Shown piece by piece: positions 1-64,000 of a stretch of 64,000 nt of DNA. Below the pieces are notes generated by a model. That model saw nothing but the letters and a program-made list of their open reading frames with translations, was not told the DNA's origin and searched no databases. The translations under genes were made by a program, and so were the position numbers. This stretch comes from an uncultured Eubacteriales bacterium (GTDB lineage Bacteria > Bacillota > Clostridia > Christensenellales > Aristaeellaceae), in assembly GCA_900540045.1 (NCBI GenBank), contig UQEF01000003.1:1-64000 (forward strand), given 5' to 3'. Each line of letters starts with the position of its first letter. Within the stretch, counting starts at the first letter, position 1.

Positions 1-142
1 CGTGAAACGGCGTAACAACTCCGGCAGTCGATGAAAACGGCAGCATCAATATCAGCGCTCCAAGCACTATGACGCCGGCAAAGCCCATAACGATCAGCTT
101 AAAGGATGACAGCCGCTTTTTTCTATGTGTAATTTTAGGCAT
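1..142 (-). CDS. TrkH/KtrB-family potassium uptake protein, N-terminal fragment
   Basis: Only the first 47 codons are inside the window; the gene runs off its left edge. The product starts MPKITHRKKRLSS, then has a hydrophobic first membrane segment and the residues STAGVVTPF. That pattern (basic start, one helix, then SxSGxxTPF) is typical of the membrane subunit of Trk/Ktr potassium transporters, which work with a cytoplasmic TrkA/KtrA regulator. The ATG at 142 follows a clear AGGAG ribosome site about 8 bases upstream. The call rests on a short segment; another membrane protein is possible but less likely. Confidence 0.7.
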   Translation of the reverse strand, partial: MPKITHRKKRLSSFKLIVMGFAGVIVLGALILMLPFSSTAGVVTPFH

Positions 143-257
143 ATATACTTCTCCTGTTTCTACTTGTTTACAAAGAGTATACCGTGAAATATAAAAAAAC
201 GGTGTAATGATTCGGCACTCTGTATTAAGATTGCATTAAGGCGCTCATTCTTTAAAA

Positions 258-498
258 AAAACAGCGCAGAGCATAGCAAACGGCACAGACAAAGGCGGAT
301 CGTTTGTAACCGTTGTGCGGCTTGAAACAAAGCTCAGAGCCACTCTCACAGAACAACAAAAGGCTCTGTTCGAACAAATTAAAAAACGGATGTAGAAATT
401 ACGACCGGAATGAGCTACAAGCGTTCACAAACGGATTTCGATTTGCATCGCGGCTAGCGTTTCAGGCTTTTCTCCAGCAGTATCAAAGCAACTCATAA
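258..498 (+). pseudogene. Possible frameshifted remnant of a small DUF6809-like protein
   Basis: One frame reads RLETKLRATLTEQQKALFEQ at about 318-377 and stops at 393-395. A second frame picks up at about 415 with NELQAFTNGFRFASRLAFQA. Together they resemble small Clostridia proteins with a charged helical first half and a conserved FxxGFRxGxRL end. The frames diverge near A-rich runs around 375-390, so one indel would restore a single ORF. No good start codon or ribosome site is visible. It may be a decayed gene, a sequencing error, or chance. Confidence 0.3.
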
Positions 499-744
499 AT
501 AGCTATATATAAATGTAAGAGAACATTCCGTTTGGAGCATCCTAATTTTTCCTTGCCTATGTTTTATATTTGTGTTTTGTTTTGTTTGGGATTGTCGGGC
601 ATATCAGTCATTTTTGACATTCTCACAAGCATTCTTCTATGCTTTTTCTTCCTCTGTCTCTGTCGTCAATATTCATAACAACACTAAAATATGAGTGTCA
701 CAATGCGTGGTACTCCTTGATTTTATGCGGATATTTAGAAATAC
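499..744. other. Intergenic stretch, nothing recognised
   Basis: AT-rich sequence between the possible remnant and the end of the histidine phosphatase gene. I see no ORF with a ribosome site, no strong hairpin with a T-run and no tRNA. Confidence 0.5.
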
Positions 745-1278
745 TTAAAAATCGTAACGCAGAATTTCACAGTTTTTAACACCGAAATCTGCATACTCCT
801 CATTTGTCATATCGTTAAAATATGAGTTGACAACTCTTGCAATGCCGTTGTGAGCAACTAAAACACAAACCTTTCCGCTTGCTTTCACATCATCAAGCAG
901 ATTGTAAATTCTTTGTGCAAGGTGCAGCATAGACTCTCCGCCGTCATAACGGCTGACGAAATCTCTTTTGGCAATGCGAAACTCTTCGCCGTTTCTTGGC
1001 GTTCCCTCATATTTTCCAAAGTTTTGCTCGGTTAATCTCGGCTCTGCTTTTGCAGGAATTCCCGTGATTTCCGAAATGTGCTTTGCGGTTTTTTCGGCTC
1101 TCATAAGCGGAGAATAGAGGATGATATCTGCTTTTATATTCTCTGAAAGAATTTTCTTGCCCGTTTCAACAGCCTGTTCATGACCTTTTTCCGTGAGGTC
1201 AATATCCGTTGAACCGCAGATTTTATTTTCAACATTCCACACGGTCTGTCCGTGTCTGACAAAATACATATGTCCCAT
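745..1278 (-). CDS. Histidine phosphatase (phosphoglycerate mutase-like)
   Basis: The 177-residue product begins MGHMYFVRHGQTVWNVENK. The RHG motif holds the phospho-accepting histidine of the histidine phosphatase superfamily. A second family signature, LVAHNGIARVV, lies near residue 140 and supplies the other catalytic histidine. LYSPLMRAEKTA matches the usual SPLxRAxxTA segment. The start is set by AGGAG just upstream of the ATG at 1278; an upstream in-frame extension has no ribosome site. The substrate cannot be told from sequence: members act as broad phosphatases, cobalamin-pathway phosphatases or true mutases. It is transcribed away from the neighbouring hydrolase gene. Confidence 0.85.
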   Translation of the reverse strand: MGHMYFVRHGQTVWNVENKICGSTDIDLTEKGHEQAVETGKKILSENIKADIILYSPLMRAEKTAKHISEITGIPAKAEPRLTEQNFGKYEGTPRNGEEFRIAKRDFVSRYDGGESMLHLAQRIYNLLDDVKASGKVCVLVAHNGIARVVNSYFNDMTNEEYADFGVKNCEILRYDF

Positions 1279-1365
1279 AAGCGTTCTCCTTGCAGTTTTT
1301 CTAAACACTATTTTAATTGAGCCGACAACGAAAATCAAGTTACAAAACAAATTTTTGCAAATAAA

Positions 1366-1394
1366 TTGACAGCGGCAAAGTCAGCTGATATATT
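1366..1394 (+). promoter_or_regulatory. SigA-type promoter of the nicotinamidase-like gene
   Basis: TTGACA at 1366-1371 and TATATT at 1389-1394 are separated by exactly 17 bases, about 40 bases upstream of the ATG at 1434. Confidence 0.75.
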
Positions 1395-1433
1395 TGATAT
1401 GTACAGTTCAAAATTAAAAACGGAGTGATTTGT

Positions 1434-1934
1434 ATGAAGAAAACTTTGATTGTAATAGATATGCAGAATGATTTTATTGACGGCAGTCTCGGTACTGATG
1501 AGGCTGTGAAAATTGTGCCTAATGTACGCAAAAAGATTGAAGAATACCGTTCAAACGGTGATGAAATTATTTTTACAAGGGATACTCACGGTGAAGATTA
1601 CCTAAACACTCCCGAGGGCAAAAAACTGCCCGTTGTACATTGCGTAAAAAATACTCACGGCTGGCAGATTGCAGACGGACTTGATGTTCCCGACGCAATT
1701 CATATTGACAAGCCGTCATTCGGCTATACTCATTGGGATAAATTCTGCTTTGAAAAAGTCGAGCTTGTAGGACTTTGCACCGATATCTGCGTTGTGTCAA
1801 ATGCGTTGATTCTAAAGGCACTTTTCCCGAACGCTGAAATCAGCGTTGATTCGGCTTGCTGTGCCGGCGTAACCCCCGAAACCCACAATTCCGCCCTTGC
1901 AACAATGAAAATGTGCCAGATTGATGTGGTGTGA
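1434..1934 (+). CDS. Isochorismatase/nicotinamidase-family cysteine hydrolase
   Basis: The 166-residue protein opens MKKTLIVIDMQNDFIDGSLG; the Asp of DMQNDF is the first catalytic residue of this family. A lysine follows in HIDKPSF, and the nucleophilic cysteine lies in LCTDICVVSNAL. This complete Asp-Lys-Cys triad and the length match bacterial nicotinamidases (PncA), which turn nicotinamide into nicotinate for NAD salvage, but related amidohydrolases share the fold. I chose the ATG at 1434 because a GGAG-type site sits at normal spacing; a GTG nine bases upstream is too close to it. Confidence 0.85.
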   Translation: MKKTLIVIDMQNDFIDGSLGTDEAVKIVPNVRKKIEEYRSNGDEIIFTRDTHGEDYLNTPEGKKLPVVHCVKNTHGWQIADGLDVPDAIHIDKPSFGYTHWDKFCFEKVELVGLCTDICVVSNALILKALFPNAEISVDSACCAGVTPETHNSALATMKMCQIDVV

Positions 1935-1973
1935 TTTAATAATAAAATATATTGTGATTTTAAGTTCGTGATA

Positions 1974-2002
1974 TTGAATATATTAAAATACTTTGCGATA
2001 AT
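1974..2002 (+). promoter_or_regulatory. Predicted promoter of the toxin-like small RNA
   Basis: TTGAAT at 1974-1979 and GATAAT at 1997-2002, 17 bases apart. Transcription would start near 2009, at the left arm of the inverted repeat. Confidence 0.5.
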
Positions 2003-2062
2003 TACTTGGTAAGGAAACGGTGGCAGCTGTTTCGACTCCCTTATCAAAAGGGGGGTGATTGC

Positions 2063-2125
2063 GTGGAATACATAGCTGTGAGAATCATCTTCACATTTTT
2101 TATTGTGTTCACCATAAAGAAATAA
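2063..2125 (+). CDS. Toxin-like 20-residue hydrophobic peptide
   Basis: A GTG-started ORF encodes VEYIAVRIIFTFFIVFTIKK: a single hydrophobic segment with a lysine tail, the shape of Fst/Ldr/TxpA-type type I toxins. A very strong G-rich ribosome site (AAGGGGGG, 2048-2055) precedes it. That site can pair with CCCTT at 2038-2042 around a five-base loop, which would hide it. A bidirectional-looking terminator begins at the stop codon, and a strong promoter faces it from the other side. This fits a type I toxin-antitoxin locus, but the peptide is short and no homologue could be checked. Confidence 0.5.
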   Translation: MEYIAVRIIFTFFIVFTIKK

Positions 2126-2165
2126 CCGCCCTGTGTCGTGAACAGAGCGGTTAATCTTTAATTAA
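2124..2165. terminator. Hairpin terminator of the toxin-like locus, possibly shared
   Basis: AACCGC-C-CTGT (2124-2134) pairs with ACAG-A-GCGGTT (2142-2152), followed on the + strand by a T-rich tail (TTAATCTTTAATTAATTTTT). The minus-strand side is moderately T-rich, so it could also end the convergent RNA. Confidence 0.65.
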
Positions 2166-2214
2166 TTTTTATTGTTCAAACTTACGAAACAGCTAAAGCC
2201 GTTTTCTTACTTGT

Positions 2215-2243
2215 ATATTATCATTGATGAACAATTATGTCAA
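2215..2243 (-). promoter_or_regulatory. Convergent promoter facing the toxin-like ORF
   Basis: On the minus strand TTGACA (2243-2238) and TAATAT (2220-2215) are 17 bases apart, a near-consensus promoter. There is no protein gene for it to serve. Its transcript would start near 2208 and run into the terminator at 2124-2152, which suggests an antisense or antitoxin RNA. Confidence 0.55.
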
Positions 2244-2246
2244 TAA

Positions 2247-2290
2247 AAAACTTCAATTTTGTTTGACAAGAGATTGAAGTTTTATTTTTT
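2247..2290. terminator. Hairpin terminator after the GIY-YIG gene
   Basis: AAAACTTCAAT (2247-2257) pairs with ATTGAAGTTTT (2273-2283). T-rich tracts flank both sides, so it can act on either strand; it lies downstream of the minus-strand GIY-YIG gene. Confidence 0.65.
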
Positions 2291-2360
2291 GTATGTGCTA
2301 GTTTTTTAGAAAATTGAAGATTATTCAAAATAAATCAATTGTAAAATTTTTTGTATGAAG

Positions 2361-3452
2361 CTACTCGGAAAGTTCAAATATTCTTTCTATAACAGCTTTG
2401 AAAAATGGTAAATCTTTTTCCTGCTGATAATCCATATAACTCCAATGTGTGATATATCTCCATTTTGAAATCAACAATGATGTGGCTGTGCTGTAATCCG
2501 TATGTTTCAGCATTTTCTTAAGCTGTTTGTAATCGGTAATATTTAAAATGTTTTTGTTATTATATTCATATTTTGAATCATTGAAACTGCCTAATTTAAA
2601 TCCCATTTTTACCAAATCATTACCGAAATTCATTTCAAAATCATGAATATCCATAGAATTATTGATGAATTTTTCGTAGTATGGTTTTAGCAGCTTAGCG
2701 GTATTTTTTCTTCCGTTTATGTATGAAATAGGATTTTGCGTCATATTTACTAAATCGGCAATGTTTTTGTTTATGTAAATATTCGGCTTATTAACTGCTT
2801 GACAGGTGCAGTATTTGCGATTTGACCTTGAAAGATTTTCTTTGCACAATCGTGGATAGAATGGAGTTTCCACACCTGAAGAATACCACTTCATATTTTC
2901 ATAAACTCCGACAATCAGTCCGTGATTTACAGCAATAAGATAGTCGCAATTTTCTGCTCGTTTGGTGTCGATTATCCAATGACCTCTCGCACATTCCATA
3001 ACTTGGCTGTCTGACATATCGTATTTATAAAGTGAATTTATTTTAACAATTAAAAGATTGCGGAAAATATCTTCTTTTGAAAGAATTTCGGCACCGTAAA
3101 TTTTTTCAAAATCTTCAGCTGTAATAACAGGTGCTGTGTGGTGTCCAGAAACTACATTAGTCAGTGATTGAGAGTCAATGTAGTTCATTATATTTATCAA
3201 AGCCGATTCGGCAACGAATGCCTCTTTTTCCGAAAGACCATATGATATAATTAGTTTTTTGATTTTGTTACCCGATGAGAGTATTTCTTTTATACGATTC
3301 GACTTATTTGGGTTATCGAGTTTTTCTTCGTGTTGAAAAACACGGTTGTTAATTCCTTTGCCTATGTAAAATATTTTGTTATCTCTTGGATCTGCAAGGG
3401 CATAAACATAGTAACCTAATTTTTGTTTTACCTTGTCGGAAAAGCCATTCAT
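2361..3452 (-). CDS. GIY-YIG nuclease-domain protein (LEM-3-like)
   Basis: A 363-residue protein with an N-terminal GIY-YIG domain: GYYVYALADPRDNKIFYIGK carries the YVY and YIG signatures, followed by GxxxRxxxH (GINNRVFQH) and a later Glu in FVAESALI. This spacing resembles the LEM-3 type found in stand-alone bacterial proteins, not UvrC or homing endonucleases. The remaining 250 residues are not recognised. The start at 3452 has an AAAGG site at 10-base spacing; an ATG nine bases upstream overlaps that site. It stands alone between two hairpins. A role in DNA processing is an inference. Confidence 0.7.
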   Translation of the reverse strand: MNGFSDKVKQKLGYYVYALADPRDNKIFYIGKGINNRVFQHEEKLDNPNKSNRIKEILSSGNKIKKLIISYGLSEKEAFVAESALINIMNYIDSQSLTNVVSGHHTAPVITAEDFEKIYGAEILSKEDIFRNLLIVKINSLYKYDMSDSQVMECARGHWIIDTKRAENCDYLIAVNHGLIVGVYENMKWYSSGVETPFYPRLCKENLSRSNRKYCTCQAVNKPNIYINKNIADLVNMTQNPISYINGRKNTAKLLKPYYEKFINNSMDIHDFEMNFGNDLVKMGFKLGSFNDSKYEYNNKNILNITDYKQLKKMLKHTDYSTATSLLISKWRYITHWSYMDYQQEKDLPFFKAVIERIFELSE

Positions 3453-3544
3453 AAGAAACATACCTTTCAGCTTAATTTATTTAATGATACCATAAATGTT
3501 AAATACGGTAAAGCGTTGTTTTGTGTACTTGATTTATACAAATA

Positions 3545-3600
3545 CGGTCGGGAAAATTCGGTGTATTGTTTTACACCTGTCTTCCCGACCGCATTTTTTA
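3545..3600. terminator. Two-tier hairpin terminator
   Basis: CGGTCGGGAA (3545-3554) pairs with TTCCCGACCG (3582-3591), with a nested GGTGTA/TACACC stem inside. On the + strand CATTTTTTATTATT follows. It lies between spoVT and the GIY-YIG gene, both on the minus strand, and most likely ends spoVT transcription although its T-run is stronger the other way. Confidence 0.55.
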
Positions 3601-3620
3601 TTATTACCTATTTTTAAAAA

Positions 3621-4163
3621 TCATTCTTCCATTTGCTTGCCGAGGAATGCGGCGGCTGTTTGTGCAAGCTTGATTTCGGCATTTGTCGGGATTTTGGTCT
3701 GTTCGCCTGTGAGCATAACTACCGCACCCGAAACATCTCCGGCGGCGATAATCGGATAGATTACCGATGCATAGTGTTCAATGCCCTCAATCGGCTGAAT
3801 ATCGCCGAGCGTCTGCTGTGTTGCCGAATAGGTTTTGCGATTTTCCATATATCCCTCAAGCACGGTTGTTACCCGGCGCTCAAGAAATTCACGCTTTGAA
3901 ACTCCTGCGGCGGCGATTACATGGTCACGGTCTGTTATGATTGTCGGCATTGAGCTGATTTTGGCAAGCACATCTGCATATTGTGACGCAAACTCCGCAA
4001 GCTCTCCGACAGGCGAATATTTTTTAAAAATAACCTCGCCGTCCGTTGCGGTATAAATTTCGAGCGGATCTCCCTCACGAATACGAAGCGTCCGCCTGAT
4101 TTCTTTCGGTATAACCACTCTTCCGAGATCGTCGATTCTTCTGACGATTCCTGTTGCTTTCAT
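3621..4163 (-). CDS. spoVT: Stage V sporulation transcriptional regulator SpoVT
   Basis: The 180-residue protein starts MKATGIVRRIDDLGRVVIPK, the AbrB-type swapped-hairpin DNA-binding domain (about residues 1-50). It continues into the GAF-like domain that distinguishes SpoVT from the shorter AbrB and Abh; the length matches B. subtilis SpoVT. In the family it tunes SigG-dependent genes in the forespore. A ribosome site (GGGAG) precedes the ATG. It is a single-gene unit here. Its presence marks the AT-rich half as derived from an endospore former. Confidence 0.92.
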   Translation of the reverse strand: MKATGIVRRIDDLGRVVIPKEIRRTLRIREGDPLEIYTATDGEVIFKKYSPVGELAEFASQYADVLAKISSMPTIITDRDHVIAAAGVSKREFLERRVTTVLEGYMENRKTYSATQQTLGDIQPIEGIEHYASVIYPIIAAGDVSGAVVMLTGEQTKIPTNAEIKLAQTAAAFLGKQMEE

Positions 4164-4317
4164 ATTAAAAACTCCCTTCGGACAATTTTGCCCTTTGTCT
4201 GATACATATTCAGCAAATTATTTGCAGTAATATTGTTTGATTCATACAGTTTTTTATACCGAAATTTTCTTTGGTGACATATTTTTACAGCATATAAAAA
4301 ATATAACTTTATCACGA

Positions 4318-4406
4318 TTTAGTTAATCGTAACCACCTAAATTGCAAAATAATCTTGACTTAGCAAAAACAGTGGTTTATAATTTAGTTAATCGTAAATA
4401 ACTAAA
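4318..4406 (+). promoter_or_regulatory. Promoter overlapped by a repeated palindromic operator-like motif
   Basis: TTGACT (4355-4360) and TATAAT (4378-4383) are 17 bases apart. The motif TTTAGTTAATCGTAA occurs at 4318-4332, upstream of -35, and again at 4383-4397, starting in the -10 box. The second copy continues into TAACTAAA (4399-4406), giving an inverted repeat with TTTAGTTA. This layout suggests repression, possibly autoregulation by the ATPase gene. Confidence 0.65.
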
Positions 4407-4446
4407 TCGTAGATGAGTAATTTGCAAACGGTCAGAGGTGAGAATT

Positions 4447-5850
4447 TTGTTTATAGGCAGAAAGAATGAGCTTTTACAGCTTAACAGATTGTATAACAGC
4501 GGAAAATTTGAATTTGCCGTCATATACGGTCGCCGCCGTGTAGGAAAAACGGCTATCATAAACGAGTTTGTCAAGGATAAAAACGCAATTTGTTTCACAG
4601 GAGTTGAAACAAATGCAAAGCAAAATCTTGAAAATTTGAGCGAGTGCATTCTTGAATTTTCAACAGGAATGAAAACGGATACTGCTTTTTCAAACTTTCA
4701 GTCGGCACTTGAATATGTTTTTAAATTGTCAGAGAACAAAAGAATCGTCCTTTGCCTTGACGAATATCCGTATGTAGCAAGAGCGTCAAGAAGTCTTGCA
4801 TCAACACTGCAAATGTTAATTGACAAATATAAAGACAGTTCAAAGTTGTTTCTTATTCTCTGCGGTTCGTCAATGTCATATATGGAGGACCATGTGCTTG
4901 CATACAAAGCACCCTTGTATGGCAGAAGAACGGCTCAGTTTAAGATTTTGCCGTTTGAATTTTGCGAGGCTTGTGAGTATTTTAACGGAATGTCACCCGA
5001 AGATAAGGCACTTGCCTATGGGCTTGTGGGAGGTACACCGCAATATCTTTTGCAGATTAACAACAAAATTTCAATAGAGGATAATATAAAAAATATTTTT
5101 CTGAATCCTGTATCGGCTCTGTATGAAGAGCCTAACAATCTTTTGAAACAAGAGGTAAGAGAGCCGGCTATTTATAATGCCGTGATTACGGCAATTGCTA
5201 CGGGTGCATCAAAAATATCGGAGATTTCAACAAAGGTTGGAGAAACCTCAAGCACTTGTGTTGCTTATGTCAAGAATCTTGTTGCTCTCGGAATTGTGAG
5301 AAAAGAAGTGCCGTACGGTGAAAAATCCACGAAGAAAACAATTTATTCTATCGAGGATAATATGTTCAGATTTTGGTATCGTTTTGTGCCGGAAAATTCT
5401 TCGATAATTTCAAGAGGTGCGGTTGAACTTGCGTACAGTCGAATTGCACCGTATTTGTCGGATTATATGGGTGCTGTGTTTGAAGAAATCTGCAAGCAGT
5501 ATTTGTGGAAAAGATTGCTGAACGGTGATTCCGAAATTGATTTTACGGATATCGGCAGATGGTGGGGAACAAATCCAAAAACAAGACAACAGGAAGAAAT
5601 TGATATAATCGGCTCGGCAGATAAAAATACGGCTCTTTTTGGTGAATGTAAGTGGCGTAATGAAAGTGTTGACCTCGGTGTTCTTGAAACACTTGTTGAA
5701 CGCAGTAAGCTTTTTAATTTCGACAAAAAGCATTTTTATATTTTTTCAAAATCCGGTTTTACAAAGGGTTGCATTGATAAGGCAAATGAACTCGGAAATG
5801 TCAGCCTGATTGCTTATGATGATATTTTAAAATATAATAACAAAAATTAA
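4447..5850 (+). CDS. Archaeal-type AAA ATPase with C-terminal DUF234-like domain
   Basis: The 467-residue protein begins FIGRKNELLQLNRLY and has a Walker A motif, GRRRVGKTAI, around residue 30, then a Walker B-like LCLDEYPYVA near 105. A winged-helix-like region follows (KISEISTKVGETSSTCVAYV). The C-terminus is a DUF234/nuclease-like domain with FGECKWR, reminiscent of the ECK of restriction-type folds. Such ATPases are common in archaea and gut Clostridia; their role is unknown. I place the start at TTG 4447, seven bases after AGAGGTG; GTG 4438 lies within that site. The GC level matches its left-side neighbours. Confidence 0.8.
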   Translation: MFIGRKNELLQLNRLYNSGKFEFAVIYGRRRVGKTAIINEFVKDKNAICFTGVETNAKQNLENLSECILEFSTGMKTDTAFSNFQSALEYVFKLSENKRIVLCLDEYPYVARASRSLASTLQMLIDKYKDSSKLFLILCGSSMSYMEDHVLAYKAPLYGRRTAQFKILPFEFCEACEYFNGMSPEDKALAYGLVGGTPQYLLQINNKISIEDNIKNIFLNPVSALYEEPNNLLKQEVREPAIYNAVITAIATGASKISEISTKVGETSSTCVAYVKNLVALGIVRKEVPYGEKSTKKTIYSIEDNMFRFWYRFVPENSSIISRGAVELAYSRIAPYLSDYMGAVFEEICKQYLWKRLLNGDSEIDFTDIGRWWGTNPKTRQQEEIDIIGSADKNTALFGECKWRNESVDLGVLETLVERSKLFNFDKKHFYIFSKSGFTKGCIDKANELGNVSLIAYDDILKYNNKN

Positions 5851-5856
5851 ATCTAA

Positions 5857-5888
5857 AAATCCCCGTCGGAGAAATCTGACGGGGATTT
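5857..5888. terminator. Bidirectional terminator between convergent genes
   Basis: AAATCCCCGTC (5857-5867) pairs perfectly with GACGGGGATTT (5878-5888), between the + strand ATPase gene and the minus-strand cytX. Confidence 0.8.
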
Positions 5889-5905
5889 GACTTTGTTGTA
5901 AGCGA

Positions 5906-7102
5906 TTACGCTTTTTGGGATTTTGAAGTGATTTTATCTGCGATTTTGGTAACTATGACGCAGAGGATGATTGTGAAAACCATATCGGGCAAGGTGTTGC
6001 CGACGATAATGTCAACATTCATCAGAAAACGATATGCCGCAAAGCCTGCAAGCCATACTATGATGTTGCAGATGTCAACGGCTTTGCTTGCTCTGTCTTT
6101 TTTGAGAATGAAAAAGTCTGCAATCTGAATGGCAATCATCGGAGCAAATACCGAACCGATGAGATAGAGAAAATCGGTAATGTCATCCATAGGATAAACA
6201 ATTGCGGCGATTACACCTACTATTGTTACTGCAACGGCAACATATTTTCCTTTGAGTTTTGAGAAGATTGATTCGCTTGAAATGCCTGCCGAGTAAGCAT
6301 CAAGGAAGGTTGTTGTAACTGTTGAAAGAATTACAATTACAAGACCTGCAATGCTGAGTCCTGATTTAAGCATGATTTTTGCAATATCGCTTTCGCCTGT
6401 AAGGATAGACGCACTCATACCGATTATGTACATCCAACAGCTTACCGCACCGTAAACAAGTGTGCTTGCAAGAGTTGCCTTGAACGGCTTTTCCGCCTCT
6501 CTTGTGTAGTCGCTGATGAGCGGTAACCATGAAAGCGGCATTGCTACCGAAAGCTCAACTGCCGCACCGAATGACATTGAGTCATCGCCTGCCGCACCCA
6601 TACCGTTGCCGTTTCCGAAAATAAAGAAACACATCACGATTGTGAGAATGAACAGTGCCGCCATTGCGATTGTGTTGAGCTTGCCGAGGTTTGAAATGCC
6701 GACAAGAATCCAAAGTACAATCAATGCGCCGATTACGATACAGGCAATCCACCTGCCTGTATCGCCCATATTCAGAATACTGTTCACGGAAAGTGAGCCG
6801 TCATAAATCATAATGGCTGTCCAGCCGACAAGCTGAATAACATTGAGGACAGAGAAAAGAAGTCCGCCCTTGTTGCCAAAGCTCATTTTTACGGTTTCCA
6901 TTGAGCTTTTACGGCACTTACCGCCGATGAGTCCTGCACAAAAGAGCATTGCACATCCGATTATGTGCCCGATGATTACGGCTAAAATGCCCTTTTCAAA
7001 ACCTAACGGAGCAAAGTATGTACCTGTGAGAATTTCGGCGATTGAAACGCCTGCTCCGAACCATATCAAACTGTTTTCAAATACACTTGTCTGCTTTTTC
7101 AT
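5906..7102 (-). CDS. cytX: Putative hydroxymethylpyrimidine transporter CytX
   Basis: The 398-residue NCS1-family permease has about 12 hydrophobic segments and starts MKKQTSVFENSLIWFGAGVS. The WFGAGVSIAEI segment is the family's first helix. CytX is the NCS1 branch found in TPP-riboswitch operons, where it is assigned to uptake of the pyrimidine precursor HMP. That context is present here: it is the last gene of a riboswitch-controlled thi operon and overlaps the end of thiD by four bases. Substrate is inferred from context. It lies at the cell membrane. Confidence 0.85.
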   Translation of the reverse strand: MKKQTSVFENSLIWFGAGVSIAEILTGTYFAPLGFEKGILAVIIGHIIGCAMLFCAGLIGGKCRKSSMETVKMSFGNKGGLLFSVLNVIQLVGWTAIMIYDGSLSVNSILNMGDTGRWIACIVIGALIVLWILVGISNLGKLNTIAMAALFILTIVMCFFIFGNGNGMGAAGDDSMSFGAAVELSVAMPLSWLPLISDYTREAEKPFKATLASTLVYGAVSCWMYIIGMSASILTGESDIAKIMLKSGLSIAGLVIVILSTVTTTFLDAYSAGISSESIFSKLKGKYVAVAVTIVGVIAAIVYPMDDITDFLYLIGSVFAPMIAIQIADFFILKKDRASKAVDICNIIVWLAGFAAYRFLMNVDIIVGNTLPDMVFTIILCVIVTKIADKITSKSQKA

Positions 7103-7917
7103 TGCTCTGCCTCCGAATTTTCTTTTGTAAATTTACTTTGAATGTCAAAAGCGTGGTTCATGGGACCGCTGCCTTTGCCGAGGTCAAGCATTGCCGCAAG
7201 TGCGCCTGAAATATAATCCTTTGCACGCTTTACGGAAGCGTCAAGGTCAAAGCCTTTTGCAAGATTAGCGGCTATTGCACTTGAAAGTGTACAGCCTGTT
7301 CCGTGTGTGTTGGGATTGTTGATTCTTTTGCCGTTGTACCATGTGTAGGTGCCGTCTTTAAAGAGCAAATCGTTTGCATCGTTAATCTGATGTCCGCCCT
7401 TGCAGAGAACCGCACAACCGTACTTTTCGCTGATTATTTCAGCGGCTTTTATCATTTCTTCCTCATTTGAAATTTTCATTTCAGAGAGAACTTCCGCCTC
7501 CGGAATATTCGGTGTAAGAACTGTTGCAAGCGGAAAGAGATGCTCTTTGAGAGTGCTTACCGCCTCGTCGCTGATAAGCTTTGCTCCGCTTGTTGCCACC
7601 ATAACCGGATCGACAACAATATTTTTTGCATCGTACTTTTTCAGCTTGTCCGAAATTGTTTTTATAAGGCTTGATGAAGAAACCATTCCGATTTTTACGG
7701 CATCGGGATAAATATCCGTAAAGATACTTTCAAGCTGTTCACCCAGAAATTCGGGTGTAGATTCCATAATTGCCGTAACGCCGGTTGTGTTCTGTGCGGT
7801 AAGTGCGGTGATTGCGCTCATGGCATAAACACCGTTTGTTATCATAGTTTTGATATCCGCTTGAATACCGGCGCCTCCGCTGCAGTCACTGCCAGCGATT
7901 GTTAATGCTGTTTTCAT
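7099..7917 (-). CDS. thiD: Hydroxymethylpyrimidine/phosphomethylpyrimidine kinase
   Basis: ThiD phosphorylates HMP and then HMP-P to HMP-PP for thiamine synthesis. The 272-residue product starts MKTALTIAGSDCSGGAGIQA, the family's N-terminal signature, and has the C-terminal anion-hole/ATP motif GTGCTLSSAIAA. Length and motifs are those of a single-domain ThiD. It sits downstream of the HAD gene and overlaps cytX (ATGA), so transporter and kinase are translated together. Confidence 0.95.
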   Translation of the reverse strand: MKTALTIAGSDCSGGAGIQADIKTMITNGVYAMSAITALTAQNTTGVTAIMESTPEFLGEQLESIFTDIYPDAVKIGMVSSSSLIKTISDKLKKYDAKNIVVDPVMVATSGAKLISDEAVSTLKEHLFPLATVLTPNIPEAEVLSEMKISNEEEMIKAAEIISEKYGCAVLCKGGHQINDANDLLFKDGTYTWYNGKRINNPNTHGTGCTLSSAIAANLAKGFDLDASVKRAKDYISGALAAMLDLGKGSGPMNHAFDIQSKFTKENSEAEQ

Positions 7918-7943
7918 TTTAATCTCCTCTTTGCATTAATTTT

Positions 7944-8606
7944 TTACAGCGACAAAAGGTGGTGCCCCCAATCTGCCGCTTTTTCAAAGCTGTCTGCGTA
8001 GTAATCGCAAACGGCTTTTATTCTGTTTTTATCATTCCTGCTCGATTCGTCATACACTCCCACCGTTTTGAAACCTGCCTTGTGAGCAGTTTCTGCGGCA
8101 AAAACAGCGTCCTCGAATACAAGCGTTTCACTCGGAGCTGTTCCGAGTTTATCCGCACAGGCAAGGTAAATGTCGGGACTTGTTTTGCCTTTTCCGATTT
8201 GTGAACAGGTCACAATGTCCGTAAAATATTTTAGAATACCGAGCCTTTCAAATGCCTTTTTAATATGCGTTTTGTCGCTTGATGTTGCAATAATCATTTT
8301 GATATTGTTCGATTCCAAAAACTGCAAAATTTCTTTTGTACCGTTTTTTAAACCGACCTCATAAAAGTAAAAATCTTCAATGATTTTCAGCACACCCGAA
8401 ACTATTTCATCAGTTGAAAAGGAAAGAGCATACTGCTTTTTCATATACTCCGCACCCTCCGTCAGACTCATATCACAGAGCTTTTCGGAAAGTCCGTTTT
8501 CGGCTGTTTTGCCGACAGACGAGAGGTAACGCTCTCCTGCGTTATCCCATATCTTCATTGAATCGAGAAGTGTGCCGTCAACATCAAATATTGCAGATTT
8601 AATCAT
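7944..8606 (-). CDS. HAD-superfamily phosphatase in the thiamine operon
   Basis: The 220-residue protein starts MIKSAIFDVDGTLLDSMKIW with the DxDGT catalytic motif. Motif II is IIATSSDKTH, and motif III/IV is GKTSPDIY...VFEDA, as in beta-phosphoglucomutase-like HAD phosphatases with an inserted helical cap. Its ATG at 8606 lies within the thiE stop region (8-base overlap), which fixes the start and couples translation. Its place inside the thi operon suggests it acts on a thiamine intermediate such as thiamine phosphate, but the substrate is not shown by sequence. Confidence 0.85.
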   Translation of the reverse strand: MIKSAIFDVDGTLLDSMKIWDNAGERYLSSVGKTAENGLSEKLCDMSLTEGAEYMKKQYALSFSTDEIVSGVLKIIEDFYFYEVGLKNGTKEILQFLESNNIKMIIATSSDKTHIKKAFERLGILKYFTDIVTCSQIGKGKTSPDIYLACADKLGTAPSETLVFEDAVFAAETAHKAGFKTVGVYDESSRNDKNRIKAVCDYYADSFEKAADWGHHLLSL

Positions 8607-9243
8607 TCGCAATCGTCTTTTCCGTAAGTGCTTTAAGCTCTGCTGTTGCCTTTGTAATATCGGGCTGAGCGAAAATAGCACTGATAACGGCAATGCCTAC
8701 GATACCTCTGCCCTTGAGTTCCGTAACATTTTTGGAGCTGATTCCGCCGATTGCGATTACAGGAATGTCAACAGCCTCACAGATTTTCTGAAGTTCATCG
8801 TGTGAAACATCGTCTGCATCGTCCTTTGAGCCTGTTTTGAAAACTGCTCCGACTCCGAGATAATCTGCTCCGTGCTTCTGAGCAAGAAGAGCCTGTTCAA
8901 CAGTCTGAGCCGAAACACCGATGATTTTGTCGTCACCGAGAATCTTGCGGACATTGCCTGCCTCCATATCACTCTGACCGACATGAACACCGTCAGCGTC
9001 AATTTTTTTTGCAATTTCAACATTGTCATTGATTACGAAAGGAACATTATACTTTTTGCAGAGTTTCTGAATTTCAAGAGCTTCTTCAAGAAAATGCTTT
9101 TGGTCAAGATTTTTTTCTCTTAACTGAATGAATGTTGCGCCGCCTTTAATAGCTTTTTCAACCTGACTGCAAAGTGTTTCACCGTTAAGCCATGCCCTGT
9201 CGGTTACGGCATAGAGCAACAAATCTTTTTTATCGCAATTCAT
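8599..9243 (-). CDS. thiE: Thiamine-phosphate synthase
   Basis: ThiE joins HMP-PP and thiazole phosphate to make thiamine phosphate. The 214-residue product starts MNCDKKDLLLYAVTDRAWLN. It carries the pyrophosphate-binding QLREKN motif, VINDNVEIAKKIDADGVHVG with the Mg-binding aspartates, and a C-terminal phosphate-binding AIGGIS. The ATG at 9243 follows AAAGGAG and lies 14 bases inside the end of thiM. Confidence 0.95.
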   Translation of the reverse strand: MNCDKKDLLLYAVTDRAWLNGETLCSQVEKAIKGGATFIQLREKNLDQKHFLEEALEIQKLCKKYNVPFVINDNVEIAKKIDADGVHVGQSDMEAGNVRKILGDDKIIGVSAQTVEQALLAQKHGADYLGVGAVFKTGSKDDADDVSHDELQKICEAVDIPVIAIGGISSKNVTELKGRGIVGIAVISAIFAQPDITKATAELKALTEKTIAND

Positions 9244-10051
9244 ACTTTGCTCCTTTTTCAAGTGTTTCGGCATCCATATTATAGATAGCGTCAATAATTC
9301 TGTTGCGGTATGTTGAGTTGCCGTCTGTTTCTGCCATATTTGCAAAAGCGATTTCACCTGCAAGTCCCATTGTACAAACTGCTGCGGCAGTTGCCTCAAG
9401 AACATTGTCGGGGTTTGCAACGATAAATGCAGTTGTCATACCCGAAAGCTGACAGCCTGTTCCTGTGATTTTGCTCATCTCGGGACGACCGTTGCGGATT
9501 ACATAGCACTTTTCGCCGTCACTTACAAGGTCAATAGCGCCTGTGATTGCAATTACGCATCCCGACTTTTTGGCATAATTCTTTACAAATGCAACTGCGT
9601 TATCGAGATTTTCTTCTGTTACCGCATCCGATACATCGGCATCAACACCCTTTGTTGTGCCGCTTCCGAGTGCAAGAGTTTTGATTTCCGAGATGTTACC
9701 TCTGATAACATCAAATTTGATTTCTTTTGCAAGCTTAACCGCTGTGTCTGTGCGGAGCTTGCTTGCGCCTGCGCCGACAGGATCAAGCAGAATCTTGTGA
9801 GAAAGTTCATTAGCTTTTTTGCCCGCAATGAACATACCCTCAATTGAGTTTTTGTTAAGTGTACCGATGTTGATGTTAAGACCGCCGCAAATGCTTGTGA
9901 TGTCGGCAACATCATCGGGTTCGTCTGACATAATCGGACTTCCTCCGCAAGCGAGAAGTACATTTGCAACATCGTTTACTGTTACATAGTTTGTGATGTT
10001 GTGTACAAGCGGTACATTTTTTCTTACATTTTCAAGACAATTTCCAATCAT
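9230..10051 (-). CDS. thiM: Hydroxyethylthiazole kinase
   Basis: ThiM phosphorylates the salvaged thiazole (THZ) for use by ThiE. The 273-residue protein has the family's VPLVHNITNYVTVND start region, LLDPVGAGASKLR, and the C-terminal ATP/anion motif ITGTGCQLSG. The ATG at 10051 is preceded by AAAGGAG. It is the first gene after the TPP riboswitch. With thiD, thiE and cytX but no thiC or thiG seen in the window, the operon reads as a salvage route. Confidence 0.95.
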   Translation of the reverse strand: MIGNCLENVRKNVPLVHNITNYVTVNDVANVLLACGGSPIMSDEPDDVADITSICGGLNINIGTLNKNSIEGMFIAGKKANELSHKILLDPVGAGASKLRTDTAVKLAKEIKFDVIRGNISEIKTLALGSGTTKGVDADVSDAVTEENLDNAVAFVKNYAKKSGCVIAITGAIDLVSDGEKCYVIRNGRPEMSKITGTGCQLSGMTTAFIVANPDNVLEATAAAVCTMGLAGEIAFANMAETDGNSTYRNRIIDAIYNMDAETLEKGAKYELR

Positions 10052-10069
10052 AGCGGATTCTCCTTTATA

Positions 10070-10106
10070 AAAATAAAACGGACACACCAACAAAAGGTGT
10101 GTCCGT
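10070..10106 (-). terminator. Riboswitch expression-platform terminator
   Basis: On the minus strand ACGGACACACC (10106-10096) pairs with GGTGTGTCCGT (10088-10078), followed by TTTTATTT. Lying between aptamer and thiM, it would stop transcription when TPP is bound. Confidence 0.85.
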
Positions 10107-10115
10107 AAAGGCTCG

Positions 10116-10203
10116 CTGTTTCCCTCCGTTGGCATTATCCAAATCAGGTCATAGGTCGAGGCATTCAGCCTCCTCTCAGCCGACTAACTTGTCAGCTCCC
10201 TTA
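10116..10203 (-). promoter_or_regulatory. TPP riboswitch (THI element)
   Basis: The minus-strand RNA contains the conserved parts in order: GGGAGC...CTGAGAGGAGGCT, then GACCTATGACCTGATTTGG, then GGATAATGCCAACGGAGGGA. These are the J2/3, P4/P5 and P1-closing elements of TPP aptamers. The downstream hairpin at 10078-10106 makes it a transcriptional OFF switch for thiM-thiE-HAD-thiD-cytX. Confidence 0.96.
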
Positions 10204-10208
10204 CTTAT

Positions 10209-10237
10209 AATATACAATTTGTGTCGTAATTTGTCAA
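10209..10237 (-). promoter_or_regulatory. Promoter of the thiamine operon
   Basis: Minus-strand TTGACA (10237-10232) and TATATT (10214-10209) with a 17-base spacer, immediately upstream of the riboswitch. Confidence 0.75.
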
Positions 10238-10348
10238 TGAAAACTTGACAAATAGTCACCGAGAACGATTATACGAATCTATCCTCAGTAAAATCTTCTG
10301 TATTCAGTATATCTTTTATGTAAAAAAACACTGATTTTTAAATATCAG

Positions 10349-10377
10349 TTGACTTGAAGAAGAAAAAACAGTACAAT
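10349..10377 (+). promoter_or_regulatory. Promoter of the zinc-ribbon protein gene
   Basis: TTGACT (10349-10354) and TACAAT (10372-10377) are 17 bases apart, about 85 bases upstream of the ATG. Confidence 0.65.
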
Positions 10378-10461
10378 AAAAATAAACAGATAATATGGTT
10401 GAATTTGCTGTTGTAAAGGGGTTTTCCTCGAATTTATTTTTTGTTGAACAGGAGAAAAAGT

Positions 10462-11298
10462 ATGTTTTGTAAAAATTGCGGAAGACAGTTATTGCCTAAT
10501 GAAAAGTTTTGTGCCGATTGCGGAGCGCCTGTACCCGTACAGGAATCAGCTGCACAGAACGAACAGCCGATTGCAGAAAATCAGTCGGTTGAACAGACTG
10601 CCGATATGAATGTTCAAAATGAGCAGACACAGCCTGTTGAAAATCATCAGACTGACGCATATAATCAGATGCCTGCAAATGATTATTCCGCACCGCAGTA
10701 TCAGACAGTTAATGCACAGGGCGGATATAATCAGTATCAGAACGGTCAGCAGGGCGGATATTCTTATGATTATAACAATCAGGGCGTTCAGCCACAGTAT
10801 GCACAGCCGATTCCAAAGAAAAAGTCAAAGACACCGTTTATAATTACAGCGTGCGGCATTGCGGTTGCACTCGTTGTTGCAATTGCGGCATTCTTTATAT
10901 TTAACGGACTTAACAAAGCCACTCCTCAGGGACAGATTCAGGGTACATGGATTGCCGAGGAGGATGGAGTAAGCCTACAACTTGAGTTCAAGCCTGACGG
11001 AACAATCGGTATCCCGAATGCAAAAGAACTCGGCGAACTTATTTCAAGTTATGCCGGCAGTTCCGATTACGGCGATTTAATAAACTATGATGAGATTTTT
11101 AATTTGATTGATATGAAGTACAGCATTGATGATGAAAAAACTCTTTCAATCAGCCTTGAGGTTTCTTTTGTAAATCAAAGTCAGTCGCAGTCACTCAAAT
11201 GGTCTGACGATCCCGCAAACGGCGGTTCGGATACATGGGGAATCGACGGCGATACTCTCTACATAGCCGGCACAAAGCTGACAAGAATCAATAACTGA
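10462..11298 (+). CDS. Zinc-ribbon membrane protein with C-terminal lipocalin-like domain
   Basis: The 278-residue protein has three parts. Residues 1-25 are a zinc ribbon (CKNCGR...CADCGA). Residues 30-120 are a Gln/Asn/Tyr-rich low-complexity linker. A single membrane segment follows a KKKSK stop-transfer patch near residue 120. The outer domain contains GTWIAEEDGVSLQLEFKPDG, resembling DUF5640-type lipocalin-like domains of gut Clostridia. The start at 10462 has GGAG at normal spacing. Function is unknown; the layout suggests a membrane-anchored extracellular domain with a cytoplasmic zinc finger. Confidence 0.75.
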   Translation: MFCKNCGRQLLPNEKFCADCGAPVPVQESAAQNEQPIAENQSVEQTADMNVQNEQTQPVENHQTDAYNQMPANDYSAPQYQTVNAQGGYNQYQNGQQGGYSYDYNNQGVQPQYAQPIPKKKSKTPFIITACGIAVALVVAIAAFFIFNGLNKATPQGQIQGTWIAEEDGVSLQLEFKPDGTIGIPNAKELGELISSYAGSSDYGDLINYDEIFNLIDMKYSIDDEKTLSISLEVSFVNQSQSQSLKWSDDPANGGSDTWGIDGDTLYIAGTKLTRINN

Positions 11299-11325
11299 TA
11301 TTGTCTTAAAAAATTCGTAAAAAAC

Positions 11326-11356
11326 AAGGTCACGGTTCAAAATCGTGACCTTTTGT
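11326..11356 (+). terminator. Terminator of the zinc-ribbon gene
   Basis: AAGGTCACG (11326-11334) pairs with CGTGACCTT (11344-11352), followed by TTTGTTG. Confidence 0.75.
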
Positions 11357-11532
11357 TGTGTGAAATATACGGGCTCTGTCAAAGAGATTTCGTCGTTGTC
11401 CGATGAACGATACTGTATGACAATCATTTTGTGTTTTTAGATAATTCGATTTATCACAAAATTTGTGTGCTTACTTGCGGGCAGATGATATCCGCCCCTT
11501 CGAGCCCCTTGTTTGGCAAAAAAATTTGTAAA
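11353..11532. other. Intergenic stretch at the end of the AT-rich part
   Basis: No ORF with a ribosome site and no structured RNA recognised. It is the last clearly AT-rich non-coding stretch before the tRNA array. Confidence 0.5.
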
Positions 11533-11561
11533 ATAAAAAAACCAGTACATCAACTGTACTG
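11533..11561 (-). terminator. Terminator of the tRNA operon
   Basis: On the minus strand CAGTAC (11561-11556) pairs with GTACTG (11548-11543), followed by GTTTTTTATTTT. It lies seven bases after tRNA-Gly and has the AT-rich character of the left part. Confidence 0.7.
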
Positions 11562-11567
11562 ATTTAA

Positions 11568-11643
11568 TGGAGCGGATGACGGGGCTCGAACCCGCTACCT
11601 CCACCTTGGCAAGGTGGCGCTCTACCAGATGAGCTACATCCGC
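11568..11643 (-). tRNA. tRNA-Gly (GCC)
   Basis: Minus-strand cloverleaf GCGGATG/CATCCGC acceptor, anticodon loop TTGCCAA (anticodon GCC), T-loop GTTCGAGCC, encoded CCA. It is last in a four-gene array. Confidence 0.95.
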
Positions 11644-11650
11644 ATTTTAT

Positions 11651-11726
11651 TGGTGCCTCCGGGCGGAATCGAACCACCGACACGGGGATTTTCAGTCCCC
11701 TGCTCTACCGACTGAGCTACAGAGGC
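11651..11726 (-). tRNA. tRNA-Phe (GAA)
   Basis: Minus strand; acceptor GCCTCTG pairs with the 3' CGGAGGC; anticodon loop CTGAAAA (GAA); T-loop GTTCGATTC; encoded CCA. Seven bases separate it from tRNA-Gly. Confidence 0.95.
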
Positions 11727-11732
11727 AAAAAT

Positions 11733-11809
11733 TGGCGACCCGGAACGGGTTCGAACCGTCGACCTCTAGCGTGACAGGCTAGCGTTCTAACCAACTGAAC
11801 TACCGGGCC
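11733..11809 (-). tRNA. tRNA-Asp (GTC)
   Basis: Minus strand; 5' GGCCCGG with 3' CCGGGTC; anticodon loop CTGTCAC (GTC); T-loop GTTCGAACC; encoded CCA. Confidence 0.95.
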
Positions 11810-11814
11810 AAATG

Positions 11815-11890
11815 TGGTGGGAACAACAGGGCTCGAACCTGTGACCCTCTGCTTGTAAGGCAGATGCTCTCCCAGCTGAGCTATGCTCCC
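11815..11890 (-). tRNA. tRNA-Val (TAC)
   Basis: Minus strand; 5' GGGAGCA with 3' TGTTCCC; anticodon loop CTTACAA (TAC); T-loop GTTCGAGCC; encoded CCA. First gene of the array. Confidence 0.95.
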
Positions 11891-11932
11891 CAACCTTTGC
11901 CGCATCGCTCCGCGACCGCGGCGACGTGTAAT

Positions 11933-11961
11933 ATCATAACGCGAGATCGCTGTTTTGTCAA
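11933..11961 (-). promoter_or_regulatory. Promoter of the tRNA operon
   Basis: Minus-strand TTGACA (11961-11956) and TATGAT (11938-11933) with a 17-base spacer, about 40 bases before tRNA-Val. It is embedded in GC-rich sequence, unlike the terminator at the other end of the operon. Confidence 0.75.
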
Positions 11962-12433
11962 TACGCAAAAACCAAAAATCCGAAATTTTTCTGCCGCGAT
12001 CTGGAAACGGAACATCCTGTAGGATTTGTGTAACATTTACCCGGGGCGGGTACAGGAATTTGCCCGGGAGGGCAGGGATGGGGGGTGACAGGTCAACAAG
12101 CCCCCAGATCTGGCGGAGCCGGATTGCGAAGCGGGTCCGGCAAGACGGCGGGCGGCGCGCGGCAGCTTCGGAGATGTAATGCCGGCGTAACAGAATTGAA
12201 ATGCTGTTATCAGGAAAAACAATGAATCGTGCAAGCGTTTGCATCATGATAGAAGAGCTTTCATTTTGTGTAATTCAGCGAAAAACTTTTTTTCACAGCA
12301 GGCAGGAGGCGGAGAAAGGTGGAAGAAATGCGCCGGTCTGACGTGAATCGGTGAAATGGCTGACTGCGGGCTTGCGTCAAGGCGTAACAAAGAGCTGGTT
12401 TTATGCCCAAAAACGGTTCAAATCGCCAGACTG
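11962..12433. other. Long intergenic region upstream of spo0A
   Basis: About 470 bases of GC-rich sequence without a convincing gene. It holds G/C-rich self-complementary stretches around 12,040-12,110 (for example CCCGGGG and CCCGGGAG), which could be structured RNA, but no known family is recognised. No Spo0A box or spoIVB remnant was seen. Confidence 0.45.
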
Positions 12434-12442
12434 TGATATAAT
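12434..12442 (+). promoter_or_regulatory. Extended -10 promoter of spo0A
   Basis: TGATATAAT, a TGn extended -10 element, 35 bases upstream of the ATG. No good -35 hexamer accompanies it. Confidence 0.5.
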
Positions 12443-12476
12443 GACGCAGAAAAGCGTAAGCGGGAGGGAATTGGGA

Positions 12477-13238
12477 ATGAGGATTCTGGTCGTGGACGAT
12501 CATGACGCGCTGAGAAAAAGCATGGTCGATGCGCTGGCACGGCAGGAGGACGTCGCTCTCGTGGACGGAGCCGCCAACGGCGCGGAAGCGCTCAAGCTGC
12601 TATGCCAGCGCAGTTATGACGTGATGGTAACCGACATCATAATGCCCGTGATGGATGGCTACACGCTGATGCAGGAGATGCGGAAGCTGATGCCGTCCCC
12701 GGCACCGAAGGTAATCGTGGCCACGGCGCTGGCACGCGACGACTTTGTGATGCGGGCGGTGGAGCTGGGGGCGAAGTTTTACCTGGTCAAGCCCTTCCAG
12801 CCCGATATCCTGCTGGGCCACATCCGGCGGCTGGCGAGGGGAGAGGAGGCAATGCCGGCCGTTCTGCCGGATGCGGCGCCGCATGAGCCCAGCCTGGATG
12901 AGCGCTTGGGCAGCCTGTTTCTTACGCTGGGCATCCCGGCGCATATCAAGGGATATCAGTACCTGCGGACGGGCGTGAAAATGGCGGTGGAAAATCCGGC
13001 CGTGGTCAACCGGATCACCAAGGAACTGTATCCCGGCATTGCAGCGCGGTTTGATACCACCGCCAGCAAAGTCGAGCGCGCCATCCGCCACGCGATTGAG
13101 GTCGCATGGAACCGCGGCAGGGTGGATACGCTCAACCGCGTGCTGGGCTGCCGCGCCTGCACCCTGGAGGACAAGCCCACCAACGGCGAATTTATCGCCA
13201 TGCTGGCCGACAAGCTGCGTCTGGACCTTACCGCCTGA
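12477..13238 (+). CDS. spo0A: Sporulation master regulator Spo0A
   Basis: The 253-residue protein starts MRILVVDDHDALRKSM with a receiver domain; the phosphorylated Asp is about residue 53 in VTDIIMPVMDG. The C-terminal domain carries the hallmark Spo0A sequence: HIKGYQYLRTGV, then TTASKVERAIRHAIEVAW and KPTNGEFIAMLADKL. It binds 0A boxes to launch sporulation. The ATG at 12477 aligns with family starts; an in-frame upstream extension is not supported. The common upstream partner spoIVB is absent here; a long non-coding stretch and the tRNA array precede it. Confidence 0.96.
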   Translation: MRILVVDDHDALRKSMVDALARQEDVALVDGAANGAEALKLLCQRSYDVMVTDIIMPVMDGYTLMQEMRKLMPSPAPKVIVATALARDDFVMRAVELGAKFYLVKPFQPDILLGHIRRLARGEEAMPAVLPDAAPHEPSLDERLGSLFLTLGIPAHIKGYQYLRTGVKMAVENPAVVNRITKELYPGIAARFDTTASKVERAIRHAIEVAWNRGRVDTLNRVLGCRACTLEDKPTNGEFIAMLADKLRLDLTA

Positions 13239-13251
13239 TCAAAGATACCGT

Positions 13252-13280
13252 TTGCGCGCCGCCTTCCGCTGTGATATACT
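13252..13280 (+). promoter_or_regulatory. Promoter of the LUD-domain gene
   Basis: TTGCGC (13252-13257) and TATACT (13275-13280), 17 bases apart, with an upstream TG making an extended -10. Confidence 0.6.
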
Positions 13281-13323
13281 GAAGCCATCATCATATTCTT
13301 GATACGGAGGGAGAGGATCGGCG

Positions 13324-13938
13324 ATGGACGCATTGCTTGAGCAGGCGGTTCAGGGAATGAAGAAAAACGGCTTTGAAGTGATTGAGGTGCGCACCGCTGC
13401 CGAGGCGCGCGACTATCTGCTGGCCCATATTGACGCGGGACAGTCGGTGGGCGTGGGCGGTTCGGTCAGCGTGCGCGATACCGGCGTGCTTGACGCACTG
13501 GCGGAAAAAGGCTGCAAGGTCTATACCAGCTGGGGCGCGAAGCCTGAGGATGTGCCCATGATCCGTGAGAGCAGCCGCAGGGCGGATGTCTATCTTTCCT
13601 CGGCCAACGCGGTCACGCGCACGGGGAAGCTGGTGCTGGTGGACGGCATCGGCAATCGTGTGGGCGCCATATGTGACGGACCCGAAGAGGTCTATTTTGT
13701 GATCAGCCATTCCAAAGTGGTGGACGGCGGCATCAACACCGCCGTGGCCCGTATCAAAAAGACGGCCTGCCCGCAGAATACACGCCGTCTGGGGATTGAC
13801 ACGCCGTGTGCGCGCACAGGCAACTGCGGGGGCGACAAGTGCGAAAACAGCATCTGCCGGCTGACGCTGGTGGTGGATCGCGTTCCGCGCAACCGGCACA
13901 TGACGGTGATCTTTGTGGAGGAGGCGCTGGGCTACTGA
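13324..13938 (+). CDS. LUD-domain protein (LutC/YkgG-like)
   Basis: The 204-residue protein matches the stand-alone LUD (DUF162) form. It has VGVGGSVSVRDTGVLDAL near residue 40, AVTRTGKLVLVDGIGNRVGA near 100, and a cysteine-rich end (CARTGNCGGDKCENSICR). LutC proteins with this domain belong to the lactate oxidation complex, but single LUD proteins in Clostridia often occur without lutA/lutB, as here, and their role is unclear. The ATG follows GGAGGGAGAGG. Confidence 0.85.
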   Translation: MDALLEQAVQGMKKNGFEVIEVRTAAEARDYLLAHIDAGQSVGVGGSVSVRDTGVLDALAEKGCKVYTSWGAKPEDVPMIRESSRRADVYLSSANAVTRTGKLVLVDGIGNRVGAICDGPEEVYFVISHSKVVDGGINTAVARIKKTACPQNTRRLGIDTPCARTGNCGGDKCENSICRLTLVVDRVPRNRHMTVIFVEEALGY

Positions 13939-13955
13939 CCAGCGCGCAAAAGAAA

Positions 13956-14006
13956 ACCAAAAAACCGCCCCCGCGTCTCTCCCGTGAAAGGAGAACGCGG
14001 GGGCGG
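13956..14006 (-). terminator. Terminator of the beta-helix gene
   Basis: Minus-strand stem ACCGCCCCCGCGT (14006-13994) with ACGCGGGGGCGGT (13976-13964), followed by TTTTTTGGTTTTC. It is shared with the convergent LUD gene. Confidence 0.75.
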
Positions 14007-14024
14007 TCCTGTAATGCCTAATTG

Positions 14025-15722
14025 TTAGCGGAAGCGCTTACGAAGCCCCGCGCACAGCAGCCCGGCACCCAGCAGCGCCGCCAGCAGCACCACGGACCAG
14101 AGCAGCGGATGGGCGCTGTCGCCGGTCTTGGGGGGCGCTGTAGGCGCAGGGGCGGGTGTGGGCGTAGGCGCAGGCGCGGGCGTGGGCGTAGGCGCAGGCA
14201 CGTCCTCACGCGCGCCGCAGACCGTGCAGACACCGTTCACAAACGCATGGGCTTTCATTTCAATGTTTGCGACTTTTTTGTCAGTATACTCTGCTCCATC
14301 GAACGTTACCTTCGCCGTGTATGTAGTCTCGCCCGTTTCGGTGCAGGTGGGCACTTTTGTCACTTCGGAGGTGATCGTGGCCGTGACCTTTTCGGTATGA
14401 GTCCCGTCCTTTGTGCATGTGAACGTTGCTTCGGCAACGGTGACGCCAGTCCATGTCCATACAGGGTTGCCGTATGTGTGGGTATGCGTCGTCACGGGAT
14501 TCTCCTTTACCACGTCGCCGTTTACGCTCACGTTGCCGCCGCCGCTGTTTGATACGATAACGCCGTCAGGCACGTTTGTGAGGTCAATGCTGCCTTTTTT
14601 AACGGTTATCTGATCGCCTTTGCCGGCTGCGGCTGCTTTTTCGGCTATTGAATCACCGAAAACATATTTTGTTGAGCCGCCGGACGTGATTGTCGCAAAC
14701 GCGGCATCTTCGTTTGCATAGGTGCTTACGTCTTTATTAAACGTACCGCCGGTTACATCGACCGTTGGTGTACCGTTACTGCCTTTTCTGATAGCATATG
14801 ATTTGCCTGTTATATCGCCGCCTGAGATCTGGACGTTCGCATTATCGTATGCATAAACCGCCGTACCGCCACTGATCGTGCCGCCCTCAATATTGACTAC
14901 ACTCGACTCGCGTGCGTAAACAGCATATCTGGATCCGGAGTCAGTCGTAATGCTGCCGCCGGTTACATTGAGTTCAACAACGCCGTATCCGCTCTGCGTA
15001 GATATTGCAGTACTGGTTTGTGAATATATATTGGCATCTCCCGATACGTTTATGACGGCTCCGCTGTAAGCCTGTATGGCCTGAGATTTAGCCTCTATCG
15101 TGCCGCCTGTCATATTGATCTTGATCGCATTATCATTGTCGCCGCTTATGTACATGGCGAGCCTGTTGCCGGGAAACGCCGAAACCTTACCACCGCTGAT
15201 ATTTACCACGACGTTTGATTTGCCGCGGATACCGAATGTGTTATCAGCATCGCCTCTGACGCTGCCGCCGTTCATCTCAACGAGCACGTTCGACGCCGAT
15301 GTGTATATGTCGATGACGGAACCCTTCGGAGATGTGACGTCTCCGCCGTTAAACACGAACTTAGAATCGCTCATAAGCTTGAACGGGTAACTGCTCGTTA
15401 TCGAGCCGTTGCCCTTTGAATCGCCTACCGTGAGCGAACCGTTACTTTTGATTGTAAACAATGCGTTTGAACTTTCGTTCTCGCGCTCGAGAGCGAATCC
15501 GTTGAGGTCTATCTCTACGGATTTTCCGGAAATTACAAAACTTTGAGTTTGCGGTAAGGTGATGTCGGCGGTAAGCGTTACCGTGCCGCCTTCTTTAACC
15601 GCTTTTATGAAAGCGTCTGCCGTGCCTACATCCGCGGCGAGCGCCACCTGATCCGCGGGCAGAGCGATGAGCAGCGCGCACAGCAACGTGGCGCAGGCCA
15701 GCCAGGTGATTCTTTTGCGCAT
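14025..15722 (-). CDS. Secreted beta-helix surface protein with PPKTG sorting signal
   Basis: The 565-residue protein has a signal peptide (MRKRITWLACATLLCALLIA). Roughly residues 40-390 are short repeats with xGGxI/V periodicity (GGTISGG, GGDITG, SGGKVSA), typical of a right-handed parallel beta-helix. An Ig-like segment follows (TFTCTKDGTHTEKV), then a (PTPA)n spacer. The end is a sorting signal: PPKTG at 530-534, a hydrophobic helix and a basic tail (RKRFR). Sortases cleave such signals and link the protein to the wall. The start at 15722 follows GGGAGAGGGAG. The helical part is visibly less GC-rich than the ends, so it may be a mosaic. Confidence 0.8.
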   Translation of the reverse strand: MRKRITWLACATLLCALLIALPADQVALAADVGTADAFIKAVKEGGTVTLTADITLPQTQSFVISGKSVEIDLNGFALERENESSNALFTIKSNGSLTVGDSKGNGSITSSYPFKLMSDSKFVFNGGDVTSPKGSVIDIYTSASNVLVEMNGGSVRGDADNTFGIRGKSNVVVNISGGKVSAFPGNRLAMYISGDNDNAIKINMTGGTIEAKSQAIQAYSGAVINVSGDANIYSQTSTAISTQSGYGVVELNVTGGSITTDSGSRYAVYARESSVVNIEGGTISGGTAVYAYDNANVQISGGDITGKSYAIRKGSNGTPTVDVTGGTFNKDVSTYANEDAAFATITSGGSTKYVFGDSIAEKAAAAGKGDQITVKKGSIDLTNVPDGVIVSNSGGGNVSVNGDVVKENPVTTHTHTYGNPVWTWTGVTVAEATFTCTKDGTHTEKVTATITSEVTKVPTCTETGETTYTAKVTFDGAEYTDKKVANIEMKAHAFVNGVCTVCGAREDVPAPTPTPAPAPTPTPAPAPTAPPKTGDSAHPLLWSVVLLAALLGAGLLCAGLRKRFR

Positions 15723-15806
15723 AACAGTTTCTCCCTCTCCCTTTTCCTTTCGCAGCAAGCCTACATGTTTGTAGGGCCTGTGCTTCTAGAAATTTTCTCA
15801 GGCCTG

Positions 15807-15835
15807 ATTATACCATAATTCATTTGTTTTTACAA
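15807..15835 (-). promoter_or_regulatory. Promoter of the beta-helix surface protein
   Basis: Minus-strand TTGTAA (15835-15830) and TATAAT (15812-15807), spacer 17. Confidence 0.65.
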
Positions 15836-15909
15836 CAGATGACATTTATGGAATGCGAAAGAATCAGAGGAAAACACCGACGAATTGATGCTTTTTTCAA
15901 TTTGGCGAG

Positions 15910-15939
15910 CAAAAGGGAGCGAGATAAAGCCTCGCTCCC
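15910..15939 (-). terminator. Terminator of the panT-coaX-hom operon
   Basis: Minus-strand GGGAGCGAG (15939-15931) pairs with CTCGCTCCC (15923-15915), then TTTTGC. Confidence 0.7.
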
Positions 15940-15959
15940 CAAGAGAAGAAAATGCGGTT

Positions 15960-17240
15960 TTACGATTCCACGCGCAGCAGGCTCTCCACCGTGGCCACCT
16001 CCGGCCGGATTTCGAGGATGGCCTTCTGCATATCACGCTCGCTGGCCTGATGGGTGATAAACACCACGGTAACCCGTCCGTCGCGCTGCTCGCCCTTCTG
16101 CTGCATGGCTGCGATGCTCACGCCATGGTCGGCGAAGGTCTGCGCGATGCGGCTCAGCACGCCGGGCTCGTCCTTGGCCAGCATCCGGGTATAGAAGGCG
16201 CAGCGCCAGTCGGTGTTGTTCTGCAGGGATACGGCAGGGTGCAGCTCGTTGTCAAAGGTGGGGTAGAGGTGCTTCTGCGCCGAGGCGGCGCGCACCAGGT
16301 CGCTCACGATGGCGCTGGCTGTGGGCAGATCGCCCGCACCGCGCCCCATGAACATCATCTCGCCGCAGGCATGGCCATGGAGAAACACCGCGTTGAACGC
16401 GCCGGAAATGTTGGCCAGAGGATGGTCGTTGCGGATGAAGGTAGGGTGCACGCGGGTTTCCACGTTGAGTCCGTCGCGCTTGGCAATGGCCAGAAGTTTG
16501 AGCGTATAGCCCAGCTCCTGTCCGCAGCGGATGTCCTCAGCCTGCACCTGGGTGATGCCCTCCACGTACACATTTTCAAACGGAACGCGTCCATGGAAGG
16601 CCAGGCTGGCCAGAATGCTGAGCTTGTAGGCAGCATCCAGCCCCTCGACGTCGCTGGCGGGATCCGGTTCGGCCAGGCCCAGGCGCTGGGCGTCGGCTAG
16701 GACATCGGCGTATTCCGCGCCCTCCTTGCTCATGCGGGTCAGGATGTAGTTGGTGGTGCCGTTGACGATGCCGTAGATATAGCTGATGCGGTTGGCCTGC
16801 AGGCTTTCCTCCAGCGTATGGATGATGGGGATGGCTCCACACACCGCCGCCTCGTAATACAGGCCCGCGCCGCTCTTTTTGGCAGCCTTCTGCAGCTCGT
16901 GCCAGTGCAGGGCAAAAGCGACTTTGTTGGCCGTAACCACGGTTTTGCCGCGCTCCAGCGCCTGGCTGATCCACCGGTGGGCGGGCTCCTCACCGCCCAG
17001 GAACTCCAGCACGATGGAGATTTCGGGATCGTCCAGCACATCCTCCACGCGGTCGGTCAGAACGCCGTCGGGAAAGTCGATATCACGCCTTTTTGCGAGC
17101 GAGCGCACCAGCACCCGCTTGATGGAAAAGCGAAGGCCCGTGCGGTGCGCGATGTCGTCGGCAAAGCCATTGAGCAGCTTCCACACGCCCCCGCCCACGT
17201 TGCCGCAGCCCAGAAAGCCGATGGTAATGGTTCTCTCCAT
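15960..17240 (-). CDS. hom: Homoserine dehydrogenase
   Basis: This enzyme reduces aspartate semialdehyde to homoserine, toward threonine and methionine. The 426-residue protein starts MERTITIGFLGCGNVGGGVW with the GxGxxG NAD(P)-binding loop. It has VVTANKVAFA, the catalytic-domain stretch YGIVNGTTNYILTRMS, and SDVEGLDAAYKLSILA. A C-terminal ACT domain (about residues 350-426, EPGVLSRIAQTFADHGVSIA) is the usual site for threonine feedback. It is the last gene after coaX, 22 bases downstream. The pairing with pantothenate genes has no obvious metabolic logic. Confidence 0.96.
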   Translation of the reverse strand: MERTITIGFLGCGNVGGGVWKLLNGFADDIAHRTGLRFSIKRVLVRSLAKRRDIDFPDGVLTDRVEDVLDDPEISIVLEFLGGEEPAHRWISQALERGKTVVTANKVAFALHWHELQKAAKKSGAGLYYEAAVCGAIPIIHTLEESLQANRISYIYGIVNGTTNYILTRMSKEGAEYADVLADAQRLGLAEPDPASDVEGLDAAYKLSILASLAFHGRVPFENVYVEGITQVQAEDIRCGQELGYTLKLLAIAKRDGLNVETRVHPTFIRNDHPLANISGAFNAVFLHGHACGEMMFMGRGAGDLPTASAIVSDLVRAASAQKHLYPTFDNELHPAVSLQNNTDWRCAFYTRMLAKDEPGVLSRIAQTFADHGVSIAAMQQKGEQRDGRVTVVFITHQASERDMQKAILEIRPEVATVESLLRVES

Positions 17241-17262
17241 GGTTCAATCATCCTTTCCCGCG

Positions 17263-18030
17263 TCAGCGGTTGCGTTCATAGATCAGGCGCAGCCCCTTGA
17301 GGGTGAGGATGCCGTCCAGCTTGTCGATGGTGCCGACCTCGTCGGCCACCAGGCGGGCCATGCCGCCCGTTGCCACCACCAGCGCGTCCGGCGCGCCGAG
17401 TTCCTTGCGGAAGCGCTGCACCAGGTAATTCACCTGGCCGATGTAACCGTAGATGACGCCTGCCTGGAGGTTGGTCACCGTGGTGCGGCTGATCACATGA
17501 TCGGGCTTGACCAGCTCAAAGCGGGGCAGCTTGGCCGTGCCGCTGACCAGCGCCTCACTGGTCAGCTTCAGGCCCGGACAGATACATCCGCCCGCGAACG
17601 CCCCCAGGTGGTCGATGGCGCCGAACGTGGTTGCCGTGCCAAAGTCGATGAAGATGCACGGCCCGCCGTATTCCGCCTGCGCGGCCACGGCGTTGGCGAT
17701 GCGGTCGCTGCCCAGCTCGCGCGGGTTTTCATACCTGAGGTTGATGCCCGTCTTGATGCCGGGCGCCACGGTCATGGGCATCTTGCCGAAATAATTCTTG
17801 CACATGTGCTCCAGGGTAAAGTTGATGGTCGGCACCACGCTGGACATCACGATGCCTTCCACATCGCCCAGCGAAAGCCCCGCGCGCGCGAAAAGCCCTT
17901 CCAGAATCAGCCCGTATTCGTCCGAGGTGTAGGAGGTGTTGGTGGAGATGCGCCAGTAGTTGCGCATCTCGCGCCCTTCAAACAGCGCGGTTTTGATATT
18001 GGTGTTGCCAACGTCCATGGTGAAGATCAT
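17263..18030 (-). CDS. coaX: Type III pantothenate kinase
   Basis: CoaX phosphorylates pantothenate, the first step to coenzyme A, and is not inhibited by CoA. The 255-residue product begins MIFTMDVGNTNIKTALFEG with the ASKHA-fold phosphate-1 loop DVGNTN. Later signatures are IDFGTATTFGAID (phosphate-2) and VVATGGMARL. It lies 13 bases after the ECF S-component gene in the same operon. Confidence 0.96.
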   Translation of the reverse strand: MIFTMDVGNTNIKTALFEGREMRNYWRISTNTSYTSDEYGLILEGLFARAGLSLGDVEGIVMSSVVPTINFTLEHMCKNYFGKMPMTVAPGIKTGINLRYENPRELGSDRIANAVAAQAEYGGPCIFIDFGTATTFGAIDHLGAFAGGCICPGLKLTSEALVSGTAKLPRFELVKPDHVISRTTVTNLQAGVIYGYIGQVNYLVQRFRKELGAPDALVVATGGMARLVADEVGTIDKLDGILTLKGLRLIYERNR

Positions 18031-18043
18031 GGCGGTCTACTCC

Positions 18044-18739
18044 TTACTTGTCCGAATGGGCGCGCCGGGCGGGGGCACGGCGCGAACGGCGCATCACCGC
18101 CTCCACCGCAATTTTGATCATCGGCACGATCACTGCGGCCACGACGGCCTCCCCGATGCCGTTGGGCAGGCCTACGGCGGTCACCAGCCATGCGCCTGCG
18201 TCGTTGAGATAGGCGGCGTCCGCGCTGCCGGCGGAGATCATGCTGTTGATCAGCTGGGTCAGGTCCGCCCCGTAGATCACCAGCAGCATGCCCAGACACA
18301 GCACCGTGTTGGCTATCGACCCGACAGCGGAGGCCACGGCTGCTCCCACCTTGTCGGACACCGCGCCCTTGGGCGCAAGGCGCTTCCACAGCAGGTATAC
18401 GCCCAGCGCCACCAGCGGCACCAGCAGCCGGGGCATCACGCTTACCAACGGGTTGCGAAAGAACAGCGTCAGTCCCACCGCGCCGGTTTCCCACGCGCGG
18501 ATGAAGCTGCACAGGCCGAATACCAGCCCCACTACCAGCCCCACCACGGGCCCCTCCACCAAAGCGGCCAGAATCACCGGAAGGTGCACCGTGGTGGCGC
18601 TTAGCAGCGGAGGCGGCAGGGGAATCATGCCGATAGGCGTGAAGGTGAGCACGGCGGTAATGGCGCTGAGCATGGCGGCCGTAACCATTCTGCGAATGGC
18701 CTCGCTCTGCCGCCTGGCGGACGGGACGATGTTTTTCAT
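18044..18739 (-). CDS. ECF transporter S component, probably pantothenate-specific
   Basis: The 231-residue membrane protein starts MKNIVPSARRQSEAIRRMVT and has about six hydrophobic segments. Its first helix, AAMLSAITAVLTFTPIGMIP, and the segment HLPVILAALVEGPVVGLVVG are typical of energy-coupling-factor S components of the PanT/FolT/ThiT type. It binds the vitamin and works with a shared EcfAA'T module encoded elsewhere. Position just upstream of coaX suggests pantothenate (PanT), which is an inference. The ATG at 18739 follows CGGAGGAAA. Confidence 0.8.
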   Translation of the reverse strand: MKNIVPSARRQSEAIRRMVTAAMLSAITAVLTFTPIGMIPLPPPLLSATTVHLPVILAALVEGPVVGLVVGLVFGLCSFIRAWETGAVGLTLFFRNPLVSVMPRLLVPLVALGVYLLWKRLAPKGAVSDKVGAAVASAVGSIANTVLCLGMLLVIYGADLTQLINSMISAGSADAAYLNDAGAWLVTAVGLPNGIGEAVVAAVIVPMIKIAVEAVMRRSRRAPARRAHSDK

Positions 18740-18854
18740 GATGTTTTCCTCCGTTCGAGTTCTGTTGGGATACCCGACGATACCATGGGGAAGCAAACCG
18801 GGGAACCGGGGACTGCGTCCGCCTCCTGTGAGGATGGCTGCGCGCCCCGCCTGC

Positions 18855-18883
18855 ATTATATAGCCTGCAAAGAGGATTGTAAA
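18855..18883 (-). promoter_or_regulatory. Promoter of the S component-coaX-hom operon
   Basis: Minus-strand TTTACA (18883-18878) and TATAAT (18860-18855), spacer 17. The roughly 110-base leader that follows has G/C-rich stretches but no recognised riboswitch. Confidence 0.7.
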
Positions 18884-18906
18884 GGGCAAGCCCCGAAAAA
18901 GGGGCC

Positions 18907-19845
18907 TTATTCGTGCGGCTGGCTGGCCCGCTTCCGGCCAAGCCGGCTCCAGAAGCCGAAGGTCATGGGCCACAGCACGCCGCCCGCAAGCGCGATGCAC
19001 AGGTAGCGTACGCCGTCGGCAAAGGGCGCCTCGCCAAAGAGCGCGGCCAGCGCCGCCTTAAGACCCACGCGCACGCCCATCACCAGCGCAAGGCCCAGTA
19101 CCAGCTTGAGTGCCTGCGCCCACCATACGGCGCGGGTGTCAAAATGCAGCCGGCACCGGTCCGCATACCAGGCGGCCAGCAGGCCCAGCATGGTGCCAAA
19201 GAGCGTCCATGCGCTTTCTACGCCATGTGCGTCAAACTCGGCCACGTTCCCCGCCCGCTTGGGCCAAAGCAGCACGTAGAGCAGCAGAACCAGCGCAAAC
19301 CCCAAGAGGCCGGCTCCCAGCCACCGCCGGCCGTGCGCGGATGCCTCCGCGCGGTCAAACAGACGGGGCATCACCGCCACCGTGGCCGCGCCCGTGAGCA
19401 GCGACACGCCCACATCCAGCGGCGTATGCACGCCCAGATACATGCGCGAAAAGGCCACCGCCAGAATGCCCAGCACGCACAGGACGGTAAAGACCCGGTC
19501 GCGCACCCACAGGGCCAGCATGCCCAGCACGCAAGCGGCGGACTGTGTGTGCCCGCTGGGGAAGGAATAACCCGTCGCGCCCGCGCGGGCCGCCTCGACG
19601 ATGGTAAACTCCGGGGCGATCACCCAGGGGCGGGGGATGAGGAACACCGCCTTGAGCAGCTGGTTGAGCACTGTGCCTGTCAGCCCCACAAACAGCAGAC
19701 GGAATCCCCAGCGCTTGTCGAAGCACCACACCAGCGCAAGCCCCACCAGCATAAAGAAGGTTTCCTCGCCCAGCAGGGTCACGGCGGCGGCCACCTGATC
19801 CCAAAACGGGGTGCGGATGGACTCCAGCATCTTTAGAAACGTCAT
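18907..19845 (-). CDS. PAP2-family membrane phosphatase
   Basis: The 312-residue membrane protein has the three PAP2 motifs: KAVFLIPRP (KxxxxxxRP), SFPSGHT (PSGH) and SRMYLGVHTPLDV (SRxxxxxHxxxD). These form the active site that removes phosphate from lipid phosphates such as undecaprenyl pyrophosphate or phosphatidate. The C-terminal half adds more membrane segments, making it longer than minimal PAP2 enzymes. Its ATG overlaps the stop codon of the degenerate ABC ATPase gene (ATGA), so it is the fourth gene of the two-component operon, which hints at an envelope-related output. Confidence 0.88.
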   Translation of the reverse strand: MTFLKMLESIRTPFWDQVAAAVTLLGEETFFMLVGLALVWCFDKRWGFRLLFVGLTGTVLNQLLKAVFLIPRPWVIAPEFTIVEAARAGATGYSFPSGHTQSAACVLGMLALWVRDRVFTVLCVLGILAVAFSRMYLGVHTPLDVGVSLLTGAATVAVMPRLFDRAEASAHGRRWLGAGLLGFALVLLLYVLLWPKRAGNVAEFDAHGVESAWTLFGTMLGLLAAWYADRCRLHFDTRAVWWAQALKLVLGLALVMGVRVGLKAALAALFGEAPFADGVRYLCIALAGGVLWPMTFGFWSRLGRKRASQPHE

Positions 19846-21341
19846 GGCAATTCCTCCTGTTGATGATCGGGAACGGCCCGATACAGACTGCGCCAGGGCG
19901 CATCGGCAGGCAGCTCGCTAAAGCGCACGCGGTCGAATGCCTCCTGAGGCTGCCCGTGTCTGACGCGAATCAGGCGGTCAGCCAGGGAGAGCGAGTCCGC
20001 CAGATTCACCGCCAGAATCACCACCGCCACGCCCCGGTCCAAAAGCTCCTCCAGCAGCCGCCAGATGCTCATGCGCAGGGCCACATCCGCCATGCGGAAG
20101 GGCTGCACGCAGAATACCACGTCCGGACGCTGCAGCAGGATGCGGCGGTATACCAGCTCGCAGCGCTCGGCTTCGGTCAGATCTTCCACCCGGCGGTCCA
20201 GCAGGTCCTCCCCAAGCCACTCGGCATAGGCGCGGCGCAGACCCCGCTTCACCCTGCCGCTTCGCCACAGCGCCTTCATGCGGTGGTCCATGGTGAAACA
20301 GAGATTTTCCAGATAATTGAGCCCCGGAAATACCATTGTGCGGCCCGGCTGATCCTGGATGACCGCCAGACGGCGGTCGTGCCCCGGCCGGAAGGGCCGC
20401 CCGCAGAGCAGCAGGCTGGTTTCCTGTGCGGGATGTGTCCCCGACAACACCCCCAGAAAGCCGTCGATGAAATGATTGTCCAGATCCTGCAACACCAGGC
20501 ATTCGCCCGCCCGCACCGAGAAGCGCAGGCCCCCGGCCGCGGCATCCGGCAGCAGGGCGCTGAAAACCTCCCCGCCGATCGGGTGCGCGCCTCGCGCCAG
20601 CTGGCTGGCGACCATCTGCTCATAGGCGGCGGAGTAGGGCAACAGCGACTGGGGAATCATCTCTTCGCCCTCCAGCAGCTTCACCACGCGGCCCTGCATC
20701 ATCACGGCGGTACGGTCGCTGATTTGCAGCAGCTCCTCAAAATGAAAACATACGTACAGGAAGGAGATGCCCTCTGCTGCGTAGTGGCGGAGGATGGCGT
20801 GCAGCTTGCCAAGCTCGGCTTCATTGATGAGGGTGCTGATTTCATTGAGCACGATCAGCCGACTGCCGGCCACCACAGCCTTGAGCAGCTCCACCACAAA
20901 GCGCTCGAATACGGAAAGGTCCTCCACGCGCGCGTCCGCGTCGATGGGGATGCCGACGCTGCGGATAAACGGCGCCAGCTGCCGCCGGAAAGCGGCCGGG
21001 CGCATCAGCCGCCCGCGAAACCCGGGACGAAGCACAAAGATGTTGTCCGCGACGCTCAGCCCGTCCACCAGACAGCTCTTGGCCTGAATGATGCTGATGC
21101 GGTTGTAGTGCGGCTGGGGGGAGCGCCAGGTGTTGATCAGCTTTTCCCGGTAGAACACATAGCCATAGTGCAGGGGCAGGTTTTCACGCAACAGATCACA
21201 CAGAGCGGTCAGGCCATGGGTGTCGATGGGCACCAGCCCCAGGATCTCGCCCTCGAAGATATGCAGGTTCAGGTTGTCCAGCTGGGTTACGCCCCGCTCT
21301 CGGAGGGTTACCTTTTCCAGTCGAAGCACTTCGTTTCTCAC
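19842..21341 (-). CDS. Degenerate sugar-ABC-type ATPase (pseudo-ATPase) in a two-component operon
   Basis: The 499-residue protein has the double-domain layout of RbsA/MglA sugar importers, but the catalytic motifs are gone. Where Walker A (GxxGxGKST) should be, residues 35-47 read GLVPIDTHGLTAL. The signature LSxGQ reads DLSVFERF (141-148). Walker B has Asn for Asp: RLIVLNEIS (161-169). The second half likewise has LVLQDLDNHFIDGFLG in place of a P-loop. Fold landmarks persist (YVCFHFEELLQISDR). No permease or sugar-binding protein is nearby. It overlaps the kinase gene (ATGA) and the PAP2 gene. It probably acts as a binding or regulatory partner, not a transporter motor; this is inferred. 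Confidence 0.75.
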   Translation of the reverse strand: MRNEVLRLEKVTLRERGVTQLDNLNLHIFEGEILGLVPIDTHGLTALCDLLRENLPLHYGYVFYREKLINTWRSPQPHYNRISIIQAKSCLVDGLSVADNIFVLRPGFRGRLMRPAAFRRQLAPFIRSVGIPIDADARVEDLSVFERFVVELLKAVVAGSRLIVLNEISTLINEAELGKLHAILRHYAAEGISFLYVCFHFEELLQISDRTAVMMQGRVVKLLEGEEMIPQSLLPYSAAYEQMVASQLARGAHPIGGEVFSALLPDAAAGGLRFSVRAGECLVLQDLDNHFIDGFLGVLSGTHPAQETSLLLCGRPFRPGHDRRLAVIQDQPGRTMVFPGLNYLENLCFTMDHRMKALWRSGRVKRGLRRAYAEWLGEDLLDRRVEDLTEAERCELVYRRILLQRPDVVFCVQPFRMADVALRMSIWRLLEELLDRGVAVVILAVNLADSLSLADRLIRVRHGQPQEAFDRVRFSELPADAPWRSLYRAVPDHQQEELP

Positions 21342-22351
21342 ACAAGCGCCTCCCGGTTGGGAATGTCACGGTCGCTGGCGATCATGGGCAGGGTGATTTC
21401 CACATCCGTGCCCACGCCCGGCGTGGAAAAGGCGTGCAGGCCGTACTTGTCGCCAAAGAGCAGGCGGATGCGGCTGTCCACGTTGGCCAGCGCCAGTCCG
21501 CCCCGGCTTTGAGGCGGCTGGACGATGGCGCTTTTCCCCAGACGCTCGTTGAGGCGCAGCAGGGTTTCGGCATCCATGCCCACCCCGTCGTCCGATATGC
21601 GGATGAGCAGGCGCTTCTGCGTGCGCTCCAGCTGAATGCGGATGTGCCCCGTGCCCAGTTTCAGCTCCGTACCGTGGATGATGCTGTTTTCCACAATGGG
21701 CTGGATGGTCAGCTTGGGCAGGCGGCAGCGATAGATCGCCTCGCGGTCGGCGGGGTCACAGCTGATGTGCAGCTCCAGCCGGTCAGCGAAGCGGTAGCGC
21801 TGAATATGGAAATAGGTTTCGCAGTTCTGCAGCTCTTCCTCCACGGATACCAGGTTTTCCACCTTGCTGATGGTGTAGCGGAAAAACGTAGCCAACGCTT
21901 CGGTCATGTCGGCGATGGTGTCCATCCCGGACAAAAGCGCCTCACCCCGGATGCTTTCCAGCGTGTTATACAGGAAATGCGGATTGATCTGGTTTTGCAG
22001 GGCCTGGTACTGGGCCTGCCGCTTGTTGAGGGTGAAGAGCTGTTCGGGGTTGAGGATGGCGGCCACCTGCTCCTGCAATCGCGCCTGCGCGGGGGACAGG
22101 GCACAGGCGGCATCCTGACGCGGAGGTGTGTATCCCTCCAGAAACATCAGCATGGCCCGTTCCTGCGCCAGGTAGGGGCGGACCACACACAGCCAGGCCA
22201 CGGCCCCCAGCCCGGCCGCGGCGCACAGCAGCAGCGCGGCGGCAAGCGGCTCGCGCCCTGTCAGCAGGGCTGCGGCTGCCACCAGCGCCGCCAGGGCCGC
22301 CGTGCCCAGCACGCCCACACGAAAGGAAAGCATTCGCCAGCGTCGTTTCAT
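21338..22351 (-). CDS. LytS/YesM-type sensor histidine kinase without extracellular sensor
   Basis: The 337-residue kinase has two hydrophobic segments (about residues 10-30 and 36-56) separated by only a few residues, so there is no room for the usual outer sensor domain. The phospho-accepting His125 lies in NQINPHFLYNTLESI, the signature of the His_kinase (PF06580) family. The ATPase part has PIVENSIIHG (N box) and DDGVGM (G1 box), with GGLALANVDSRIRLLFGD near the end. It is 12 bases after the YesN regulator gene and overlaps the degenerate ATPase gene. Input may come through a partner protein. Confidence 0.9.
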   Translation of the reverse strand: MKRRWRMLSFRVGVLGTAALAALVAAAALLTGREPLAAALLLCAAAGLGAVAWLCVVRPYLAQERAMLMFLEGYTPPRQDAACALSPAQARLQEQVAAILNPEQLFTLNKRQAQYQALQNQINPHFLYNTLESIRGEALLSGMDTIADMTEALATFFRYTISKVENLVSVEEELQNCETYFHIQRYRFADRLELHISCDPADREAIYRCRLPKLTIQPIVENSIIHGTELKLGTGHIRIQLERTQKRLLIRISDDGVGMDAETLLRLNERLGKSAIVQPPQSRGGLALANVDSRIRLLFGDKYGLHAFSTPGVGTDVEITLPMIASDRDIPNREALV

Positions 22352-22363
22352 GCGCTCGCCTCC

Positions 22364-23935
22364 TCAGCCGTAGAGCTTGCGGTACTGGGCGGGGCTCAAA
22401 CTGGTGTATTTTTTGAAGATCTGCGTAAAGTGCTTGAGGTCGCTGTAGCCCACCCGCGCGCATACTTCCGTCACGGGCAGGCTGCTTTCCTGCAAAAGCT
22501 CCTTGGCATGCTCCATGCGAACGCCCGTGAGATACTTGGAAAACCCTTCGCCGCTTTCCTTTTTGAACAGCGCGCTGAAATAACTGACACTGAACCCTGT
22601 GGCGGCGCAAACGTCCTCCAGGGTGATGGACTGGCTGTAATGCTCCTGCACATACTGCTTGGCGATGCGGATAGGACGGAGCGCCTCGCTGCGGCGGCGG
22701 ATATCCTCGGCTTCCATGTGCTTTTTTTCAAAGCGGATCAGGCAGTCGAACAGCTCGTCCGCCCGGCTGGAAAGGCCCGCTTCATGCGCAAAGGCCGCCT
22801 CCTCTCCGCCATCAAGCCCAAGGCGCAGGGCAAACAGGCTTCCTGCCGAACGCACCAGCTCCGTCAGCTCATACCCGCGCACGCCGGGAAACTCCATCGC
22901 CTCGCGTGCCAGGGCGTTGGTACAGTCCACCGCAAGGCCCGTATCCAACGTGGAGAGGGCCTTTTCAATCTCATGGCCGTAGCGCTCCAAAAGGCGGGCA
23001 TCCCGCAGCCCGGAGGGAGCGGCCATGCCCTCCAACAGGCGTCCTGTGCCCTCCAGCAGCCGCTCATCGATCAGCTGGCCGGCCTGACGCACCAGCGCGG
23101 GAAGCCGGGCGGGGGAGGAAGCGGCCTCGCTCAGCGACAGCGAAAACGACACGGGACCCAGCAGTCCTTTCTGGGCTTCCAGCTGGTTGAGCACCTGACG
23201 CAGCGCGCGCCGCACATCCGCCTGCGCGTCGGGCAGGGCGCAGACCACACCGGTGAGCCGGTCCTCATCGTGGGCGCAGGCAAGCTCTACCTCGGGCAGG
23301 GCCATGAGCGGGGCGATCAGCTCGCGCGCCTTGCCATGAATAATCTCCAGCGCCTCGCGGCCCAACCCACGATGATCCAGCTTGAACACAAAGGCCCGGT
23401 ACGTACCGCCCGGCAGACCGAATCCATAGATCCGTGCCAGATCGTCCGCCGCTTCGGGAAAAGCCCGCCCTGACACGGCCTCCCGCACCAGCTTTTCCCG
23501 AAGCGCCGCCCTGGCCCGTCCCTCGCCGTCATGCGCAGCAGCGGGATCGCCGGGATGCTTTGCGTAGCAGCGTTGAGCCAGCTTGGACAGGGTGGCGGTC
23601 AGCTCGTCCTTTTTGATGGGCTTGAGCAGATAGTCGCCTACGCCCAGCTTGATCGCGGTCTGCGCGTACTCGAAGTGCGCGTAGCCGCTGATAATGATGA
23701 TTTCGATATCGGGAACGGTCCTTCGGGCCCTTTCGATCAATTCGAGCCCCTGGCAGCCCGGCATGCGGATGTCGGTGATGAGGATATCCGGCCGCTCACG
23801 TTCGATCAGCGCCAGCGCTTCCAGCCCGTTTCCCGCCGTACCGGCTACCTCGATGCCCAGTGCGTCCCAGTCGGGAAGCAGGCGGATCAGGCTCAAAATG
23901 CGCGCTTCATCGTCGGCAATTACCACCTTGAGCAC
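22364..23935 (-). CDS. YesN-type response regulator with AraC output domain
   Basis: The 523-residue protein begins (GTG)LKVVIADDEARILSLIRLL. Its receiver domain has the phospho-acceptor Asp55 in ILITDIRMPG and KP in LLKPIKKDEL. A roughly 280-residue middle region follows. The C-terminus is an AraC/XylS helix-turn-helix pair ending GYSDLKHFTQIFKKYTSLSP. It is the partner of the kinase just downstream. I chose the GTG at 23935 because AGGAGGG lies directly upstream; the longer ATG form would span that site. Confidence 0.9.
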   Translation of the reverse strand: MLKVVIADDEARILSLIRLLPDWDALGIEVAGTAGNGLEALALIERERPDILITDIRMPGCQGLELIERARRTVPDIEIIIISGYAHFEYAQTAIKLGVGDYLLKPIKKDELTATLSKLAQRCYAKHPGDPAAAHDGEGRARAALREKLVREAVSGRAFPEAADDLARIYGFGLPGGTYRAFVFKLDHRGLGREALEIIHGKARELIAPLMALPEVELACAHDEDRLTGVVCALPDAQADVRRALRQVLNQLEAQKGLLGPVSFSLSLSEAASSPARLPALVRQAGQLIDERLLEGTGRLLEGMAAPSGLRDARLLERYGHEIEKALSTLDTGLAVDCTNALAREAMEFPGVRGYELTELVRSAGSLFALRLGLDGGEEAAFAHEAGLSSRADELFDCLIRFEKKHMEAEDIRRRSEALRPIRIAKQYVQEHYSQSITLEDVCAATGFSVSYFSALFKKESGEGFSKYLTGVRMEHAKELLQESSLPVTEVCARVGYSDLKHFTQIFKKYTSLSPAQYRKLYG

Positions 23936-24017
23936 AGCGTACCCTCCTTTCCAAAGCATGCATCATTTGGCATTTCAGTATAGCATATACGGCAGGGAAT
24001 GACAAATCACGGGCAGC

Positions 24018-24057
24018 AAAAAAGGCCGGAAAGCGCTGTGCGCCTCCCGGCTCCGGC
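24018..24057 (-). terminator. Terminator of nagB
   Basis: Minus-strand GCCGGA (24057-24052) pairs with TCCGGC (24030-24025) around a long loop, followed by CTTTTTTGC. Confidence 0.55.
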
Positions 24058-24070
24058 GGGTCCGGCGCTC

Positions 24071-24796
24071 TTAGAGCAGCCCGGCGGCCGCCTTGTCCAA
24101 AAGGAAGATTACGTTGGAATGCGTGCGCAGGATGCTGGCCTGCGTCCTGGGGTTGATGTCGCCGTAAACGGCATTGCGGATGGCTTCGGCCTTATCGGCG
24201 CCGGTGGCCAGCAACAGGATGCGCCGTGCGTTCATAATGCTGCCGATTCCCAGGCTGATGGCCTGGCGGGGCACATCGTCTTCGCTTTCAAAGAAGCGGC
24301 GGTTGGCCTGAATGGTGCTCTGGGTGAGGTTGACGATATGGCAGCCGTAGACGAAGGTATCGGCGGGTTCGTTGAAGCCGATATGGCCGTTGCGCCCGAT
24401 GCCCAGCACCTGAATGTCGATCCCGCCGGCCTGGTTGATGGCCGTGTCGTAGCTGGCGCATTCGGCGGCCTGATCGCGGGCGTTGCCGTCGGGCACGCGG
24501 GTGTTGGCGGGGTCGATGTTGATGTGGTCAAAGAGCTGCTGGCGCATGAAGCTGTGGTAGCTCTGTTCATGATCCACGGGCAGGTTGCAGTATTCGTCCA
24601 GGTTGAAGGAGCGCACACGGGAGAAGTCCAGCACGCCGCCCTTGCACAGGCGGATCAGCTCCTGATAGGTGGGAATGGGGGTGGAGCCGGTGGCAAGACC
24701 CAGCACGGAATCGGGCTTGGCAATAATCTGCGCGGCAATCAGCGTTGCGGCGGCCTGACCGACCTGGGCGGCGGAGTCGTAAAGATGAATCTGCAT
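24071..24796 (-). CDS. nagB: Glucosamine-6-phosphate deaminase
   Basis: NagB converts glucosamine-6-phosphate to fructose-6-phosphate and ammonia. The 241-residue protein starts MQIHLYDSAAQVGQAAATLI and has LGLATGSTPIPTYQELI, the phosphate-binding loop. The catalytic stretch is VRSFNLDEYCNLP with the general-base Asp, followed by GIGRNGHIGFNEPA. The length fits a stand-alone NagB. The ATG at 24796 follows AGAGGAGG. It has its own promoter; nagA is not adjacent. Confidence 0.95.
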   Translation of the reverse strand: MQIHLYDSAAQVGQAAATLIAAQIIAKPDSVLGLATGSTPIPTYQELIRLCKGGVLDFSRVRSFNLDEYCNLPVDHEQSYHSFMRQQLFDHINIDPANTRVPDGNARDQAAECASYDTAINQAGGIDIQVLGIGRNGHIGFNEPADTFVYGCHIVNLTQSTIQANRRFFESEDDVPRQAISLGIGSIMNARRILLLATGADKAEAIRNAVYGDINPRTQASILRTHSNVIFLLDKAAAGLL

Positions 24797-24880
24797 GATG
24801 CGGCCTCCTCTGGATATGATAATATGTATATCGTAAAGTGATTGATGCATAACGTTTTTCACGAAATACATCTTAACATA

Positions 24881-24909
24881 AGTATAGCACTGGATAAATG
24901 CCGTGTCAA
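24881..24909 (-). promoter_or_regulatory. Promoter of nagB
   Basis: Minus-strand TTGACA (24909-24904) and TATACT (24886-24881), spacer 17. The -35 box directly abuts the T-run of the preceding terminator. An AT-rich near-palindrome (GATAATATGTATATC) at about 24,819-24,833 could be an operator. Confidence 0.7.
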
Positions 24910-24910
24910 T

Positions 24911-24945
24911 GAAAAAGCCGGGGGCTGCTATAAAAGCCCCCGGCT
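24911..24945 (-). terminator. Terminator overlapping the end of the Nudix gene
   Basis: Minus-strand AGCCGGGGGCT (24945-24935) and AGCCCCCGGCT (24926-24916) pair perfectly, then TTTTTC. The Nudix stop codon lies in the loop. Confidence 0.85.
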
Positions 24946-25311
24946 GAGAAAGGCCGCGTCTGCCGGACAAAACGCATATTGATGCAGTTCCGAGGGAAGC
25001 GCCCATACCGCTTTGCCGTGCACATGCAGCGACAGCGCATCCGCGTCCAACGGCACAGCGCTGACAAATACAAGGTGGATGGCACGCCCATTCTCCTGGC
25101 GTGTGACTTCACCCAGAATGTCCCCGGCGTGAACGCGCAGGTCCAATTCTTCCATCAGCTCGCGTTCCAGACACTGGGCGGGGGTTTCGTCCGCTTCGAG
25201 TTTGCCGCCCGGAAACTCCCACAACCCTTCCAGCCGTCCGGTTCGGCGGCAGATGAGCACGCGCCCATCCGCCCGGCGAACCACTCCGGCAGCCACTTCA
25301 ATCATCTGCAT
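24928..25311 (-). CDS. Nudix hydrolase, MutT/(d)CTP-pyrophosphatase-like
   Basis: The 127-residue protein has a complete Nudix box, GKLEADETPAQCLERELMEE, within a domain opening IEVAAGVVRRADGRVLICRR. The sequence EGLWEFPGGKLE matches MutT-type enzymes that hydrolyse oxidised or non-canonical nucleoside triphosphates. The substrate is not certain. It is the last gene of the RNA-modification operon, nine bases after tgt. A perfect terminator hairpin wraps around its stop codon. Confidence 0.9.
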   Translation of the reverse strand: MQMIEVAAGVVRRADGRVLICRRTGRLEGLWEFPGGKLEADETPAQCLERELMEELDLRVHAGDILGEVTRQENGRAIHLVFVSAVPLDADALSLHVHGKAVWALPSELHQYAFCPADAAFLSRGLL

Positions 25312-25320
25312 GACGGCCTC

Positions 25321-27150
<1,830 letters not shown>

Positions 27151-27158
<8 letters not shown>

Positions 27159-28023
27159 CGGGCAGCCACCGCGCGGTCGTGCCGCAGGGCAGCACGCCCC
27201 CCGTCGTCACGGTCAGGCACAATTCATCCGCCTCCACCTTGCCGCCGTAGCGGGCCACGAGGCAGCGGCGGGCGATGTTGCCCAGGACCGAGGCGGAAAA
27301 GCCCGTGGTGTAGCCGTTGATGAGAAAAAACAGCGGCGTGTCCGACAGCGCCTGCGCGCACAGGTCCACCAGCGGGTAGAGCTCGTTTTCCAGCTTCCAC
27401 ACCTCGCCGCCGGGGCCGCGGCCGTAGCTGGGCGGGTCCATGAGGATGCCGTCATAGCGGTTGCCGCGGCGAAGCTCGCGCCTGACAAACGCCTTCGCAT
27501 CCTCGATGATCAGCCGCGTACGCTCTTCCGGAATGCCGCTCAAGTCACGGTTTTCACGGGCCCAGAGCACCATGCCCCTGGCCGCGTCCACATGGGTGAC
27601 GTGCGCGCCGGCGGCCGCGCAGGCCAGCGTGGCCCCGCCCGTGTAGGCGAAGAGGTTGAGTACACGCGGCGGGTAGCCCCAAGCGCCCGCGGCGCGGATG
27701 CGCTCCTGCATGAAAGCCCAGTTGGCCGCCTGCTCCGGGAACAGCCCCGTGTGCTTGAATCCCGTGGGCTTTACGTAGAATTTCAGATTGTTCAGGCCGA
27801 TGACCCAGCGTTCCGGCAGCTTTTCGCGGAACTCCCAGTGTCCGCCGCCGGTGTCGCTGCGCATGTAGGTGGCCTGCGCCGCATTCCACAGGGCGGGGTC
27901 GGCCTTGGGCCAGATGACCTGCGGGTCCGGGCGGCGCAGCACGATGCCGCCCCATCGCTCCAGCTTCTCGCCGTCGCCGGTGTCCAGCACCTCGTAATCG
28001 CGCCATTGATCGCAAAGAAACAT
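27151..28023 (-). CDS. Class I SAM-dependent (rRNA) methyltransferase, RlmI-like
   Basis: The 290-residue protein has a SAM-binding motif VLNLFAYTGGATLACAAAGA, then THVDAARGMVLWARENRDLS and the catalytic-type MDPPSYGRG. This combination is typical of RlmI/RlmKL-type enzymes making 5-methylcytosine or N2-methylguanine in 23S rRNA, but it lacks the N-terminal PUA domain of RlmI. It heads a four-gene operon with a pseudouridine synthase, Tgt and a Nudix hydrolase, supporting an RNA-modification role. Confidence 0.85.
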
Positions 28024-28052
28024 GTGATTCGCTCCTCGTCGTCGGTGGGGGA

Positions 28053-28077
28053 GAAAGGGGCGGGATTTACCCGCCCC
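28053..28077 (-). terminator. Terminator of ileS
   Basis: Minus-strand GGGGCGGG (28077-28070) pairs with CCCGCCCC (28064-28057), then TTTCTCC. Confidence 0.7.
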
Positions 28078-28087
28078 TATCGAGTGC

Positions 28088-31000
28088 TTATGCCTTGCGC
28101 ACGCTCAGAACGGCCTTTTTGCCGTTGAGGTCCCATTCCTGCGAAACGGCGCCCTCGGGCGCGGCGGCGCGGGCAAAGGAGGTCGCCAGCACGCTTTGCA
28201 TAATGAAATCGCGTCCGGCCTCGATGGCGGCGGCCAGCTCGTCTTCGGCCTCATAGGTCACTTCGATGCGGTCGCTGACCTCAAAGCCCGCGTCCTTGCG
28301 CATGTTTTGCAGCTTTGAGACCATCTCGCGCTGGTAGCCCTCGGCGATCAGCTCCGGGGTGAGGTTGCAGTCTACAACCACCGTCACCTCGCCCTCCATC
28401 TGGGCGGAGAAGCCGGGCTTCTGCGTGGCCTCGGTGAGCACGTCGTCCTTGGAGAGCACCACCTTGGTGCCGTCCAGCGTGAAGGTCACGTTCTCGCCCC
28501 GGCTGAAGGCGTCCACCACCTCGTTGCCGTCCATCTCCTTGAGGTGCTGGCCGATGCGGCCCAGAAGCTTGCCGTATTTTGGGCCGAGGGTGCGCATCTG
28601 GGGCTTGAGGTTGTAGGTGGTGAAGGCGCGCGCGTCATCGGTAAAGACAACCTTTTTCACGTTGAGCTCGTCTTCGGCCAGGGCGCTGAACGCCTCGTCA
28701 AAGGACGTGCCCTTGACGTAGAGGGTGCTCAGCGGCTGGCGCACTTTGAGGTTTGCGGCGGCGCGGCAGGCGCGGCCCAGGCCGACCACGCTGAGCAGCG
28801 AGCTCATCTGGGTGTTGAGGCTTTCGTCGATCAGACTCTCGTCCGCGGTGGGGAAATCGCACAGGTGTACGCTTTCGGGCGCGGTGGGGTCCACGCTGCG
28901 CACGAGGTTCTGGTACATCTCCTCGGCCATGAAGGGAACAAAAGGAGCGATCACCTTGGACAGCGTGACCAGCACCGTGTAGAGGGTGACAAACGCTGCT
29001 TCCTTGGTATCGTCCATGCCCTTGCCCCAGAAGCGCTCGCGGCAGCGGCGCACGTACCAGTTGCTCAGATCATCCACAAACTCGGTGATGGCGCGGGCGG
29101 GCTCGGGGATGCGGTAGTTGCAAAGGTCCTCGTCCACGCGCTTGACCAGCTGATTGAGGCGGGACAGCACCCACTTGTCCATCAGGGTGAGCTTCACGTT
29201 TTCAATGGGATGGTCCTTGGGATCGAAGTTGTCGATGTTCGCGTAGAGCACAAAGAAGGCGTAGGTGTTTTGCAGTGTGCCCATGAACTTGCGCTGGCCC
29301 TCGGCCACGGCCTCGGGACTGAAGCGGCTGGGCAGCCACGGCGCGCCCGCAGTGTAGAAATACCAGCGCACGGCGTCGGCACCCTGCTTGTCCAGCACGC
29401 TCCAGGGATCGACCACGTTGCCCTTGTGCTTGGACATCTTCTGGCCGTCCTTGTCCTGCACGTGGCCCAGCACGATGCAGTTTTCAAACGGCGCGCGATT
29501 AAACATCAGCGTGGAGATGGCCATGAGGGTATAGAACCACCCGCGGGTCTGGTCGATGGCCTCGGAGATGAAGTTGGCCGGGAAGCGCTTTTCAAAAATC
29601 TCCTTGTTTTCAAAGGGATAGTGCCACTGGGCAAAGGGCATGGAGCCGCTGTCGTACCAGCAGTCGATGACCTCCTTGACGCGGTGCATAGGCTTGCCGC
29701 ACTCGGGACAGGTGATTTCGACCTGATCCACATAGGGGCGGTGCAGCTCGATATCGCCCACGGGCGTGGTGGCCATCTCGCGCAGCTCCTGACGGGAGCC
29801 GATCACATGAATGTGCCCCTCCTCGCAGACCCAGATGGGCAGCGGCGTGCCCCAGTAACGCTCGCGGGACAGGCCCCAGTCTACCACGTTTTCAAGGAAG
29901 TTGCCCATGCGGCCTTCCTTGATGTTGTCGGGCATCCAGTTGACGGTGCGGTTGTTTTTCACCAGCTCGTCGCGCACGGCGGTCATACGGATGAACCACG
30001 TAGCGCGCGCGTAATAGAGCAGCGGCGTGTCGCAGCGCCAGCAGAAAGGATAGTTGTGCGTAAAGGGCAGAGCGGCCAGTAGCAGTTTGCGCTCGCGCAG
30101 GTCCTCAATGATCTTTTCGTTGACCTGCTTGGTGCCCTCGCCCGCCCAGGGCGTGCCTTCCACGAACTTGCCCTGCGTATCCACCAGCTGCACGAAGGGC
30201 AGCTGATTGTCGCGGCCCACGCGCGCGTCGTCCTCGCCGAACGCCGGGGCGATGTGCACGATGCCGGTGCCGTCGGTCAGAGTGACGTAGTCATCGCTGA
30301 CCACATACCAGCCCTCTTCGCGGGGATAGGTGATGCCCTCGAAGCGGTAGAGCGGCTCGTAGGCCGTGCCGCAAAGCTCGGCGCCCTTCATGGTTTTGAG
30401 CACCTGGCCCTCATGCGCCTTTTCGCCAAAGACGGCGTGCAACAGCGCCTGCGCCAGGATGTAGGTCTGCCCCTCCAGCTGGAACTCGCAGTAGTCCTCA
30501 TGCGCGTTGACGCACAGGGCTACGTTGGAGGGAAGCGTCCAGGGCGTGGTGGTCCAGGCGAGAATAAAGGTATCCTCACGGCCTACGACCTTGAAGCGAA
30601 CCGTGGCCGAAACGTCGCTGACCTCTTTATAGCCCTGCGCGACCTCGTGGCTGGAGAGCGCGGTGCCGCAGCGGGGGCAGTAGGGCACCACCTTGAAGCC
30701 CTTGTAGAGCAGGCCCTTTTTCCAGATCTCCTTCAGGCTCCACCACTCGGACTCGATATAGTCGTCCTTGTAGGTGATGTAGGGGTTCTTCATATCCGCC
30801 CAGAAGCCCACACGATCGGACATTTCCTCCCACTCGTGCTGATACTTCCATACGCTCTTTTTGCACTCGGCGATGAAGGGCTCGATGCCGTAGGCCTCGA
30901 TCTGCGGCTTGCCGTCCAGGCCCAGCAGCTTTTCCACCTCCAGCTCCACGGGCAGGCCGTGCGTATCCCAGCCGGCCTTGCGCAGGACGTCCTTGCCCTT

Positions 31001-31222
31001 CATGCTCTGGAAGCGCGGAATCAGGTCCTTGATGGCGCGCGTTTCGATGTGGCCGATGTGCGGGCGGCCGTTGGCCGTGGGCGGGCCGTCGAAGAAGGTG
31101 AAACGCTCCGCGCCGTCGCGGTGATGGAAGCTTTTTTCCATGATGCCTTCGCGCTTCCAGAAGTCCAGCACTTCCTTTTCGCGCTCGACGAAGTTCATGT
31201 CCGTGGATACTTTGCGGTACAT
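28088..31222 (-). CDS. ileS: Isoleucyl-tRNA synthetase (long, eukaryote-like type)
   Basis: IleRS charges tRNA-Ile. The 1044-residue protein has the HIGH motif in GRPHIGHIETRA and the KMSKS loop as DKDGQKMSKHKGNVVD. An editing domain lies between, with GWDTHGLPVELEVEKLLG and WTTTPWTLPSN. Length and these sequences fit the eukaryote-like IleS2 type, which is often resistant to mupirocin, not the roughly 930-residue bacterial IleS1. The ATG at 31222 follows AAAGGAGG. A T-box leader precedes it. Confidence 0.95.
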   Translation of the reverse strand: MYRKVSTDMNFVEREKEVLDFWKREGIMEKSFHHRDGAERFTFFDGPPTANGRPHIGHIETRAIKDLIPRFQSMKGKDVLRKAGWDTHGLPVELEVEKLLGLDGKPQIEAYGIEPFIAECKKSVWKYQHEWEEMSDRVGFWADMKNPYITYKDDYIESEWWSLKEIWKKGLLYKGFKVVPYCPRCGTALSSHEVAQGYKEVSDVSATVRFKVVGREDTFILAWTTTPWTLPSNVALCVNAHEDYCEFQLEGQTYILAQALLHAVFGEKAHEGQVLKTMKGAELCGTAYEPLYRFEGITYPREEGWYVVSDDYVTLTDGTGIVHIAPAFGEDDARVGRDNQLPFVQLVDTQGKFVEGTPWAGEGTKQVNEKIIEDLRERKLLLAALPFTHNYPFCWRCDTPLLYYARATWFIRMTAVRDELVKNNRTVNWMPDNIKEGRMGNFLENVVDWGLSRERYWGTPLPIWVCEEGHIHVIGSRQELREMATTPVGDIELHRPYVDQVEITCPECGKPMHRVKEVIDCWYDSGSMPFAQWHYPFENKEIFEKRFPANFISEAIDQTRGWFYTLMAISTLMFNRAPFENCIVLGHVQDKDGQKMSKHKGNVVDPWSVLDKQGADAVRWYFYTAGAPWLPSRFSPEAVAEGQRKFMGTLQNTYAFFVLYANIDNFDPKDHPIENVKLTLMDKWVLSRLNQLVKRVDEDLCNYRIPEPARAITEFVDDLSNWYVRRCRERFWGKGMDDTKEAAFVTLYTVLVTLSKVIAPFVPFMAEEMYQNLVRSVDPTAPESVHLCDFPTADESLIDESLNTQMSSLLSVVGLGRACRAAANLKVRQPLSTLYVKGTSFDEAFSALAEDELNVKKVVFTDDARAFTTYNLKPQMRTLGPKYGKLLGRIGQHLKEMDGNEVVDAFSRGENVTFTLDGTKVVLSKDDVLTEATQKPGFSAQMEGEVTVVVDCNLTPELIAEGYQREMVSKLQNMRKDAGFEVSDRIEVTYEAEDELAAAIEAGRDFIMQSVLATSFARAAAPEGAVSQEWDLNGKKAVLSVRKA

Positions 31223-31265
31223 TGGGTCCGTGCCTCCTTTGGGATGTGTGGGGGAATTCGGGGCA

Positions 31266-31529
31266 TGAAAAAACCGCCCCGCGCAACGGGACGGAAAAGA
31301 CGCTTTTCCGCGGTACCACCCATTTTGACGGCATGCTGCCGTCCGCTCATGGCCGGCATGCACCGACCGGCCCTGTCACGGGAGCGCCCGACCCGCCTTA
31401 TGGCGCAAAACGCCTTCATACGGGTAGCTCCGAGGTGATCCGGCGCGCCGCCGCGGCGTCCGGCTCGCATCCTGCCCGGACTCGCTTGGCTGCGGTAGGA
31501 TGGCGCACCCGTCCTCATCATAGCCGCTG
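31266..31529 (-). promoter_or_regulatory. T-box leader of ileS
   Basis: The minus-strand RNA contains the invariant T-box core GGGTGGTACCGCGG (31321-31308), which reads uncharged tRNA. A terminator follows: CCGTCCCG (31294-31287) with CGGGGCGG (31280-31273) and TTTTTT. The upstream stem region ends in GGATCACC, giving ATC (Ile) as a plausible specifier codon. Uncharged tRNA-Ile would favour the antiterminator and raise ileS expression. Confidence 0.93.
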
Positions 31530-31535
31530 GGAGGT

Positions 31536-31564
31536 ATGATAGCACAGTTTTTGACCCTTGTAAA
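31536..31564 (-). promoter_or_regulatory. Promoter of the T-box/ileS unit
   Basis: Minus-strand TTTACA (31564-31559) and TATCAT (31541-31536), spacer 17, just after the sortase stop codon. Confidence 0.65.
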
Positions 31565-31573
31565 GAGGCGCCG

Positions 31574-32635
31574 TCAGCGGTCGTAGGTGCTCATGACCTC
31601 CATGTTCAGATCCAGCTGGTTTTCGCCCTCGCGCACCTTGCGCGCCATTACCACCAGGCGCAGATTGTCGTCCGTGCCGGTGCAGGTGGAGAGGGTAAGC
31701 AGCCGGTCGCCGGGCTGCACGTCCACCGTGCAGTGGTACAGAGAGCAGGCGCGCGCGGTTTCCACGTAGCTGTTGAAGGCCTCCACGCTGTCAAAGCGCG
31801 AATAGTGCCAGAAGGGCAGGTAATGTGGCTGTCCGGCGCGGATATCCACCTCCGCCACGGCAAAGATGACGTAGCGCCCGTTTTCATAAAGGGTGTTAAA
31901 ATCAATGTGGGCATGCTCGCGATAAAATTCCGCTCCCTTGACCTTGTACTTTTTGAGCATGCCGAACATCGCGCCCTCCTTCATGTTATGGCCGTGAATG
32001 ACCATCTGGGTGGGCACATGGATGAGATCGCAGTTTTCATCCAGAAACAGCGCGCCGGTTACGCTCTCCTGCTGTAGAGCATTGTGGGTGAGATAGAATT
32101 CGTTGTCGCGCTGGACCACGGGTTCCTGAAGCTCGCCTTCAATGTTGAGCCAGGCCACAATATCGCGGTTGCGAGCCTGCAATTCATCAAAGACGGAGGA
32201 TACGGTCAGACGGGGGTTATCGGGATAGATGGTGGGCCAGACTTCTTCGGCGGTCAGGTTGTCCGCGCTGGCGGAGAGGAGGACGGACGACGCCGTGGAC
32301 AGCGGCTCGACGGAGGAAACCGGCGTGGGGGTGAGCGTGGGGGAAGCCGAAGGCGCGGCGGAAGGTGCGGCCGAAGGTGCGGACGTGGCCGGGGAGGATT
32401 CCTGCGCCGCCTGGTAGATGTTGCTCAGCTGAGCAGATGCGTTGCGGGAGGAAGCAATGTCGGCATAATAGCGGACCAGCAGCACGGCAGAGATCGCAAA
32501 TACGCAGGTGCATGCCGCGATCAGCGCATAAAAAAGAGGCTTGCGCAGAGGCTTTTTCTGGCGGCGGTTGGGCGAGCCCGCGTAGTGCCCGTGGGGATAG
32601 TAGCCGGAGCGGCCGGCTGGCTCCTTGTGTTTCAA
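31574..32635 (-). CDS. srtB: Class B sortase
   Basis: Sortases cleave surface proteins at a sorting signal and attach them to peptidoglycan. The 353-residue protein has a cytoplasmic basic N-terminus, one membrane segment (FYALIAACTCVFAISAVLLV), a Ser/Ala/Pro-rich stalk and a catalytic domain. Active-site residues are His214 (VIHGHN), Cys318 (TLSTCTG) and Arg326 (NLRLVV); NDLIHVPTQ-type spacing and an FNSYVETA insertion fit class B. I chose TTG 32635 because AAAGGAG lies at correct distance; a longer ATG form skips that site. It is the only sortase in the window and may act on the PPKTG protein at 14-15.7 kb. Confidence 0.88.
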   Translation of the reverse strand: MKHKEPAGRSGYYPHGHYAGSPNRRQKKPLRKPLFYALIAACTCVFAISAVLLVRYYADIASSRNASAQLSNIYQAAQESSPATSAPSAAPSAAPSASPTLTPTPVSSVEPLSTASSVLLSASADNLTAEEVWPTIYPDNPRLTVSSVFDELQARNRDIVAWLNIEGELQEPVVQRDNEFYLTHNALQQESVTGALFLDENCDLIHVPTQMVIHGHNMKEGAMFGMLKKYKVKGAEFYREHAHIDFNTLYENGRYVIFAVAEVDIRAGQPHYLPFWHYSRFDSVEAFNSYVETARACSLYHCTVDVQPGDRLLTLSTCTGTDDNLRLVVMARKVREGENQLDLNMEVMSTYDR

Positions 32636-32672
32636 GGCGCATCGCTCCTTTTGTATAGGAAAGGGTAGCCCC

Positions 32673-32701
32673 ATTATACGGCGGATTCCATCAAATGTCA
32701 A
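32673..32701 (-). promoter_or_regulatory. Promoter of the sortase gene
   Basis: Minus-strand TTGACA (32701-32696) and TATAAT (32678-32673), spacer 17: a consensus promoter. Confidence 0.8.
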
Positions 32702-32784
32702 AAGGAAATGGCACCCGAACGCATAGACGGCCTGTCGGTGGCGCACACTGCCCCGGAAAGAACAAGGGGAGGCGATTTTCAACA

Positions 32785-32967
32785 ATGAAACCACGCGCCA
32801 GACAGATGCCGGTCAACCCGCCCGTGCCGGAGGTGGCGGAGCTGGCCTCGGCCACAGAATGCACGGGGCTGATTCCCTCCGCCGTGCGCACGCCCGGTCA
32901 GGCCCACAGCTATGCCGAGCTTTATGCCATTCACGAGCAGAAGCCCGCGGGCGACGGCGAGGAATAG
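32785..32967 (+). CDS. Small conserved-looking protein of unknown function
   Basis: A 60-residue ORF starting MKPRARQMPVNPPVPEVAEL and containing SATECTGLIPSAV, then SYAELYAIHEQKP. A GGGGAGG ribosome site precedes the ATG at 32785. I recall similar short Clostridia peptides with an ATECTGLIP core and a LYxIHxPK end, but I cannot name a family. There is no signal peptide or membrane segment. It is divergent from the sortase gene and lies just before tRNA-Trp. Function unknown. Confidence 0.55.
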   Translation: MKPRARQMPVNPPVPEVAELASATECTGLIPSAVRTPGQAHSYAELYAIHEQKPAGDGEE

Positions 32968-33039
32968 GCTCCCGCCCGGTCCCGTGCTGCGCCGCAGGAC
33001 GGGACCGGCACGCAAAATACGGAGGTTTGGATTTTTCTG

Positions 33040-33068
33040 TTGACAAATCGGGAAAGGTCGTGTATACT
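33040..33068 (+). promoter_or_regulatory. Promoter of tRNA-Trp
   Basis: TTGACA (33040-33045) and TATACT (33063-33068), spacer 17. Confidence 0.8.
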
Positions 33069-33083
33069 TTCAAATCGTTCCGT

Positions 33084-33157
33084 AGGGGCATGGTGTAATG
33101 GTAACACGTGGGTCTCCAAAACCTTTGTTGAGGGTTCGAATCCTTCTGCCCCTGCCA
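33084..33157 (+). tRNA. tRNA-Trp (CCA)
   Basis: Acceptor AGGGGCA pairs with TGCCCCT; D-stem GTGT/ACAC; anticodon loop CTCCAAA (CCA); T-arm GAGGGTTCGAATCCTTC; encoded CCA after the discriminator G. The anticodon stem TGGGT/ACCTT has a G-U pair and a U-U mismatch at its base, which is slightly unusual. Confidence 0.92.
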
Positions 33158-33204
33158 GGGTGGGCTGTCTTGCTTCGTGCAGATGGTTCACTTTTTTTAT
33201 GCCG

Positions 33205-33933
33205 TCAATCGCCCCGCGCCGCCCGGACCAGCCCCTCAAACAGGGCCGCCGCGGCCCGGTCGCTCCGGTACATGCGCTCCGGGTGCCACTGTACCCCCAG
33301 GAAAAAGGGCAGAGATTCATCCTCTATGGCCTCGATCACGCCGTCCGGGGCAAGGGCACACACGTGCAGGCTGCCCGGCGTTTTCACCGCCTGATGATGG
33401 AAGGAATTGACGCATGGCGTTTCCGCGCCGTCTGTGAGGCGCGCCAGCAGCGTACCGGGGAGAACGGACACGGTATGACTGGCATAGCGCCCCGGTGATG
33501 TCTGCCGGTGTGCGATGGGCGGGTTTCCATCCGCCGTACGGTACTGGCTGGGCAGATCCTGCCACAGTGAGCCGCCCAGCGCCGCCGCCATCGCCTGTAC
33601 GCCCCGGCATATGCCCAGCACGGGCATGCGCCGCGCGGCAGCCAGGCGCACCAGGCGCATTTCAAAACCGTCGCGCAGGGGATTGACCTCGCCCAGCGCC
33701 TCCACGGGCGGTTCGCCGAAGAGGGCGGGGGACACATCGTTGCCGCCCGCCATAAGCAGGCCGTCCAAGCGCACAAGGCAGTCCTCCAGCATATCGCCCT
33801 CCATGTCCGGGCTGAGCAGCACGGGCACCCCGCCCGCTGCGATTACCGCCGTCAGATAGTCCCGAAGGATGAAATGACGTGTTTCCTCCGCGTCGATGCT
33901 GCCCGATACGCCGATGAGCGGATATGCCGCCAT
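33205..33933 (-). CDS. Class I glutamine amidotransferase-like hydrolase (PuuD-type)
   Basis: The 242-residue protein starts AAYPLIGVSGSIDAEETRHF and has the nucleophile elbow VLGICRGVQAM and the His-Glu pair FLGVQWHPERM. LLMAGGNDVSPALFGEPP is typical of the gamma-glutamyl-GABA hydrolase (peptidase C26) family. Members hydrolyse gamma-glutamyl amides; here the substrate is unknown and no polyamine genes are adjacent. The start at 33933 fits the family N-terminus, though its ribosome site is weak. Confidence 0.85.
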   Translation of the reverse strand: MAAYPLIGVSGSIDAEETRHFILRDYLTAVIAAGGVPVLLSPDMEGDMLEDCLVRLDGLLMAGGNDVSPALFGEPPVEALGEVNPLRDGFEMRLVRLAAARRMPVLGICRGVQAMAAALGGSLWQDLPSQYRTADGNPPIAHRQTSPGRYASHTVSVLPGTLLARLTDGAETPCVNSFHHQAVKTPGSLHVCALAPDGVIEAIEDESLPFFLGVQWHPERMYRSDRAAAALFEGLVRAARGD

Positions 33934-34116
33934 GCCGACCGCCGCCTTTCCATGAAAAATGTGACGTTTGCGCCGGAAGAGAGATTCAAGGCACAGGCCC
34001 TGTTTTCCTGCCTGTACGAAAGAAGATGCGCCGGCGTGGCGAATGAGACCGTCCGCATGAAAAAAGCGCGGGGCGCTCATCCTGCAGGGTGGCGGCGTGA
34101 GAAGGCTTGAAGCACG

Positions 34117-34152
34117 TCAAAAGGAGCGGCCGCGCGATCACGGCCACTCCTT
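34117..34152 (-). terminator. Terminator of the SASP genes
   Basis: Minus-strand AAGGAGTGGCCG (34152-34141) pairs with CGGCCGCTCCTT (34132-34121), followed by TTTG. Confidence 0.65.
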
Positions 34153-34172
34153 CTATCAGATTTGACGGGTTG

Positions 34173-34400
34173 TTACTGCTGGCCGCCGCTCATGGCGCGC
34201 TCAGCGTTTTCGATCAGGCGCTTGACCATGTAGCCGCCGATGTAGCCCGCCTGACGGCTGGGCAGATCGCCGTTGTAGCCCTGCTTGAGGTTGATGCCAA
34301 GCTCGTTGGCGATCTCAAACTTCATGTTGTTCAGGGCCTGCTTGGCCTCGGGAACCATGGTGCGGTTGGAGCTGGTGGTGCTTTGCTGATTCTGATACAT
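34173..34400 (-). CDS. Alpha/beta-type small acid-soluble spore protein
   Basis: The 75-residue protein coats and protects spore DNA. It has the conserved alpha/beta SASP core: MKFEIANELGINL, with the GPR protease cleavage site in FEIA, and GYIGGYMVKRLIENAE. The Gln-rich ends are typical. It lies 30 bases after a second SASP gene in the same orientation. SASP genes are normally SigG-dependent, but I could not identify a convincing SigG promoter. Confidence 0.95.
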   Translation of the reverse strand: MYQNQQSTTSSNRTMVPEAKQALNNMKFEIANELGINLKQGYNGDLPSRQAGYIGGYMVKRLIENAERAMSGGQQ

Positions 34401-34430
34401 TTTTCCTTCACCTCATCAATGATTTGCGCT

Positions 34431-34667
34431 TCAGCGCATGGTGTTGCCTCCCTGGGAAGCCATCTGGCGTTCGGCCTGCTCGATCAGGCGCTTGACCATG
34501 TAGCCGCCCACATAGCCGTTGTCCCTGGAGCTAAGGTCGCCGTTGTAGCCCTGCTTGAAATTGATGCCCAGTTCCTTGGCGATCTCATATTTCATGCTGT
34601 CCAGGGCGGCGCGGGCCTGAGGAGCCTCAGGCTGGGTGCTTTTGCCGGCGCTTTGCGGGTTCACCAT
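34431..34667 (-). CDS. Alpha/beta-type small acid-soluble spore protein
   Basis: The 78-residue protein is a paralogue of the neighbouring SASP, with MKYEIAKELGINFKQGYNGD and GYVGGYMVKRLIEQAE. GPR would cut at YEIA. The ATG follows GAGGAGG. Tandem SASP genes are common in spore formers. Confidence 0.95.
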   Translation of the reverse strand: MVNPQSAGKSTQPEAPQARAALDSMKYEIAKELGINFKQGYNGDLSSRDNGYVGGYMVKRLIEQAERQMASQGGNTMR

Positions 34668-34778
34668 CCGTAGTTCACCTCCTCAAGTGGGTTCAACGCT
34701 ATTTTGGCCCTGCGGGCCGAAAATACGCTGACAAATGTTTTCTTGGGAGGGAAACGAAGAAAAAAACGCCTTTTGCGC

Positions 34779-34806
34779 TTGACAAACGCCATGGCTTGCG
34801 TATAAT
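34779..34806 (+). promoter_or_regulatory. Promoter of rplJ-rplL
   Basis: TTGACA (34779-34784) and TATAAT (34801-34806), spacer 16. Confidence 0.85.
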
Positions 34807-34812
34807 AGATGT

Positions 34813-34946
34813 CGATTCTTTTGGAAACCTATGCCTGAGACAGCGGGTTGGCGGCGCAAGCCCCGTAAAACCTCCCGCCGAGGTGTAAGGCGGGAGAAAT
34901 CCCCTGCGACTTGTTCGCCCTTGCGCCTGCAAGGGTTTTCTTTTTG
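34813..34946 (+). promoter_or_regulatory. L10-type ribosomal protein leader with attenuator
   Basis: The leader holds paired G/C-rich segments (CCTCCCGCC with GGCGGGAG) around the motif GCCGAGGTGTAA, typical of L10 leaders that bind L10(L12)4. It ends in an intrinsic terminator: CCCTTGC (34918-34924) with GCAAGGG (34929-34935) and TTTTCTTTTT, 37 bases before rplJ. Excess L10 would cause early termination. Confidence 0.8.
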
Positions 34947-34981
34947 GAATCGCAGATTTTCAAAAAGGAGGTGCAACCCCA

Positions 34982-35494
34982 ATGAGCAAGAATCTTGAGC
35001 TGAAAAAGCAGGTCGTCAGCGACATTGTGAAAAAGTTTCAGGATGCGCAGAGCGTGATCGTGGTCAAGTACAGCGGATTGACCGTGGAGCAGGTCACCGG
35101 GCTGCGCGCTCAGTTCCGCGCCAACGGCGTTGAGTACTGCGTGCTGAAAAACACCCTTGTGCGCCGCGCGCTCAAGGAGCTGAACATCGAAGGTCTGGAC
35201 GAGGTGCTTAACGGTCCGTCGGCTTTTGCCTTCGGCATGAACGATCCCGTCAGCCCCGCCAAGATCATCAACGACTTCATCGTCAAGAAGAAGAGCGAAG
35301 CCATCGAGATCAAGGCAGGCCTGCTCGGCAACGAGCTGATGAGCATGGAGCAGATCAAGGCCCTGGCCGAAATGCCCAGCCGCGAAGTGCTGCTGGCCCG
35401 CTTGGTCGGCAGCCTTCAGAGCAGCATCGCCAGCTTTGTGCGCGTGCTGGATGCAATCGCCAAGAAAGACTCCGAGGCCGCTCCCGAAGCCTGA
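34982..35494 (+). CDS. rplJ: Ribosomal protein L10
   Basis: L10 anchors the L12 stalk on the 50S subunit. The 170-residue protein has VVSDIVKKFQDAQSVIVVKY and NTLVRRALKELN, typical of the N-terminal rRNA-binding domain. The C-terminal helix that binds L12 dimers covers about residues 140-165. AAAAAGGAGGTG precedes the ATG. rplK-rplA are not upstream and rpoB is not downstream, unlike the usual cluster. Confidence 0.97.
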   Translation: MSKNLELKKQVVSDIVKKFQDAQSVIVVKYSGLTVEQVTGLRAQFRANGVEYCVLKNTLVRRALKELNIEGLDEVLNGPSAFAFGMNDPVSPAKIINDFIVKKKSEAIEIKAGLLGNELMSMEQIKALAEMPSREVLLARLVGSLQSSIASFVRVLDAIAKKDSEAAPEA

Positions 35495-35555
35495 CAGGCT
35501 TCCCATTCCCTATGCAAGCTGATCGAAAACCGATGATAGATTGGAGGCTATTCAC

Positions 35556-35927
35556 ATGACTCACGAGGAATTTATTGCCGAGATTGAGAAAATGACCGTG
35601 CTTGAGCTCAACGACCTGGTGAAGGCTCTGGAAGAGAAGTTTGGCGTTTCTGCCGCTGCCGCCGTTGTGGCTGTGCCTGGCGCCGCCGGCGCTGCTGCTC
35701 CCGCCGAGGAGGAGAAGACCGAGTTCGATGCCATCCTGAAGGATGCCGGCAGCGAGAAGATCAAGGTCATCAAGGTCGTGCGCGAGCTGACCGGCCTGGG
35801 CCTGAAGGAAGCCAAGGAATTCGTGGAATCCGCTCCCAAGACCATCAAGGAAGCCGCTTCCAAGGAAGAGTGCGAGAAGATCAAGGCCAAGCTGGCCGAG
35901 GTCGGCGCGACTGTCGAAATCAAGTAA
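35556..35927 (+). CDS. rplL: Ribosomal protein L7/L12
   Basis: L12 forms the mobile stalk that recruits translation GTPases. The 123-residue product starts [20 protein letters not shown], has the Ala-rich hinge ([20 protein letters not shown]) and the C-terminal factor-binding domain [20 protein letters not shown]. The ATG at 35556 follows TTGGAGG; a longer in-frame start is not supported. A strong terminator follows. Confidence 0.97.
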
Positions 35928-35940
35928 TTTTGCAGACGCA

Positions 35941-35980
35941 AAGCGCCCGGAATGCCGTATGGCATTCCGGGCGCTTTTTC
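35941..35980. terminator. Terminator of rplJ-rplL
   Basis: AAGCGCCCGGAATGCC (35941-35956) pairs perfectly with GGCATTCCGGGCGCTT (35961-35976), then TTTC. It also faces the convergent methyltransferase gene. Confidence 0.9.
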
Positions 35981-36001
35981 TATGCCCTGCCGGCAAAGCG
36001 C

Positions 36002-36700
36002 CTATTTGAGCGCCCTGACCATGGCGGTGTGACCGTCGCCCTCAAGGAAGCCCACCAGCTCCACGCTGCCAAATCCCGCTTCGCGCAGGCATTGCATCTC
36101 ATGCGCCAAGGTGAGCGGCGTATCGAAGTGAACAAAGGCGTCCGCCGGCACGTTGTCCCGCGCCCGCCTGCGCGCGCATTCGTCCATGGCCGCATCCTCC
36201 ATGGCCTGCGACGTGGCGATGTAGTCGCATTCCAGATAGCATCCGCCGGGCTTGAGCGCGCGGCGGAGCTTCTCAAACAGCTCTGTTTTCTGCGCGGCGG
36301 GCCAGTGATGCAGCGTTTCAAAGGAAACGGCCGCGTCGAAGCGGCTGTCGCCCAGATCGCAGGCGAAATAGTCCGCGCACAGCAGCGTGAGCCGCCTCCC
36401 GGCATGCTTGCGGGCAAGACGGCCCAGCATATCGGGCGAGAGATCGATGCCCGTTACCGCCAAGTCGGGAAAGCGCTCAAAAATGCGGTCCAGCTCCAGC
36501 CCCGTGCCGCAGCCCAGGTCCAGCAGCGTCTCCGCGCCGGGCGGCAGAAGCGAGGCCATCCAGCGGTAGTGCTCACGCCAGCGCGCCATGTGGGCTTCAT
36601 AATCTCCCACGCGCGCGTCAAAGAAAGCCCTCATGCCCTCCAGCGGCTCGTCACGGGTGGTCTCCCGCCACGCCTCCCATTCCCGAAACGCTTCGTCCAT
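36002..36700 (-). CDS. Class I SAM-dependent methyltransferase
   Basis: The 232-residue protein has motif I TLLDLGCGTGLELDRIF, then VTGIDLSPDMLGRL and the post-II segment FDAAVSFETLHHW, followed by LKPGGCYLECDYI. This is a standard small-molecule type methyltransferase fold. The substrate is unknown. It lies three bases after the acetyltransferase gene and shares its operon with rqcH. Confidence 0.85.
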   Translation of the reverse strand: MDEAFREWEAWRETTRDEPLEGMRAFFDARVGDYEAHMARWREHYRWMASLLPPGAETLLDLGCGTGLELDRIFERFPDLAVTGIDLSPDMLGRLARKHAGRRLTLLCADYFACDLGDSRFDAAVSFETLHHWPAAQKTELFEKLRRALKPGGCYLECDYIATSQAMEDAAMDECARRRARDNVPADAFVHFDTPLTLAHEMQCLREAGFGSVELVGFLEGDGHTAMVRALK

Positions 36701-36703
36701 ACC

Positions 36704-37294
36704 TTATGCCTCCGCATTCAGCGCCGCGAGGCGCTCTTCCATTTCCCCGCGGCATTGGCAGAAAGGCGTGATGGGCGCGGGGGAGGGGTCGAAGGAGTTG
36801 AGCTGCTTAACCATCCACACCGCGGTCAGCCACTGACCGTGCTTGTAGCCGCTGCGTACAAGGCGCGCGGCTTCGGTAAACCCGAAGGAACGGTGCAGGG
36901 CCAGGCTGCCCTCGTTGGTGGAGGTGATAACGGCGACGACCTGCCTGAATCCCTGCCGCGCCAGACAGGGCAGGAGCGCCTGGTACAGCCGGCGGCCAAT
37001 GCCGCTGCGGCGCGGCGCATCCGGAGCCAGAAAGATGGTCAGCTCGGCAAAATAGCGGTAGCCTGTCTGGGGCCGGAAGGCTTCGGCGCAGGCGTAGCCC
37101 AGATAGCGGCCCGTCTCATCCTCTGCGATCAGCCAGGGGTAGAGTTCCAGCTGGCTGCGGATTTCCTCCGCGCGCGCCTCCACGCTGGAGTTGACCTCGT
37201 TAAAGGTGGCTGTGGAGGTAAGCACGTAATGGCCGTAGGTATCATGAATAAGCTGTGCGTCCTGGGGCGTGGCGATGCGAAGACGGATGTTCAT
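36704..37294 (-). CDS. GNAT N-acetyltransferase, phosphinothricin acetyltransferase-like
   Basis: The 196-residue protein begins NIRLRIATPQDAQLIHDTYG and has the acetyl-CoA motif RRSGIGRRLYQALLP. The segments TSTATFNEVNSSVEARAEEI and SLALHRSFGFTEAARLVRSG match Pat/Bar-like enzymes acting on amino-acid analogues. A roughly 25-residue C-terminal extension is unusual. Its ATG overlaps the rqcH stop by four bases. Confidence 0.85.
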   Translation of the reverse strand: MNIRLRIATPQDAQLIHDTYGHYVLTSTATFNEVNSSVEARAEEIRSQLELYPWLIAEDETGRYLGYACAEAFRPQTGYRYFAELTIFLAPDAPRRSGIGRRLYQALLPCLARQGFRQVVAVITSTNEGSLALHRSFGFTEAARLVRSGYKHGQWLTAVWMVKQLNSFDPSPAPITPFCQCRGEMEERLAALNAEA

Positions 37295-39048
37295 CGTCCG
37301 CCGCCTCCTTCCTGAATGATATGTGCCACGTCTTCGGGCGTAAGGCCGATGATAAGGGTCTTGAAATTGGTGTAGGTTACCAGCCCGGCGGGCGCGTTGG
37401 CGGACTTTTTGACGTACTTGCGGCGGGTATAGTCTACCGGCAGCTGGGGGTGATTGCGCCCCTTGCTGTAATAGGCGGCCAGCTTGGCGGCGTAGAGCAG
37501 CGTTTCGTCCGACGGTTCGCTCTCTGTGCGGATCAGCACATGCGACCCCGGGATGCCCTGCGCGTGCAGCCAGGTTTCGCCGCCTCGCGCGTGCAGGGTG
37601 AGCCGGTCGTTTTGCAGCGAGTTTTTGCCCACCTCAATCACCGTGCCATCGGGCGCGGTGAAGCGGCAGGGCTTGCCCTCCGGCAGCTTTTTGGGCTTGC
37701 CGCCGCGCCCCCGCGAGGGTTCGGGCCGAAGAAAGCCCGCCTGCGAAAGCACGTAGCGCACCTCGCCCAGATCGGCGGTGGTTTCGCACTTGTCCAGATC
37801 ATCCAGCGCATTTTCCAAAAGCGCAAGGTCCCGCTCGATGGTGGTGAGCTGTTCGCGCGCATACTGCTCGGCCACCTTGGCCTTGCGATATTTTTTATAG
37901 TAGCTTTGCGCGTTCTGTGAGGGGGTCAGCCGGGTGGAGAGGGGAATATCCACCTCCGGGCTGCCTTCCTCGTAGTAGTTCTGCACCGTAACGCTGGATA
38001 CGCCCCGGCCGATTCTGTGCAGGTTGGCGGTCAGCAGGTCGCCGAAGACGCGGTCTTGCTCCGCCAGAGCGCTTTGTCGGATGGAATCGAGCATAATGGC
38101 CTTTTTCTTTTCCGTGCGCTCCAGCGCGCTTTTGATGTGCCGCTGCAGCCCGGCGCTTTTCTGCTGCATGCGGGCGCGCAGGTCGCGCCCCAGATAGAAC
38201 GCGTCCATGGCTGCGCTCAGGCTGGGCATGGCCTTCTGGCGCTCCGCTGCAAAGGTGCGGTAGGGGAAGGGAAAGAAATCAACCGCAAGCCCGGCCTCAT
38301 CGTAGAGCGCCACGGGCGCGGCGGGAATGTCTCGCAGGGCCTGAACCAGCCGGGGCGAAAGCGCGCTGAGCTCCAGATCGCTTACGGGCACGGCGGGGTC
38401 CGCACCCACCTGGGCGCAGATCTCCCTGGCGCATACGCTGGCCATGCCCGCAACGCAGGCCATCAGCCCCTTGGCCAGCGCGCCGTCCTGGGCGGCAAGC
38501 CGCTCGGCGAGGGAGTCCGGCGTGAGAGCTTCCGGGTCCAGCTTGTCCTGCTGGGGCGGAAGCTGGTACACGCCGCCGGGCTGCACGGTGCGCACACGGC
38601 TCATCTCGCTGTTGACATGGCGGATGGCGTCGATGATGACGCCGTCGCTGCGCACCAGGGTCAGGTTGGAGTGACGGCCCATCACCTCCAGATAGAGCGT
38701 CTTTTCCACGGAATCGCCCAGCTCGTCCAGACACTCAAACACAAGGGTCAAAATGCGGTCGCCCGCCACCTGCCCTACGTCGCGCACGCGCGCCCCCAGC
38801 AGATGCTTGCGCATGAGCATGCAGAACATGGGCGGCTCGGTGGGGTTTTCATAGGTCTGCGCAGTCAGCTGGGCACGGGCCTGGTTGGCGTTGGCGCTGA
38901 GCAGCAGCCTGTGATTGCCGCCTCCGCTGCGAATGAGCAGCACCAGCGCGTCTCGCTCCGGCTGATTGACCTTGTCCACCCGTCCGCCCTGGAGCGCGGC
39001 AAGCAGCTCTCTGCGCATATACGACAGGGTGAAGCCATCCATCGGCAT
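37291..39048 (-). CDS. rqcH: Ribosome quality-control protein RqcH (NFACT)
   Basis: RqcH binds stalled 50S subunits and adds C-terminal alanine tails to nascent chains. The 585-residue protein starts PMDGFTLSYMRRELLAALQG, the NFACT-N start, with ...GRVDKVNQPERD. A coiled-coil region lies at about residues 290-430 (LTTIERDLALLENALDDLDK). The NFACT-R domain carries SLQNDRLTLHARGGETWLHA and HVLIRTESEPSD. GGAGGGGG precedes the ATG at 39048. The same family is often labelled fibronectin-binding protein. Confidence 0.93.
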   Translation of the reverse strand: MPMDGFTLSYMRRELLAALQGGRVDKVNQPERDALVLLIRSGGGNHRLLLSANANQARAQLTAQTYENPTEPPMFCMLMRKHLLGARVRDVGQVAGDRILTLVFECLDELGDSVEKTLYLEVMGRHSNLTLVRSDGVIIDAIRHVNSEMSRVRTVQPGGVYQLPPQQDKLDPEALTPDSLAERLAAQDGALAKGLMACVAGMASVCAREICAQVGADPAVPVSDLELSALSPRLVQALRDIPAAPVALYDEAGLAVDFFPFPYRTFAAERQKAMPSLSAAMDAFYLGRDLRARMQQKSAGLQRHIKSALERTEKKKAIMLDSIRQSALAEQDRVFGDLLTANLHRIGRGVSSVTVQNYYEEGSPEVDIPLSTRLTPSQNAQSYYKKYRKAKVAEQYAREQLTTIERDLALLENALDDLDKCETTADLGEVRYVLSQAGFLRPEPSRGRGGKPKKLPEGKPCRFTAPDGTVIEVGKNSLQNDRLTLHARGGETWLHAQGIPGSHVLIRTESEPSDETLLYAAKLAAYYSKGRNHPQLPVDYTRRKYVKKSANAPAGLVTYTNFKTLIIGLTPEDVAHIIQEGGGGR

Positions 39049-39195
39049 GGCCAAGACCCCCTCCTTCATTCAAAAGCATGGATGGATGATAGCACAACGC
39101 GCAAAAAAGCGCAATCATGCGCGCCTGTCCGTCATGGAACCGAAGGACGGGGCATACCCTTTGAGTGCAATCACTGCGTGAGGAGTGGAAGAGGC

Positions 39196-40212
39196 ATGAA
39201 GATCAAACGGGCCGATATCGAGCGTATCCTGATTTTGTGCGCGGCGGCGCTGGTGGTGGTGCTGGCCCTGCGCAGCAACGACCAGACCACCTCGCAGGTG
39301 CTGGTGGAGCAGACGGCGATTCCCATCGAGCAGACCATCGCTCAGGAGGACACGGTAGCCACCGTGGTATTCTATGAGGACGGTGACGGCTATCTGGTGC
39401 CCGTGACGCGCCAGGTGCCCAAGACCGACGGCATCGCCAAGGCCACGCTTGCGCTGATGGTCAAGGATGCGGAAAACGACATGCAGGCTGCAAGGCTGGG
39501 CCTGCGCACGGTCATTCCGGAAGGCACCACCTTTGATATCGACATCAGCGAAGGGCGCGCCAACGTCAACGTCAGCAAGGAGGCGCTCAACTGCATCGAC
39601 GCCCGGCAGGAAAGCCTGATGGTGGACGCCATCACCAACGCGCTCACCTGCTTTTCCACGGTGGATGAGGTGACGCTGGAGTTTGACGGCCAGAAGCGCA
39701 GCAAGCTCACCTACGGCACCGATGTGAGCGGCGTCTTTACCGGCGGCAACCTGAACCTGGAAAGCGTGGAGACCTTCTCCGAAGATGCGGGGCTGGTGCA
39801 ACTTTACTTCCCCTCGCAGACGGGGCGGCTGCTGGTGCCCGTGACGCGCGCCGTATTCAGCGACGCGGACCCCACCACCGCCGTTCTGGAGCTGGCCAAG
39901 GGCCCTCAGGATGACAGCGGGCTGGAGCGCGCGCTGCCGGAAAACTGCGGCGTCAAGTCCGTCACCATGAAAGACGGCGTGGTGACCGTCAATTTCTCCA
40001 AGGAGTTCAAGCAGGCCATGGAAAGTTCCGACGGCGGCCAGCAGGCGGTGCGGGCCATCCTGTTCACGTGCTCGCAGTTTCCGGGCGTGAAAAAGGTGGA
40101 GGTGCAGGTGGAGGGCGAAAAGATTGAAGCACAGCCCGAAACCGCCGCCACCTTCATCAACGCCGAAGAGGAGGTCATCGCCCAGTACCCCGGCGTGGTG
40201 GAGCTGGACTAA
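39196..40212 (+). CDS. Double GerM-domain sporulation/germination protein
   Basis: The 338-residue protein has an N-terminal membrane anchor ([17 protein letters not shown]) and two GerM domains, at about residues 55-175 and 195-320. Each carries the pattern VxxYFxxxxGxLVPVTR...TxxxALxxL. Compare [13 protein letters not shown] in the first with [13 protein letters not shown] in the second. GerM contributes to sporulation septum and germination in B. subtilis. Unlike B. subtilis GerM there is no lipobox cysteine; a signal anchor is used. GGAGTGGAAGAGG precedes the ATG. Confidence 0.85.
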
Positions 40213-40216
40213 TGGC

Positions 40217-40245
40217 TGGACTTTTCCTTCGCGCCCATGTATAAT
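40217..40245 (+). promoter_or_regulatory. Promoter of the rph-rdgB fusion gene
   Basis: TGGACT (40217-40222) and TATAAT (40240-40245), spacer 17. The terminator hairpin at 40254 lies immediately after the likely start site. Confidence 0.5.
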
Positions 40246-40253
40246 GCCATGGG

Positions 40254-40288
40254 AGCCGCGCGGCAGCGTCAGCCCGCGCGGCTTTTTT
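40254..40288 (+). terminator. Terminator between the GerM gene and rph-rdgB
   Basis: AGCCGCGCGG (40254-40263) pairs with CCGCGCGGCT (40273-40282), followed by TTTTTT. It ends the GerM transcript; if the promoter at 40217 is real, it would also act as an attenuator for rph-rdgB. Confidence 0.75.
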
Positions 40289-40315
40289 AGCATGTTTGAT
40301 AAAGGAGCGACCGGC

Positions 40316-41629
40316 ATGGAGCGTATGGACCGGCGCGGGGATGCGCAGCCCCGCCCATTGACCCTGATCCCCAACTTTGTGGAGACGGCGGACGGAAGCT
40401 GTCTCATCACTGCGGGCAAGACCCGCGTCATTTGCACCGCGAGCGTGGAGGAGGGCGTGCCGCCGTTTCTGCGCGGAGAGGGGCGCGGATGGGTCACCGC
40501 GGAGTACGCCATGCTGCCTGCTTCCACCGGACGGCGCAAGGCGCGCGACGGCATTAAAAAGGATGGCCGCGGGGTGGAGATTCAGCGGTTGATCGGGCGG
40601 TCGCTGCGGCAGGCGGTGGACATGCGCCTTTTGGGCGAGCGGACCATCACGCTGGACTGCGATGTTTTGCAAGCCGACGGCGGCACGCGCACGGCGTCCA
40701 TCACGGGCGCATATGTGGCGCTGGTGATGGCCGTCCACAAGCTCATGCAAAACGGGCTGATCGCGGAAAATCCCATCATCGCGCAGGTGGCGGCCATCAG
40801 CGTGGGCGTGGTGGACGGACGGCCCATGCTGGACCTGTGCTATCAGGAGGACAGCCGCGCCCAGACCGACATGAACCTGGTGATGAACCAGCGGGGCGAG
40901 TTCATCGAATTGCAGGGTACGGGCGAGGGAAGGCCCTTCACCAACCGCGAGCTGGCCAAGCTCCTGGACCTGGGCCGCGCGGGCGTGCGCGCCATGATGC
41001 GCGCCCAGCGCGAGGCGCTGCAAGGCGTTGGCGACTGGCTGCTGCCCCCGCGCCGGGTGGTGGTGGCCAGCGGCAACGCGCACAAGCTCAAGGAGCTGGG
41101 CGATATCTTCGGCGGCATGGTGGAGCTCATCAGCATGAAGAACGCGGGCTTTGAGGGCGATATCGAGGAAAACGGGACCACCTTCGAGGAGAACGCCGTT
41201 ATCAAGGCCGAGGCGGTTTCCCGCGCCACGGGCCTGCCCGCGCTGGCGGACGACAGCGGCCTGAGTGTGGACGCGCTGGGCGGCGCGCCCGGCGTATACA
41301 GCGCGCGCTACGCGGGTGATCACGGCAACGATCAGGCCAACAACGACCTGCTGCTCAAGAACATGGAGGGCGTTACCAACCGCGCCTGCCGCTTCGTGTG
41401 CGCCATGGCGCTCGCCCTTCCGGGCGAAAGCACGCGCGTGGTGCGCGGCGAGTGCCCGGGCGAGCTGCTCGAGCAGCGCGCGGGAGAGGGCGGCTTCGGC
41501 TACGATCCGCTGTTCCGTTACCATACGGGTAAGACCTTTGCGGAGATGACGGAAAAGGAAAAGAACGCCGTCAGCCACCGCGCGGTGGCCGCGGAAAAGA
41601 TGCGCGGCGTGCTTGCGGAGGCACTGTGA
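40316..41629 (+). CDS. RNase PH fused to XTP/dITP diphosphatase (RdgB)
   Basis: A 437-residue fusion. Residues 1-240 are RNase PH, which trims tRNA 3' ends with phosphate: [32 protein letters not shown], and [20 protein letters not shown]. Residues 245-437 are RdgB/Ham1, which removes inosine and xanthosine triphosphates: [36 protein letters not shown] and [11 protein letters not shown]. The join ([15 protein letters not shown]) is in frame with no stop, so the fusion is real in this sequence. The ATG at 40316 follows AAAGGAGCG. The metallophosphoesterase gene follows directly. Confidence 0.93.
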
Positions 41630-41631
41630 GC

Positions 41632-42123
41632 ATGAAGCGGGTGATCGCGCTTTCCGACTCACACGGGGACAAGGCGGCTTTGCGCGCCGCGGTGGAACAG
41701 GCTCTGCGCGTGGGACCCGTCTACGCGGCTGCCTTTCTGGGTGACGGGCTTTCGGACTTTGCCGCCGTACAGCCGCTTTTGATGGAGGCCGGCGCGCTGT
41801 GCCACGCGGTGCGCGGCAACAATGACTGGGGCAGCCGCGAAGAGGTCGCCGTATCCTTTCTGGTTAACGGCGTGCGCTTTTACGCCTGCCATGGCCATGA
41901 GTGGCACGTCAAGTATGGGCTGGAACGCCTGTGCTACGCCGCCATGGAATGCCAGGCACAGGTGGCTCTTTATGGCCATACGCACCACGCACAGGTGGAG
42001 CTGGAACGCGGCATATACCTGGTCAATCCCGGCGCGGTGTGCGACCGCTACGGAGTGGCCTATGCGGACATCCGTGTGGCGGAGAACGGCGGCGTGCGCG
42101 TCAGCCTTTGCAAATGGGAATAG
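41632..42123 (+). CDS. YfcE/MJ0936-type metallophosphoesterase
   Basis: The 163-residue protein has the calcineurin-like metal ligands ALSDSHGD (DxH), FLGDGLSD (GDxxxD variant), VRGNNDW (GNxD), ACHGHEW and YGHTHHAQ (GHTH). This set and length match YfcE-type phosphodiesterases. It starts two bases after the rph-rdgB stop; in many Firmicutes this family follows rph and rdgB, so the trio is a conserved unit. The physiological substrate is unknown. Confidence 0.9.
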
Positions 42124-42223
42124 GAAGCGGGAAGGCGTGCCCGGATGGGCCGCCTTTGTTTTTTTCAGATGCGTGCCTCGGAGCGGGAGACACTTTCGCT
42201 ACGAAAAAAGTTTTCCGCCCCTA

Positions 42224-42290
42224 TTGACATGCACCCATCTTCGTGTTATTCTTCCAGTCGGAAACCCGATTAAAAGAGTAGGGATTCCGA
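42224..42290 (+). promoter_or_regulatory. Promoter and operator-like dyad of the rrf2-isc operon
   Basis: TTGACA (42224-42229) and TATTCT (42247-42252), spacer 17. Just downstream, CGGAAACCC (about 42,260-42,268) and GGGATTCCG (about 42,281-42,289) form a near-perfect dyad, suited to a dimeric Rrf2 regulator acting on its own promoter. Confidence 0.65.
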
Positions 42291-42302
42291 AAGGAGCGCG
42301 GA

Positions 42303-42731
42303 ATGAAGCTATCCACCCGGGGGAAATATGGCCTGTACGCCATGTACTACCTGGCCGCCCATGCGGGCGAGGGGCCGCTCCCGTTGCAAAGCATCTCCAC
42401 GATGGGCGGCGTGCCCAAGCAATATTTGGAGCAACTTCTGGGCAACCTTCGCCGTGCGGGGCTGGTAAGCACCGTGCGCGGGGCCCAGGGGGGCTACCAG
42501 ATCGCAGCTGCGCCGGAAAACGTAACCCTGCGCGATATCATCGACGCGGTGGAGGGTCCCATCGAGCTCAGCGAGTGCGCCTCGGCCGACAACACGTGCC
42601 GGAAATCCGGCACCTGCCCGGTACGTTGGGTCTGGCAGCATGTGACCGACAGCATCAACTCGGAGCTGGAAAAGATCAAACTCAGCGATATGCTTACCCA
42701 GGCATGCGAAAGCGAGGAAGAACAGCCATGA
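42303..42731 (+). CDS. Rrf2-family regulator, IscR-like
   Basis: The 142-residue protein starts [20 protein letters not shown] and has the Rrf2 winged-helix with [20 protein letters not shown] and the wing GAQGGYQIA. Cys92, Cys99 and Cys105 ([16 protein letters not shown]) match the three cysteines that hold the [2Fe-2S] cluster in IscR. It sits upstream of iscS and iscU, overlapping iscS by four bases, so it probably senses Fe-S status and controls this operon. Confidence 0.92.
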
Positions 42732-43909
42732 CCGATCACATCATCTATATGGACAATGCGGCGACCACAGCCACCCGTCCCGAAGTGCTGGAAGCCATGC
42801 TCCCCTATTTCACCGAGCATTATGGCAATCCCAGCTCCATCCACAGCGTGGGCCGCGACGCGCGGCGCGCGGTGGAGAAGGCCCGTGCCCAGGTAGCGGC
42901 GGCGCTGGGCGCGCAGCCCCGTGAGATCTATTTCACCGCCGGCGGCAGCGAGAGCGACAACTGGGCCATCCGCTGCGCCTCCAGGGCGCTGTCCGCAAAG
43001 GGCAAGCACATCATCACCAGCCAGATCGAGCATCATGCCGTCCTGCATACCTGCCAGTACATGGAAAAGCAGGGCTATGAGGTCACCTACCTGCCGGTGG
43101 ATGAAAACGGTCTGGTGAGCGTGGAGGACGTGAAAAACGCCATCCGCCCGGATACGGTGCTCATCTCCATCATGGCAGCCAACAACGAAATCGGCACCAT
43201 CGAGCCTATCCGTGAGATCGGCAAAGTTGCGCATGAGGCGGGCGTTCTGTTCCACACCGACGCGGTGCAGGCCGTGGGCGCCGTGCCCATCGACGTCAAC
43301 GACTGGAACGTGGACATGCTCAGCCTCTCCGGCCACAAGTTCCACGCGCCCAAGGGCATCGGCGCGCTCTACATCCGCAAGGGCGTGAAGATCTCCAACC
43401 TGATCTTCGGCGGCGCGCAGGAGCGCGGCCTGCGCGCGGGCACGGAAAACCTGCCCGGCATCGTGGGCCTGGGAGCCGCCATCGAACTGGCCGTTGCGGA
43501 GCTGCCCGAATATACCCGCCGCCTCACCGCCCTGCGCGACCGGCTGATCGACGGCATCCTGCAAAACATCCCCGACGTGCGCCTCAACGGCCACCGCACA
43601 CAGCGCCTGCCCGGCAACGTCAACGTCTCCGTGCGCTATGTGGAGGGCGAGGCCCTGCTCATGCGCCTGGATCTGGCCGGCGTGGAGGCTTCCAGCGGCT
43701 CGGCCTGCACCAGCGGCAGCCTTGATCCCTCCCATGTGCTGCTGGCCATCGGCCTTCCGCATGAGATCGCCCACGGCAGCCTCCGCCTGTCTCTGGGCAA
43801 CGACACCACCGAGGCCGATGTGGATTACGTGATTGAAAAGCTGCCCGGAATCGTCAAGGACCTGCGCGAGATGAGCGCCCTGTCCGCCGCAAGCAGCTTC
43901 CAGCCCTGA
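42728..43909 (+). CDS. iscS: Cysteine desulfurase (IscS/NifS)
   Basis: The enzyme takes sulfur from cysteine with PLP for Fe-S cluster assembly. The 393-residue protein starts [20 protein letters not shown]. The PLP lysine lies in [16 protein letters not shown] and the persulfide cysteine in [17 protein letters not shown]. It has the short-loop sequence of NifS/IscS class I enzymes. ATG overlaps the regulator stop (ATGA); iscU follows after 58 bases. Confidence 0.95.
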
Positions 43910-43967
43910 CGCCCGGACCAAGACCCGGATTTATACGGCCGCCATTGTTTTTGAAGGAGGAAACACC

Positions 43968-44342
43968 ATGTACAGCGAAAAAGTAATGGAGCATTTTGAG
44001 CATCCCCGCAACGTGGGTGAAATTCCCGATGCCTCCGGCACCGGCACGGTGGGCAACGCCAAGTGCGGCGACATCATGAAGATGGATATCAAGGTGGAAA
44101 ACGACGTCATCACCGACGTGAAGTTCAAGACCTTCGGCTGCTGCGCGGCCATTGCCACCAGCAGCATGGCCACCGAGATGGTCAAGGGCAAGAGCATCGA
44201 CGAGGCGCTCCAACTGACCAACAAGGCCGTGGCCGAGGCGCTTGACGGACTGCCCCCGGTGAAGATGCACTGCTCGCTTCTGGCGGAGCAGGCGATCCAC
44301 GCCGCGGTGGAGGATTATCAGAAAAAGCACCCCAAGGAATAA
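43968..44342 (+). CDS. iscU: Fe-S cluster scaffold IscU/NifU-type
   Basis: The 124-residue scaffold starts MYSEKVMEHFEHPRNVGEIP. Its three cluster cysteines are in NAKCGDIMK, GCCAAIATSS and MHCSLLAEQA. This is the NifU N-terminal-like form common in Clostridia; the Cys-Gly-Asp segment keeps the Asp near the first Cys. GGAGG precedes the ATG. Confidence 0.95.
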   Translation: MYSEKVMEHFEHPRNVGEIPDASGTGTVGNAKCGDIMKMDIKVENDVITDVKFKTFGCCAAIATSSMATEMVKGKSIDEALQLTNKAVAEALDGLPPVKMHCSLLAEQAIHAAVEDYQKKHPKE

Positions 44343-44366
44343 TCAGGGGCGCCGAAAGGACGGCCT

Positions 44367-46139
44367 ATGCCAGAGATTCATGGCAACACCGAGGGAATCC
44401 GAAAAACCGTGCTGGACGAGCTGACCACGCTCTATGACGTGCAGCTCGAACCCGGCCAATTCATGCCGCAGGACTTGCTTCAAAGTCTCTGCGGCTATTC
44501 TGCGTCCATGAACCGTGAGATTGCGGTGTATATCACGCGCTTTGGGGAGGTCGCCGACGTGCTCATCGGTCGGGCCGACAGCATCGACCTGCCGGATTTG
44601 CGCCTGCGCCGCGGCGAGCGGCGGCTGAGCATGGTGCGCTGCGTGCATACGCATCCCCGCGCCACGGGCGAGTTGAGCGACGTGGACGTAAGCGCGCTTT
44701 TGAGCATGCGCTTTGACGCCATGTGCGCCGTGGGTGTGAGCGAGGACGGCAGGCCCACGAGCGTACAGTGCGCCTTTCTGGATGCGGAAAGCGAGGGGCA
44801 TGTGCGCCGCACGGAGCTCATCAGCGCTCGCCGCCTGCCGCAGGAGGAATGGCTTGCGGAAATCGAGCGCACGGACGCGGCGTACCGTGCCGCCAATCCC
44901 GCCACGCGGACGGGACGGGAGCGCGCCGTGCTGGTGGGCATCGAAAGCGAGGAATCGCTGGACGAACTGGAGGAGCTGGCCAAAACGGCGGGAGCCGAAA
45001 CGGTGCTGCGCGTCTTGCAGAAGCGCCCAAAGCCCGATCCGGTTTTCTGCGTGGGAAAGGGCAAGGCGGAGGAGTTGAGCCTGCGCTGCCAGGCTGCGCA
45101 GGCGGATCTGGTCATCTTCGACGAGGAGCTCTCCGGTGTGATGCAGAAAAACCTCGAAGAGACCCTGCGCCTGAAGGTAGTGGACCGCACGGCGCTGATT
45201 CTGGACATCTTCGCCGCGCGCGCCAGCACCCGCGAGGGCAAATTGCAGGTGGAGATGGCCCAGCTCAGGTATCGCAGCCAGCGGCTGCTGGGCCAGGGCC
45301 TGGTGCTCAGCCGTCTGGCGGGCGGCATCGGCACGCGCGGTCCGGGCGAAAGCAAGCTGGAAGTCAACCGCCGCCGCATCCGCGAGCGCCTGACCGATCT
45401 GGAGCGCGAGCTGGAACAGATTGAGCGCCAGCGCGGCCTGCGCCGCCAGAGCCGGGAAAAGAACGGCGTGCCCATCGTGGCGCTGGTAGGCTACACCAAC
45501 GCGGGCAAGTCCACGCTCTTCAACCGCCTCACCGGCGCGGACGTGTACGTGGAAAATCAGCTGTTCGCCACGCTGGACAGCGTGAGCCGTCCCATCGAGC
45601 TGCCCCACGGCGGCAAGGCGCTGCTGGTGGACACGGTGGGCTTTATCCGCAAGCTGCCCCACGAACTGGTCAAGGCCTTCCGCGCCACACTGGAGGAGGC
45701 CCGCCTGGCCGACGTGCTGATAATGGTGCTGGACGGCGCCGACGCGCAGATGGAAGGCCGCCGCCGCACCGTGGAGGAGGTGCTCGACAGCCTGGGCGCC
45801 ACCGAAGCCCCTCGCGTCGAGGCCGTCAACAAATGCGACCTGATCGCTTCGGACGCGCAGTTCCTTCCCGGCGCGCTCTATATCAGCGCAACCACAGGGG
45901 AGAACGTGGAGAAGCTGCTCCTGCGCGTGGAGAGCGAGCTGGAGGCGGGCGCGCAGGAGGTACGCCTGCTGATTCCCTTCAGCCGATACGCCCTGGTCAG
46001 TCGCCTGCACGCCATGGGTGGCGTGCTGGAGCAGCGCCACAGCGAGGAGGGCGTGGAGATGCGCATGCGCATGACGCCCCAGAATGTAAAATTTGCCTGT
46101 CGGGAAGGGGCAAAGGTGCTCGGCGGCGAAAAGAAGTAG
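44367..46139 (+). CDS. hflX: GTPase HflX with JAMM-like N-terminal domain
   Basis: HflX is a ribosome-associated GTPase that splits stalled or stress-inactivated ribosomes. The 590-residue protein has the HflX N-domain (KRPKPDPVFCVGKGKAEEL), linker helices (IGTRGPGESKLEVNRRRI) and a G domain with ALVGYTNAGKSTLFN, DTVGFI and NKCD. About 170 residues precede these. They contain NREIAV (Glu51) and HTHPRATGELSDVD (His94, His96, Ser104, Asp107), which exactly fit the JAMM/MPN pattern HxHx7SxxD. Clostridial HflX proteins are often this long. Whether the metal site is active is unknown. The gene is 24 bases after iscU. Confidence 0.92.
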   Translation: MPEIHGNTEGIRKTVLDELTTLYDVQLEPGQFMPQDLLQSLCGYSASMNREIAVYITRFGEVADVLIGRADSIDLPDLRLRRGERRLSMVRCVHTHPRATGELSDVDVSALLSMRFDAMCAVGVSEDGRPTSVQCAFLDAESEGHVRRTELISARRLPQEEWLAEIERTDAAYRAANPATRTGRERAVLVGIESEESLDELEELAKTAGAETVLRVLQKRPKPDPVFCVGKGKAEELSLRCQAAQADLVIFDEELSGVMQKNLEETLRLKVVDRTALILDIFAARASTREGKLQVEMAQLRYRSQRLLGQGLVLSRLAGGIGTRGPGESKLEVNRRRIRERLTDLERELEQIERQRGLRRQSREKNGVPIVALVGYTNAGKSTLFNRLTGADVYVENQLFATLDSVSRPIELPHGGKALLVDTVGFIRKLPHELVKAFRATLEEARLADVLIMVLDGADAQMEGRRRTVEEVLDSLGATEAPRVEAVNKCDLIASDAQFLPGALYISATTGENVEKLLLRVESELEAGAQEVRLLIPFSRYALVSRLHAMGGVLEQRHSEEGVEMRMRMTPQNVKFACREGAKVLGGEKK

Positions 46140-46168
46140 TTGCTTAAATATTACGGAAATGATACAAT
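46140..46168 (+). promoter_or_regulatory. Promoter of the first VanY-type gene
   Basis: TTGCTT (46140-46145) and TACAAT (46163-46168), spacer 17. Confidence 0.55.
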
Positions 46169-46191
46169 GAAGTGAAAGGTCGTGATGGGGC

Positions 46192-46869
46192 TTGCTGCTG
46201 GGGAAGGTGCTGTCCATCGTCGCTGCGTCCGCCGCCCTGCTGGACGGGAGTATGAAAGCGGCGATGCCGGATAAAAATATGGAAGGAACCATGTTCCTCA
46301 TCAACCGTCAGCATGCGGTGAGCGAGTTTTTCGTGCCCGAGACGCTGCGCAAGGTGGAGGCCACCGGCATGTCCCAGTCCATGCGCGACGACGCGGCCAC
46401 GGCGCTGGAGGAGATGTTTGCCGCGGCCAAGGAGGAGGGTGTAACGCTCTCCACCGTATCCGGCTACCGCAGCTATTCCAAGCAGTCCACCATCTATGCG
46501 CGCAAGAAGGCCAGCCAGGGCGAGGAGGAGGCGGACCGCGTGTCCGCGCGCCCCGGCACCAGCGAGCACCAGCTCGGTCTGGCGATGGATATTTCCAAAA
46601 AGAACAGCTCCCAGCTCAACACCTCCTTTGCCGAAACCGAGGAGGGACAGTGGGTGGCCGCCAACGCGCACCGCTTCGGCTTTATCGTGCGCTACCTCAA
46701 GGAGTATGAGGACGTGACCGGCTACATGTACGAGCCCTGGCACGTGCGCTATGTGGGCAAGGAGCAGGCCCAGGCCATCTATGAATCCGGCGTTCCCATG
46801 GAAACCTACATGACCGGCTACAAGCTGGGCGTGTATGATTTTTTGATCCATCAAGCTACGAATGAATGA
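46192..46869 (+). CDS. VanY-type D,D-carboxypeptidase
   Basis: The 225-residue protein trims the terminal D-Ala from peptidoglycan stems. It has LSTVSGYRSYSKQ, the zinc-binding SEHQLGLAMDI (His and Asp ligands) and EPWHVRYVG with the catalytic Glu and third ligand His. The N-terminus has only a short hydrophobic stretch (LLGKVLSIVAASAALL), possibly an anchor. An in-frame stop upstream forces a start at TTG 46192 or later; the ribosome site is weak. The second VanY gene follows after nine bases. Confidence 0.85.
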   Translation: MLLGKVLSIVAASAALLDGSMKAAMPDKNMEGTMFLINRQHAVSEFFVPETLRKVEATGMSQSMRDDAATALEEMFAAAKEEGVTLSTVSGYRSYSKQSTIYARKKASQGEEEADRVSARPGTSEHQLGLAMDISKKNSSQLNTSFAETEEGQWVAANAHRFGFIVRYLKEYEDVTGYMYEPWHVRYVGKEQAQAIYESGVPMETYMTGYKLGVYDFLIHQATNE

Positions 46870-46878
46870 GGTGCTCGC

Positions 46879-47775
46879 ATGAACAAGCTGGTGTGCGGTA
46901 TTCTGACGGTCATCCTGTGCCTGTCTGCTGTCGGGGCGCTCGCGCAGGAAAGCGATCTGCCCGAGGTGCGCTGGACCTATCCCGTATCGCTGACGGAGAT
47001 CCAGTCCAAGTATGCGATGCTGGTCAACGCCGACAACATGCTGGAGAAGGATTTTGAGCCCGATCCGCTGGTGAAGGTGACCGGGGTGAAGCGGGCCACA
47101 TCCGCTGCCGTCTACCTGGAAGAAACGGCGGCCAAGGCGCTTACGGAAATGTTCAATGCCGCCGCTGCTGTGACCGAATACGTATACGTAAACGAGAACG
47201 GCAAGGAAAAGACCGCCACCTATGACGAGGAGACCGGCATGGTGCTCTATCTCAAGAGTGGCTATCGCAGCTATGGCACCCAGTCCACCACCTACGCCAA
47301 CTATCTGGCCCGCAACAACAACGTCGATGACGGCTATGTGGCAAAGCCCGGCTCCAGCGAGCACCAGACCGGGATCTGCGCCGATATCCTCAACGGGGAT
47401 TACGCTGGCCGCCCCACCATGACGCAGGATTTCAAATGGACACCCGAAGCCCAGTGGATGAAGGAAAACTGCGATACCTTCGGCTTTATCCTGCGTTTCC
47501 TGGAGGAAAAGGAGGATGTGACCGGGATCAAGTTTGAGCCGTGGCACTTCCGCTATGTGGGCAAGGAGATCGCCTCCTACATCATGGCCAACGGCATGAC
47601 GCTGGAGGAGTTCACCGAGGAGGCCCAGGAGGCCGTGGCCGATTTTGAAAGCCGCGGCGGAGATGTGGAGGAGCAGCTGGCCTACGAATACTCTCGCCTG
47701 AACGCGCCGCCCGAAAGCTATGTGCTCGACGAGTTGGGTGAGGACGGCGACGCGGAGGTTTCCCTCGTATTCTGA
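46879..47775 (+). CDS. VanY-type D,D-carboxypeptidase, secreted
   Basis: The 298-residue paralogue has a clear signal peptide (MNKLVCGILTVILCLSAVGALA). Catalytic motifs are complete: LKSGYRSYGTQS, SEHQTGICADI and EPWHFRYVG. A roughly 40-residue acidic C-terminal tail (VADFESRGGDVEEQL onward) is extra. It lies in tandem with the first VanY gene and upstream of parA, which has its own promoter. Confidence 0.9.
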   Translation: MNKLVCGILTVILCLSAVGALAQESDLPEVRWTYPVSLTEIQSKYAMLVNADNMLEKDFEPDPLVKVTGVKRATSAAVYLEETAAKALTEMFNAAAAVTEYVYVNENGKEKTATYDEETGMVLYLKSGYRSYGTQSTTYANYLARNNNVDDGYVAKPGSSEHQTGICADILNGDYAGRPTMTQDFKWTPEAQWMKENCDTFGFILRFLEEKEDVTGIKFEPWHFRYVGKEIASYIMANGMTLEEFTEEAQEAVADFESRGGDVEEQLAYEYSRLNAPPESYVLDELGEDGDAEVSLVF

Positions 47776-47784
47776 GGGGACAGC

Positions 47785-47813
47785 TTTACTTTTTCCGTGC
47801 GACAGGGTACAAT
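47785..47813 (+). promoter_or_regulatory. Promoter of parA-parB
   Basis: TTTACT (47785-47790) and TACAAT (47808-47813), spacer 17, about 45 bases before the parA ATG. Confidence 0.65.
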
Positions 47814-47859
47814 GGTCCCTGGCGCAAAGGCGCACGAATGGATATGAACGAGGGCTGAT

Positions 47860-48618
47860 ATGGGCAAGACGATCGCCATCACCAATCAGAAGGGCGGCGT
47901 GGGCAAAACCACGACCGCGATTAACCTGGCAGCCTGCCTGGCCGAAGCGGGCAAGCGCGTGCTGCTGGTAGACCTGGACCCCCAGGGCAACACCACCAGC
48001 GGCATCGGCGGCAGCGCAGGCGCCCATTCGGTCTATGAGGCGCTGATGGGACGCACGCCGCTTTCCGCCTGCCTGCAAAGCACCTGCGTCAAGGGCTTGA
48101 GCCTGATCCCCGCGGATATCCGTCTGGCGGGCGCGGAGCTGGAGCTGGTAGAGCTGGAGCGGCGCGAATACCGACTGAAACATCTGCTCAAGACCATCGA
48201 GGGGGACTTTGACTTCCTCTTTGTGGACTGCCCGCCCTCGCTTGGGCTCCTGACGGTTAACGCCCTCACGGCCGCCCAGCGCGTGCTCATCCCGATCCAG
48301 TGCGAATACTATGCGCTGGAGGGCGTATCCAGCCTGATGAATACCGTCAACCGCGTCAAGCATGCCTTCAATCCCGGGCTGGATATCGAAGGGGTGCTGC
48401 TGACCATGCTGGACGCGCGTACCAACCTGGGCATCCAGGTGGTGGATTCGGTCAAGAAGCATTTCAAAAGCCGCGTGTTCGCCACGGCGATCCCGCGCAA
48501 TGTACGCCTGGGCGAGGCGCCCAGTCACGGCCTGCCCATTCATCTGTACGACCCCCGCAGCCTGGGGGCGGACAGCTACCGCAGGCTGGCACAGGAGTTT
48601 TTGCAGCGCAACAGATAG
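47860..48618 (+). CDS. parA: Chromosome partitioning ATPase ParA/Soj
   Basis: The 252-residue protein starts GKTIAITNQKGGVGKTTTAI with the deviant Walker A (KGGVGKTT). It continues with VLLVDLDPQGNTTSG and FLFVDCPPSLGLLTVN. ParA dimers bind DNA and are released by ParB, moving origins apart; Soj also controls DnaA. No N-terminal HTH is present, as expected for chromosomal ParA. It is 12 bases upstream of parB. Confidence 0.96.
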   Translation: MGKTIAITNQKGGVGKTTTAINLAACLAEAGKRVLLVDLDPQGNTTSGIGGSAGAHSVYEALMGRTPLSACLQSTCVKGLSLIPADIRLAGAELELVELERREYRLKHLLKTIEGDFDFLFVDCPPSLGLLTVNALTAAQRVLIPIQCEYYALEGVSSLMNTVNRVKHAFNPGLDIEGVLLTMLDARTNLGIQVVDSVKKHFKSRVFATAIPRNVRLGEAPSHGLPIHLYDPRSLGADSYRRLAQEFLQRNR

Positions 48619-48630
48619 GAGTCGGTGAGG

Positions 48631-49476
48631 ATGAAACGCGGCGGACTCGGCAGAGGCCTGGATGTGCTTTTGCCACAGAGCGGCGAATTGCTGGAAACGG
48701 TGGTGCGCGATATCTCCATCGACGAGATCGACCCCAACGCCTCCCAGCCCAGGCGGGATTTTGACAAGGAGGCATTGGAGCAGCTGGCCGACAGCATCCG
48801 CGAGGCGGGCGTGCTTTCTCCCATTCTGGTGGTGGAAAACGGCATGCGCTACCGCATTGTCGCGGGTGAGCGCCGCTATCGGGCCGCGCGTCTGGCGGGG
48901 CTGGAAACGGTGCCCTGCATTGTGCGCTCCATGACCAACGAGCAGCAGATGGAGGCCGCGCTGATCGAAAACCTGCAGCGCCAGGACCTCAACCCCATTG
49001 AGGAGGCCGCCGCAATCCGCAGCCTCATGCAGGAATGCGGCTATACGCAGGAGCAGGCCGCTCGCAAGCTGGGCAAGAGCCGTCCGGCAATCGCCAATGC
49101 GCTGCGGCTTTTGAATCTTCCCAAGGCCGTGACCGATCTGGTGGTCACGGGCGACCTGTCCGCCGGCCATGCGCGCGTGCTGGCCGGGCTGGACAGCGAG
49201 GCGCGCCAGCTGGAGCTGGCGCACCAGTGCGTGCTGCACGGATACAGCGTGCGAAGGCTCGAGGAACTGGCCAAGGCCCGCCCGGCCGTGCGTCAGGCAG
49301 CCCCGAAACGGGAGGCGGGTCCGGAACTGATGGCTCTGCAAAACGCCATGCGCGAGGCCCTGGGCCTTAAGACCACGCTCTCCGGCACGGAGACGCGGGG
49401 CAAGATCACGCTTTCCTATAACAGCGCGCAGGAGCTGGAGCACCTCTATGAGGTGATCGGACGTTTGCTGGGTTAA
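48631..49476 (+). CDS. parB: Chromosome partitioning protein ParB/Spo0J
   Basis: The 281-residue protein starts KRGGLGRGLDVLLPQSGELL. It has the CTP-binding motifs LSPILVVENGMRYRIVAGER and GERRYRAARLAG, then ENLQRQDLNPIEEA and the HTH region TQEQAARKLGKSRPAIANAL. ParB loads at parS and spreads as a CTP clamp. I choose ATG 48631 because AGGAG lies nine bases away; GTG 48625 is too close. I saw no parS site nearby. Confidence 0.95.
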   Translation: MKRGGLGRGLDVLLPQSGELLETVVRDISIDEIDPNASQPRRDFDKEALEQLADSIREAGVLSPILVVENGMRYRIVAGERRYRAARLAGLETVPCIVRSMTNEQQMEAALIENLQRQDLNPIEEAAAIRSLMQECGYTQEQAARKLGKSRPAIANALRLLNLPKAVTDLVVTGDLSAGHARVLAGLDSEARQLELAHQCVLHGYSVRRLEELAKARPAVRQAAPKREAGPELMALQNAMREALGLKTTLSGTETRGKITLSYNSAQELEHLYEVIGRLLG

Positions 49477-49499
49477 GCCCGGAAAGGTGGTATCGCCGT

Positions 49500-50693
49500 A
49501 TGCGAGTCAACTCCAACAAAAAGATCCACAAAATGAAGCGCGACCCCTACAAGACGCTGCTTCGCACCGCCGGCATTCTGGCGATTGTGGTGGTGGTGGG
49601 CGTCGGCGTGTTTTATCTGTGCTCTCTGGCGGTCACGAACGATTACGTTTCCACCCGCAACCGCATTGAAAACGAAAACGCCGAAGCCGAACTGGAGTTC
49701 AACGCCATGATGAACGAGCTGCGCGCCGAGCAAAGCGCCGCGCTTGCACCCAACACAGGGGTGGTGTCCTCGGCGGATCTGCCATCCTGGGAAAAAACGC
49801 TGAACGATACCCTCTGGCGCATCGAGGATGAAAGCAACGCCGGCCTGGAAAACACCAGCACCATTACGCTGGACCGTGCGTCTCTGATCAATGGCGGGCT
49901 TTTGCTGGTCAATCCCTGGCATTCCCTCCCCTCGGATTTTTCCGAGGAGGGTCTGGTGAGCATCGGCACGGCCAGCAACTTCCAGATTCAGGTGCAGGAC
50001 AACAGCGTACGGGTATTTCAGCCTGCGTACGACGCGCTGAGTGAAGCCCTCACCGCCGCCAAGGATGAGGCAGGACTGGAATACTACATCGTGATGGAGG
50101 GTTACCGCTCGGTCGCGCAGCAGGAAGAACTTTTCAATGCGGAAATGGAGAAGCTCTCCTCCCGCTATTCCGGCAACGCCCTCATCGAGGAAACCAAGAA
50201 GAACGTCAACTATCCCGGCAACAGCGACTACCACACCGGCATGTCCTTCCGCATGGACGTGTACCAGCGCGATAACGCCGCGCTCAACAATCTGAAGTTC
50301 CAGGCCGAATCCGAGCAGGGCGCGTGGCTGACGGAGCACTGCTGGCGGTTTGGCATTATCTTCCGCTTCCCCACGGCCGATTTCCCCAAGGGCTGGGAGG
50401 ATAAGAGCTACAAGACCGGCGTTTCCGCGCAGTTGAACCTCTACCGTTATGTGGGCAAGGCGCATTCCGCCGCCATGCGCGTGCTGAACCTGTGCCTGGA
50501 GGAATACATTGAGTTCCTGATCGCCCATCCGCACATCTGCGTCTATGAGGACGGCGCGCTCAAGTATGAGATCGTGCGCATCAAGATTGCGGACGACGCG
50601 CAGAGTGTGCAGCTGCCGGTGCCAAACCCCGCCAGCAGCTACCAGGCCAGCCTGGACAATATGGGCGGCGTGGTCATGGCCTACACATACTGA
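49500..50693 (+). CDS. VanY-like membrane protein lacking the zinc ligands
   Basis: The 397-residue protein has a basic N-terminus, a membrane anchor (LRTAGILAIVVVVGVGVFYL) and a stalk. Its C-terminal domain is recognisably VanY-like: VMEGYRSVAQQEELFNAEM, then EQGAWLTEHCWRFGIIFRFP and YRYVGKAHSAAM. The catalytic motifs are altered. Where active paralogues have SEHQxG...D, it reads SDYHTGMSFRMD. Where they have EPWHxRYVG, it reads QLNLYRYVG, losing the Glu and His. It is probably inactive, and may bind peptidoglycan or regulate its paralogues. It lies 23 bases after parB. Confidence 0.8.
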   Translation: MRVNSNKKIHKMKRDPYKTLLRTAGILAIVVVVGVGVFYLCSLAVTNDYVSTRNRIENENAEAELEFNAMMNELRAEQSAALAPNTGVVSSADLPSWEKTLNDTLWRIEDESNAGLENTSTITLDRASLINGGLLLVNPWHSLPSDFSEEGLVSIGTASNFQIQVQDNSVRVFQPAYDALSEALTAAKDEAGLEYYIVMEGYRSVAQQEELFNAEMEKLSSRYSGNALIEETKKNVNYPGNSDYHTGMSFRMDVYQRDNAALNNLKFQAESEQGAWLTEHCWRFGIIFRFPTADFPKGWEDKSYKTGVSAQLNLYRYVGKAHSAAMRVLNLCLEEYIEFLIAHPHICVYEDGALKYEIVRIKIADDAQSVQLPVPNPASSYQASLDNMGGVVMAYTY

Positions 50694-50707
50694 TTTTATC
50701 AAAGAAT

Positions 50708-50742
50708 CGGGAGAGAGGCTGACGGCTGCTCTCCCGTTTTTT
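50708..50742 (+). terminator. Terminator of the parA-parB-VanY-like unit
   Basis: CGGGAGAG (50708-50715) pairs with CTCTCCCG (50729-50736), followed by TTTTTT. Confidence 0.85.
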
Positions 50743-50761
50743 GTTAGAAGGAGGAACACGT

Positions 50762-51301
50762 ATGATTCCCCGCTGCTTTATGCTGAAAAACGGCTCGACC
50801 GCCGTGCTGAGAACCGCCGTGCCGGAGGATGCGGCGCAAATGATTGCTTATCTGCGTGCCTGCGCGGAGGAGACGGACTTCCTGCTGCGCCTGCCGGAGG
50901 AATGGGACATTTCCGTGGAAACAGAGGAAGCCCTGCTGCGGGATATGGCGCGCCAGACGGAAAACCGGATGCTGGTGTGCTCGGTAAAGGGGGAGATCGC
51001 AGGCACCTGTCAGGTTGCCTGCATGAACCGGCTGAAAACCCGGCACCGCGCCACGGTGTCCATCGCGCTGCGCAGGGCGTATTGGGGTCAGGGCATTTCC
51101 GGCGTCATGTTCGAGGAAATGGAAGCCTTTGCGCGCGAACGGGGCGTGACGCAGCTGGAATTGGCCTACATTCAGGGAAACGAGCGGGCGCGTCACCTGT
51201 ACGATCGCATGGGCTTTGTGGAGACGGGACGCGGCCCTGACGCCGCGCGCCAGCGGGATGGCACTCTGGCAGATGAGATCTTCATGATGAAAAAGCTGTA
51301 A
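50762..51301 (+). CDS. GNAT-family N-acetyltransferase
   Basis: The 179-residue protein starts IPRCFMLKNGSTAVLRTAVP and has the GNAT core VSIALRRAYWGQGISGVMFE with the acetyl-CoA loop, then GNERARHLYDRMGFVETGRG. It resembles RimJ/RimL-type acetyltransferases; the substrate is unknown. The ATG at 50762 follows AAGGAGG. It is convergent with ybaK across a long hairpin. Confidence 0.88.
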   Translation: MIPRCFMLKNGSTAVLRTAVPEDAAQMIAYLRACAEETDFLLRLPEEWDISVETEEALLRDMARQTENRMLVCSVKGEIAGTCQVACMNRLKTRHRATVSIALRRAYWGQGISGVMFEEMEAFARERGVTQLELAYIQGNERARHLYDRMGFVETGRGPDAARQRDGTLADEIFMMKKL

Positions 51302-51302
51302 C

Positions 51303-51359
51303 GCAAAAGGCGCGGAGCGCGTATCCCCCATCATGGGGAACGCGCTCCGCGCCTTTTGC
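51303..51359. terminator. Long bidirectional terminator hairpin
   Basis: GCAAAAGGCGCGGAGCGCG (from 51303) pairs with CGCGCTCCGCGCCTTTTGC (to 51359), with an inner CCCC/GGGG stem. The A/T ends give U-tracts in both directions. Confidence 0.85.
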
Positions 51360-51365
51360 GCTCTG

Positions 51366-51836
51366 TCAGGCCGTCAGATCCGCCAGGGTGCAGGGCACCG
51401 CCCGCTGCAAATCCGCCGGGGTCATTTCTACCTGATAGCCGATCTTGCCGGCGCTGAAAATGACGGTATCGCACAGCTCGACTGTTTCGTCCAACGTAGT
51501 AGGAAAGGGCTTTTTCATGCCGATAGGGGAACATCCGCCATGTACATAGCCGGTGAGCGGCAAAAGATCCTTGCTCTTGAGCATGGCGATGCTCTTTTCA
51601 CCCACGGCCGCGGCGGCCTTCTTGAGCGACAACTCCTCCGCCACGGGAATCACGAATACGTAATATCGCAGCGAGGCACCCTGCGTCACCAGCGTTTTGA
51701 ATACATGCGACGGGTCCTCGCCCATCAGTCGCGCGGCCTCCACGCCGCTTGGAACAGACCCATCCGCGGGATAGGAACGCGGTGTATAGGAAATGCCCAT
51801 TCCATCCAGCAGACGCATTACATTGGTTTTGTCCAC
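51366..51836 (-). CDS. ybaK: Cys-tRNA(Pro) deacylase YbaK/EbsC
   Basis: YbaK hydrolyses cysteine wrongly attached to tRNA-Pro. The 156-residue protein starts (GTG)DKTNVMRLLDGMGISYTPR and has VFKTLVTQGASLRYYVFVIP with the conserved Lys, then GYVHGGCSPIGMKK. The GTG start at 51836 has AAGGAG at seven bases; the longer ATG form would bridge that site. Confidence 0.92.
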   Translation of the reverse strand: MDKTNVMRLLDGMGISYTPRSYPADGSVPSGVEAARLMGEDPSHVFKTLVTQGASLRYYVFVIPVAEELSLKKAAAAVGEKSIAMLKSKDLLPLTGYVHGGCSPIGMKKPFPTTLDETVELCDTVIFSAGKIGYQVEMTPADLQRAVPCTLADLTA

Positions 51837-51869
51837 AGAAAGGCTCCTTCTTTGGTATCCGGTCATGTG

Positions 51870-53585
51870 TCAGTCCAACGTGCTGGTAGGCGCGCCACAC
51901 CTCAGGCACGGACTCAGCTCGCCCAGATGCTCGCTCAGTTCGCTGTAGGGGAAGGTGCCGGTCAGCGGCTGATATTCCTCCCCAACGCTGGGGCAGTACG
52001 GGTCCAGATGGTAGTAGCTGCCGTTATTGACGTTATAGTACAGAAGCGTGTCGCCTGCTGGCGCGGGGGTTACGGTGGTACGCGGGGTGGGGGTTGCATC
52101 CGCCACACTCAGGTTGTTGACCACGTTTTCCTCGGAGCTTTGCAGCTCGTCGTTGGTGGCGAGGGAATTCGGGTCCACATACCACTCGTCGCCCTCCTTG
52201 GTCATGATGACCATGAAGCGGTAGATGGAGGGGTCCTTGCCGTTGTTCTTGTTGATGGTGGCCGTCATGGTCACGGTACGGCTGTTGTCCTGATCCGTGC
52301 CGGAGATTTCCTCAATGGTGTATTCCTCCGGCGTGCGGTTGGCCAGCAGCATGAACAGCGCCGTGGAGGGATTTTCCTGCGCGCTGGCCCAGCTGGGCTG
52401 CACGAGACTGACCATTTCCTGAGGATTGTTGTTCTGCCATAGCGCCATGAAGGTTTCCAGGCGCCGCTCAGCCTCCGACGGGCCGGAGGGCGTAGGCGAA
52501 GGCGTGGGCGCCGGCGTTTCGGTGGCTGCGACCGCGGCGGCGCCGGCATCCGGCGCGGCGCTGGTTTGGATGGAAGCCGGCTGATTGCCCGGCGCTCCGG
52601 TGCGCAGCACGTCGCGCCCGCCCTGCATCATCATGGCGACAGTGACGATACAGAGCGCCACGTATACCATGCTCACGATCAGCCTCGTGACGGAGGAAAA
52701 CATCTGCCGGTACCACATGCCGCCCAGTCCCAGCACACACAGGCCCAGGAACACATAGCGAATCACATCCAGCGAAGAGGGCACAAACAGGCAGGGGATA
52801 AACACCAGCGGCAAAAGCCCGAAGAGGAATACGGACCACAGCCGGTCGGCGTTGAAGGGGGCGCGCTCACGCGCGGGCTGGGGCGGCGGAGTACGCAGGT
52901 TGAACATGGGCTGCTGCGCAGCGGCTCCCGCGGCCTGAGGCTGCATGGGAGCAAAGGGAGGCGGCTGCATGCCGGCAAAGGGCGCGGCCTGCGGGGGTGT
53001 CATTCCCCCCTGAGCGGCGTAACCGGGCATGGCCTGCGTCGCCGCTCCGGGCGCGCCGGACTGCATGGGAGAAAAGGCGTACATAGCGGGCTGCACCGTG
53101 GGCCGAATGGGTTGGGATTGCCCCGGCCGCACGGCCTGAGCGGAGGCGGCAGGAGGCTGGGAGGCCATCGGCGAAGGGGGCACAAAGCCCTGACTGCGCG
53201 GCGAGAAAGCCGCGGAAGAGGAGCCGAATGCGGTGTTGCCCAGCGGTGGCACGGATGCGGTGGAGCCCGGTGCAAAGCCCTGAAAAGGCGGCTGACCCGC
53301 CATGGGCTGAATGAAGCTGGGCGACGCGAAGGGAACCTGCGCCGTGCCCTGCATGGGGGCGGAGAAATAGGGCGGCATGCCTGAAAACCCACCCTGAGGG
53401 GGGACGGACTGCGCGAAGGCCTGCTGCGTCTGCGGCGAAGCGGGCGGCATGGTGGGGGCGGGCTGCGGAACCTGGGAAAAATCAGGCGTCTCCGGAGCCT
53501 GCCGCACAGGGGCTTTTTTCATAAAACCGCGCTTCTGCATCCCATAGGTCGGGGTGGAAGCGTACTTCGTGCGGTTGGCGTTCAT
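51870..53585 (-). CDS. Large Pro/Gln-rich membrane protein with C-terminal zinc-finger-like domain
   Basis: The 571-residue protein starts NANRTKYASTPTYGMQKRGF. Residues 1-240 are low-complexity (Pro, Gln, Ala, Met, Phe). Hydrophobic segments lie at about residues 250-320. A Pro/Thr linker (ETPAPTPSPTPSGPSE) leads to an outside domain with YTIEEISGTDQDNSRTVTMT. The last 60 residues hold YYHLDPYCPSV...LSPCLRCGAP, the YHxxxxC...PCxxC pattern of Ada-like metal-binding domains seen at the ends of secreted proteins. Function unknown. GGAGATG precedes the ATG. Confidence 0.75.
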   Translation of the reverse strand: MNANRTKYASTPTYGMQKRGFMKKAPVRQAPETPDFSQVPQPAPTMPPASPQTQQAFAQSVPPQGGFSGMPPYFSAPMQGTAQVPFASPSFIQPMAGQPPFQGFAPGSTASVPPLGNTAFGSSSAAFSPRSQGFVPPSPMASQPPAASAQAVRPGQSQPIRPTVQPAMYAFSPMQSGAPGAATQAMPGYAAQGGMTPPQAAPFAGMQPPPFAPMQPQAAGAAAQQPMFNLRTPPPQPARERAPFNADRLWSVFLFGLLPLVFIPCLFVPSSLDVIRYVFLGLCVLGLGGMWYRQMFSSVTRLIVSMVYVALCIVTVAMMMQGGRDVLRTGAPGNQPASIQTSAAPDAGAAAVAATETPAPTPSPTPSGPSEAERRLETFMALWQNNNPQEMVSLVQPSWASAQENPSTALFMLLANRTPEEYTIEEISGTDQDNSRTVTMTATINKNNGKDPSIYRFMVIMTKEGDEWYVDPNSLATNDELQSSEENVVNNLSVADATPTPRTTVTPAPAGDTLLYYNVNNGSYYHLDPYCPSVGEEYQPLTGTFPYSELSEHLGELSPCLRCGAPTSTLD

Positions 53586-53659
53586 GCTACATCTCCTTAG
53601 CGTGGCCATGGGTACGGGTCCAAAAAAGGCGGCGCGCGTGCGCACGCAGATTCCTTTCT

Positions 53660-53687
53660 ATTATAGCACATATTGCGCCTTTGTAAA
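53660..53687 (-). promoter_or_regulatory. Promoter of the Pro/Gln-rich protein gene
   Basis: Minus-strand TTTACA (53687-53682) and TATAAT (53665-53660), spacer 16. Confidence 0.65.
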
Positions 53688-53851
53688 CACGGCGCATCGT
53701 TTTACAAAAGAAAAGTAACACTTTTTGGAAAAATCCTGGCGGCGCCAAGCGGAAAGCGGAGCGCACAGGCCAAAAACAGGAGGGGACGCCACTTGTCCCC
53801 GGCGATAAAAACGTAACAATTCCGGCGCCTGAAATCCTTTTGGCGAATCAG

Positions 53852-53880
53852 TTGCGAAAACAGCGACAATCATGTATAAT
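53852..53880 (+). promoter_or_regulatory. Promoter of asp23-fakA-recG
   Basis: TTGCGA (53852-53857) and TATAAT (53875-53880), spacer 17. Confidence 0.7.
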
Positions 53881-53959
53881 TATGCTGATCTGTTGCGCAT
53901 TTGCGAATGGGTCAGCATTGTGGGCGGCTTGCCGCCGCGCAAGGAGGCGCAGGACAAAC

Positions 53960-54310
53960 ATGGAGTGCAAGATCAAAAATGACATAGGCACGATCTACAT
54001 CACCGAGGACGTGATGCTCAAGGTGGTCGGCTATGCCGCACTGGAGTGCTACGGCATCGTGGCCATGTCCAGCAAGCGGGCCAAGGATGGCCTGGTGGAA
54101 TGGCTGGGTCGCGAAAATCTGTCCAAGGGTGTTCAGCTCAAGCTGGTGGATGACATGCTGGATGTGGATCTGTTCATCATCGTGGAATACGGCATTTCCA
54201 TCGCCGAGGTTTGCAAGACCATCGTGGAAACGGTGCGCTACAAGCTCGAAAGCATGACGGGCGTAAAGGTGCGCCGGGTCAACATATCCGTTGAGGGCGT
54301 TCGCGTCTGA
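53960..54310 (+). CDS. Asp23/Gls24-family protein (YloU-like)
   Basis: The 116-residue protein has the Asp23 fold signature: ITEDVMLKVVGYAALECYGI and VDLFIIVEYGISIAEVCKTI, ending VRRVNISVEGVRV. In Firmicutes a YloU-type Asp23 gene precedes the DAK2-domain gene (yloV/fakA), then recG; the order is the same here. Asp23 proteins are linked to the membrane and envelope stress. AAGGAGG precedes the ATG at 53960. Confidence 0.93.
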   Translation: MECKIKNDIGTIYITEDVMLKVVGYAALECYGIVAMSSKRAKDGLVEWLGRENLSKGVQLKLVDDMLDVDLFIIVEYGISIAEVCKTIVETVRYKLESMTGVKVRRVNISVEGVRV

Positions 54311-54337
54311 TTATTAGCGTGTCAGGAGGAAAAACCT

Positions 54338-55990
54338 TTGATACAGACCAAGACGATTGACGGCGTGCTGCTGCGCGATATGGTGGTGACCGGCGCGGCC
54401 CTGCTGGAAAAAAACCGCGAAGCGGTAGATGCCCTGAACGTTTTTCCCGTGCCGGACGGCGATACGGGCACCAATATGAGCCTGACCATGGCCTCCGCTA
54501 CCAAGGAGGTCAATCAGAAGGAATACCTTAGCGCGGGTGAGGCGGCCGCCGCACTGGCCAAGGGCGCGCTGCGCGGCGCGCGGGGCAACAGCGGCGTAAT
54601 CACCTCGCAGCTGTACCGCGGTTTTGCGCGCGCCCTGGAGGGCGTGGAGCGCATCACGCCCACGCAGTTTGCCCAGGCGCTCAAGCGCGGCGCGGAGACG
54701 GCCTACAAGGCGGTCATGAAGCCCAAGGAAGGCACCATTCTCACCGTGGCCCGCGTCATCGCCGAGGAAGCGGTCAAGCAGGCCGAGCGTGCCCCGGAGG
54801 ATTATGACGCGCTGTTTGCCAACATCCTTTCCACTGGCGACACCATCCTCAAAAAGACGCAGCAGATGCTGCCCGCGCTGACCCAGGCCGGCGTGGTGGA
54901 TGCCGGCGGGCGCGGACTTCTGCTCATCTACATGGGCTATGCCGCCTGCCTGCGGGGCGAGGAAGTACCCACCGAAAAGCTGGAGCTGTCCGGAGACGGG
55001 ACCGCCTCCTTTGAAGATGACCACGACGCTATCGGCGAAATCAAGTTTGCCTATTGCACGGAGTTCCTGATCCAGAATCTGTATCCCGATATTCTGGAGG
55101 AGGACATCGATTCCTTCCGCCGCCGCCTCAACCGCATTGGCGACTGCGTGCTGGTGGTGGGCGATCTGAGCCTGGTCAAGGTGCATGTGCATACCAACGA
55201 GCCGGGCAAGGCCCTCGAATACGGCCTGAGCCTGGGCGAGCTGGTCAACCTGAAGATCGAAAACATGGTTCAGCAGCGCCGTGACAAGCAGGCGGCGGCA
55301 CAGCAGAAGGCCGAGGAGGAAGCTCCCGAGAAGGAATACGGCATGGTGGCCGTTTCGTTGGGCGATGGTTTCAACCGGATCTTTAGCGAGCTGATGGTGG
55401 ATCATGTGGTTGAGGGCGGTCAGACCATGAACCCCAGCATTGAGGATCTATCCGAGGCCATTGAAAAAACGCACGCCAAAACGGTTTTCGTGCTGCCCAA
55501 CAATGGAAACGTCATCCTGGCGGCCCAGCAGGCGGCTGAGCTGTGCGAGGATAAGCGCGTGCTGGTGGTGCCCACCAAGAATGTGGCCATGGGCATCGCG
55601 GCTGCCGTGGCATTCCAGCCCGAACAGACTCCCGAGGAAAACGCCGCTCATATGAACGAGGCCGCTCAGCGCGTGCGGACCGCCACCGTGACCTACGCCG
55701 TGCGCGACAGCGAGCTGGATAACCTGCATATCCACGAGGGCGACATTATCGGCCTCTACAACGGCCAGATCCACACCGTGGGCAGCAACGTACAGGATGT
55801 GACGCGCGACCTGATGCGTGAGATCGTCACCGAGGACGATGAACTCATCACCGTCTATTACGGCAAGGACACCGCCGAGGCCGACGCGAAGGCGCTGACC
55901 GATGAGCTGGCCCAGATGTACGGCGACTGCGACGTCGAAATGCAGCCGGGCGGACAGCCGCTTTACTACTATCTGGTATCTGTGGAGTGA
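54338..55990 (+). CDS. fakA: Fatty acid kinase catalytic subunit FakA (YloV/DAK2 family)
   Basis: FakA phosphorylates fatty acids held by FakB (DegV) proteins so they can enter phospholipids. The 550-residue protein has the DhaL-type kinase domain with LNVFPVPDGDTGTNMSLTM and ALRGARGNSGVITSQ. The middle domain has VKVHVHTNEPGKALEYG and the C-terminal part KTVFVLPNNGNVILAAQ. It starts with TTG 54338, with AGGAGG eight bases upstream. No fakB lies adjacent. Confidence 0.93.
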   Translation: MIQTKTIDGVLLRDMVVTGAALLEKNREAVDALNVFPVPDGDTGTNMSLTMASATKEVNQKEYLSAGEAAAALAKGALRGARGNSGVITSQLYRGFARALEGVERITPTQFAQALKRGAETAYKAVMKPKEGTILTVARVIAEEAVKQAERAPEDYDALFANILSTGDTILKKTQQMLPALTQAGVVDAGGRGLLLIYMGYAACLRGEEVPTEKLELSGDGTASFEDDHDAIGEIKFAYCTEFLIQNLYPDILEEDIDSFRRRLNRIGDCVLVVGDLSLVKVHVHTNEPGKALEYGLSLGELVNLKIENMVQQRRDKQAAAQQKAEEEAPEKEYGMVAVSLGDGFNRIFSELMVDHVVEGGQTMNPSIEDLSEAIEKTHAKTVFVLPNNGNVILAAQQAAELCEDKRVLVVPTKNVAMGIAAAVAFQPEQTPEENAAHMNEAAQRVRTATVTYAVRDSELDNLHIHEGDIIGLYNGQIHTVGSNVQDVTRDLMREIVTEDDELITVYYGKDTAEADAKALTDELAQMYGDCDVEMQPGGQPLYYYLVSVE

Positions 55991-55992
55991 AC

Positions 55993-58005
55993 ATGCAGCT
56001 GACCGATCTCAAGGGCATCGGAAAAACCAGACTGGAAGCCTTACACGCAGCGGGCATCTGCTCGTTGCGTGATCTTTTATACGCCTTTCCCGTGCGTTAC
56101 CGGGACCTGAGCAGCCCCACCACCGTCAGGCAGGCGCAGCCGGGTGAGTCCGTCTGCCTGCTGCTCAGCCGCCGCGGCGAGGCGAAGCTGTCTCGTCACG
56201 GCAAGCTCAGCCGCGTGACCTGCACCTTTGCCGATGAAACGGGTCAGATTTCCGCCTGCTGGTTCAACCAGCCCTGGATGCGCGAGCATCTTAACGCCGG
56301 CACGCGCTTCATGCTGTATGGCCGGATGGAGGCTTGCGGCGCGGGCAAGCGGATGACGAATCCTTCCCTGGAAAAGGAGCTCGGCGTGGTGCCCGTCTAC
56401 CGGGCGATACCGGGCGTGCCGCAGCGGTTGCACCAGGCGGCCGTGCGCCAGGCGTTGGAAGCCGCGGAGCAGGCATGCCCCGAAACGCTGCCTGAGCGCC
56501 TGCTTGAGCGCTTTGGCCTGTGGCCTTGCGCCCGCGCCCTGCGCGCCGCTCATGAACCGGCCTCCCTGCAGGAGGCCGCACAGGCGCAGCGGCGTTTTGC
56601 CTTTGAGGACATGCTCCTGTATCAGGCTGCGGTGCGACTGATGCGCGACGGACGCGGCCCAGGCCCCTGCCTGGCGACGCCCGCGGGCGCGGCGGAGGCT
56701 TTCTGGGAAGCCATGCCTTTTGCGCCCACCGGCGCGCAGCGGCGCACGCTTGGGGAAATCGCCCGCGATCTGGCCACCCCGCATGCCATGGCGCGCATGG
56801 TGCAGGGCGACGTGGGGAGCGGCAAGACCGCCGTGGCCATGGGCGCGATGCTGCTGTGCGCGGAGGCGGGATGGCAGGCGGCGCTCATGGCGCCCACTGA
56901 GCTGCTGGCCCGTCAGCATTATGAAGGCATGCGGCCTTTCTTTGAGGCGCAGGGCTATTCCTGCGGCCTGCTGGTGGGCGGTATGCCCGCGGCGCGGCGC
57001 CGGGAGGCGCTGGAAAGCATCGCATCAGGCGCATGGCGCGTGGTGGTGGGCACGCATGCGCTCATCAGCCGCGATGTGGTCTATCACCGCCTGGGCCTGT
57101 GCGTGACCGACGAGCAGCACCGATTCGGCGTGGCCCAGCGCACCGCTCTGCTCAACAAGGGCGGGGATGGCACGCACGCCCCGCATCTGCTGGTGATGAG
57201 CGCCACGCCCATTCCGCGTTCCCTGGCGCTGGTGCTCTACGGCGATCTGGACCTGTCCGTCATTGACGAGATGCCTCCCGGCCGCCTGCCGGTGAATACG
57301 CGCATCGTGAGCGAGAGCAAGCGCGAGGCCATGTACGGCTTTCTGCGCGACCAGCTCGACGCCGGGCGGCAGGCCTATATCGTCTGCCCGCTGGTGGAGG
57401 AGGATGACGAGGGCGACGGGGAGGACGGCCTCAAGGCCGTGAAGGCGCACGCGCAGGAACTGGCCTGCGGGCCGCTCAGGGACTTCCGCGTGGGACTGAC
57501 CTATGGCGGCCAGCCCTCGCGTGAAAAGACGGCCGCTCTGGCGGATTTTGCCGCCGGCCGCACCCAGGTGCTGGTGGCCACCACTGTCATTGAGGTGGGG
57601 GTCAACGTGCCCAACGCCACGGTAATGATCGTTGAGGATGCAGACCGGTATGGCCTGGCCCAGCTGCACCAGCTGCGGGGCCGTGTGGGTCGGGGAAGCG
57701 GGCAGAGCTGGTGCTTTCTCATGGCGCGGCCCAACGACCGCCTTCGCGCCCTGGCCGCGACAAACGACGGCTTCGAGGTGGCCCGCGCGGATCTGGAGCA
57801 GCGGGGTCCGGGCGAACTGTTGGGCGCGCGCCAGCATGGCGCGGCGGCCTCGCTGGCCGTAGGCAATTCACAGCTGCTCTATGAGGCCGCGCGCTGTGCC
57901 GAGGAGCTGTGGACCCTGTCAGAATGGGCCCCGGAGCGCGACGCGGTGGCCGGGCAGGCACGCCTGCGGCTTCAGCAGCTGGAGGAGCGCGTCTCCATCA
58001 GCTGA
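55993..58005 (+). CDS. recG: ATP-dependent DNA helicase RecG
   Basis: RecG remodels stalled replication forks and Holliday junctions. The 670-residue protein has the N-terminal wedge domain (LKGIGKTRLEALHAAGICSL, then VRYRDLS). Helicase motifs are MVQGDVGSGKTAVA (Walker A), DEQHRFGVAQR (motif II, DEQH), MSATPIPRSLAL and GRVGRGSGQS. The TRG region (ARADLEQRGPGELLGARQHG) is present. The ATG at 55993 follows GGAG and sits three bases past the fakA stop. Confidence 0.96.
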   Translation: MQLTDLKGIGKTRLEALHAAGICSLRDLLYAFPVRYRDLSSPTTVRQAQPGESVCLLLSRRGEAKLSRHGKLSRVTCTFADETGQISACWFNQPWMREHLNAGTRFMLYGRMEACGAGKRMTNPSLEKELGVVPVYRAIPGVPQRLHQAAVRQALEAAEQACPETLPERLLERFGLWPCARALRAAHEPASLQEAAQAQRRFAFEDMLLYQAAVRLMRDGRGPGPCLATPAGAAEAFWEAMPFAPTGAQRRTLGEIARDLATPHAMARMVQGDVGSGKTAVAMGAMLLCAEAGWQAALMAPTELLARQHYEGMRPFFEAQGYSCGLLVGGMPAARRREALESIASGAWRVVVGTHALISRDVVYHRLGLCVTDEQHRFGVAQRTALLNKGGDGTHAPHLLVMSATPIPRSLALVLYGDLDLSVIDEMPPGRLPVNTRIVSESKREAMYGFLRDQLDAGRQAYIVCPLVEEDDEGDGEDGLKAVKAHAQELACGPLRDFRVGLTYGGQPSREKTAALADFAAGRTQVLVATTVIEVGVNVPNATVMIVEDADRYGLAQLHQLRGRVGRGSGQSWCFLMARPNDRLRALAATNDGFEVARADLEQRGPGELLGARQHGAAASLAVGNSQLLYEAARCAEELWTLSEWAPERDAVAGQARLRLQQLEERVSIS

Positions 58006-58016
58006 AGAATCAAGAT

Positions 58017-58045
58017 TGAAAATTGGCCGAAGCGGCGGTACAATA
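58017..58045 (+). promoter_or_regulatory. Promoter of trmL
   Basis: TTGAAA (58017-58022) and TACAAT (58040-58045), spacer 17. Confidence 0.6.
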
Positions 58046-58080
58046 ATCAGGAACCAAAGCCGCAAGAGAGGACGCGACCT

Positions 58081-58596
58081 ATGCATATCGTACTTTATGA
58101 GCCGGAGATCCCCCAGAATACGGGCAACATCGCGCGCACCTGCGCGGCCACGGGCAGCATGCTGCACTTGATCGAGCCCCTGGGCTTTGAGCTGTCGGAC
58201 CGCTATCTCAAACGGGCCGGTCTGGATTACTGGCATATGATGCAGTACCGCGTATATGCGGATTTTGAGCGCTTTTTGGAGGCGTGGCCGGATGCGCGCA
58301 TGCACTTTCTGACCACGAAGGCCCCGTGCGCCTATACGGAGGCGTCGTATGGCCCGGACGACTTTCTGGTTTTTGGCTGCGAAACGCGCGGCCTGCCGGA
58401 GTCGCTGCTTTCGCGGGTGTATGACCGCTGCGTACGCATCCCCATGGCGCCGGGCGCGCGCAGCCTGAATTTAAGCAATTCCGTGGCCGTTGTCGTCTAC
58501 GAGGCGCTCAGGCAGCAGGGCTTTCCCGGCCTGGAAGCGCGGGGTAGCCTGACGGGACGCGAGGATGCCTCCGCCCCGTGGATGGATTACGTATGA
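58081..58596 (+). CDS. trmL: tRNA (cytidine/uridine-34 2'-O)-methyltransferase TrmL
   Basis: TrmL methylates the wobble base of certain tRNA-Leu species. The 171-residue SPOUT-fold protein has HIVLYEPEIPQNTGNIARTC, then LVFGCETRGLPESLL (knot) and the end motif RSLNLSNSVAVVVYEALRQQ. The length matches the family, with a short C-terminal extension. Confidence 0.95.
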   Translation: MHIVLYEPEIPQNTGNIARTCAATGSMLHLIEPLGFELSDRYLKRAGLDYWHMMQYRVYADFERFLEAWPDARMHFLTTKAPCAYTEASYGPDDFLVFGCETRGLPESLLSRVYDRCVRIPMAPGARSLNLSNSVAVVVYEALRQQGFPGLEARGSLTGREDASAPWMDYV

Positions 58597-58627
58597 CCAT
58601 TCGTTGTCACAGCAGGGAGGGATGCAT

Positions 58628-59104
58628 ATGGACAAACGCAAGCGCCGTTTCAGGCGCGGTGAGCATCAGGAAGAAGAATTGCGCCTGGACGATGTGCTGG
58701 AGCCCTATGACCAGGATGAACCGGCTGATGATGAACAAAGCGGTCAGACCTTCGCCCCTTATGAGGATGAGGCCGGGCCGCTCTATGAGCAGCAGCCGTC
58801 CTACGGAGAGCAGCAGCCGCCCTACGAACCGGCCTATGATGCGCAGGAGCCGCCCTATGAGGAAGATCAGCCGCCCTACGGCGATCCTTACGATGAGGAG
58901 TATTCCGGGTATCATGAGGCCATGGACGAGGCGATGAACCAGGCCGGCCGCTTCAAGGTGGCCATGGGTGTGTTCGACACCGTGAGCATTCTGGTGGGAA
59001 TCGGCGTGATTTTGCTGCTGGTGGCGATGCTGGTATCGCTGGTGAGCTGGCTCAGGTCGGATATCCTGCACTCCGCGCTGCTTTTGCAAAGCGGCCTGCA
59101 ATAA
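58628..59104 (+). CDS. Acidic Pro/Tyr-rich protein with C-terminal membrane segment
   Basis: The 158-residue protein starts MDKRKRRFRRGEHQEEELRL. Residues 45-110 are an acidic region with irregular repeats of QPPYE/EPPYE/QPPYG. One membrane segment follows near the C-terminus (VSILVGIGVILLLVAMLVSL). No family is recognised. It resembles a tail-anchored, disordered cytoplasmic protein. GGGAGGG lies six bases before the ATG at 58628. It sits between trmL and the UDG pair. Confidence 0.65.
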   Translation: MDKRKRRFRRGEHQEEELRLDDVLEPYDQDEPADDEQSGQTFAPYEDEAGPLYEQQPSYGEQQPPYEPAYDAQEPPYEEDQPPYGDPYDEEYSGYHEAMDEAMNQAGRFKVAMGVFDTVSILVGIGVILLLVAMLVSLVSWLRSDILHSALLLQSGLQ

Positions 59105-59127
59105 CCGCCCTTGGAGGGAAGGCTGTC

Positions 59128-59718
59128 ATGCGTATTTCATGGGAGCAGCTTAGCCACAATATTGAAAGCTGTCAGGCCTGCGGATTGGCCGCCGGGTGCC
59201 GGCGCAAGGTGCCCGGGCAGGGCGATCCGCACGCGCCGCTGATGCTGATCGGGGAAGGTCCCGGCGAGCAGGAGGACCGGCAGGGACTGGCCTTTGTGGG
59301 GCCCGCCGGGCAGCTGCTTACGCGCATGCTTGCCGCCATTTCGCTTCCGCGTGACCGCGTCTACATCTGCAACGTGGTCAAGTGCCGCCCGCCCAACAAC
59401 CGCCAGCCCACGCCGGAGGAGATGGCTGCATGCCTGCCGCACCTGCGCGGACAGGCGGCGCTGGTGCGTCCGCGGGTGATCCTGCTGCTGGGCGCCACGG
59501 CCGTGGCCGCCGTGCTGGGTCCGGACGAGCGCATCACGCGCTGCCGGGGCCGGTGGTTTGAACGCAAGGGCACGCATATCATCGCGACCTATCACCCCTC
59601 GGCGCTTCTGCGCGACCCTTCCAAGAAGCGGGCCGCGTGGGAGGACCTGCAAAGCCTGCGGCAGCGGCTCACCGAGCTTTCGCTCTATCCCGACCTTTTG
59701 AAGGAGGACAGGCCATGA
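59128..59718 (+). CDS. Family 4 uracil-DNA glycosylase (Fe-S type)
   Basis: The enzyme removes uracil from DNA. The 196-residue protein has the four cluster cysteines at Cys15, Cys18 (SCQACGL), Cys86 (VVKCRPP) and Cys102 (AACLPH), the active-site motif IGEGPGEQEDRQG and the second motif HPSALLRD. Length and cysteine spacing fit family 4 (UDGa/TmUDG type). It overlaps a second UDG-like gene by four bases. Confidence 0.93.
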   Translation: MRISWEQLSHNIESCQACGLAAGCRRKVPGQGDPHAPLMLIGEGPGEQEDRQGLAFVGPAGQLLTRMLAAISLPRDRVYICNVVKCRPPNNRQPTPEEMAACLPHLRGQAALVRPRVILLLGATAVAAVLGPDERITRCRGRWFERKGTHIIATYHPSALLRDPSKKRAAWEDLQSLRQRLTELSLYPDLLKEDRP

Positions 59719-60335
59719 ATGCCATGGACCGGTTTCGCAGGGAATGCACGGCCTTTTTTGAGGCGCTGGAGGCTGGGGCGCAAAAGCCGCTGGTCTTTGG
59801 CGATGGTCCGTCGGACGGACCGGTGCTCATGCTGGTAGGGGAGGCGCCCGGCGAACAGGAGGCGCTGGAAGGCAGGCCTTTCGTGGGCAAGGCCGGGCGG
59901 AATCTGGCCGGCTTTCTGGAGGCGCTGGGCCTGCGCCGGAGCGAGATTTATATCACCAACGTCGTCAAGGTCCGGCCCACGCGCGTAAGCCCCGCGGGCC
60001 GCGTGGTCAACCGACCGCCCAGCCATGAGGAAAAGGCGCTTTTCACCCCGTGGCTCATGCGCGAGGTCGCGGTGGTGCGCCCGCAGGCGCTGGTCACGCT
60101 GGGCAATGTGGCGCTGCAGGCCTTTGTACACGATACCATAGGACAGGCACATGGAACCTGGCGGCGAGCCGTGGTGGCTCCGCCGGAGGCGGCCGCTTTC
60201 ACACTCCCTCTGTTTGCGCTGTACCATCCCGCTTCGGTGATCTACAATCCGGCCCTGAAGGAGCGCTATGAGCAGGACCTGGCGGCGCTCGCCGCATCGC
60301 TTCGCGTACCCTCAAACGGCCCATGCGACATTTGA
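59715..60335 (+). CDS. Uracil-DNA glycosylase paralogue without Fe-S cysteines
   Basis: The 206-residue protein shares the UDG fold with its neighbour: VGEAPGEQEALEGRPFVGKA (motif A), YITNVVKVRPT and LYHPASVIYNP (motif B). The cysteines are missing: there is no N-terminal CxxC, and VVKCRPP is VVKVRPT. The N-terminus instead reads FFEALEAGAQKPLVFGDGPS. It could be an active cluster-free glycosylase with another base preference, or a partner of the first. Its start overlaps the upstream stop (ATGA). Confidence 0.88.
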   Translation: MNAMDRFRRECTAFFEALEAGAQKPLVFGDGPSDGPVLMLVGEAPGEQEALEGRPFVGKAGRNLAGFLEALGLRRSEIYITNVVKVRPTRVSPAGRVVNRPPSHEEKALFTPWLMREVAVVRPQALVTLGNVALQAFVHDTIGQAHGTWRRAVVAPPEAAAFTLPLFALYHPASVIYNPALKERYEQDLAALAASLRVPSNGPCDI

Positions 60336-60367
60336 GCGTACCATTTGCGGCCTTAAGCACACGCCGC

Positions 60368-60396
60368 ATGACAAATGATCGCCTATGTGGTAGGAT
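60368..60396 (+). promoter_or_regulatory. Weak promoter upstream of nfeD-floA
   Basis: ATGACA (60368-60373) and TAGGAT (60391-60396), spacer 17; both hexamers deviate from consensus. Confidence 0.4.
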
Positions 60397-60444
60397 AGCG
60401 TTGAAGCCGCGGGCCTGCCCGCTGGTCAAACGGGAGGGAAGAAT

Positions 60445-60957
60445 ATGTGGGAACTGCTCTTGGCAAATCTGCCCATCGTCGCCTGTTTTCTGCTGGGACT
60501 GGGCCTTTTGATCGTGGAGGTGTTCATGCCGGGCTTTGGCCTGCCGGGTATTTCGGGCATCATTCTTGAGGTGGTGACCATCGTGCTTACCTACGTGTGG
60601 CACGGCGGCTTAGCTGCGTTGGGGGTGACGCTGATCATCCTGGCGGTGGTGGGCATCGTGATATCGCTGGCACTGCGATCGGTCAACAAGGGACGCCTGT
60701 CGAAATCGCCGATCATCCTCAACGATGAGGAAAGCGCAGCGGAAGGCTATGTGGCCACACGGGATATGGAGGTTTTTCTAGGCAAGGAGGGCGTGACCAC
60801 CACGGTGCTCCGGCCTGCCGGCATGGCCGAATTTGACGGCGTGAAGCTCAATGTTGTGGCCGACGGCGAATATATTCCCAAGGATGCGCGTGTACGAGTG
60901 GACCATGTGGAAGGCGCGCGCGTGGTGGTGCGCAAGCTGCGTACCGCAGAAGAATAA
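60445..60957 (+). CDS. NfeD-family membrane protein
   Basis: The 170-residue protein has hydrophobic segments at about residues 7-27, 33-50 and 55-75 (including VEVFMPGFGLPGISGI). A C-terminal soluble OB-fold-like NfeD domain follows, with GKEGVTTTVLRPAGMAEFDG and YIPKDARVRVDHVEGARVVV. NfeD proteins pair with flotillins, and floA follows 70 bases downstream. This is the short form without the serine-protease domain. Confidence 0.92.
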   Translation: MWELLLANLPIVACFLLGLGLLIVEVFMPGFGLPGISGIILEVVTIVLTYVWHGGLAALGVTLIILAVVGIVISLALRSVNKGRLSKSPIILNDEESAAEGYVATRDMEVFLGKEGVTTTVLRPAGMAEFDGVKLNVVADGEYIPKDARVRVDHVEGARVVVRKLRTAEE

Positions 60958-61027
60958 TCATTCGCGCCCTGCACGCCCGGAGAGGGGAAGGCGGACAGGC
61001 GCGGCTAAGCAATAAGGAGGAATCATC

Positions 61028-62080
61028 ATGAACGCACAATCCCTGCTCATGTCGGCCGCCTATTACATGGAGGATGTGTCCGACCCCGTCAGCACGCTGC
61101 TGTGGATCGGCCTGGCCATCCTGGTGGCGCTCATTCTGGTGGTCGTGTTCCTGCGCTTCGTGCCGCTGGGCCTGTGGATTACCTCGCTGGCGGCGGGCGT
61201 GCACGTCAGCATCAGTTCCCTGGTAGGCATGCGGCTGCGTCGCATCCAGCCCAAGCGCTTGGTCGAGCCGCTCATCAAGGCCCGCAAGGCCGGACTGGAC
61301 GTTACTCTGTCCAAGCTGGAAACGCATTTGCTGGCCGGCGGCAACGTTGATCGCGTAATCAACGCGCTCATCGCCGCCCAGCGCTCCAATATCGAAATGC
61401 CCTTTGAAAAGGCGTCCGCCATCGACCTGGCGGGCCGTGATGTGCTGGAGGCCGTGCAGATGAGCGTAACGCCCAAGGTGATTGAAACGCCCGTGGTGGC
61501 TGCCATTGCCAAGGACGGCATCGAGCTGCGCGCCAAGGCCCGTGTGACCGTGCGCACCAACATTGAGCGCCTGGTCGGCGGCGCTGGGGAGGAAACCATC
61601 ATTGCCCGTGTGGGCGAAGGCATCGTCACCACGGTGGGTTCCAGCGAAACGCACAAGCAGGTGCTGGAAAACCCCGATCTGATCAGCCGCACGGTGCTCA
61701 ACAAGGGTCTGGACGCGGGCACGGCCTATGAAATCCTGTCCATCGATATCGCGGATGTAGATGTGGGCCGCAATGTGGGCGCCCAGCTGCAGATGGATCA
61801 GGCCGAAGCCGATCGCCGCATTGCGCAGGCTCGTGCTGAGGAGCGCCGCGCCATGGCCGTGGCGCGTGAGCAGGAAATGAAGGCTTCCGTGCAGGAGATG
61901 CGAGCCCGCGTGGTCGAGGCCGAGGCCGAGGTGCCCAAGGCCATGGCCGCCGCGCTGCGCGAGGGCAAGCTGGGCGTAATGGACTACTACCAGATGAAAA
62001 ACGTGGAGGCAGACACCAACATGCGCGACAGCATCGCCAAGGTGAGCGCGCCCCCTGTGAATTCTGAAGGCAAGAAGTAA
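61028..62080 (+). CDS. floA: Flotillin-like protein FloA
   Basis: FloA organises functional membrane microdomains. The 350-residue protein has an N-terminal membrane segment ([20 protein letters not shown]), then the FloA signature [20 protein letters not shown] and [14 protein letters not shown]. The SPFH/PHB domain contains [20 protein letters not shown]. An Ala/Glu-rich coiled coil follows ([20 protein letters not shown]). AAGGAGG precedes the ATG. Confidence 0.96.
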
Positions 62081-62114
62081 CGCCGGCGCATGACGCGCCT
62101 TGAGAGGTGGTTGG

Positions 62115-62717
62115 ATGGACGGCATTCTGGCGCTGATTATCGTGTTCTGGATTGTGTCGGCGTTCAGCAAGGCCCTGAATCCCAAAAAAAGGGCGAAGCA
62201 GGCTGAAAAAAACCGGACGGCGAAACATACAGGCGGCCGGGCGGACAAACCGTCCGCCGCCCCCGCGGAGCATGAGGCCGCTCCCGCAGAGCAGCAGATG
62301 GCCCGCCAAACGACCTTCATGATGCCTCCGCTGGAGCCGCGCCCCACGTCTGTGGGAAGCCTGGGAACCTCATCTGACGAAGGAAAGGATATCTGCGATC
62401 CCACGCTGGGCCATGACGGCCGCCGGCCGGCCGCCTATGCGGGCAGCCTGGGGGCCGACTCCACTGAGGGAAAGGATACCTGCGACCCTCTGCTGGGCCA
62501 TGGCCGCAGACCGGCCACGCGCGGGGACGGACGGGAAACGCCGTCCGGAGAACGGCGGGAAGGAAGTGCCAAACGCCGCCCATCCCCGCCGGGCGAGGAT
62601 GCGTATGCGTTGGATGAAGGCATCATGTCCGAACTGGATGCGCAAACGCTGATTCAGGGCGTGGTGATGAGCGAAATTCTAAAGCGCCCGAACGAACGCA
62701 AATGGGGCTGGCGGTAA
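62115..62717 (+). CDS. Membrane-anchored repeat protein of unknown function
   Basis: The 200-residue protein starts MDGILALIIVFWIVSAFSKA (membrane anchor), followed by a basic Lys/Ala-rich region. Two copies of a roughly 27-residue repeat lie near residues 82-136: GSLGTSSDEGKDICDPTLGH and GSLGADSTEGKDTCDPLLGH, each followed by an RRPA-type end. The last 40 residues contain DEGIMSELDAQTLIQGVVMS, a likely helix. Single cysteines in each repeat could bind metal or form a disulfide. It is 34 bases after floA, suggesting a link to that membrane system. Confidence 0.7.
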   Translation: MDGILALIIVFWIVSAFSKALNPKKRAKQAEKNRTAKHTGGRADKPSAAPAEHEAAPAEQQMARQTTFMMPPLEPRPTSVGSLGTSSDEGKDICDPTLGHDGRRPAAYAGSLGADSTEGKDTCDPLLGHGRRPATRGDGRETPSGERREGSAKRRPSPPGEDAYALDEGIMSELDAQTLIQGVVMSEILKRPNERKWGWR

Positions 62718-62753
62718 CGCCGCCCCTTTTTTGGAAGAAACGGAGAAGAAAAA

Positions 62754-63515
62754 ATGACCGATCAGGAACAGCTGCGTGTGCTTATCGCCGACGATGACGC
62801 GGGCATGCGCACCGTGATGCGCAAAATCATTGCAAAGGTGCAAGGATTTACGCTGGTGGCCGAGGCCGGGGACGGAAAAACCGCGTTGGAGCTGACCGAA
62901 CAGATCAAGCCCAACGTGGTGTTTCTGGATGTGGAAATGCCCGAGATGAGCGGCGTGGAATGCGCCCGCGCCATACAGGATATGGATCCCTCTATCGTTA
63001 TCATTTTCGCTACGGCGCACGATACCTATATGGGCGATGCTTTTGAGGTGTACGCCTTTGACTACCTGGTGAAGCCCTTCAAGGTGGATCGCGTGATTCA
63101 GACGCTGGAACGGGCGCGCGACCGCCTGTTGCGGCGCGATGCCCGGCCCGTGGGCGCGCCGGTTCCCGCCGTACCGCGCGCGGCAGAGGGAAGGCTGATG
63201 CTGCGGCACCGCGAGGGCGTCAGCTTCATAGACCTTCAGGATATCCTGCTGGTGCAGCGCGAGGACCGGGCCACCGTGCTCTACACGGCGGACGGGGGAC
63301 GATACGTCACCGGCGATTCTCTGGCCGAGATGGAGGAGCGTCTGCACAGCGACGCGTTTTTCCGCTGCCATAAGTCCTATATCATAAACCTCAATCATAT
63401 CAAGGACATCACGCCCTATGGACGCTGGACCTATGTGGTGCGCCTGGAAAACACCAAGCACGATGCGCTTATCACTCACGAAAAATACGAGGAGCTGGAG
63501 CGGATGTTCCGTTAA
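62754..63515 (+). CDS. LytTR-family response regulator
   Basis: The 253-residue protein starts TDQEQLRVLIADDDAGMRTV. Its receiver domain has the phospho-acceptor Asp59 (VVFLDVEMPEMSG) and Lys in DYLVKPFKVDR. The C-terminal LytTR DNA-binding domain covers about residues 145-253, with FIDLQDILLVQREDRATVLY and FFRCHKSYIINLNHIKDITP. No partner kinase is visible in the window. Confidence 0.93.
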   Translation: MTDQEQLRVLIADDDAGMRTVMRKIIAKVQGFTLVAEAGDGKTALELTEQIKPNVVFLDVEMPEMSGVECARAIQDMDPSIVIIFATAHDTYMGDAFEVYAFDYLVKPFKVDRVIQTLERARDRLLRRDARPVGAPVPAVPRAAEGRLMLRHREGVSFIDLQDILLVQREDRATVLYTADGGRYVTGDSLAEMEERLHSDAFFRCHKSYIINLNHIKDITPYGRWTYVVRLENTKHDALITHEKYEELERMFR

Positions 63516-63519
63516 TCCC

Positions 63520-64000
63520 TTACAGAGAGTACAGGATACCGCCCAGCACGCCCGCCCCTGCCATCACCCAGATGGGATCGGGCTTGAAAATGCGAAGCGC
63601 TGCCAACGCCAGCGCGAAAATACCAAGCGCCCTCAGGTCCAATAAGGGAAGGCTGATGACTTCGCTGCCAAACAGCGCCAGAAGCAATATGCTCAGGCCC
63701 GCCGACGCGATCATCGCGACCACGGCGGGGCGAACGCCGCCCAATACGCCCTGGATGACCGACAGGCTGCGGTAGCGGTAATACACCCATGCCAGCAGCA
63801 GCGCAATCACGCAGGAGGGCAGCACGCAGCCCGCTGTGGCCACCAGCGCGCCGCTTACGCCCGCGATGCGCATACCCACAAATGTGGCGGAGTTGATGGC
63901 GATAGGGCCGGGCGTCATTTGCGAAAGTGTGACGATGTCGGTAAACTCCGTAAGCGTCAGCCACGGATGCACTTCGACTACCTGATGCTGAATCAGCGGC
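63520..64000 (-). CDS. Chromate transporter (ChrA family), partial
   Basis: The gene enters from the right edge. The visible 160 residues include VHPWLTLTEFTDIVTLSQMT and SQMTPGPIAINSATFVGMRI, the conserved first-helix region of ChrA half-proteins, then several membrane segments to GGILYSL. Reading continues upstream in frame (LIQHQVVE), so the true start lies outside the window. Clostridia usually encode two adjacent half-size ChrA proteins. Actual transport of chromate is not proven by sequence. Confidence 0.88.
   Translation of the reverse strand, partial: PLIQHQVVEVHPWLTLTEFTDIVTLSQMTPGPIAINSATFVGMRIAGVSGALVATAGCVLPSCVIALLLAWVYYRYRSLSVIQGVLGGVRPAVVAMIASAGLSILLLALFGSEVISLPLLDLRALGIFALALAALRIFKPDPIWVMAGAGVLGGILYSL

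Follow-up and report, generated by a model that had tools for sequence, protein, structure and literature searches.

An RbsA-like pseudo-ATPase linked to a minimal YesM-type kinase: a candidate sensor for an RbsABC-type sugar importer in clostridia

Introduction

In clostridia, XylFII-LytS-YesN reportedly acts as a three-component sugar-sensing system. CuaD-CuaS-CuaR consists, according to PMC10384115, of a membrane kinase and a regulator that govern a sugar ABC importer together with a third protein. In both systems the third protein is an extracellular binding protein, and a long kinase (627 residues in CuaS) offers it an outside domain to dock on. In Bce modules (BceAB-BceRS), a two-helix kinase without an outside domain obtains its signal from an ABC transporter (PMC10314905 and PMC7828314); the transporter, which has a working ATPase, is the sensor and acts on an antimicrobial peptide. 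BceS contains a HAMP domain. A clostridial kinase adjoining an ABC operon is mentioned in PMC3899296.

The module described here shares with XylFII-LytS-YesN and CuaD-CuaS-CuaR a third protein borrowed from the components of an importer; however, its kinase lacks an outside domain and the third protein is a predicted cytoplasmic dead double ATPase. With the Bce modules it shares a kinase predicted to lack an outside sensing domain; the signal comes from a transporter there and would come from one here, but the dedicated partner is a separate dead ATPase and the importer belongs to the RbsABC type. To our knowledge, bacteria have few ABC-class pseudo-ATPases that are dedicated to signalling. 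No description of such a module was found in the listed titles and abstract openings of open-licence PMC text.

The operon and its two-component system

The window is a 64,000-nucleotide stretch of contig UQEF01000003.1 (GCA_900540045.1) from an uncultured Eubacteriales bacterium. Four genes on its minus strand are coupled with gaps of 12, -4 and -4 bases, and the open reading frame coordinates agree in this with an earlier, sequence-only reading of the same DNA. The first gene (22364..23935) encodes a YesN-type response regulator composed of a receiver, a GGDEF_2-like and an AraC-type helix-turn-helix domain (Pfam Response_reg, GGDEF_2 and HTH_AraC), with the phospho-acceptor motif LITDIRMP retained upon motif inspection. 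Its start codon is GTG, and the open frame reaches back to an ATG at 23959. Ahead of the operon, at 23977..24005 of the minus strand, lies a putative sigma-70-like promoter, TTGTCA-17-TATACT, whose second hexamer is preceded by TG; it is one of two promoter-like sites in the region, against 0.9 expected, all by consensus match only.

The second gene (21338..22351, minus strand) encodes a minimal LytS/YesM-type histidine kinase of 337 residues with Pfam His_kinase (PF06580) and HATPase_c domains. Its H-, N- and G-boxes are present, no HAMP domain was reported, and together with the REC-AraC regulator it constitutes a YesM/YesN-type two-component system with catalytic motifs in place. The AF2 model (mean pLDDT 73) predicts two N-terminal helices, 8-30 and 35-71, joined by a 4-residue link, which bears out the earlier claim of a kinase with almost no extracellular loop. 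An alignment of 18 sequences leaves no room for an outside domain. Model and alignment thus lack the extracellular kinase domain that is bound by a solute-binding protein in systems of the XylFII-LytS type, and the predicted topology is that of Bce-type kinases.

An ABC protein without catalytic motifs

The third gene (19842..21341, minus strand) encodes an RbsA-like double nucleotide-binding-domain (NBD) protein without catalytic motifs, termed pABC, as judged from its open reading frame, Pfam, alignment, AF2 and Foldseek. Pfam ABC_tran recognizes the first half only (34.7 bits versus a cut-off of 25), and among NCBIfam models the top match is NF010069 (xylose ABC ATP-binding protein), with 121.9 bits, far short of its cut-off of 699 bits. 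The AF2 model (pLDDT 87, pTM 0.84) and Foldseek, in which DppD/OppD chains account for seven of the top eight matches (top TMq 0.69), agree on a double-NBD fold in one chain.

Walker A of the first half (residues 38-46, 21204..21230, minus strand) reads PIDTHGLTA, compared with GENGAGKST in RbsA. In the second half, the alignment places the lost Walker A at residues 286-294 (20460..20486, minus strand), the signature has become DLTEAERCEL, and Walker B (residues 408-413, 20103..20120, minus strand) has changed from the VVIFDE of RbsA to VVFCVQ, within VVFCVQPF. None of 81 aligned pABC members has K44 with S/T45, S-G-G at 389-391, D412 or the catalytic glutamate E413; K44 alone occurs in 12 and the first-half Walker B Asp-Glu in 8 of the 81. 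Each tested motif is intact in 62 of 62 RbsA-like comparison proteins, which were chosen by Walker A and hence have it by construction, unlike the signature and the glutamate. Neither NBD of pABC therefore combines Walker A, signature and Walker B as does at least one NBD of an RbsA-type importer ATPase. The absence of Walker A from both halves, of the signature and of the Walker B aspartate, as proposed by the sequence-only reading, is thereby confirmed in the window, and ATP binding has presumably been lost with them. By the evidence of these sequences, pABC is a family of its own in which the catalytic motifs are fixed as lost. A local defect in the window's pABC is excluded, because all 81 aligned members share the loss. 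In two genomes (G044 and G072) a stop was flagged within the pABC match; it is residue 489, the natural end.

Among the best 120 of 2500 protein matches to pABC, 36 are at least 59% identical and 84 are 48-54% identical. Long open pABC frames occur in 80 loci and score 342-1026 bits, versus 65-102 bits for those RbsA-like frames at these loci that carry Walker A. Close homologues with intact Walker motifs, which the sequence-only reading had named beforehand as evidence against itself, did not appear: no frame above 150 bits has Walker A. Plasmid-borne copies were considered and rejected (26.8% identity in the best match among 1503 plasmid records), as was a role in a defence system, for which one weak 2TM match concerned the kinase only.

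Linkage, co-occurrence and co-evolution

A minimal YesM-type kinase lies at most 550 bp upstream of pABC in 78 of the 80 loci, with a gap of at most 20 bp in 70, and a YesN-type regulator is upstream in 77; the misses are contig ends, except at locus L022. Synteny with the kinase, the lack of which would have counted against the original proposal, is therefore conserved. Within 291 genomes of the class, kinase (at least 394 bits) and pABC were found in the identical 12. Of those 12 genomes, 11 also have the cognate permease, which occurs in one more genome besides; the one genome with pABC and no permease is fragmentary. Fisher's test gives 5e-18, with kinship uncorrected and only 5 to 7 candidates scored per genome. 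The part of the original proposal that links a conserved pseudo-ATPase both to a YesM-type kinase with a short loop and to a sugar importer is supported.

Co-evolution was estimated as partial rank correlation of plain distances with strict gene picks. The value for pABC and kinase, 0.57 (0.45-0.64), equals that for RbsA and RbsC (0.57); kinase and regulator reach 0.38. Between pABC and the permease there is only a weak correlation (0.18), which does not surpass that with the regulator (0.16); with RbsA it is 0.10, the interval including 0.

The importer and its predicted operator

An ordinary importer of RbsA, RbsC and binding protein is present at 60 of the 80 pABC loci; of the 20 others, 13 have less than 7 kb of upstream sequence. 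At representative loci the neighbours are an RbsA-like ABC protein, a BPD_transp_2 permease and a Peripla_BP_4 protein, that is, RbsABC-type genes and not the BceAB-type transporter that partners the kinase in Bce modules. A tblastn search of the whole window with the importer genes of relatives found none. The nearest relatives of the window, one of them named Candidatus Limiplasma, keep the importer away from the sensor genes. Seven genomes have one cognate permease each (609-654 bits, with the runner-up no higher than 181), and in two of them, from the window's group, it is part of an rbsA-rbsC-SBP operon. The earlier statement that no permease is near thus holds for the window's lineage and fails for the family.

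An ordinary permease partner, which had been named as a point against the proposal, did turn up, both at the 60 loci and unlinked in the window's group. We read it as favouring docking, because an importer with an intact ATPase of its own does not depend on pABC for transport. pABC is homologous to the importer ATPases RbsA, XylG and AraG but has lost the catalytic motifs. Of the second, intact ATPases that serve the importer, the two that were tested reach 592 and 608 bits against the RbsA model, below its cut-off of 745. The best match of the binding protein at locus L173 is a ribose-type binding protein (110 bits), and all importer proteins tested remain under every curated cut-off shown. 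Genes for D-lyxose isomerase (20 of 80 loci), ROK (17) and PfkB (13) near pABC suggest a rare hexose or pentose as substrate.

Ahead of the importer's rbsA, most loci contain a direct repeat, AAAA-n-CCCC, with C-blocks about 21 bp apart, and this predicted operator also precedes the unlinked importer of the window's group. The motif has a log-likelihood of 583, versus 99-112 in three shuffles. A model was built from 24 loci picked among those already scoring well; at 12 bits or more it recognizes 27 of 39 other importer upstream regions, some of which are close kin of training loci, versus none of 78 regulator upstream regions; 12 of the 39 fall below. Both importers of the window's group score 26.2 bits (L173, among the 39, and L204, an extra one). 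Of 18 unrelated RbsA loci one reaches 14.6 bits, and of 780 shuffled controls 10 reach 12 bits, the highest 27.8. A second C-block follows in 56 of 63 sites, with a background of 8%. No operator was found ahead of the window's own operon, the best scores in the whole window being 10.3 and 7.3 bits in two scans, and the regulator upstream regions of the window and of loci L001 and L002 score below 0 bits. A short exact form of the pattern, present in 31 of 291 genomes (28 of them without the module), was discarded as too unspecific for a genome-wide marker; the reversed control occurs in 27 genomes.

Proposed signal transfer and alternative explanations

We propose that the RbsABC-type importer is monitored by a sensor of three proteins, namely the regulator, the kinase and pABC. 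pABC, an RbsA-like ATPase without catalytic motifs, would serve as fixed partner of the kinase and most likely also rest on the importer's RbsC permease, at the place of RbsA. The state of the permease, set by the binding protein with or without sugar, would pass through pABC to the kinase that lacks an outside sensing domain; the kinase would phosphorylate the YesN-type regulator, which would bind the direct repeat before rbsA and switch the importer on, activation being presumed over repression. In the window's group the importer would have moved away from the sensor genes and PAP2 been gained, while the operator stayed with the importer. We give this full model, including docking, operator and activation, a probability of roughly 0.57. 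A bolder version, held only tentatively, has pABC take the place of RbsA on some of the RbsC dimers and create a transport-dead sugar receptor wired to the kinase, so that the same permease and binding protein would serve uptake with RbsA and sensing with pABC.

pABC might instead bind the kinase only, with no part for the permease in the sensor, and use its vacated nucleotide sites to detect a cytoplasmic ligand, either the sugar taken up or a phosphate of it. The strong co-evolution of pABC with the kinase and the weak one with the permease fit this idea, as do the sugar enzymes adjoining many loci and residues conserved in the pABC family yet not in RbsA, such as H200, C281 and Q413, which lie in or near the old motifs. 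It nevertheless appears unlikely in view of the segment that follows the first Q-loop, located by alignment at residues 95-105 (LSVADNIFVLR, 21027..21059, minus strand). Judging from ABC importers generally, this segment would be on the permease-contact side. Residues 95-105 are 50% identical to RbsA versus a background of 21% and are the most RbsA-like of 14 motif regions compared, a likeness that a purely soluble receptor would not need. The corresponding segment after the second Q-loop lies at residues 341-352 (20286..20321, minus strand).

The retained segment after the first Q-loop, the double-NBD fold at RbsA-like length and the cognate permease in 11 of 12 pABC genomes would also suit a decoy that slows uptake by vying with RbsA for the permease, in effect a transport brake whose link to the kinase stems from shared regulation only. 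This is improbable, as the tightest genetic and evolutionary link of pABC is to the kinase, even where the importer lies elsewhere.

The fourth gene (18907..19845, minus strand) encodes a PAP2-family phosphatase (Pfam PAP2) with the catalytic motifs K-x6-RP, PSGH and SR-x5-H-x3-D. The sequence-only reading saw in it the membrane-side output of the signalling module, and the four-base overlap, the intact motifs and the same neighbourhood at L001 and L002 agree with that. However, PAP2 occurs within four genes of pABC only at these 2 of 80 loci, both from the window's group (some of the other 78 are cut by contig ends), and the predicted operator precedes the importer, not the PAP2 operon. That full model is accordingly very improbable, PAP2 is ruled out as a core part, and it is a passenger or addition seen only in the window's group. 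Decay of an RbsA gene and errors in sequencing or assembly, for which the missing motifs alone speak, can be dismissed in the face of many listed homologues, open frames in 80 loci, conserved residues of the family's own and a confident fold.

Significance

If the three-protein sensor is real, many gut clostridia would have a hitherto unrecognised means of sensing sugar from inside the cell. It would also explain in concrete terms how a YesM-type kinase that lacks an outside domain might respond to sugar. In the window's group, where importer and sensor genes lie apart, co-regulation becomes separable from mere operon membership. Some genes of gut clostridia annotated as sugar ABC transporter ATP-binding protein may be regulators.

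The pseudo-ATPase as a protein family

The RbsA-like double nucleotide-binding-domain protein without catalytic motifs (pABC; 19842-21341, minus strand) is a protein family of its own and not a decayed gene. A protein search with the window pABC, in which 7996 candidates were scored, returned 2500 proteins at E <= 0.001, the tail of which may contain ordinary RbsA; among the best 120, 36 share at least 59% identity with the query and 84 share 48-54%. The 80 relative loci considered here (L001-L080) are the best of 109 places from one scan of genome contigs and bear clostridial, Firmicutes or unnamed-bacterium titles. Each of the 80 encodes a single ABC protein lacking Walker A, which scores 342-1026 bits against the window pABC versus 65-102 bits for the 63 Walker-A-bearing frames found across 62 loci. 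Given this gap, Walker A is absent from every protein above 150 bits.

The 81 pABC proteins (80 loci and the window) were aligned with 62 of the 63 Walker-A-bearing frames, those of full length, which were selected by Walker A and in which this motif is therefore intact by construction. K44 and S/T45 together occur in none of the pABC proteins, K44 alone in 12/81. S-G-G at 389-391, D412 and E413 are present in 62/62 comparison proteins versus 0/81 pABC, in which E413 is replaced by Gln (73), His (5), Lys (2) or Ser (1). The Asp-Glu of the first-half Walker B is retained in 8/81. The least decayed stretch follows the first Q-loop, where the RbsA consensus residue occupies 50% of the cells against a background of 21%. 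The AlphaFold model is confident (pLDDT 87, pTM 0.84). In Foldseek, DppD/OppD chains from peptide importers, which are double nucleotide-binding-domain proteins, make up seven of its eight best matches.

The operon and its surroundings

The sequence-only reading of a two-component operon with a dead ABC ATPase and a PAP2 phosphatase was borne out in its gene arrangement: the genes for the regulator (22364-23935), the kinase (21338-22351), pABC and PAP2 (18907-19845) all lie on the minus strand, with gaps of 12, -4 and -4 bases. Pfam assigns REC/GGDEF_2-like/AraC domains to the regulator and His_kinase/HATPase_c to the kinase, matches ABC_tran in the first half of pABC, and identifies the fourth gene as a PAP2 phosphatase; catalytic motifs are present in the kinase, the regulator and PAP2. 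A sigma-70-like promoter is predicted by consensus match only at 24005-23977 (minus strand). Among the 80 loci, PAP2 lies within four genes of pABC in L001 and L002 only.

Elsewhere in the window, G+C is 0.35-0.44 in positions 1-12000 versus 0.53-0.69 in every 2-kb block rightward. The step adjoins a tRNA cluster (11568-11890), and genes that we read as thiamine-type lie to its left; an island, or else chimeric joining during assembly, would account for the shift. The protein encoded at 14025-15758 is repetitive, has a sorting-like end (PPKTGD) and a hydrophobic helix at its C-terminus and, judged from its sequence, is probably secreted.

Association with a kinase and a sugar importer

According to phmmer labels, a kinase lies within 550 bp upstream of pABC in 78/80 loci, with a gap of at most 20 bp in 70, and a regulator lies upstream in 77/80. 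The exceptions are L034, L035 and L067, which are at contig ends, and L022, where a 376-aa frame intervenes. With labels transferred from Pfam-scanned representatives, 60/80 loci have, on the same strand, an importer consisting of an intact RbsA-like ABC protein, a permease of the RbsC type (PF02653) and a binding protein of the Peripla_BP_4 family (SBP). Of the remaining 20 loci, 13 have less than 7 kb of upstream sequence; the other seven are L001, L004, L017, L044, L048, L059 and L080. The commonest order is RbsA-RbsC-SBP-regulator-kinase-pABC, and in L070, L071 and L073-L078 it is regulator-kinase-pABC-RbsA-RbsC-SBP.

The adjoining binding protein exceeds 560 aa in 28/80 loci, L006, L013, L026 and L061 among them; in the four of the 28 that were Pfam-scanned, it consists of two Peripla_BP_4 domains in tandem. 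A gene of 633-653 aa lies downstream of pABC in L016, L021, L029 and L037; according to Pfam, its product in L037 is a fusion of a ROK kinase with a mannose-6-phosphate isomerase domain, which hints at the sugar handled. Downstream of the module, about 2.1-10.3 kb past the pABC start, L023 has a second sugar system that comprises binding proteins, a kinase, a regulator, an ABC protein with Walker A and two permeases.

The kinase profile was run on 291 genomes from the class of genome G006, 5 to 7 candidates being scored in each; it gave 12 matches of at least 394 bits, after which the scores dropped to 291. All 12 kinases adjoin pABC, with one case truncated at a contig end. The pABC profile picked out these 12 genomes again, with 353-745 bits in 11 of them and 226 bits for the fragment at the contig end; the highest-scoring match outside this set, at 227 bits, is of the intact RbsA type. 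The permease profile likewise identified 12 genomes, 11 of them common to the kinase/pABC set: G284 has the permease without kinase and pABC, and in the contig-end case, G030, the kinase and pABC occur without the permease. Co-occurrence of permease and kinase gave p = 5e-18 (Fisher's exact test, genomes counted regardless of kinship). The kinases of two further loci, L113 and L114, are short, YesM-type and next after the 12 (288-291 bits), and adjoin double ABC proteins that are very diverged and have no usable Walker motifs; in L113 this protein is encoded on the strand opposite to the kinase. The pABC family may therefore be wider than the profile shows.

The loci nearest to the window, L001 (record title Candidatus Limiplasma pullicola; identity 90%) and L002 (record title uncultured Eubacteriales bacterium; 89%), were grouped with it on this similarity. 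The window, which extends 18.9 kb and 40 kb beyond the operon on its two sides, contains no importer genes, and none lie within 10 kb in L001 or on the 9.3-kb contig of L002. In seven genomes searched, including those of L001 (G001) and L002 (G002), the profile of the triad-associated permease gave a single match per genome at 609-654 bits, the next reaching at most 181. In G001 and G002 this permease belongs to an RbsA-RbsC-SBP operon with ROK and SIS genes upstream, on a different contig from the sensor genes. Judged from these relatives only, the importer of the window's organism would be located elsewhere.

A predicted operator upstream of the importer

Expectation-maximization on the sequences preceding the importer rbsA (at most 300 bp each; 56 non-redundant regions, one from the window's group) yielded the predicted operator motif AAAAAACCCCCC.TAAA.C.AAA, with a log-likelihood of 583 versus 99-112 in three shuffles. 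The motif reaches at least 15 bits in 55/63 rbsA upstream regions, and in 59/63 the best site is located 75-141 bp ahead of the assigned start codon. A second C-block follows 18-28 bp past the first in 56/63 sites, most commonly at 21 bp (29/56); 8% of background 11-mers have one. When the model was trained on 24 loci chosen among good scorers, 27 of the 39 other importer regions, some of them near kin, reached 12 bits. The importers of G002 (L173, one of the 39) and of G001 (L204, outside the 39) each scored 26.2 bits. Among the controls, 12 bits were reached by 0/78 regulator upstream regions, 1/18 whole loci of unrelated RbsA and 10/780 shuffled regions (highest 27.8). The 24-locus model found no site above 7.3 bits in the whole window. 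G001 and G002 each contain the exact core pattern once, at the importer promoter, and a version with one mismatch is present at one other place in G001. The short pattern alone is not specific: of the 31/291 genomes in which it occurs, only 3 carry the module, and a reversed control pattern was counted in 27.

Co-evolution and proposed mechanism

Partial rank correlations of distance matrices were calculated for 59 loci with all six genes, with RbsA-RbsC, a known kind of complex, as the yardstick (0.57). The pABC-kinase pair reached the same value (0.57, bootstrap 0.45-0.64) and kinase-regulator 0.38. The values of pABC with the permease (0.18; 0.09-0.28), the regulator (0.16; 0.07-0.26), RbsA (0.10; -0.06 to 0.23) and SBP (-0.05) were lower. 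The neighboring pairs permease-SBP and SBP-regulator gave 0.23 and 0.17, so adjacency alone does not yield values like 0.57.

An outside binding protein is the third component of CuaDSR (PMC10384115) and reportedly also of XylFII-LytS, which is cited there. Bce modules use the working transporter itself (PMC10314905, PMC7828314), whereas here the proposed third component is pABC, a dead ABC ATPase. Full-text searches of open-licence literature brought up no description of a dead ABC ATPase playing such a part.

In a model of moderate confidence, the kinase has two helices joined by 4 linking residues and no outside domain; in 79 kinases, 111-201 residues (median 128) precede the H-box. The signal must therefore come from another source. 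Because pABC is the constant partner of this kinase and resembles the RbsA-type ATPase, by which the state of an RbsC permease is normally read, pABC most likely relays the importer state to its partner, with contacts, direction and sugar as we infer them; the permease step is the least supported part of the mechanism. In this proposal, the regulator would act at the direct repeat that precedes the importer.
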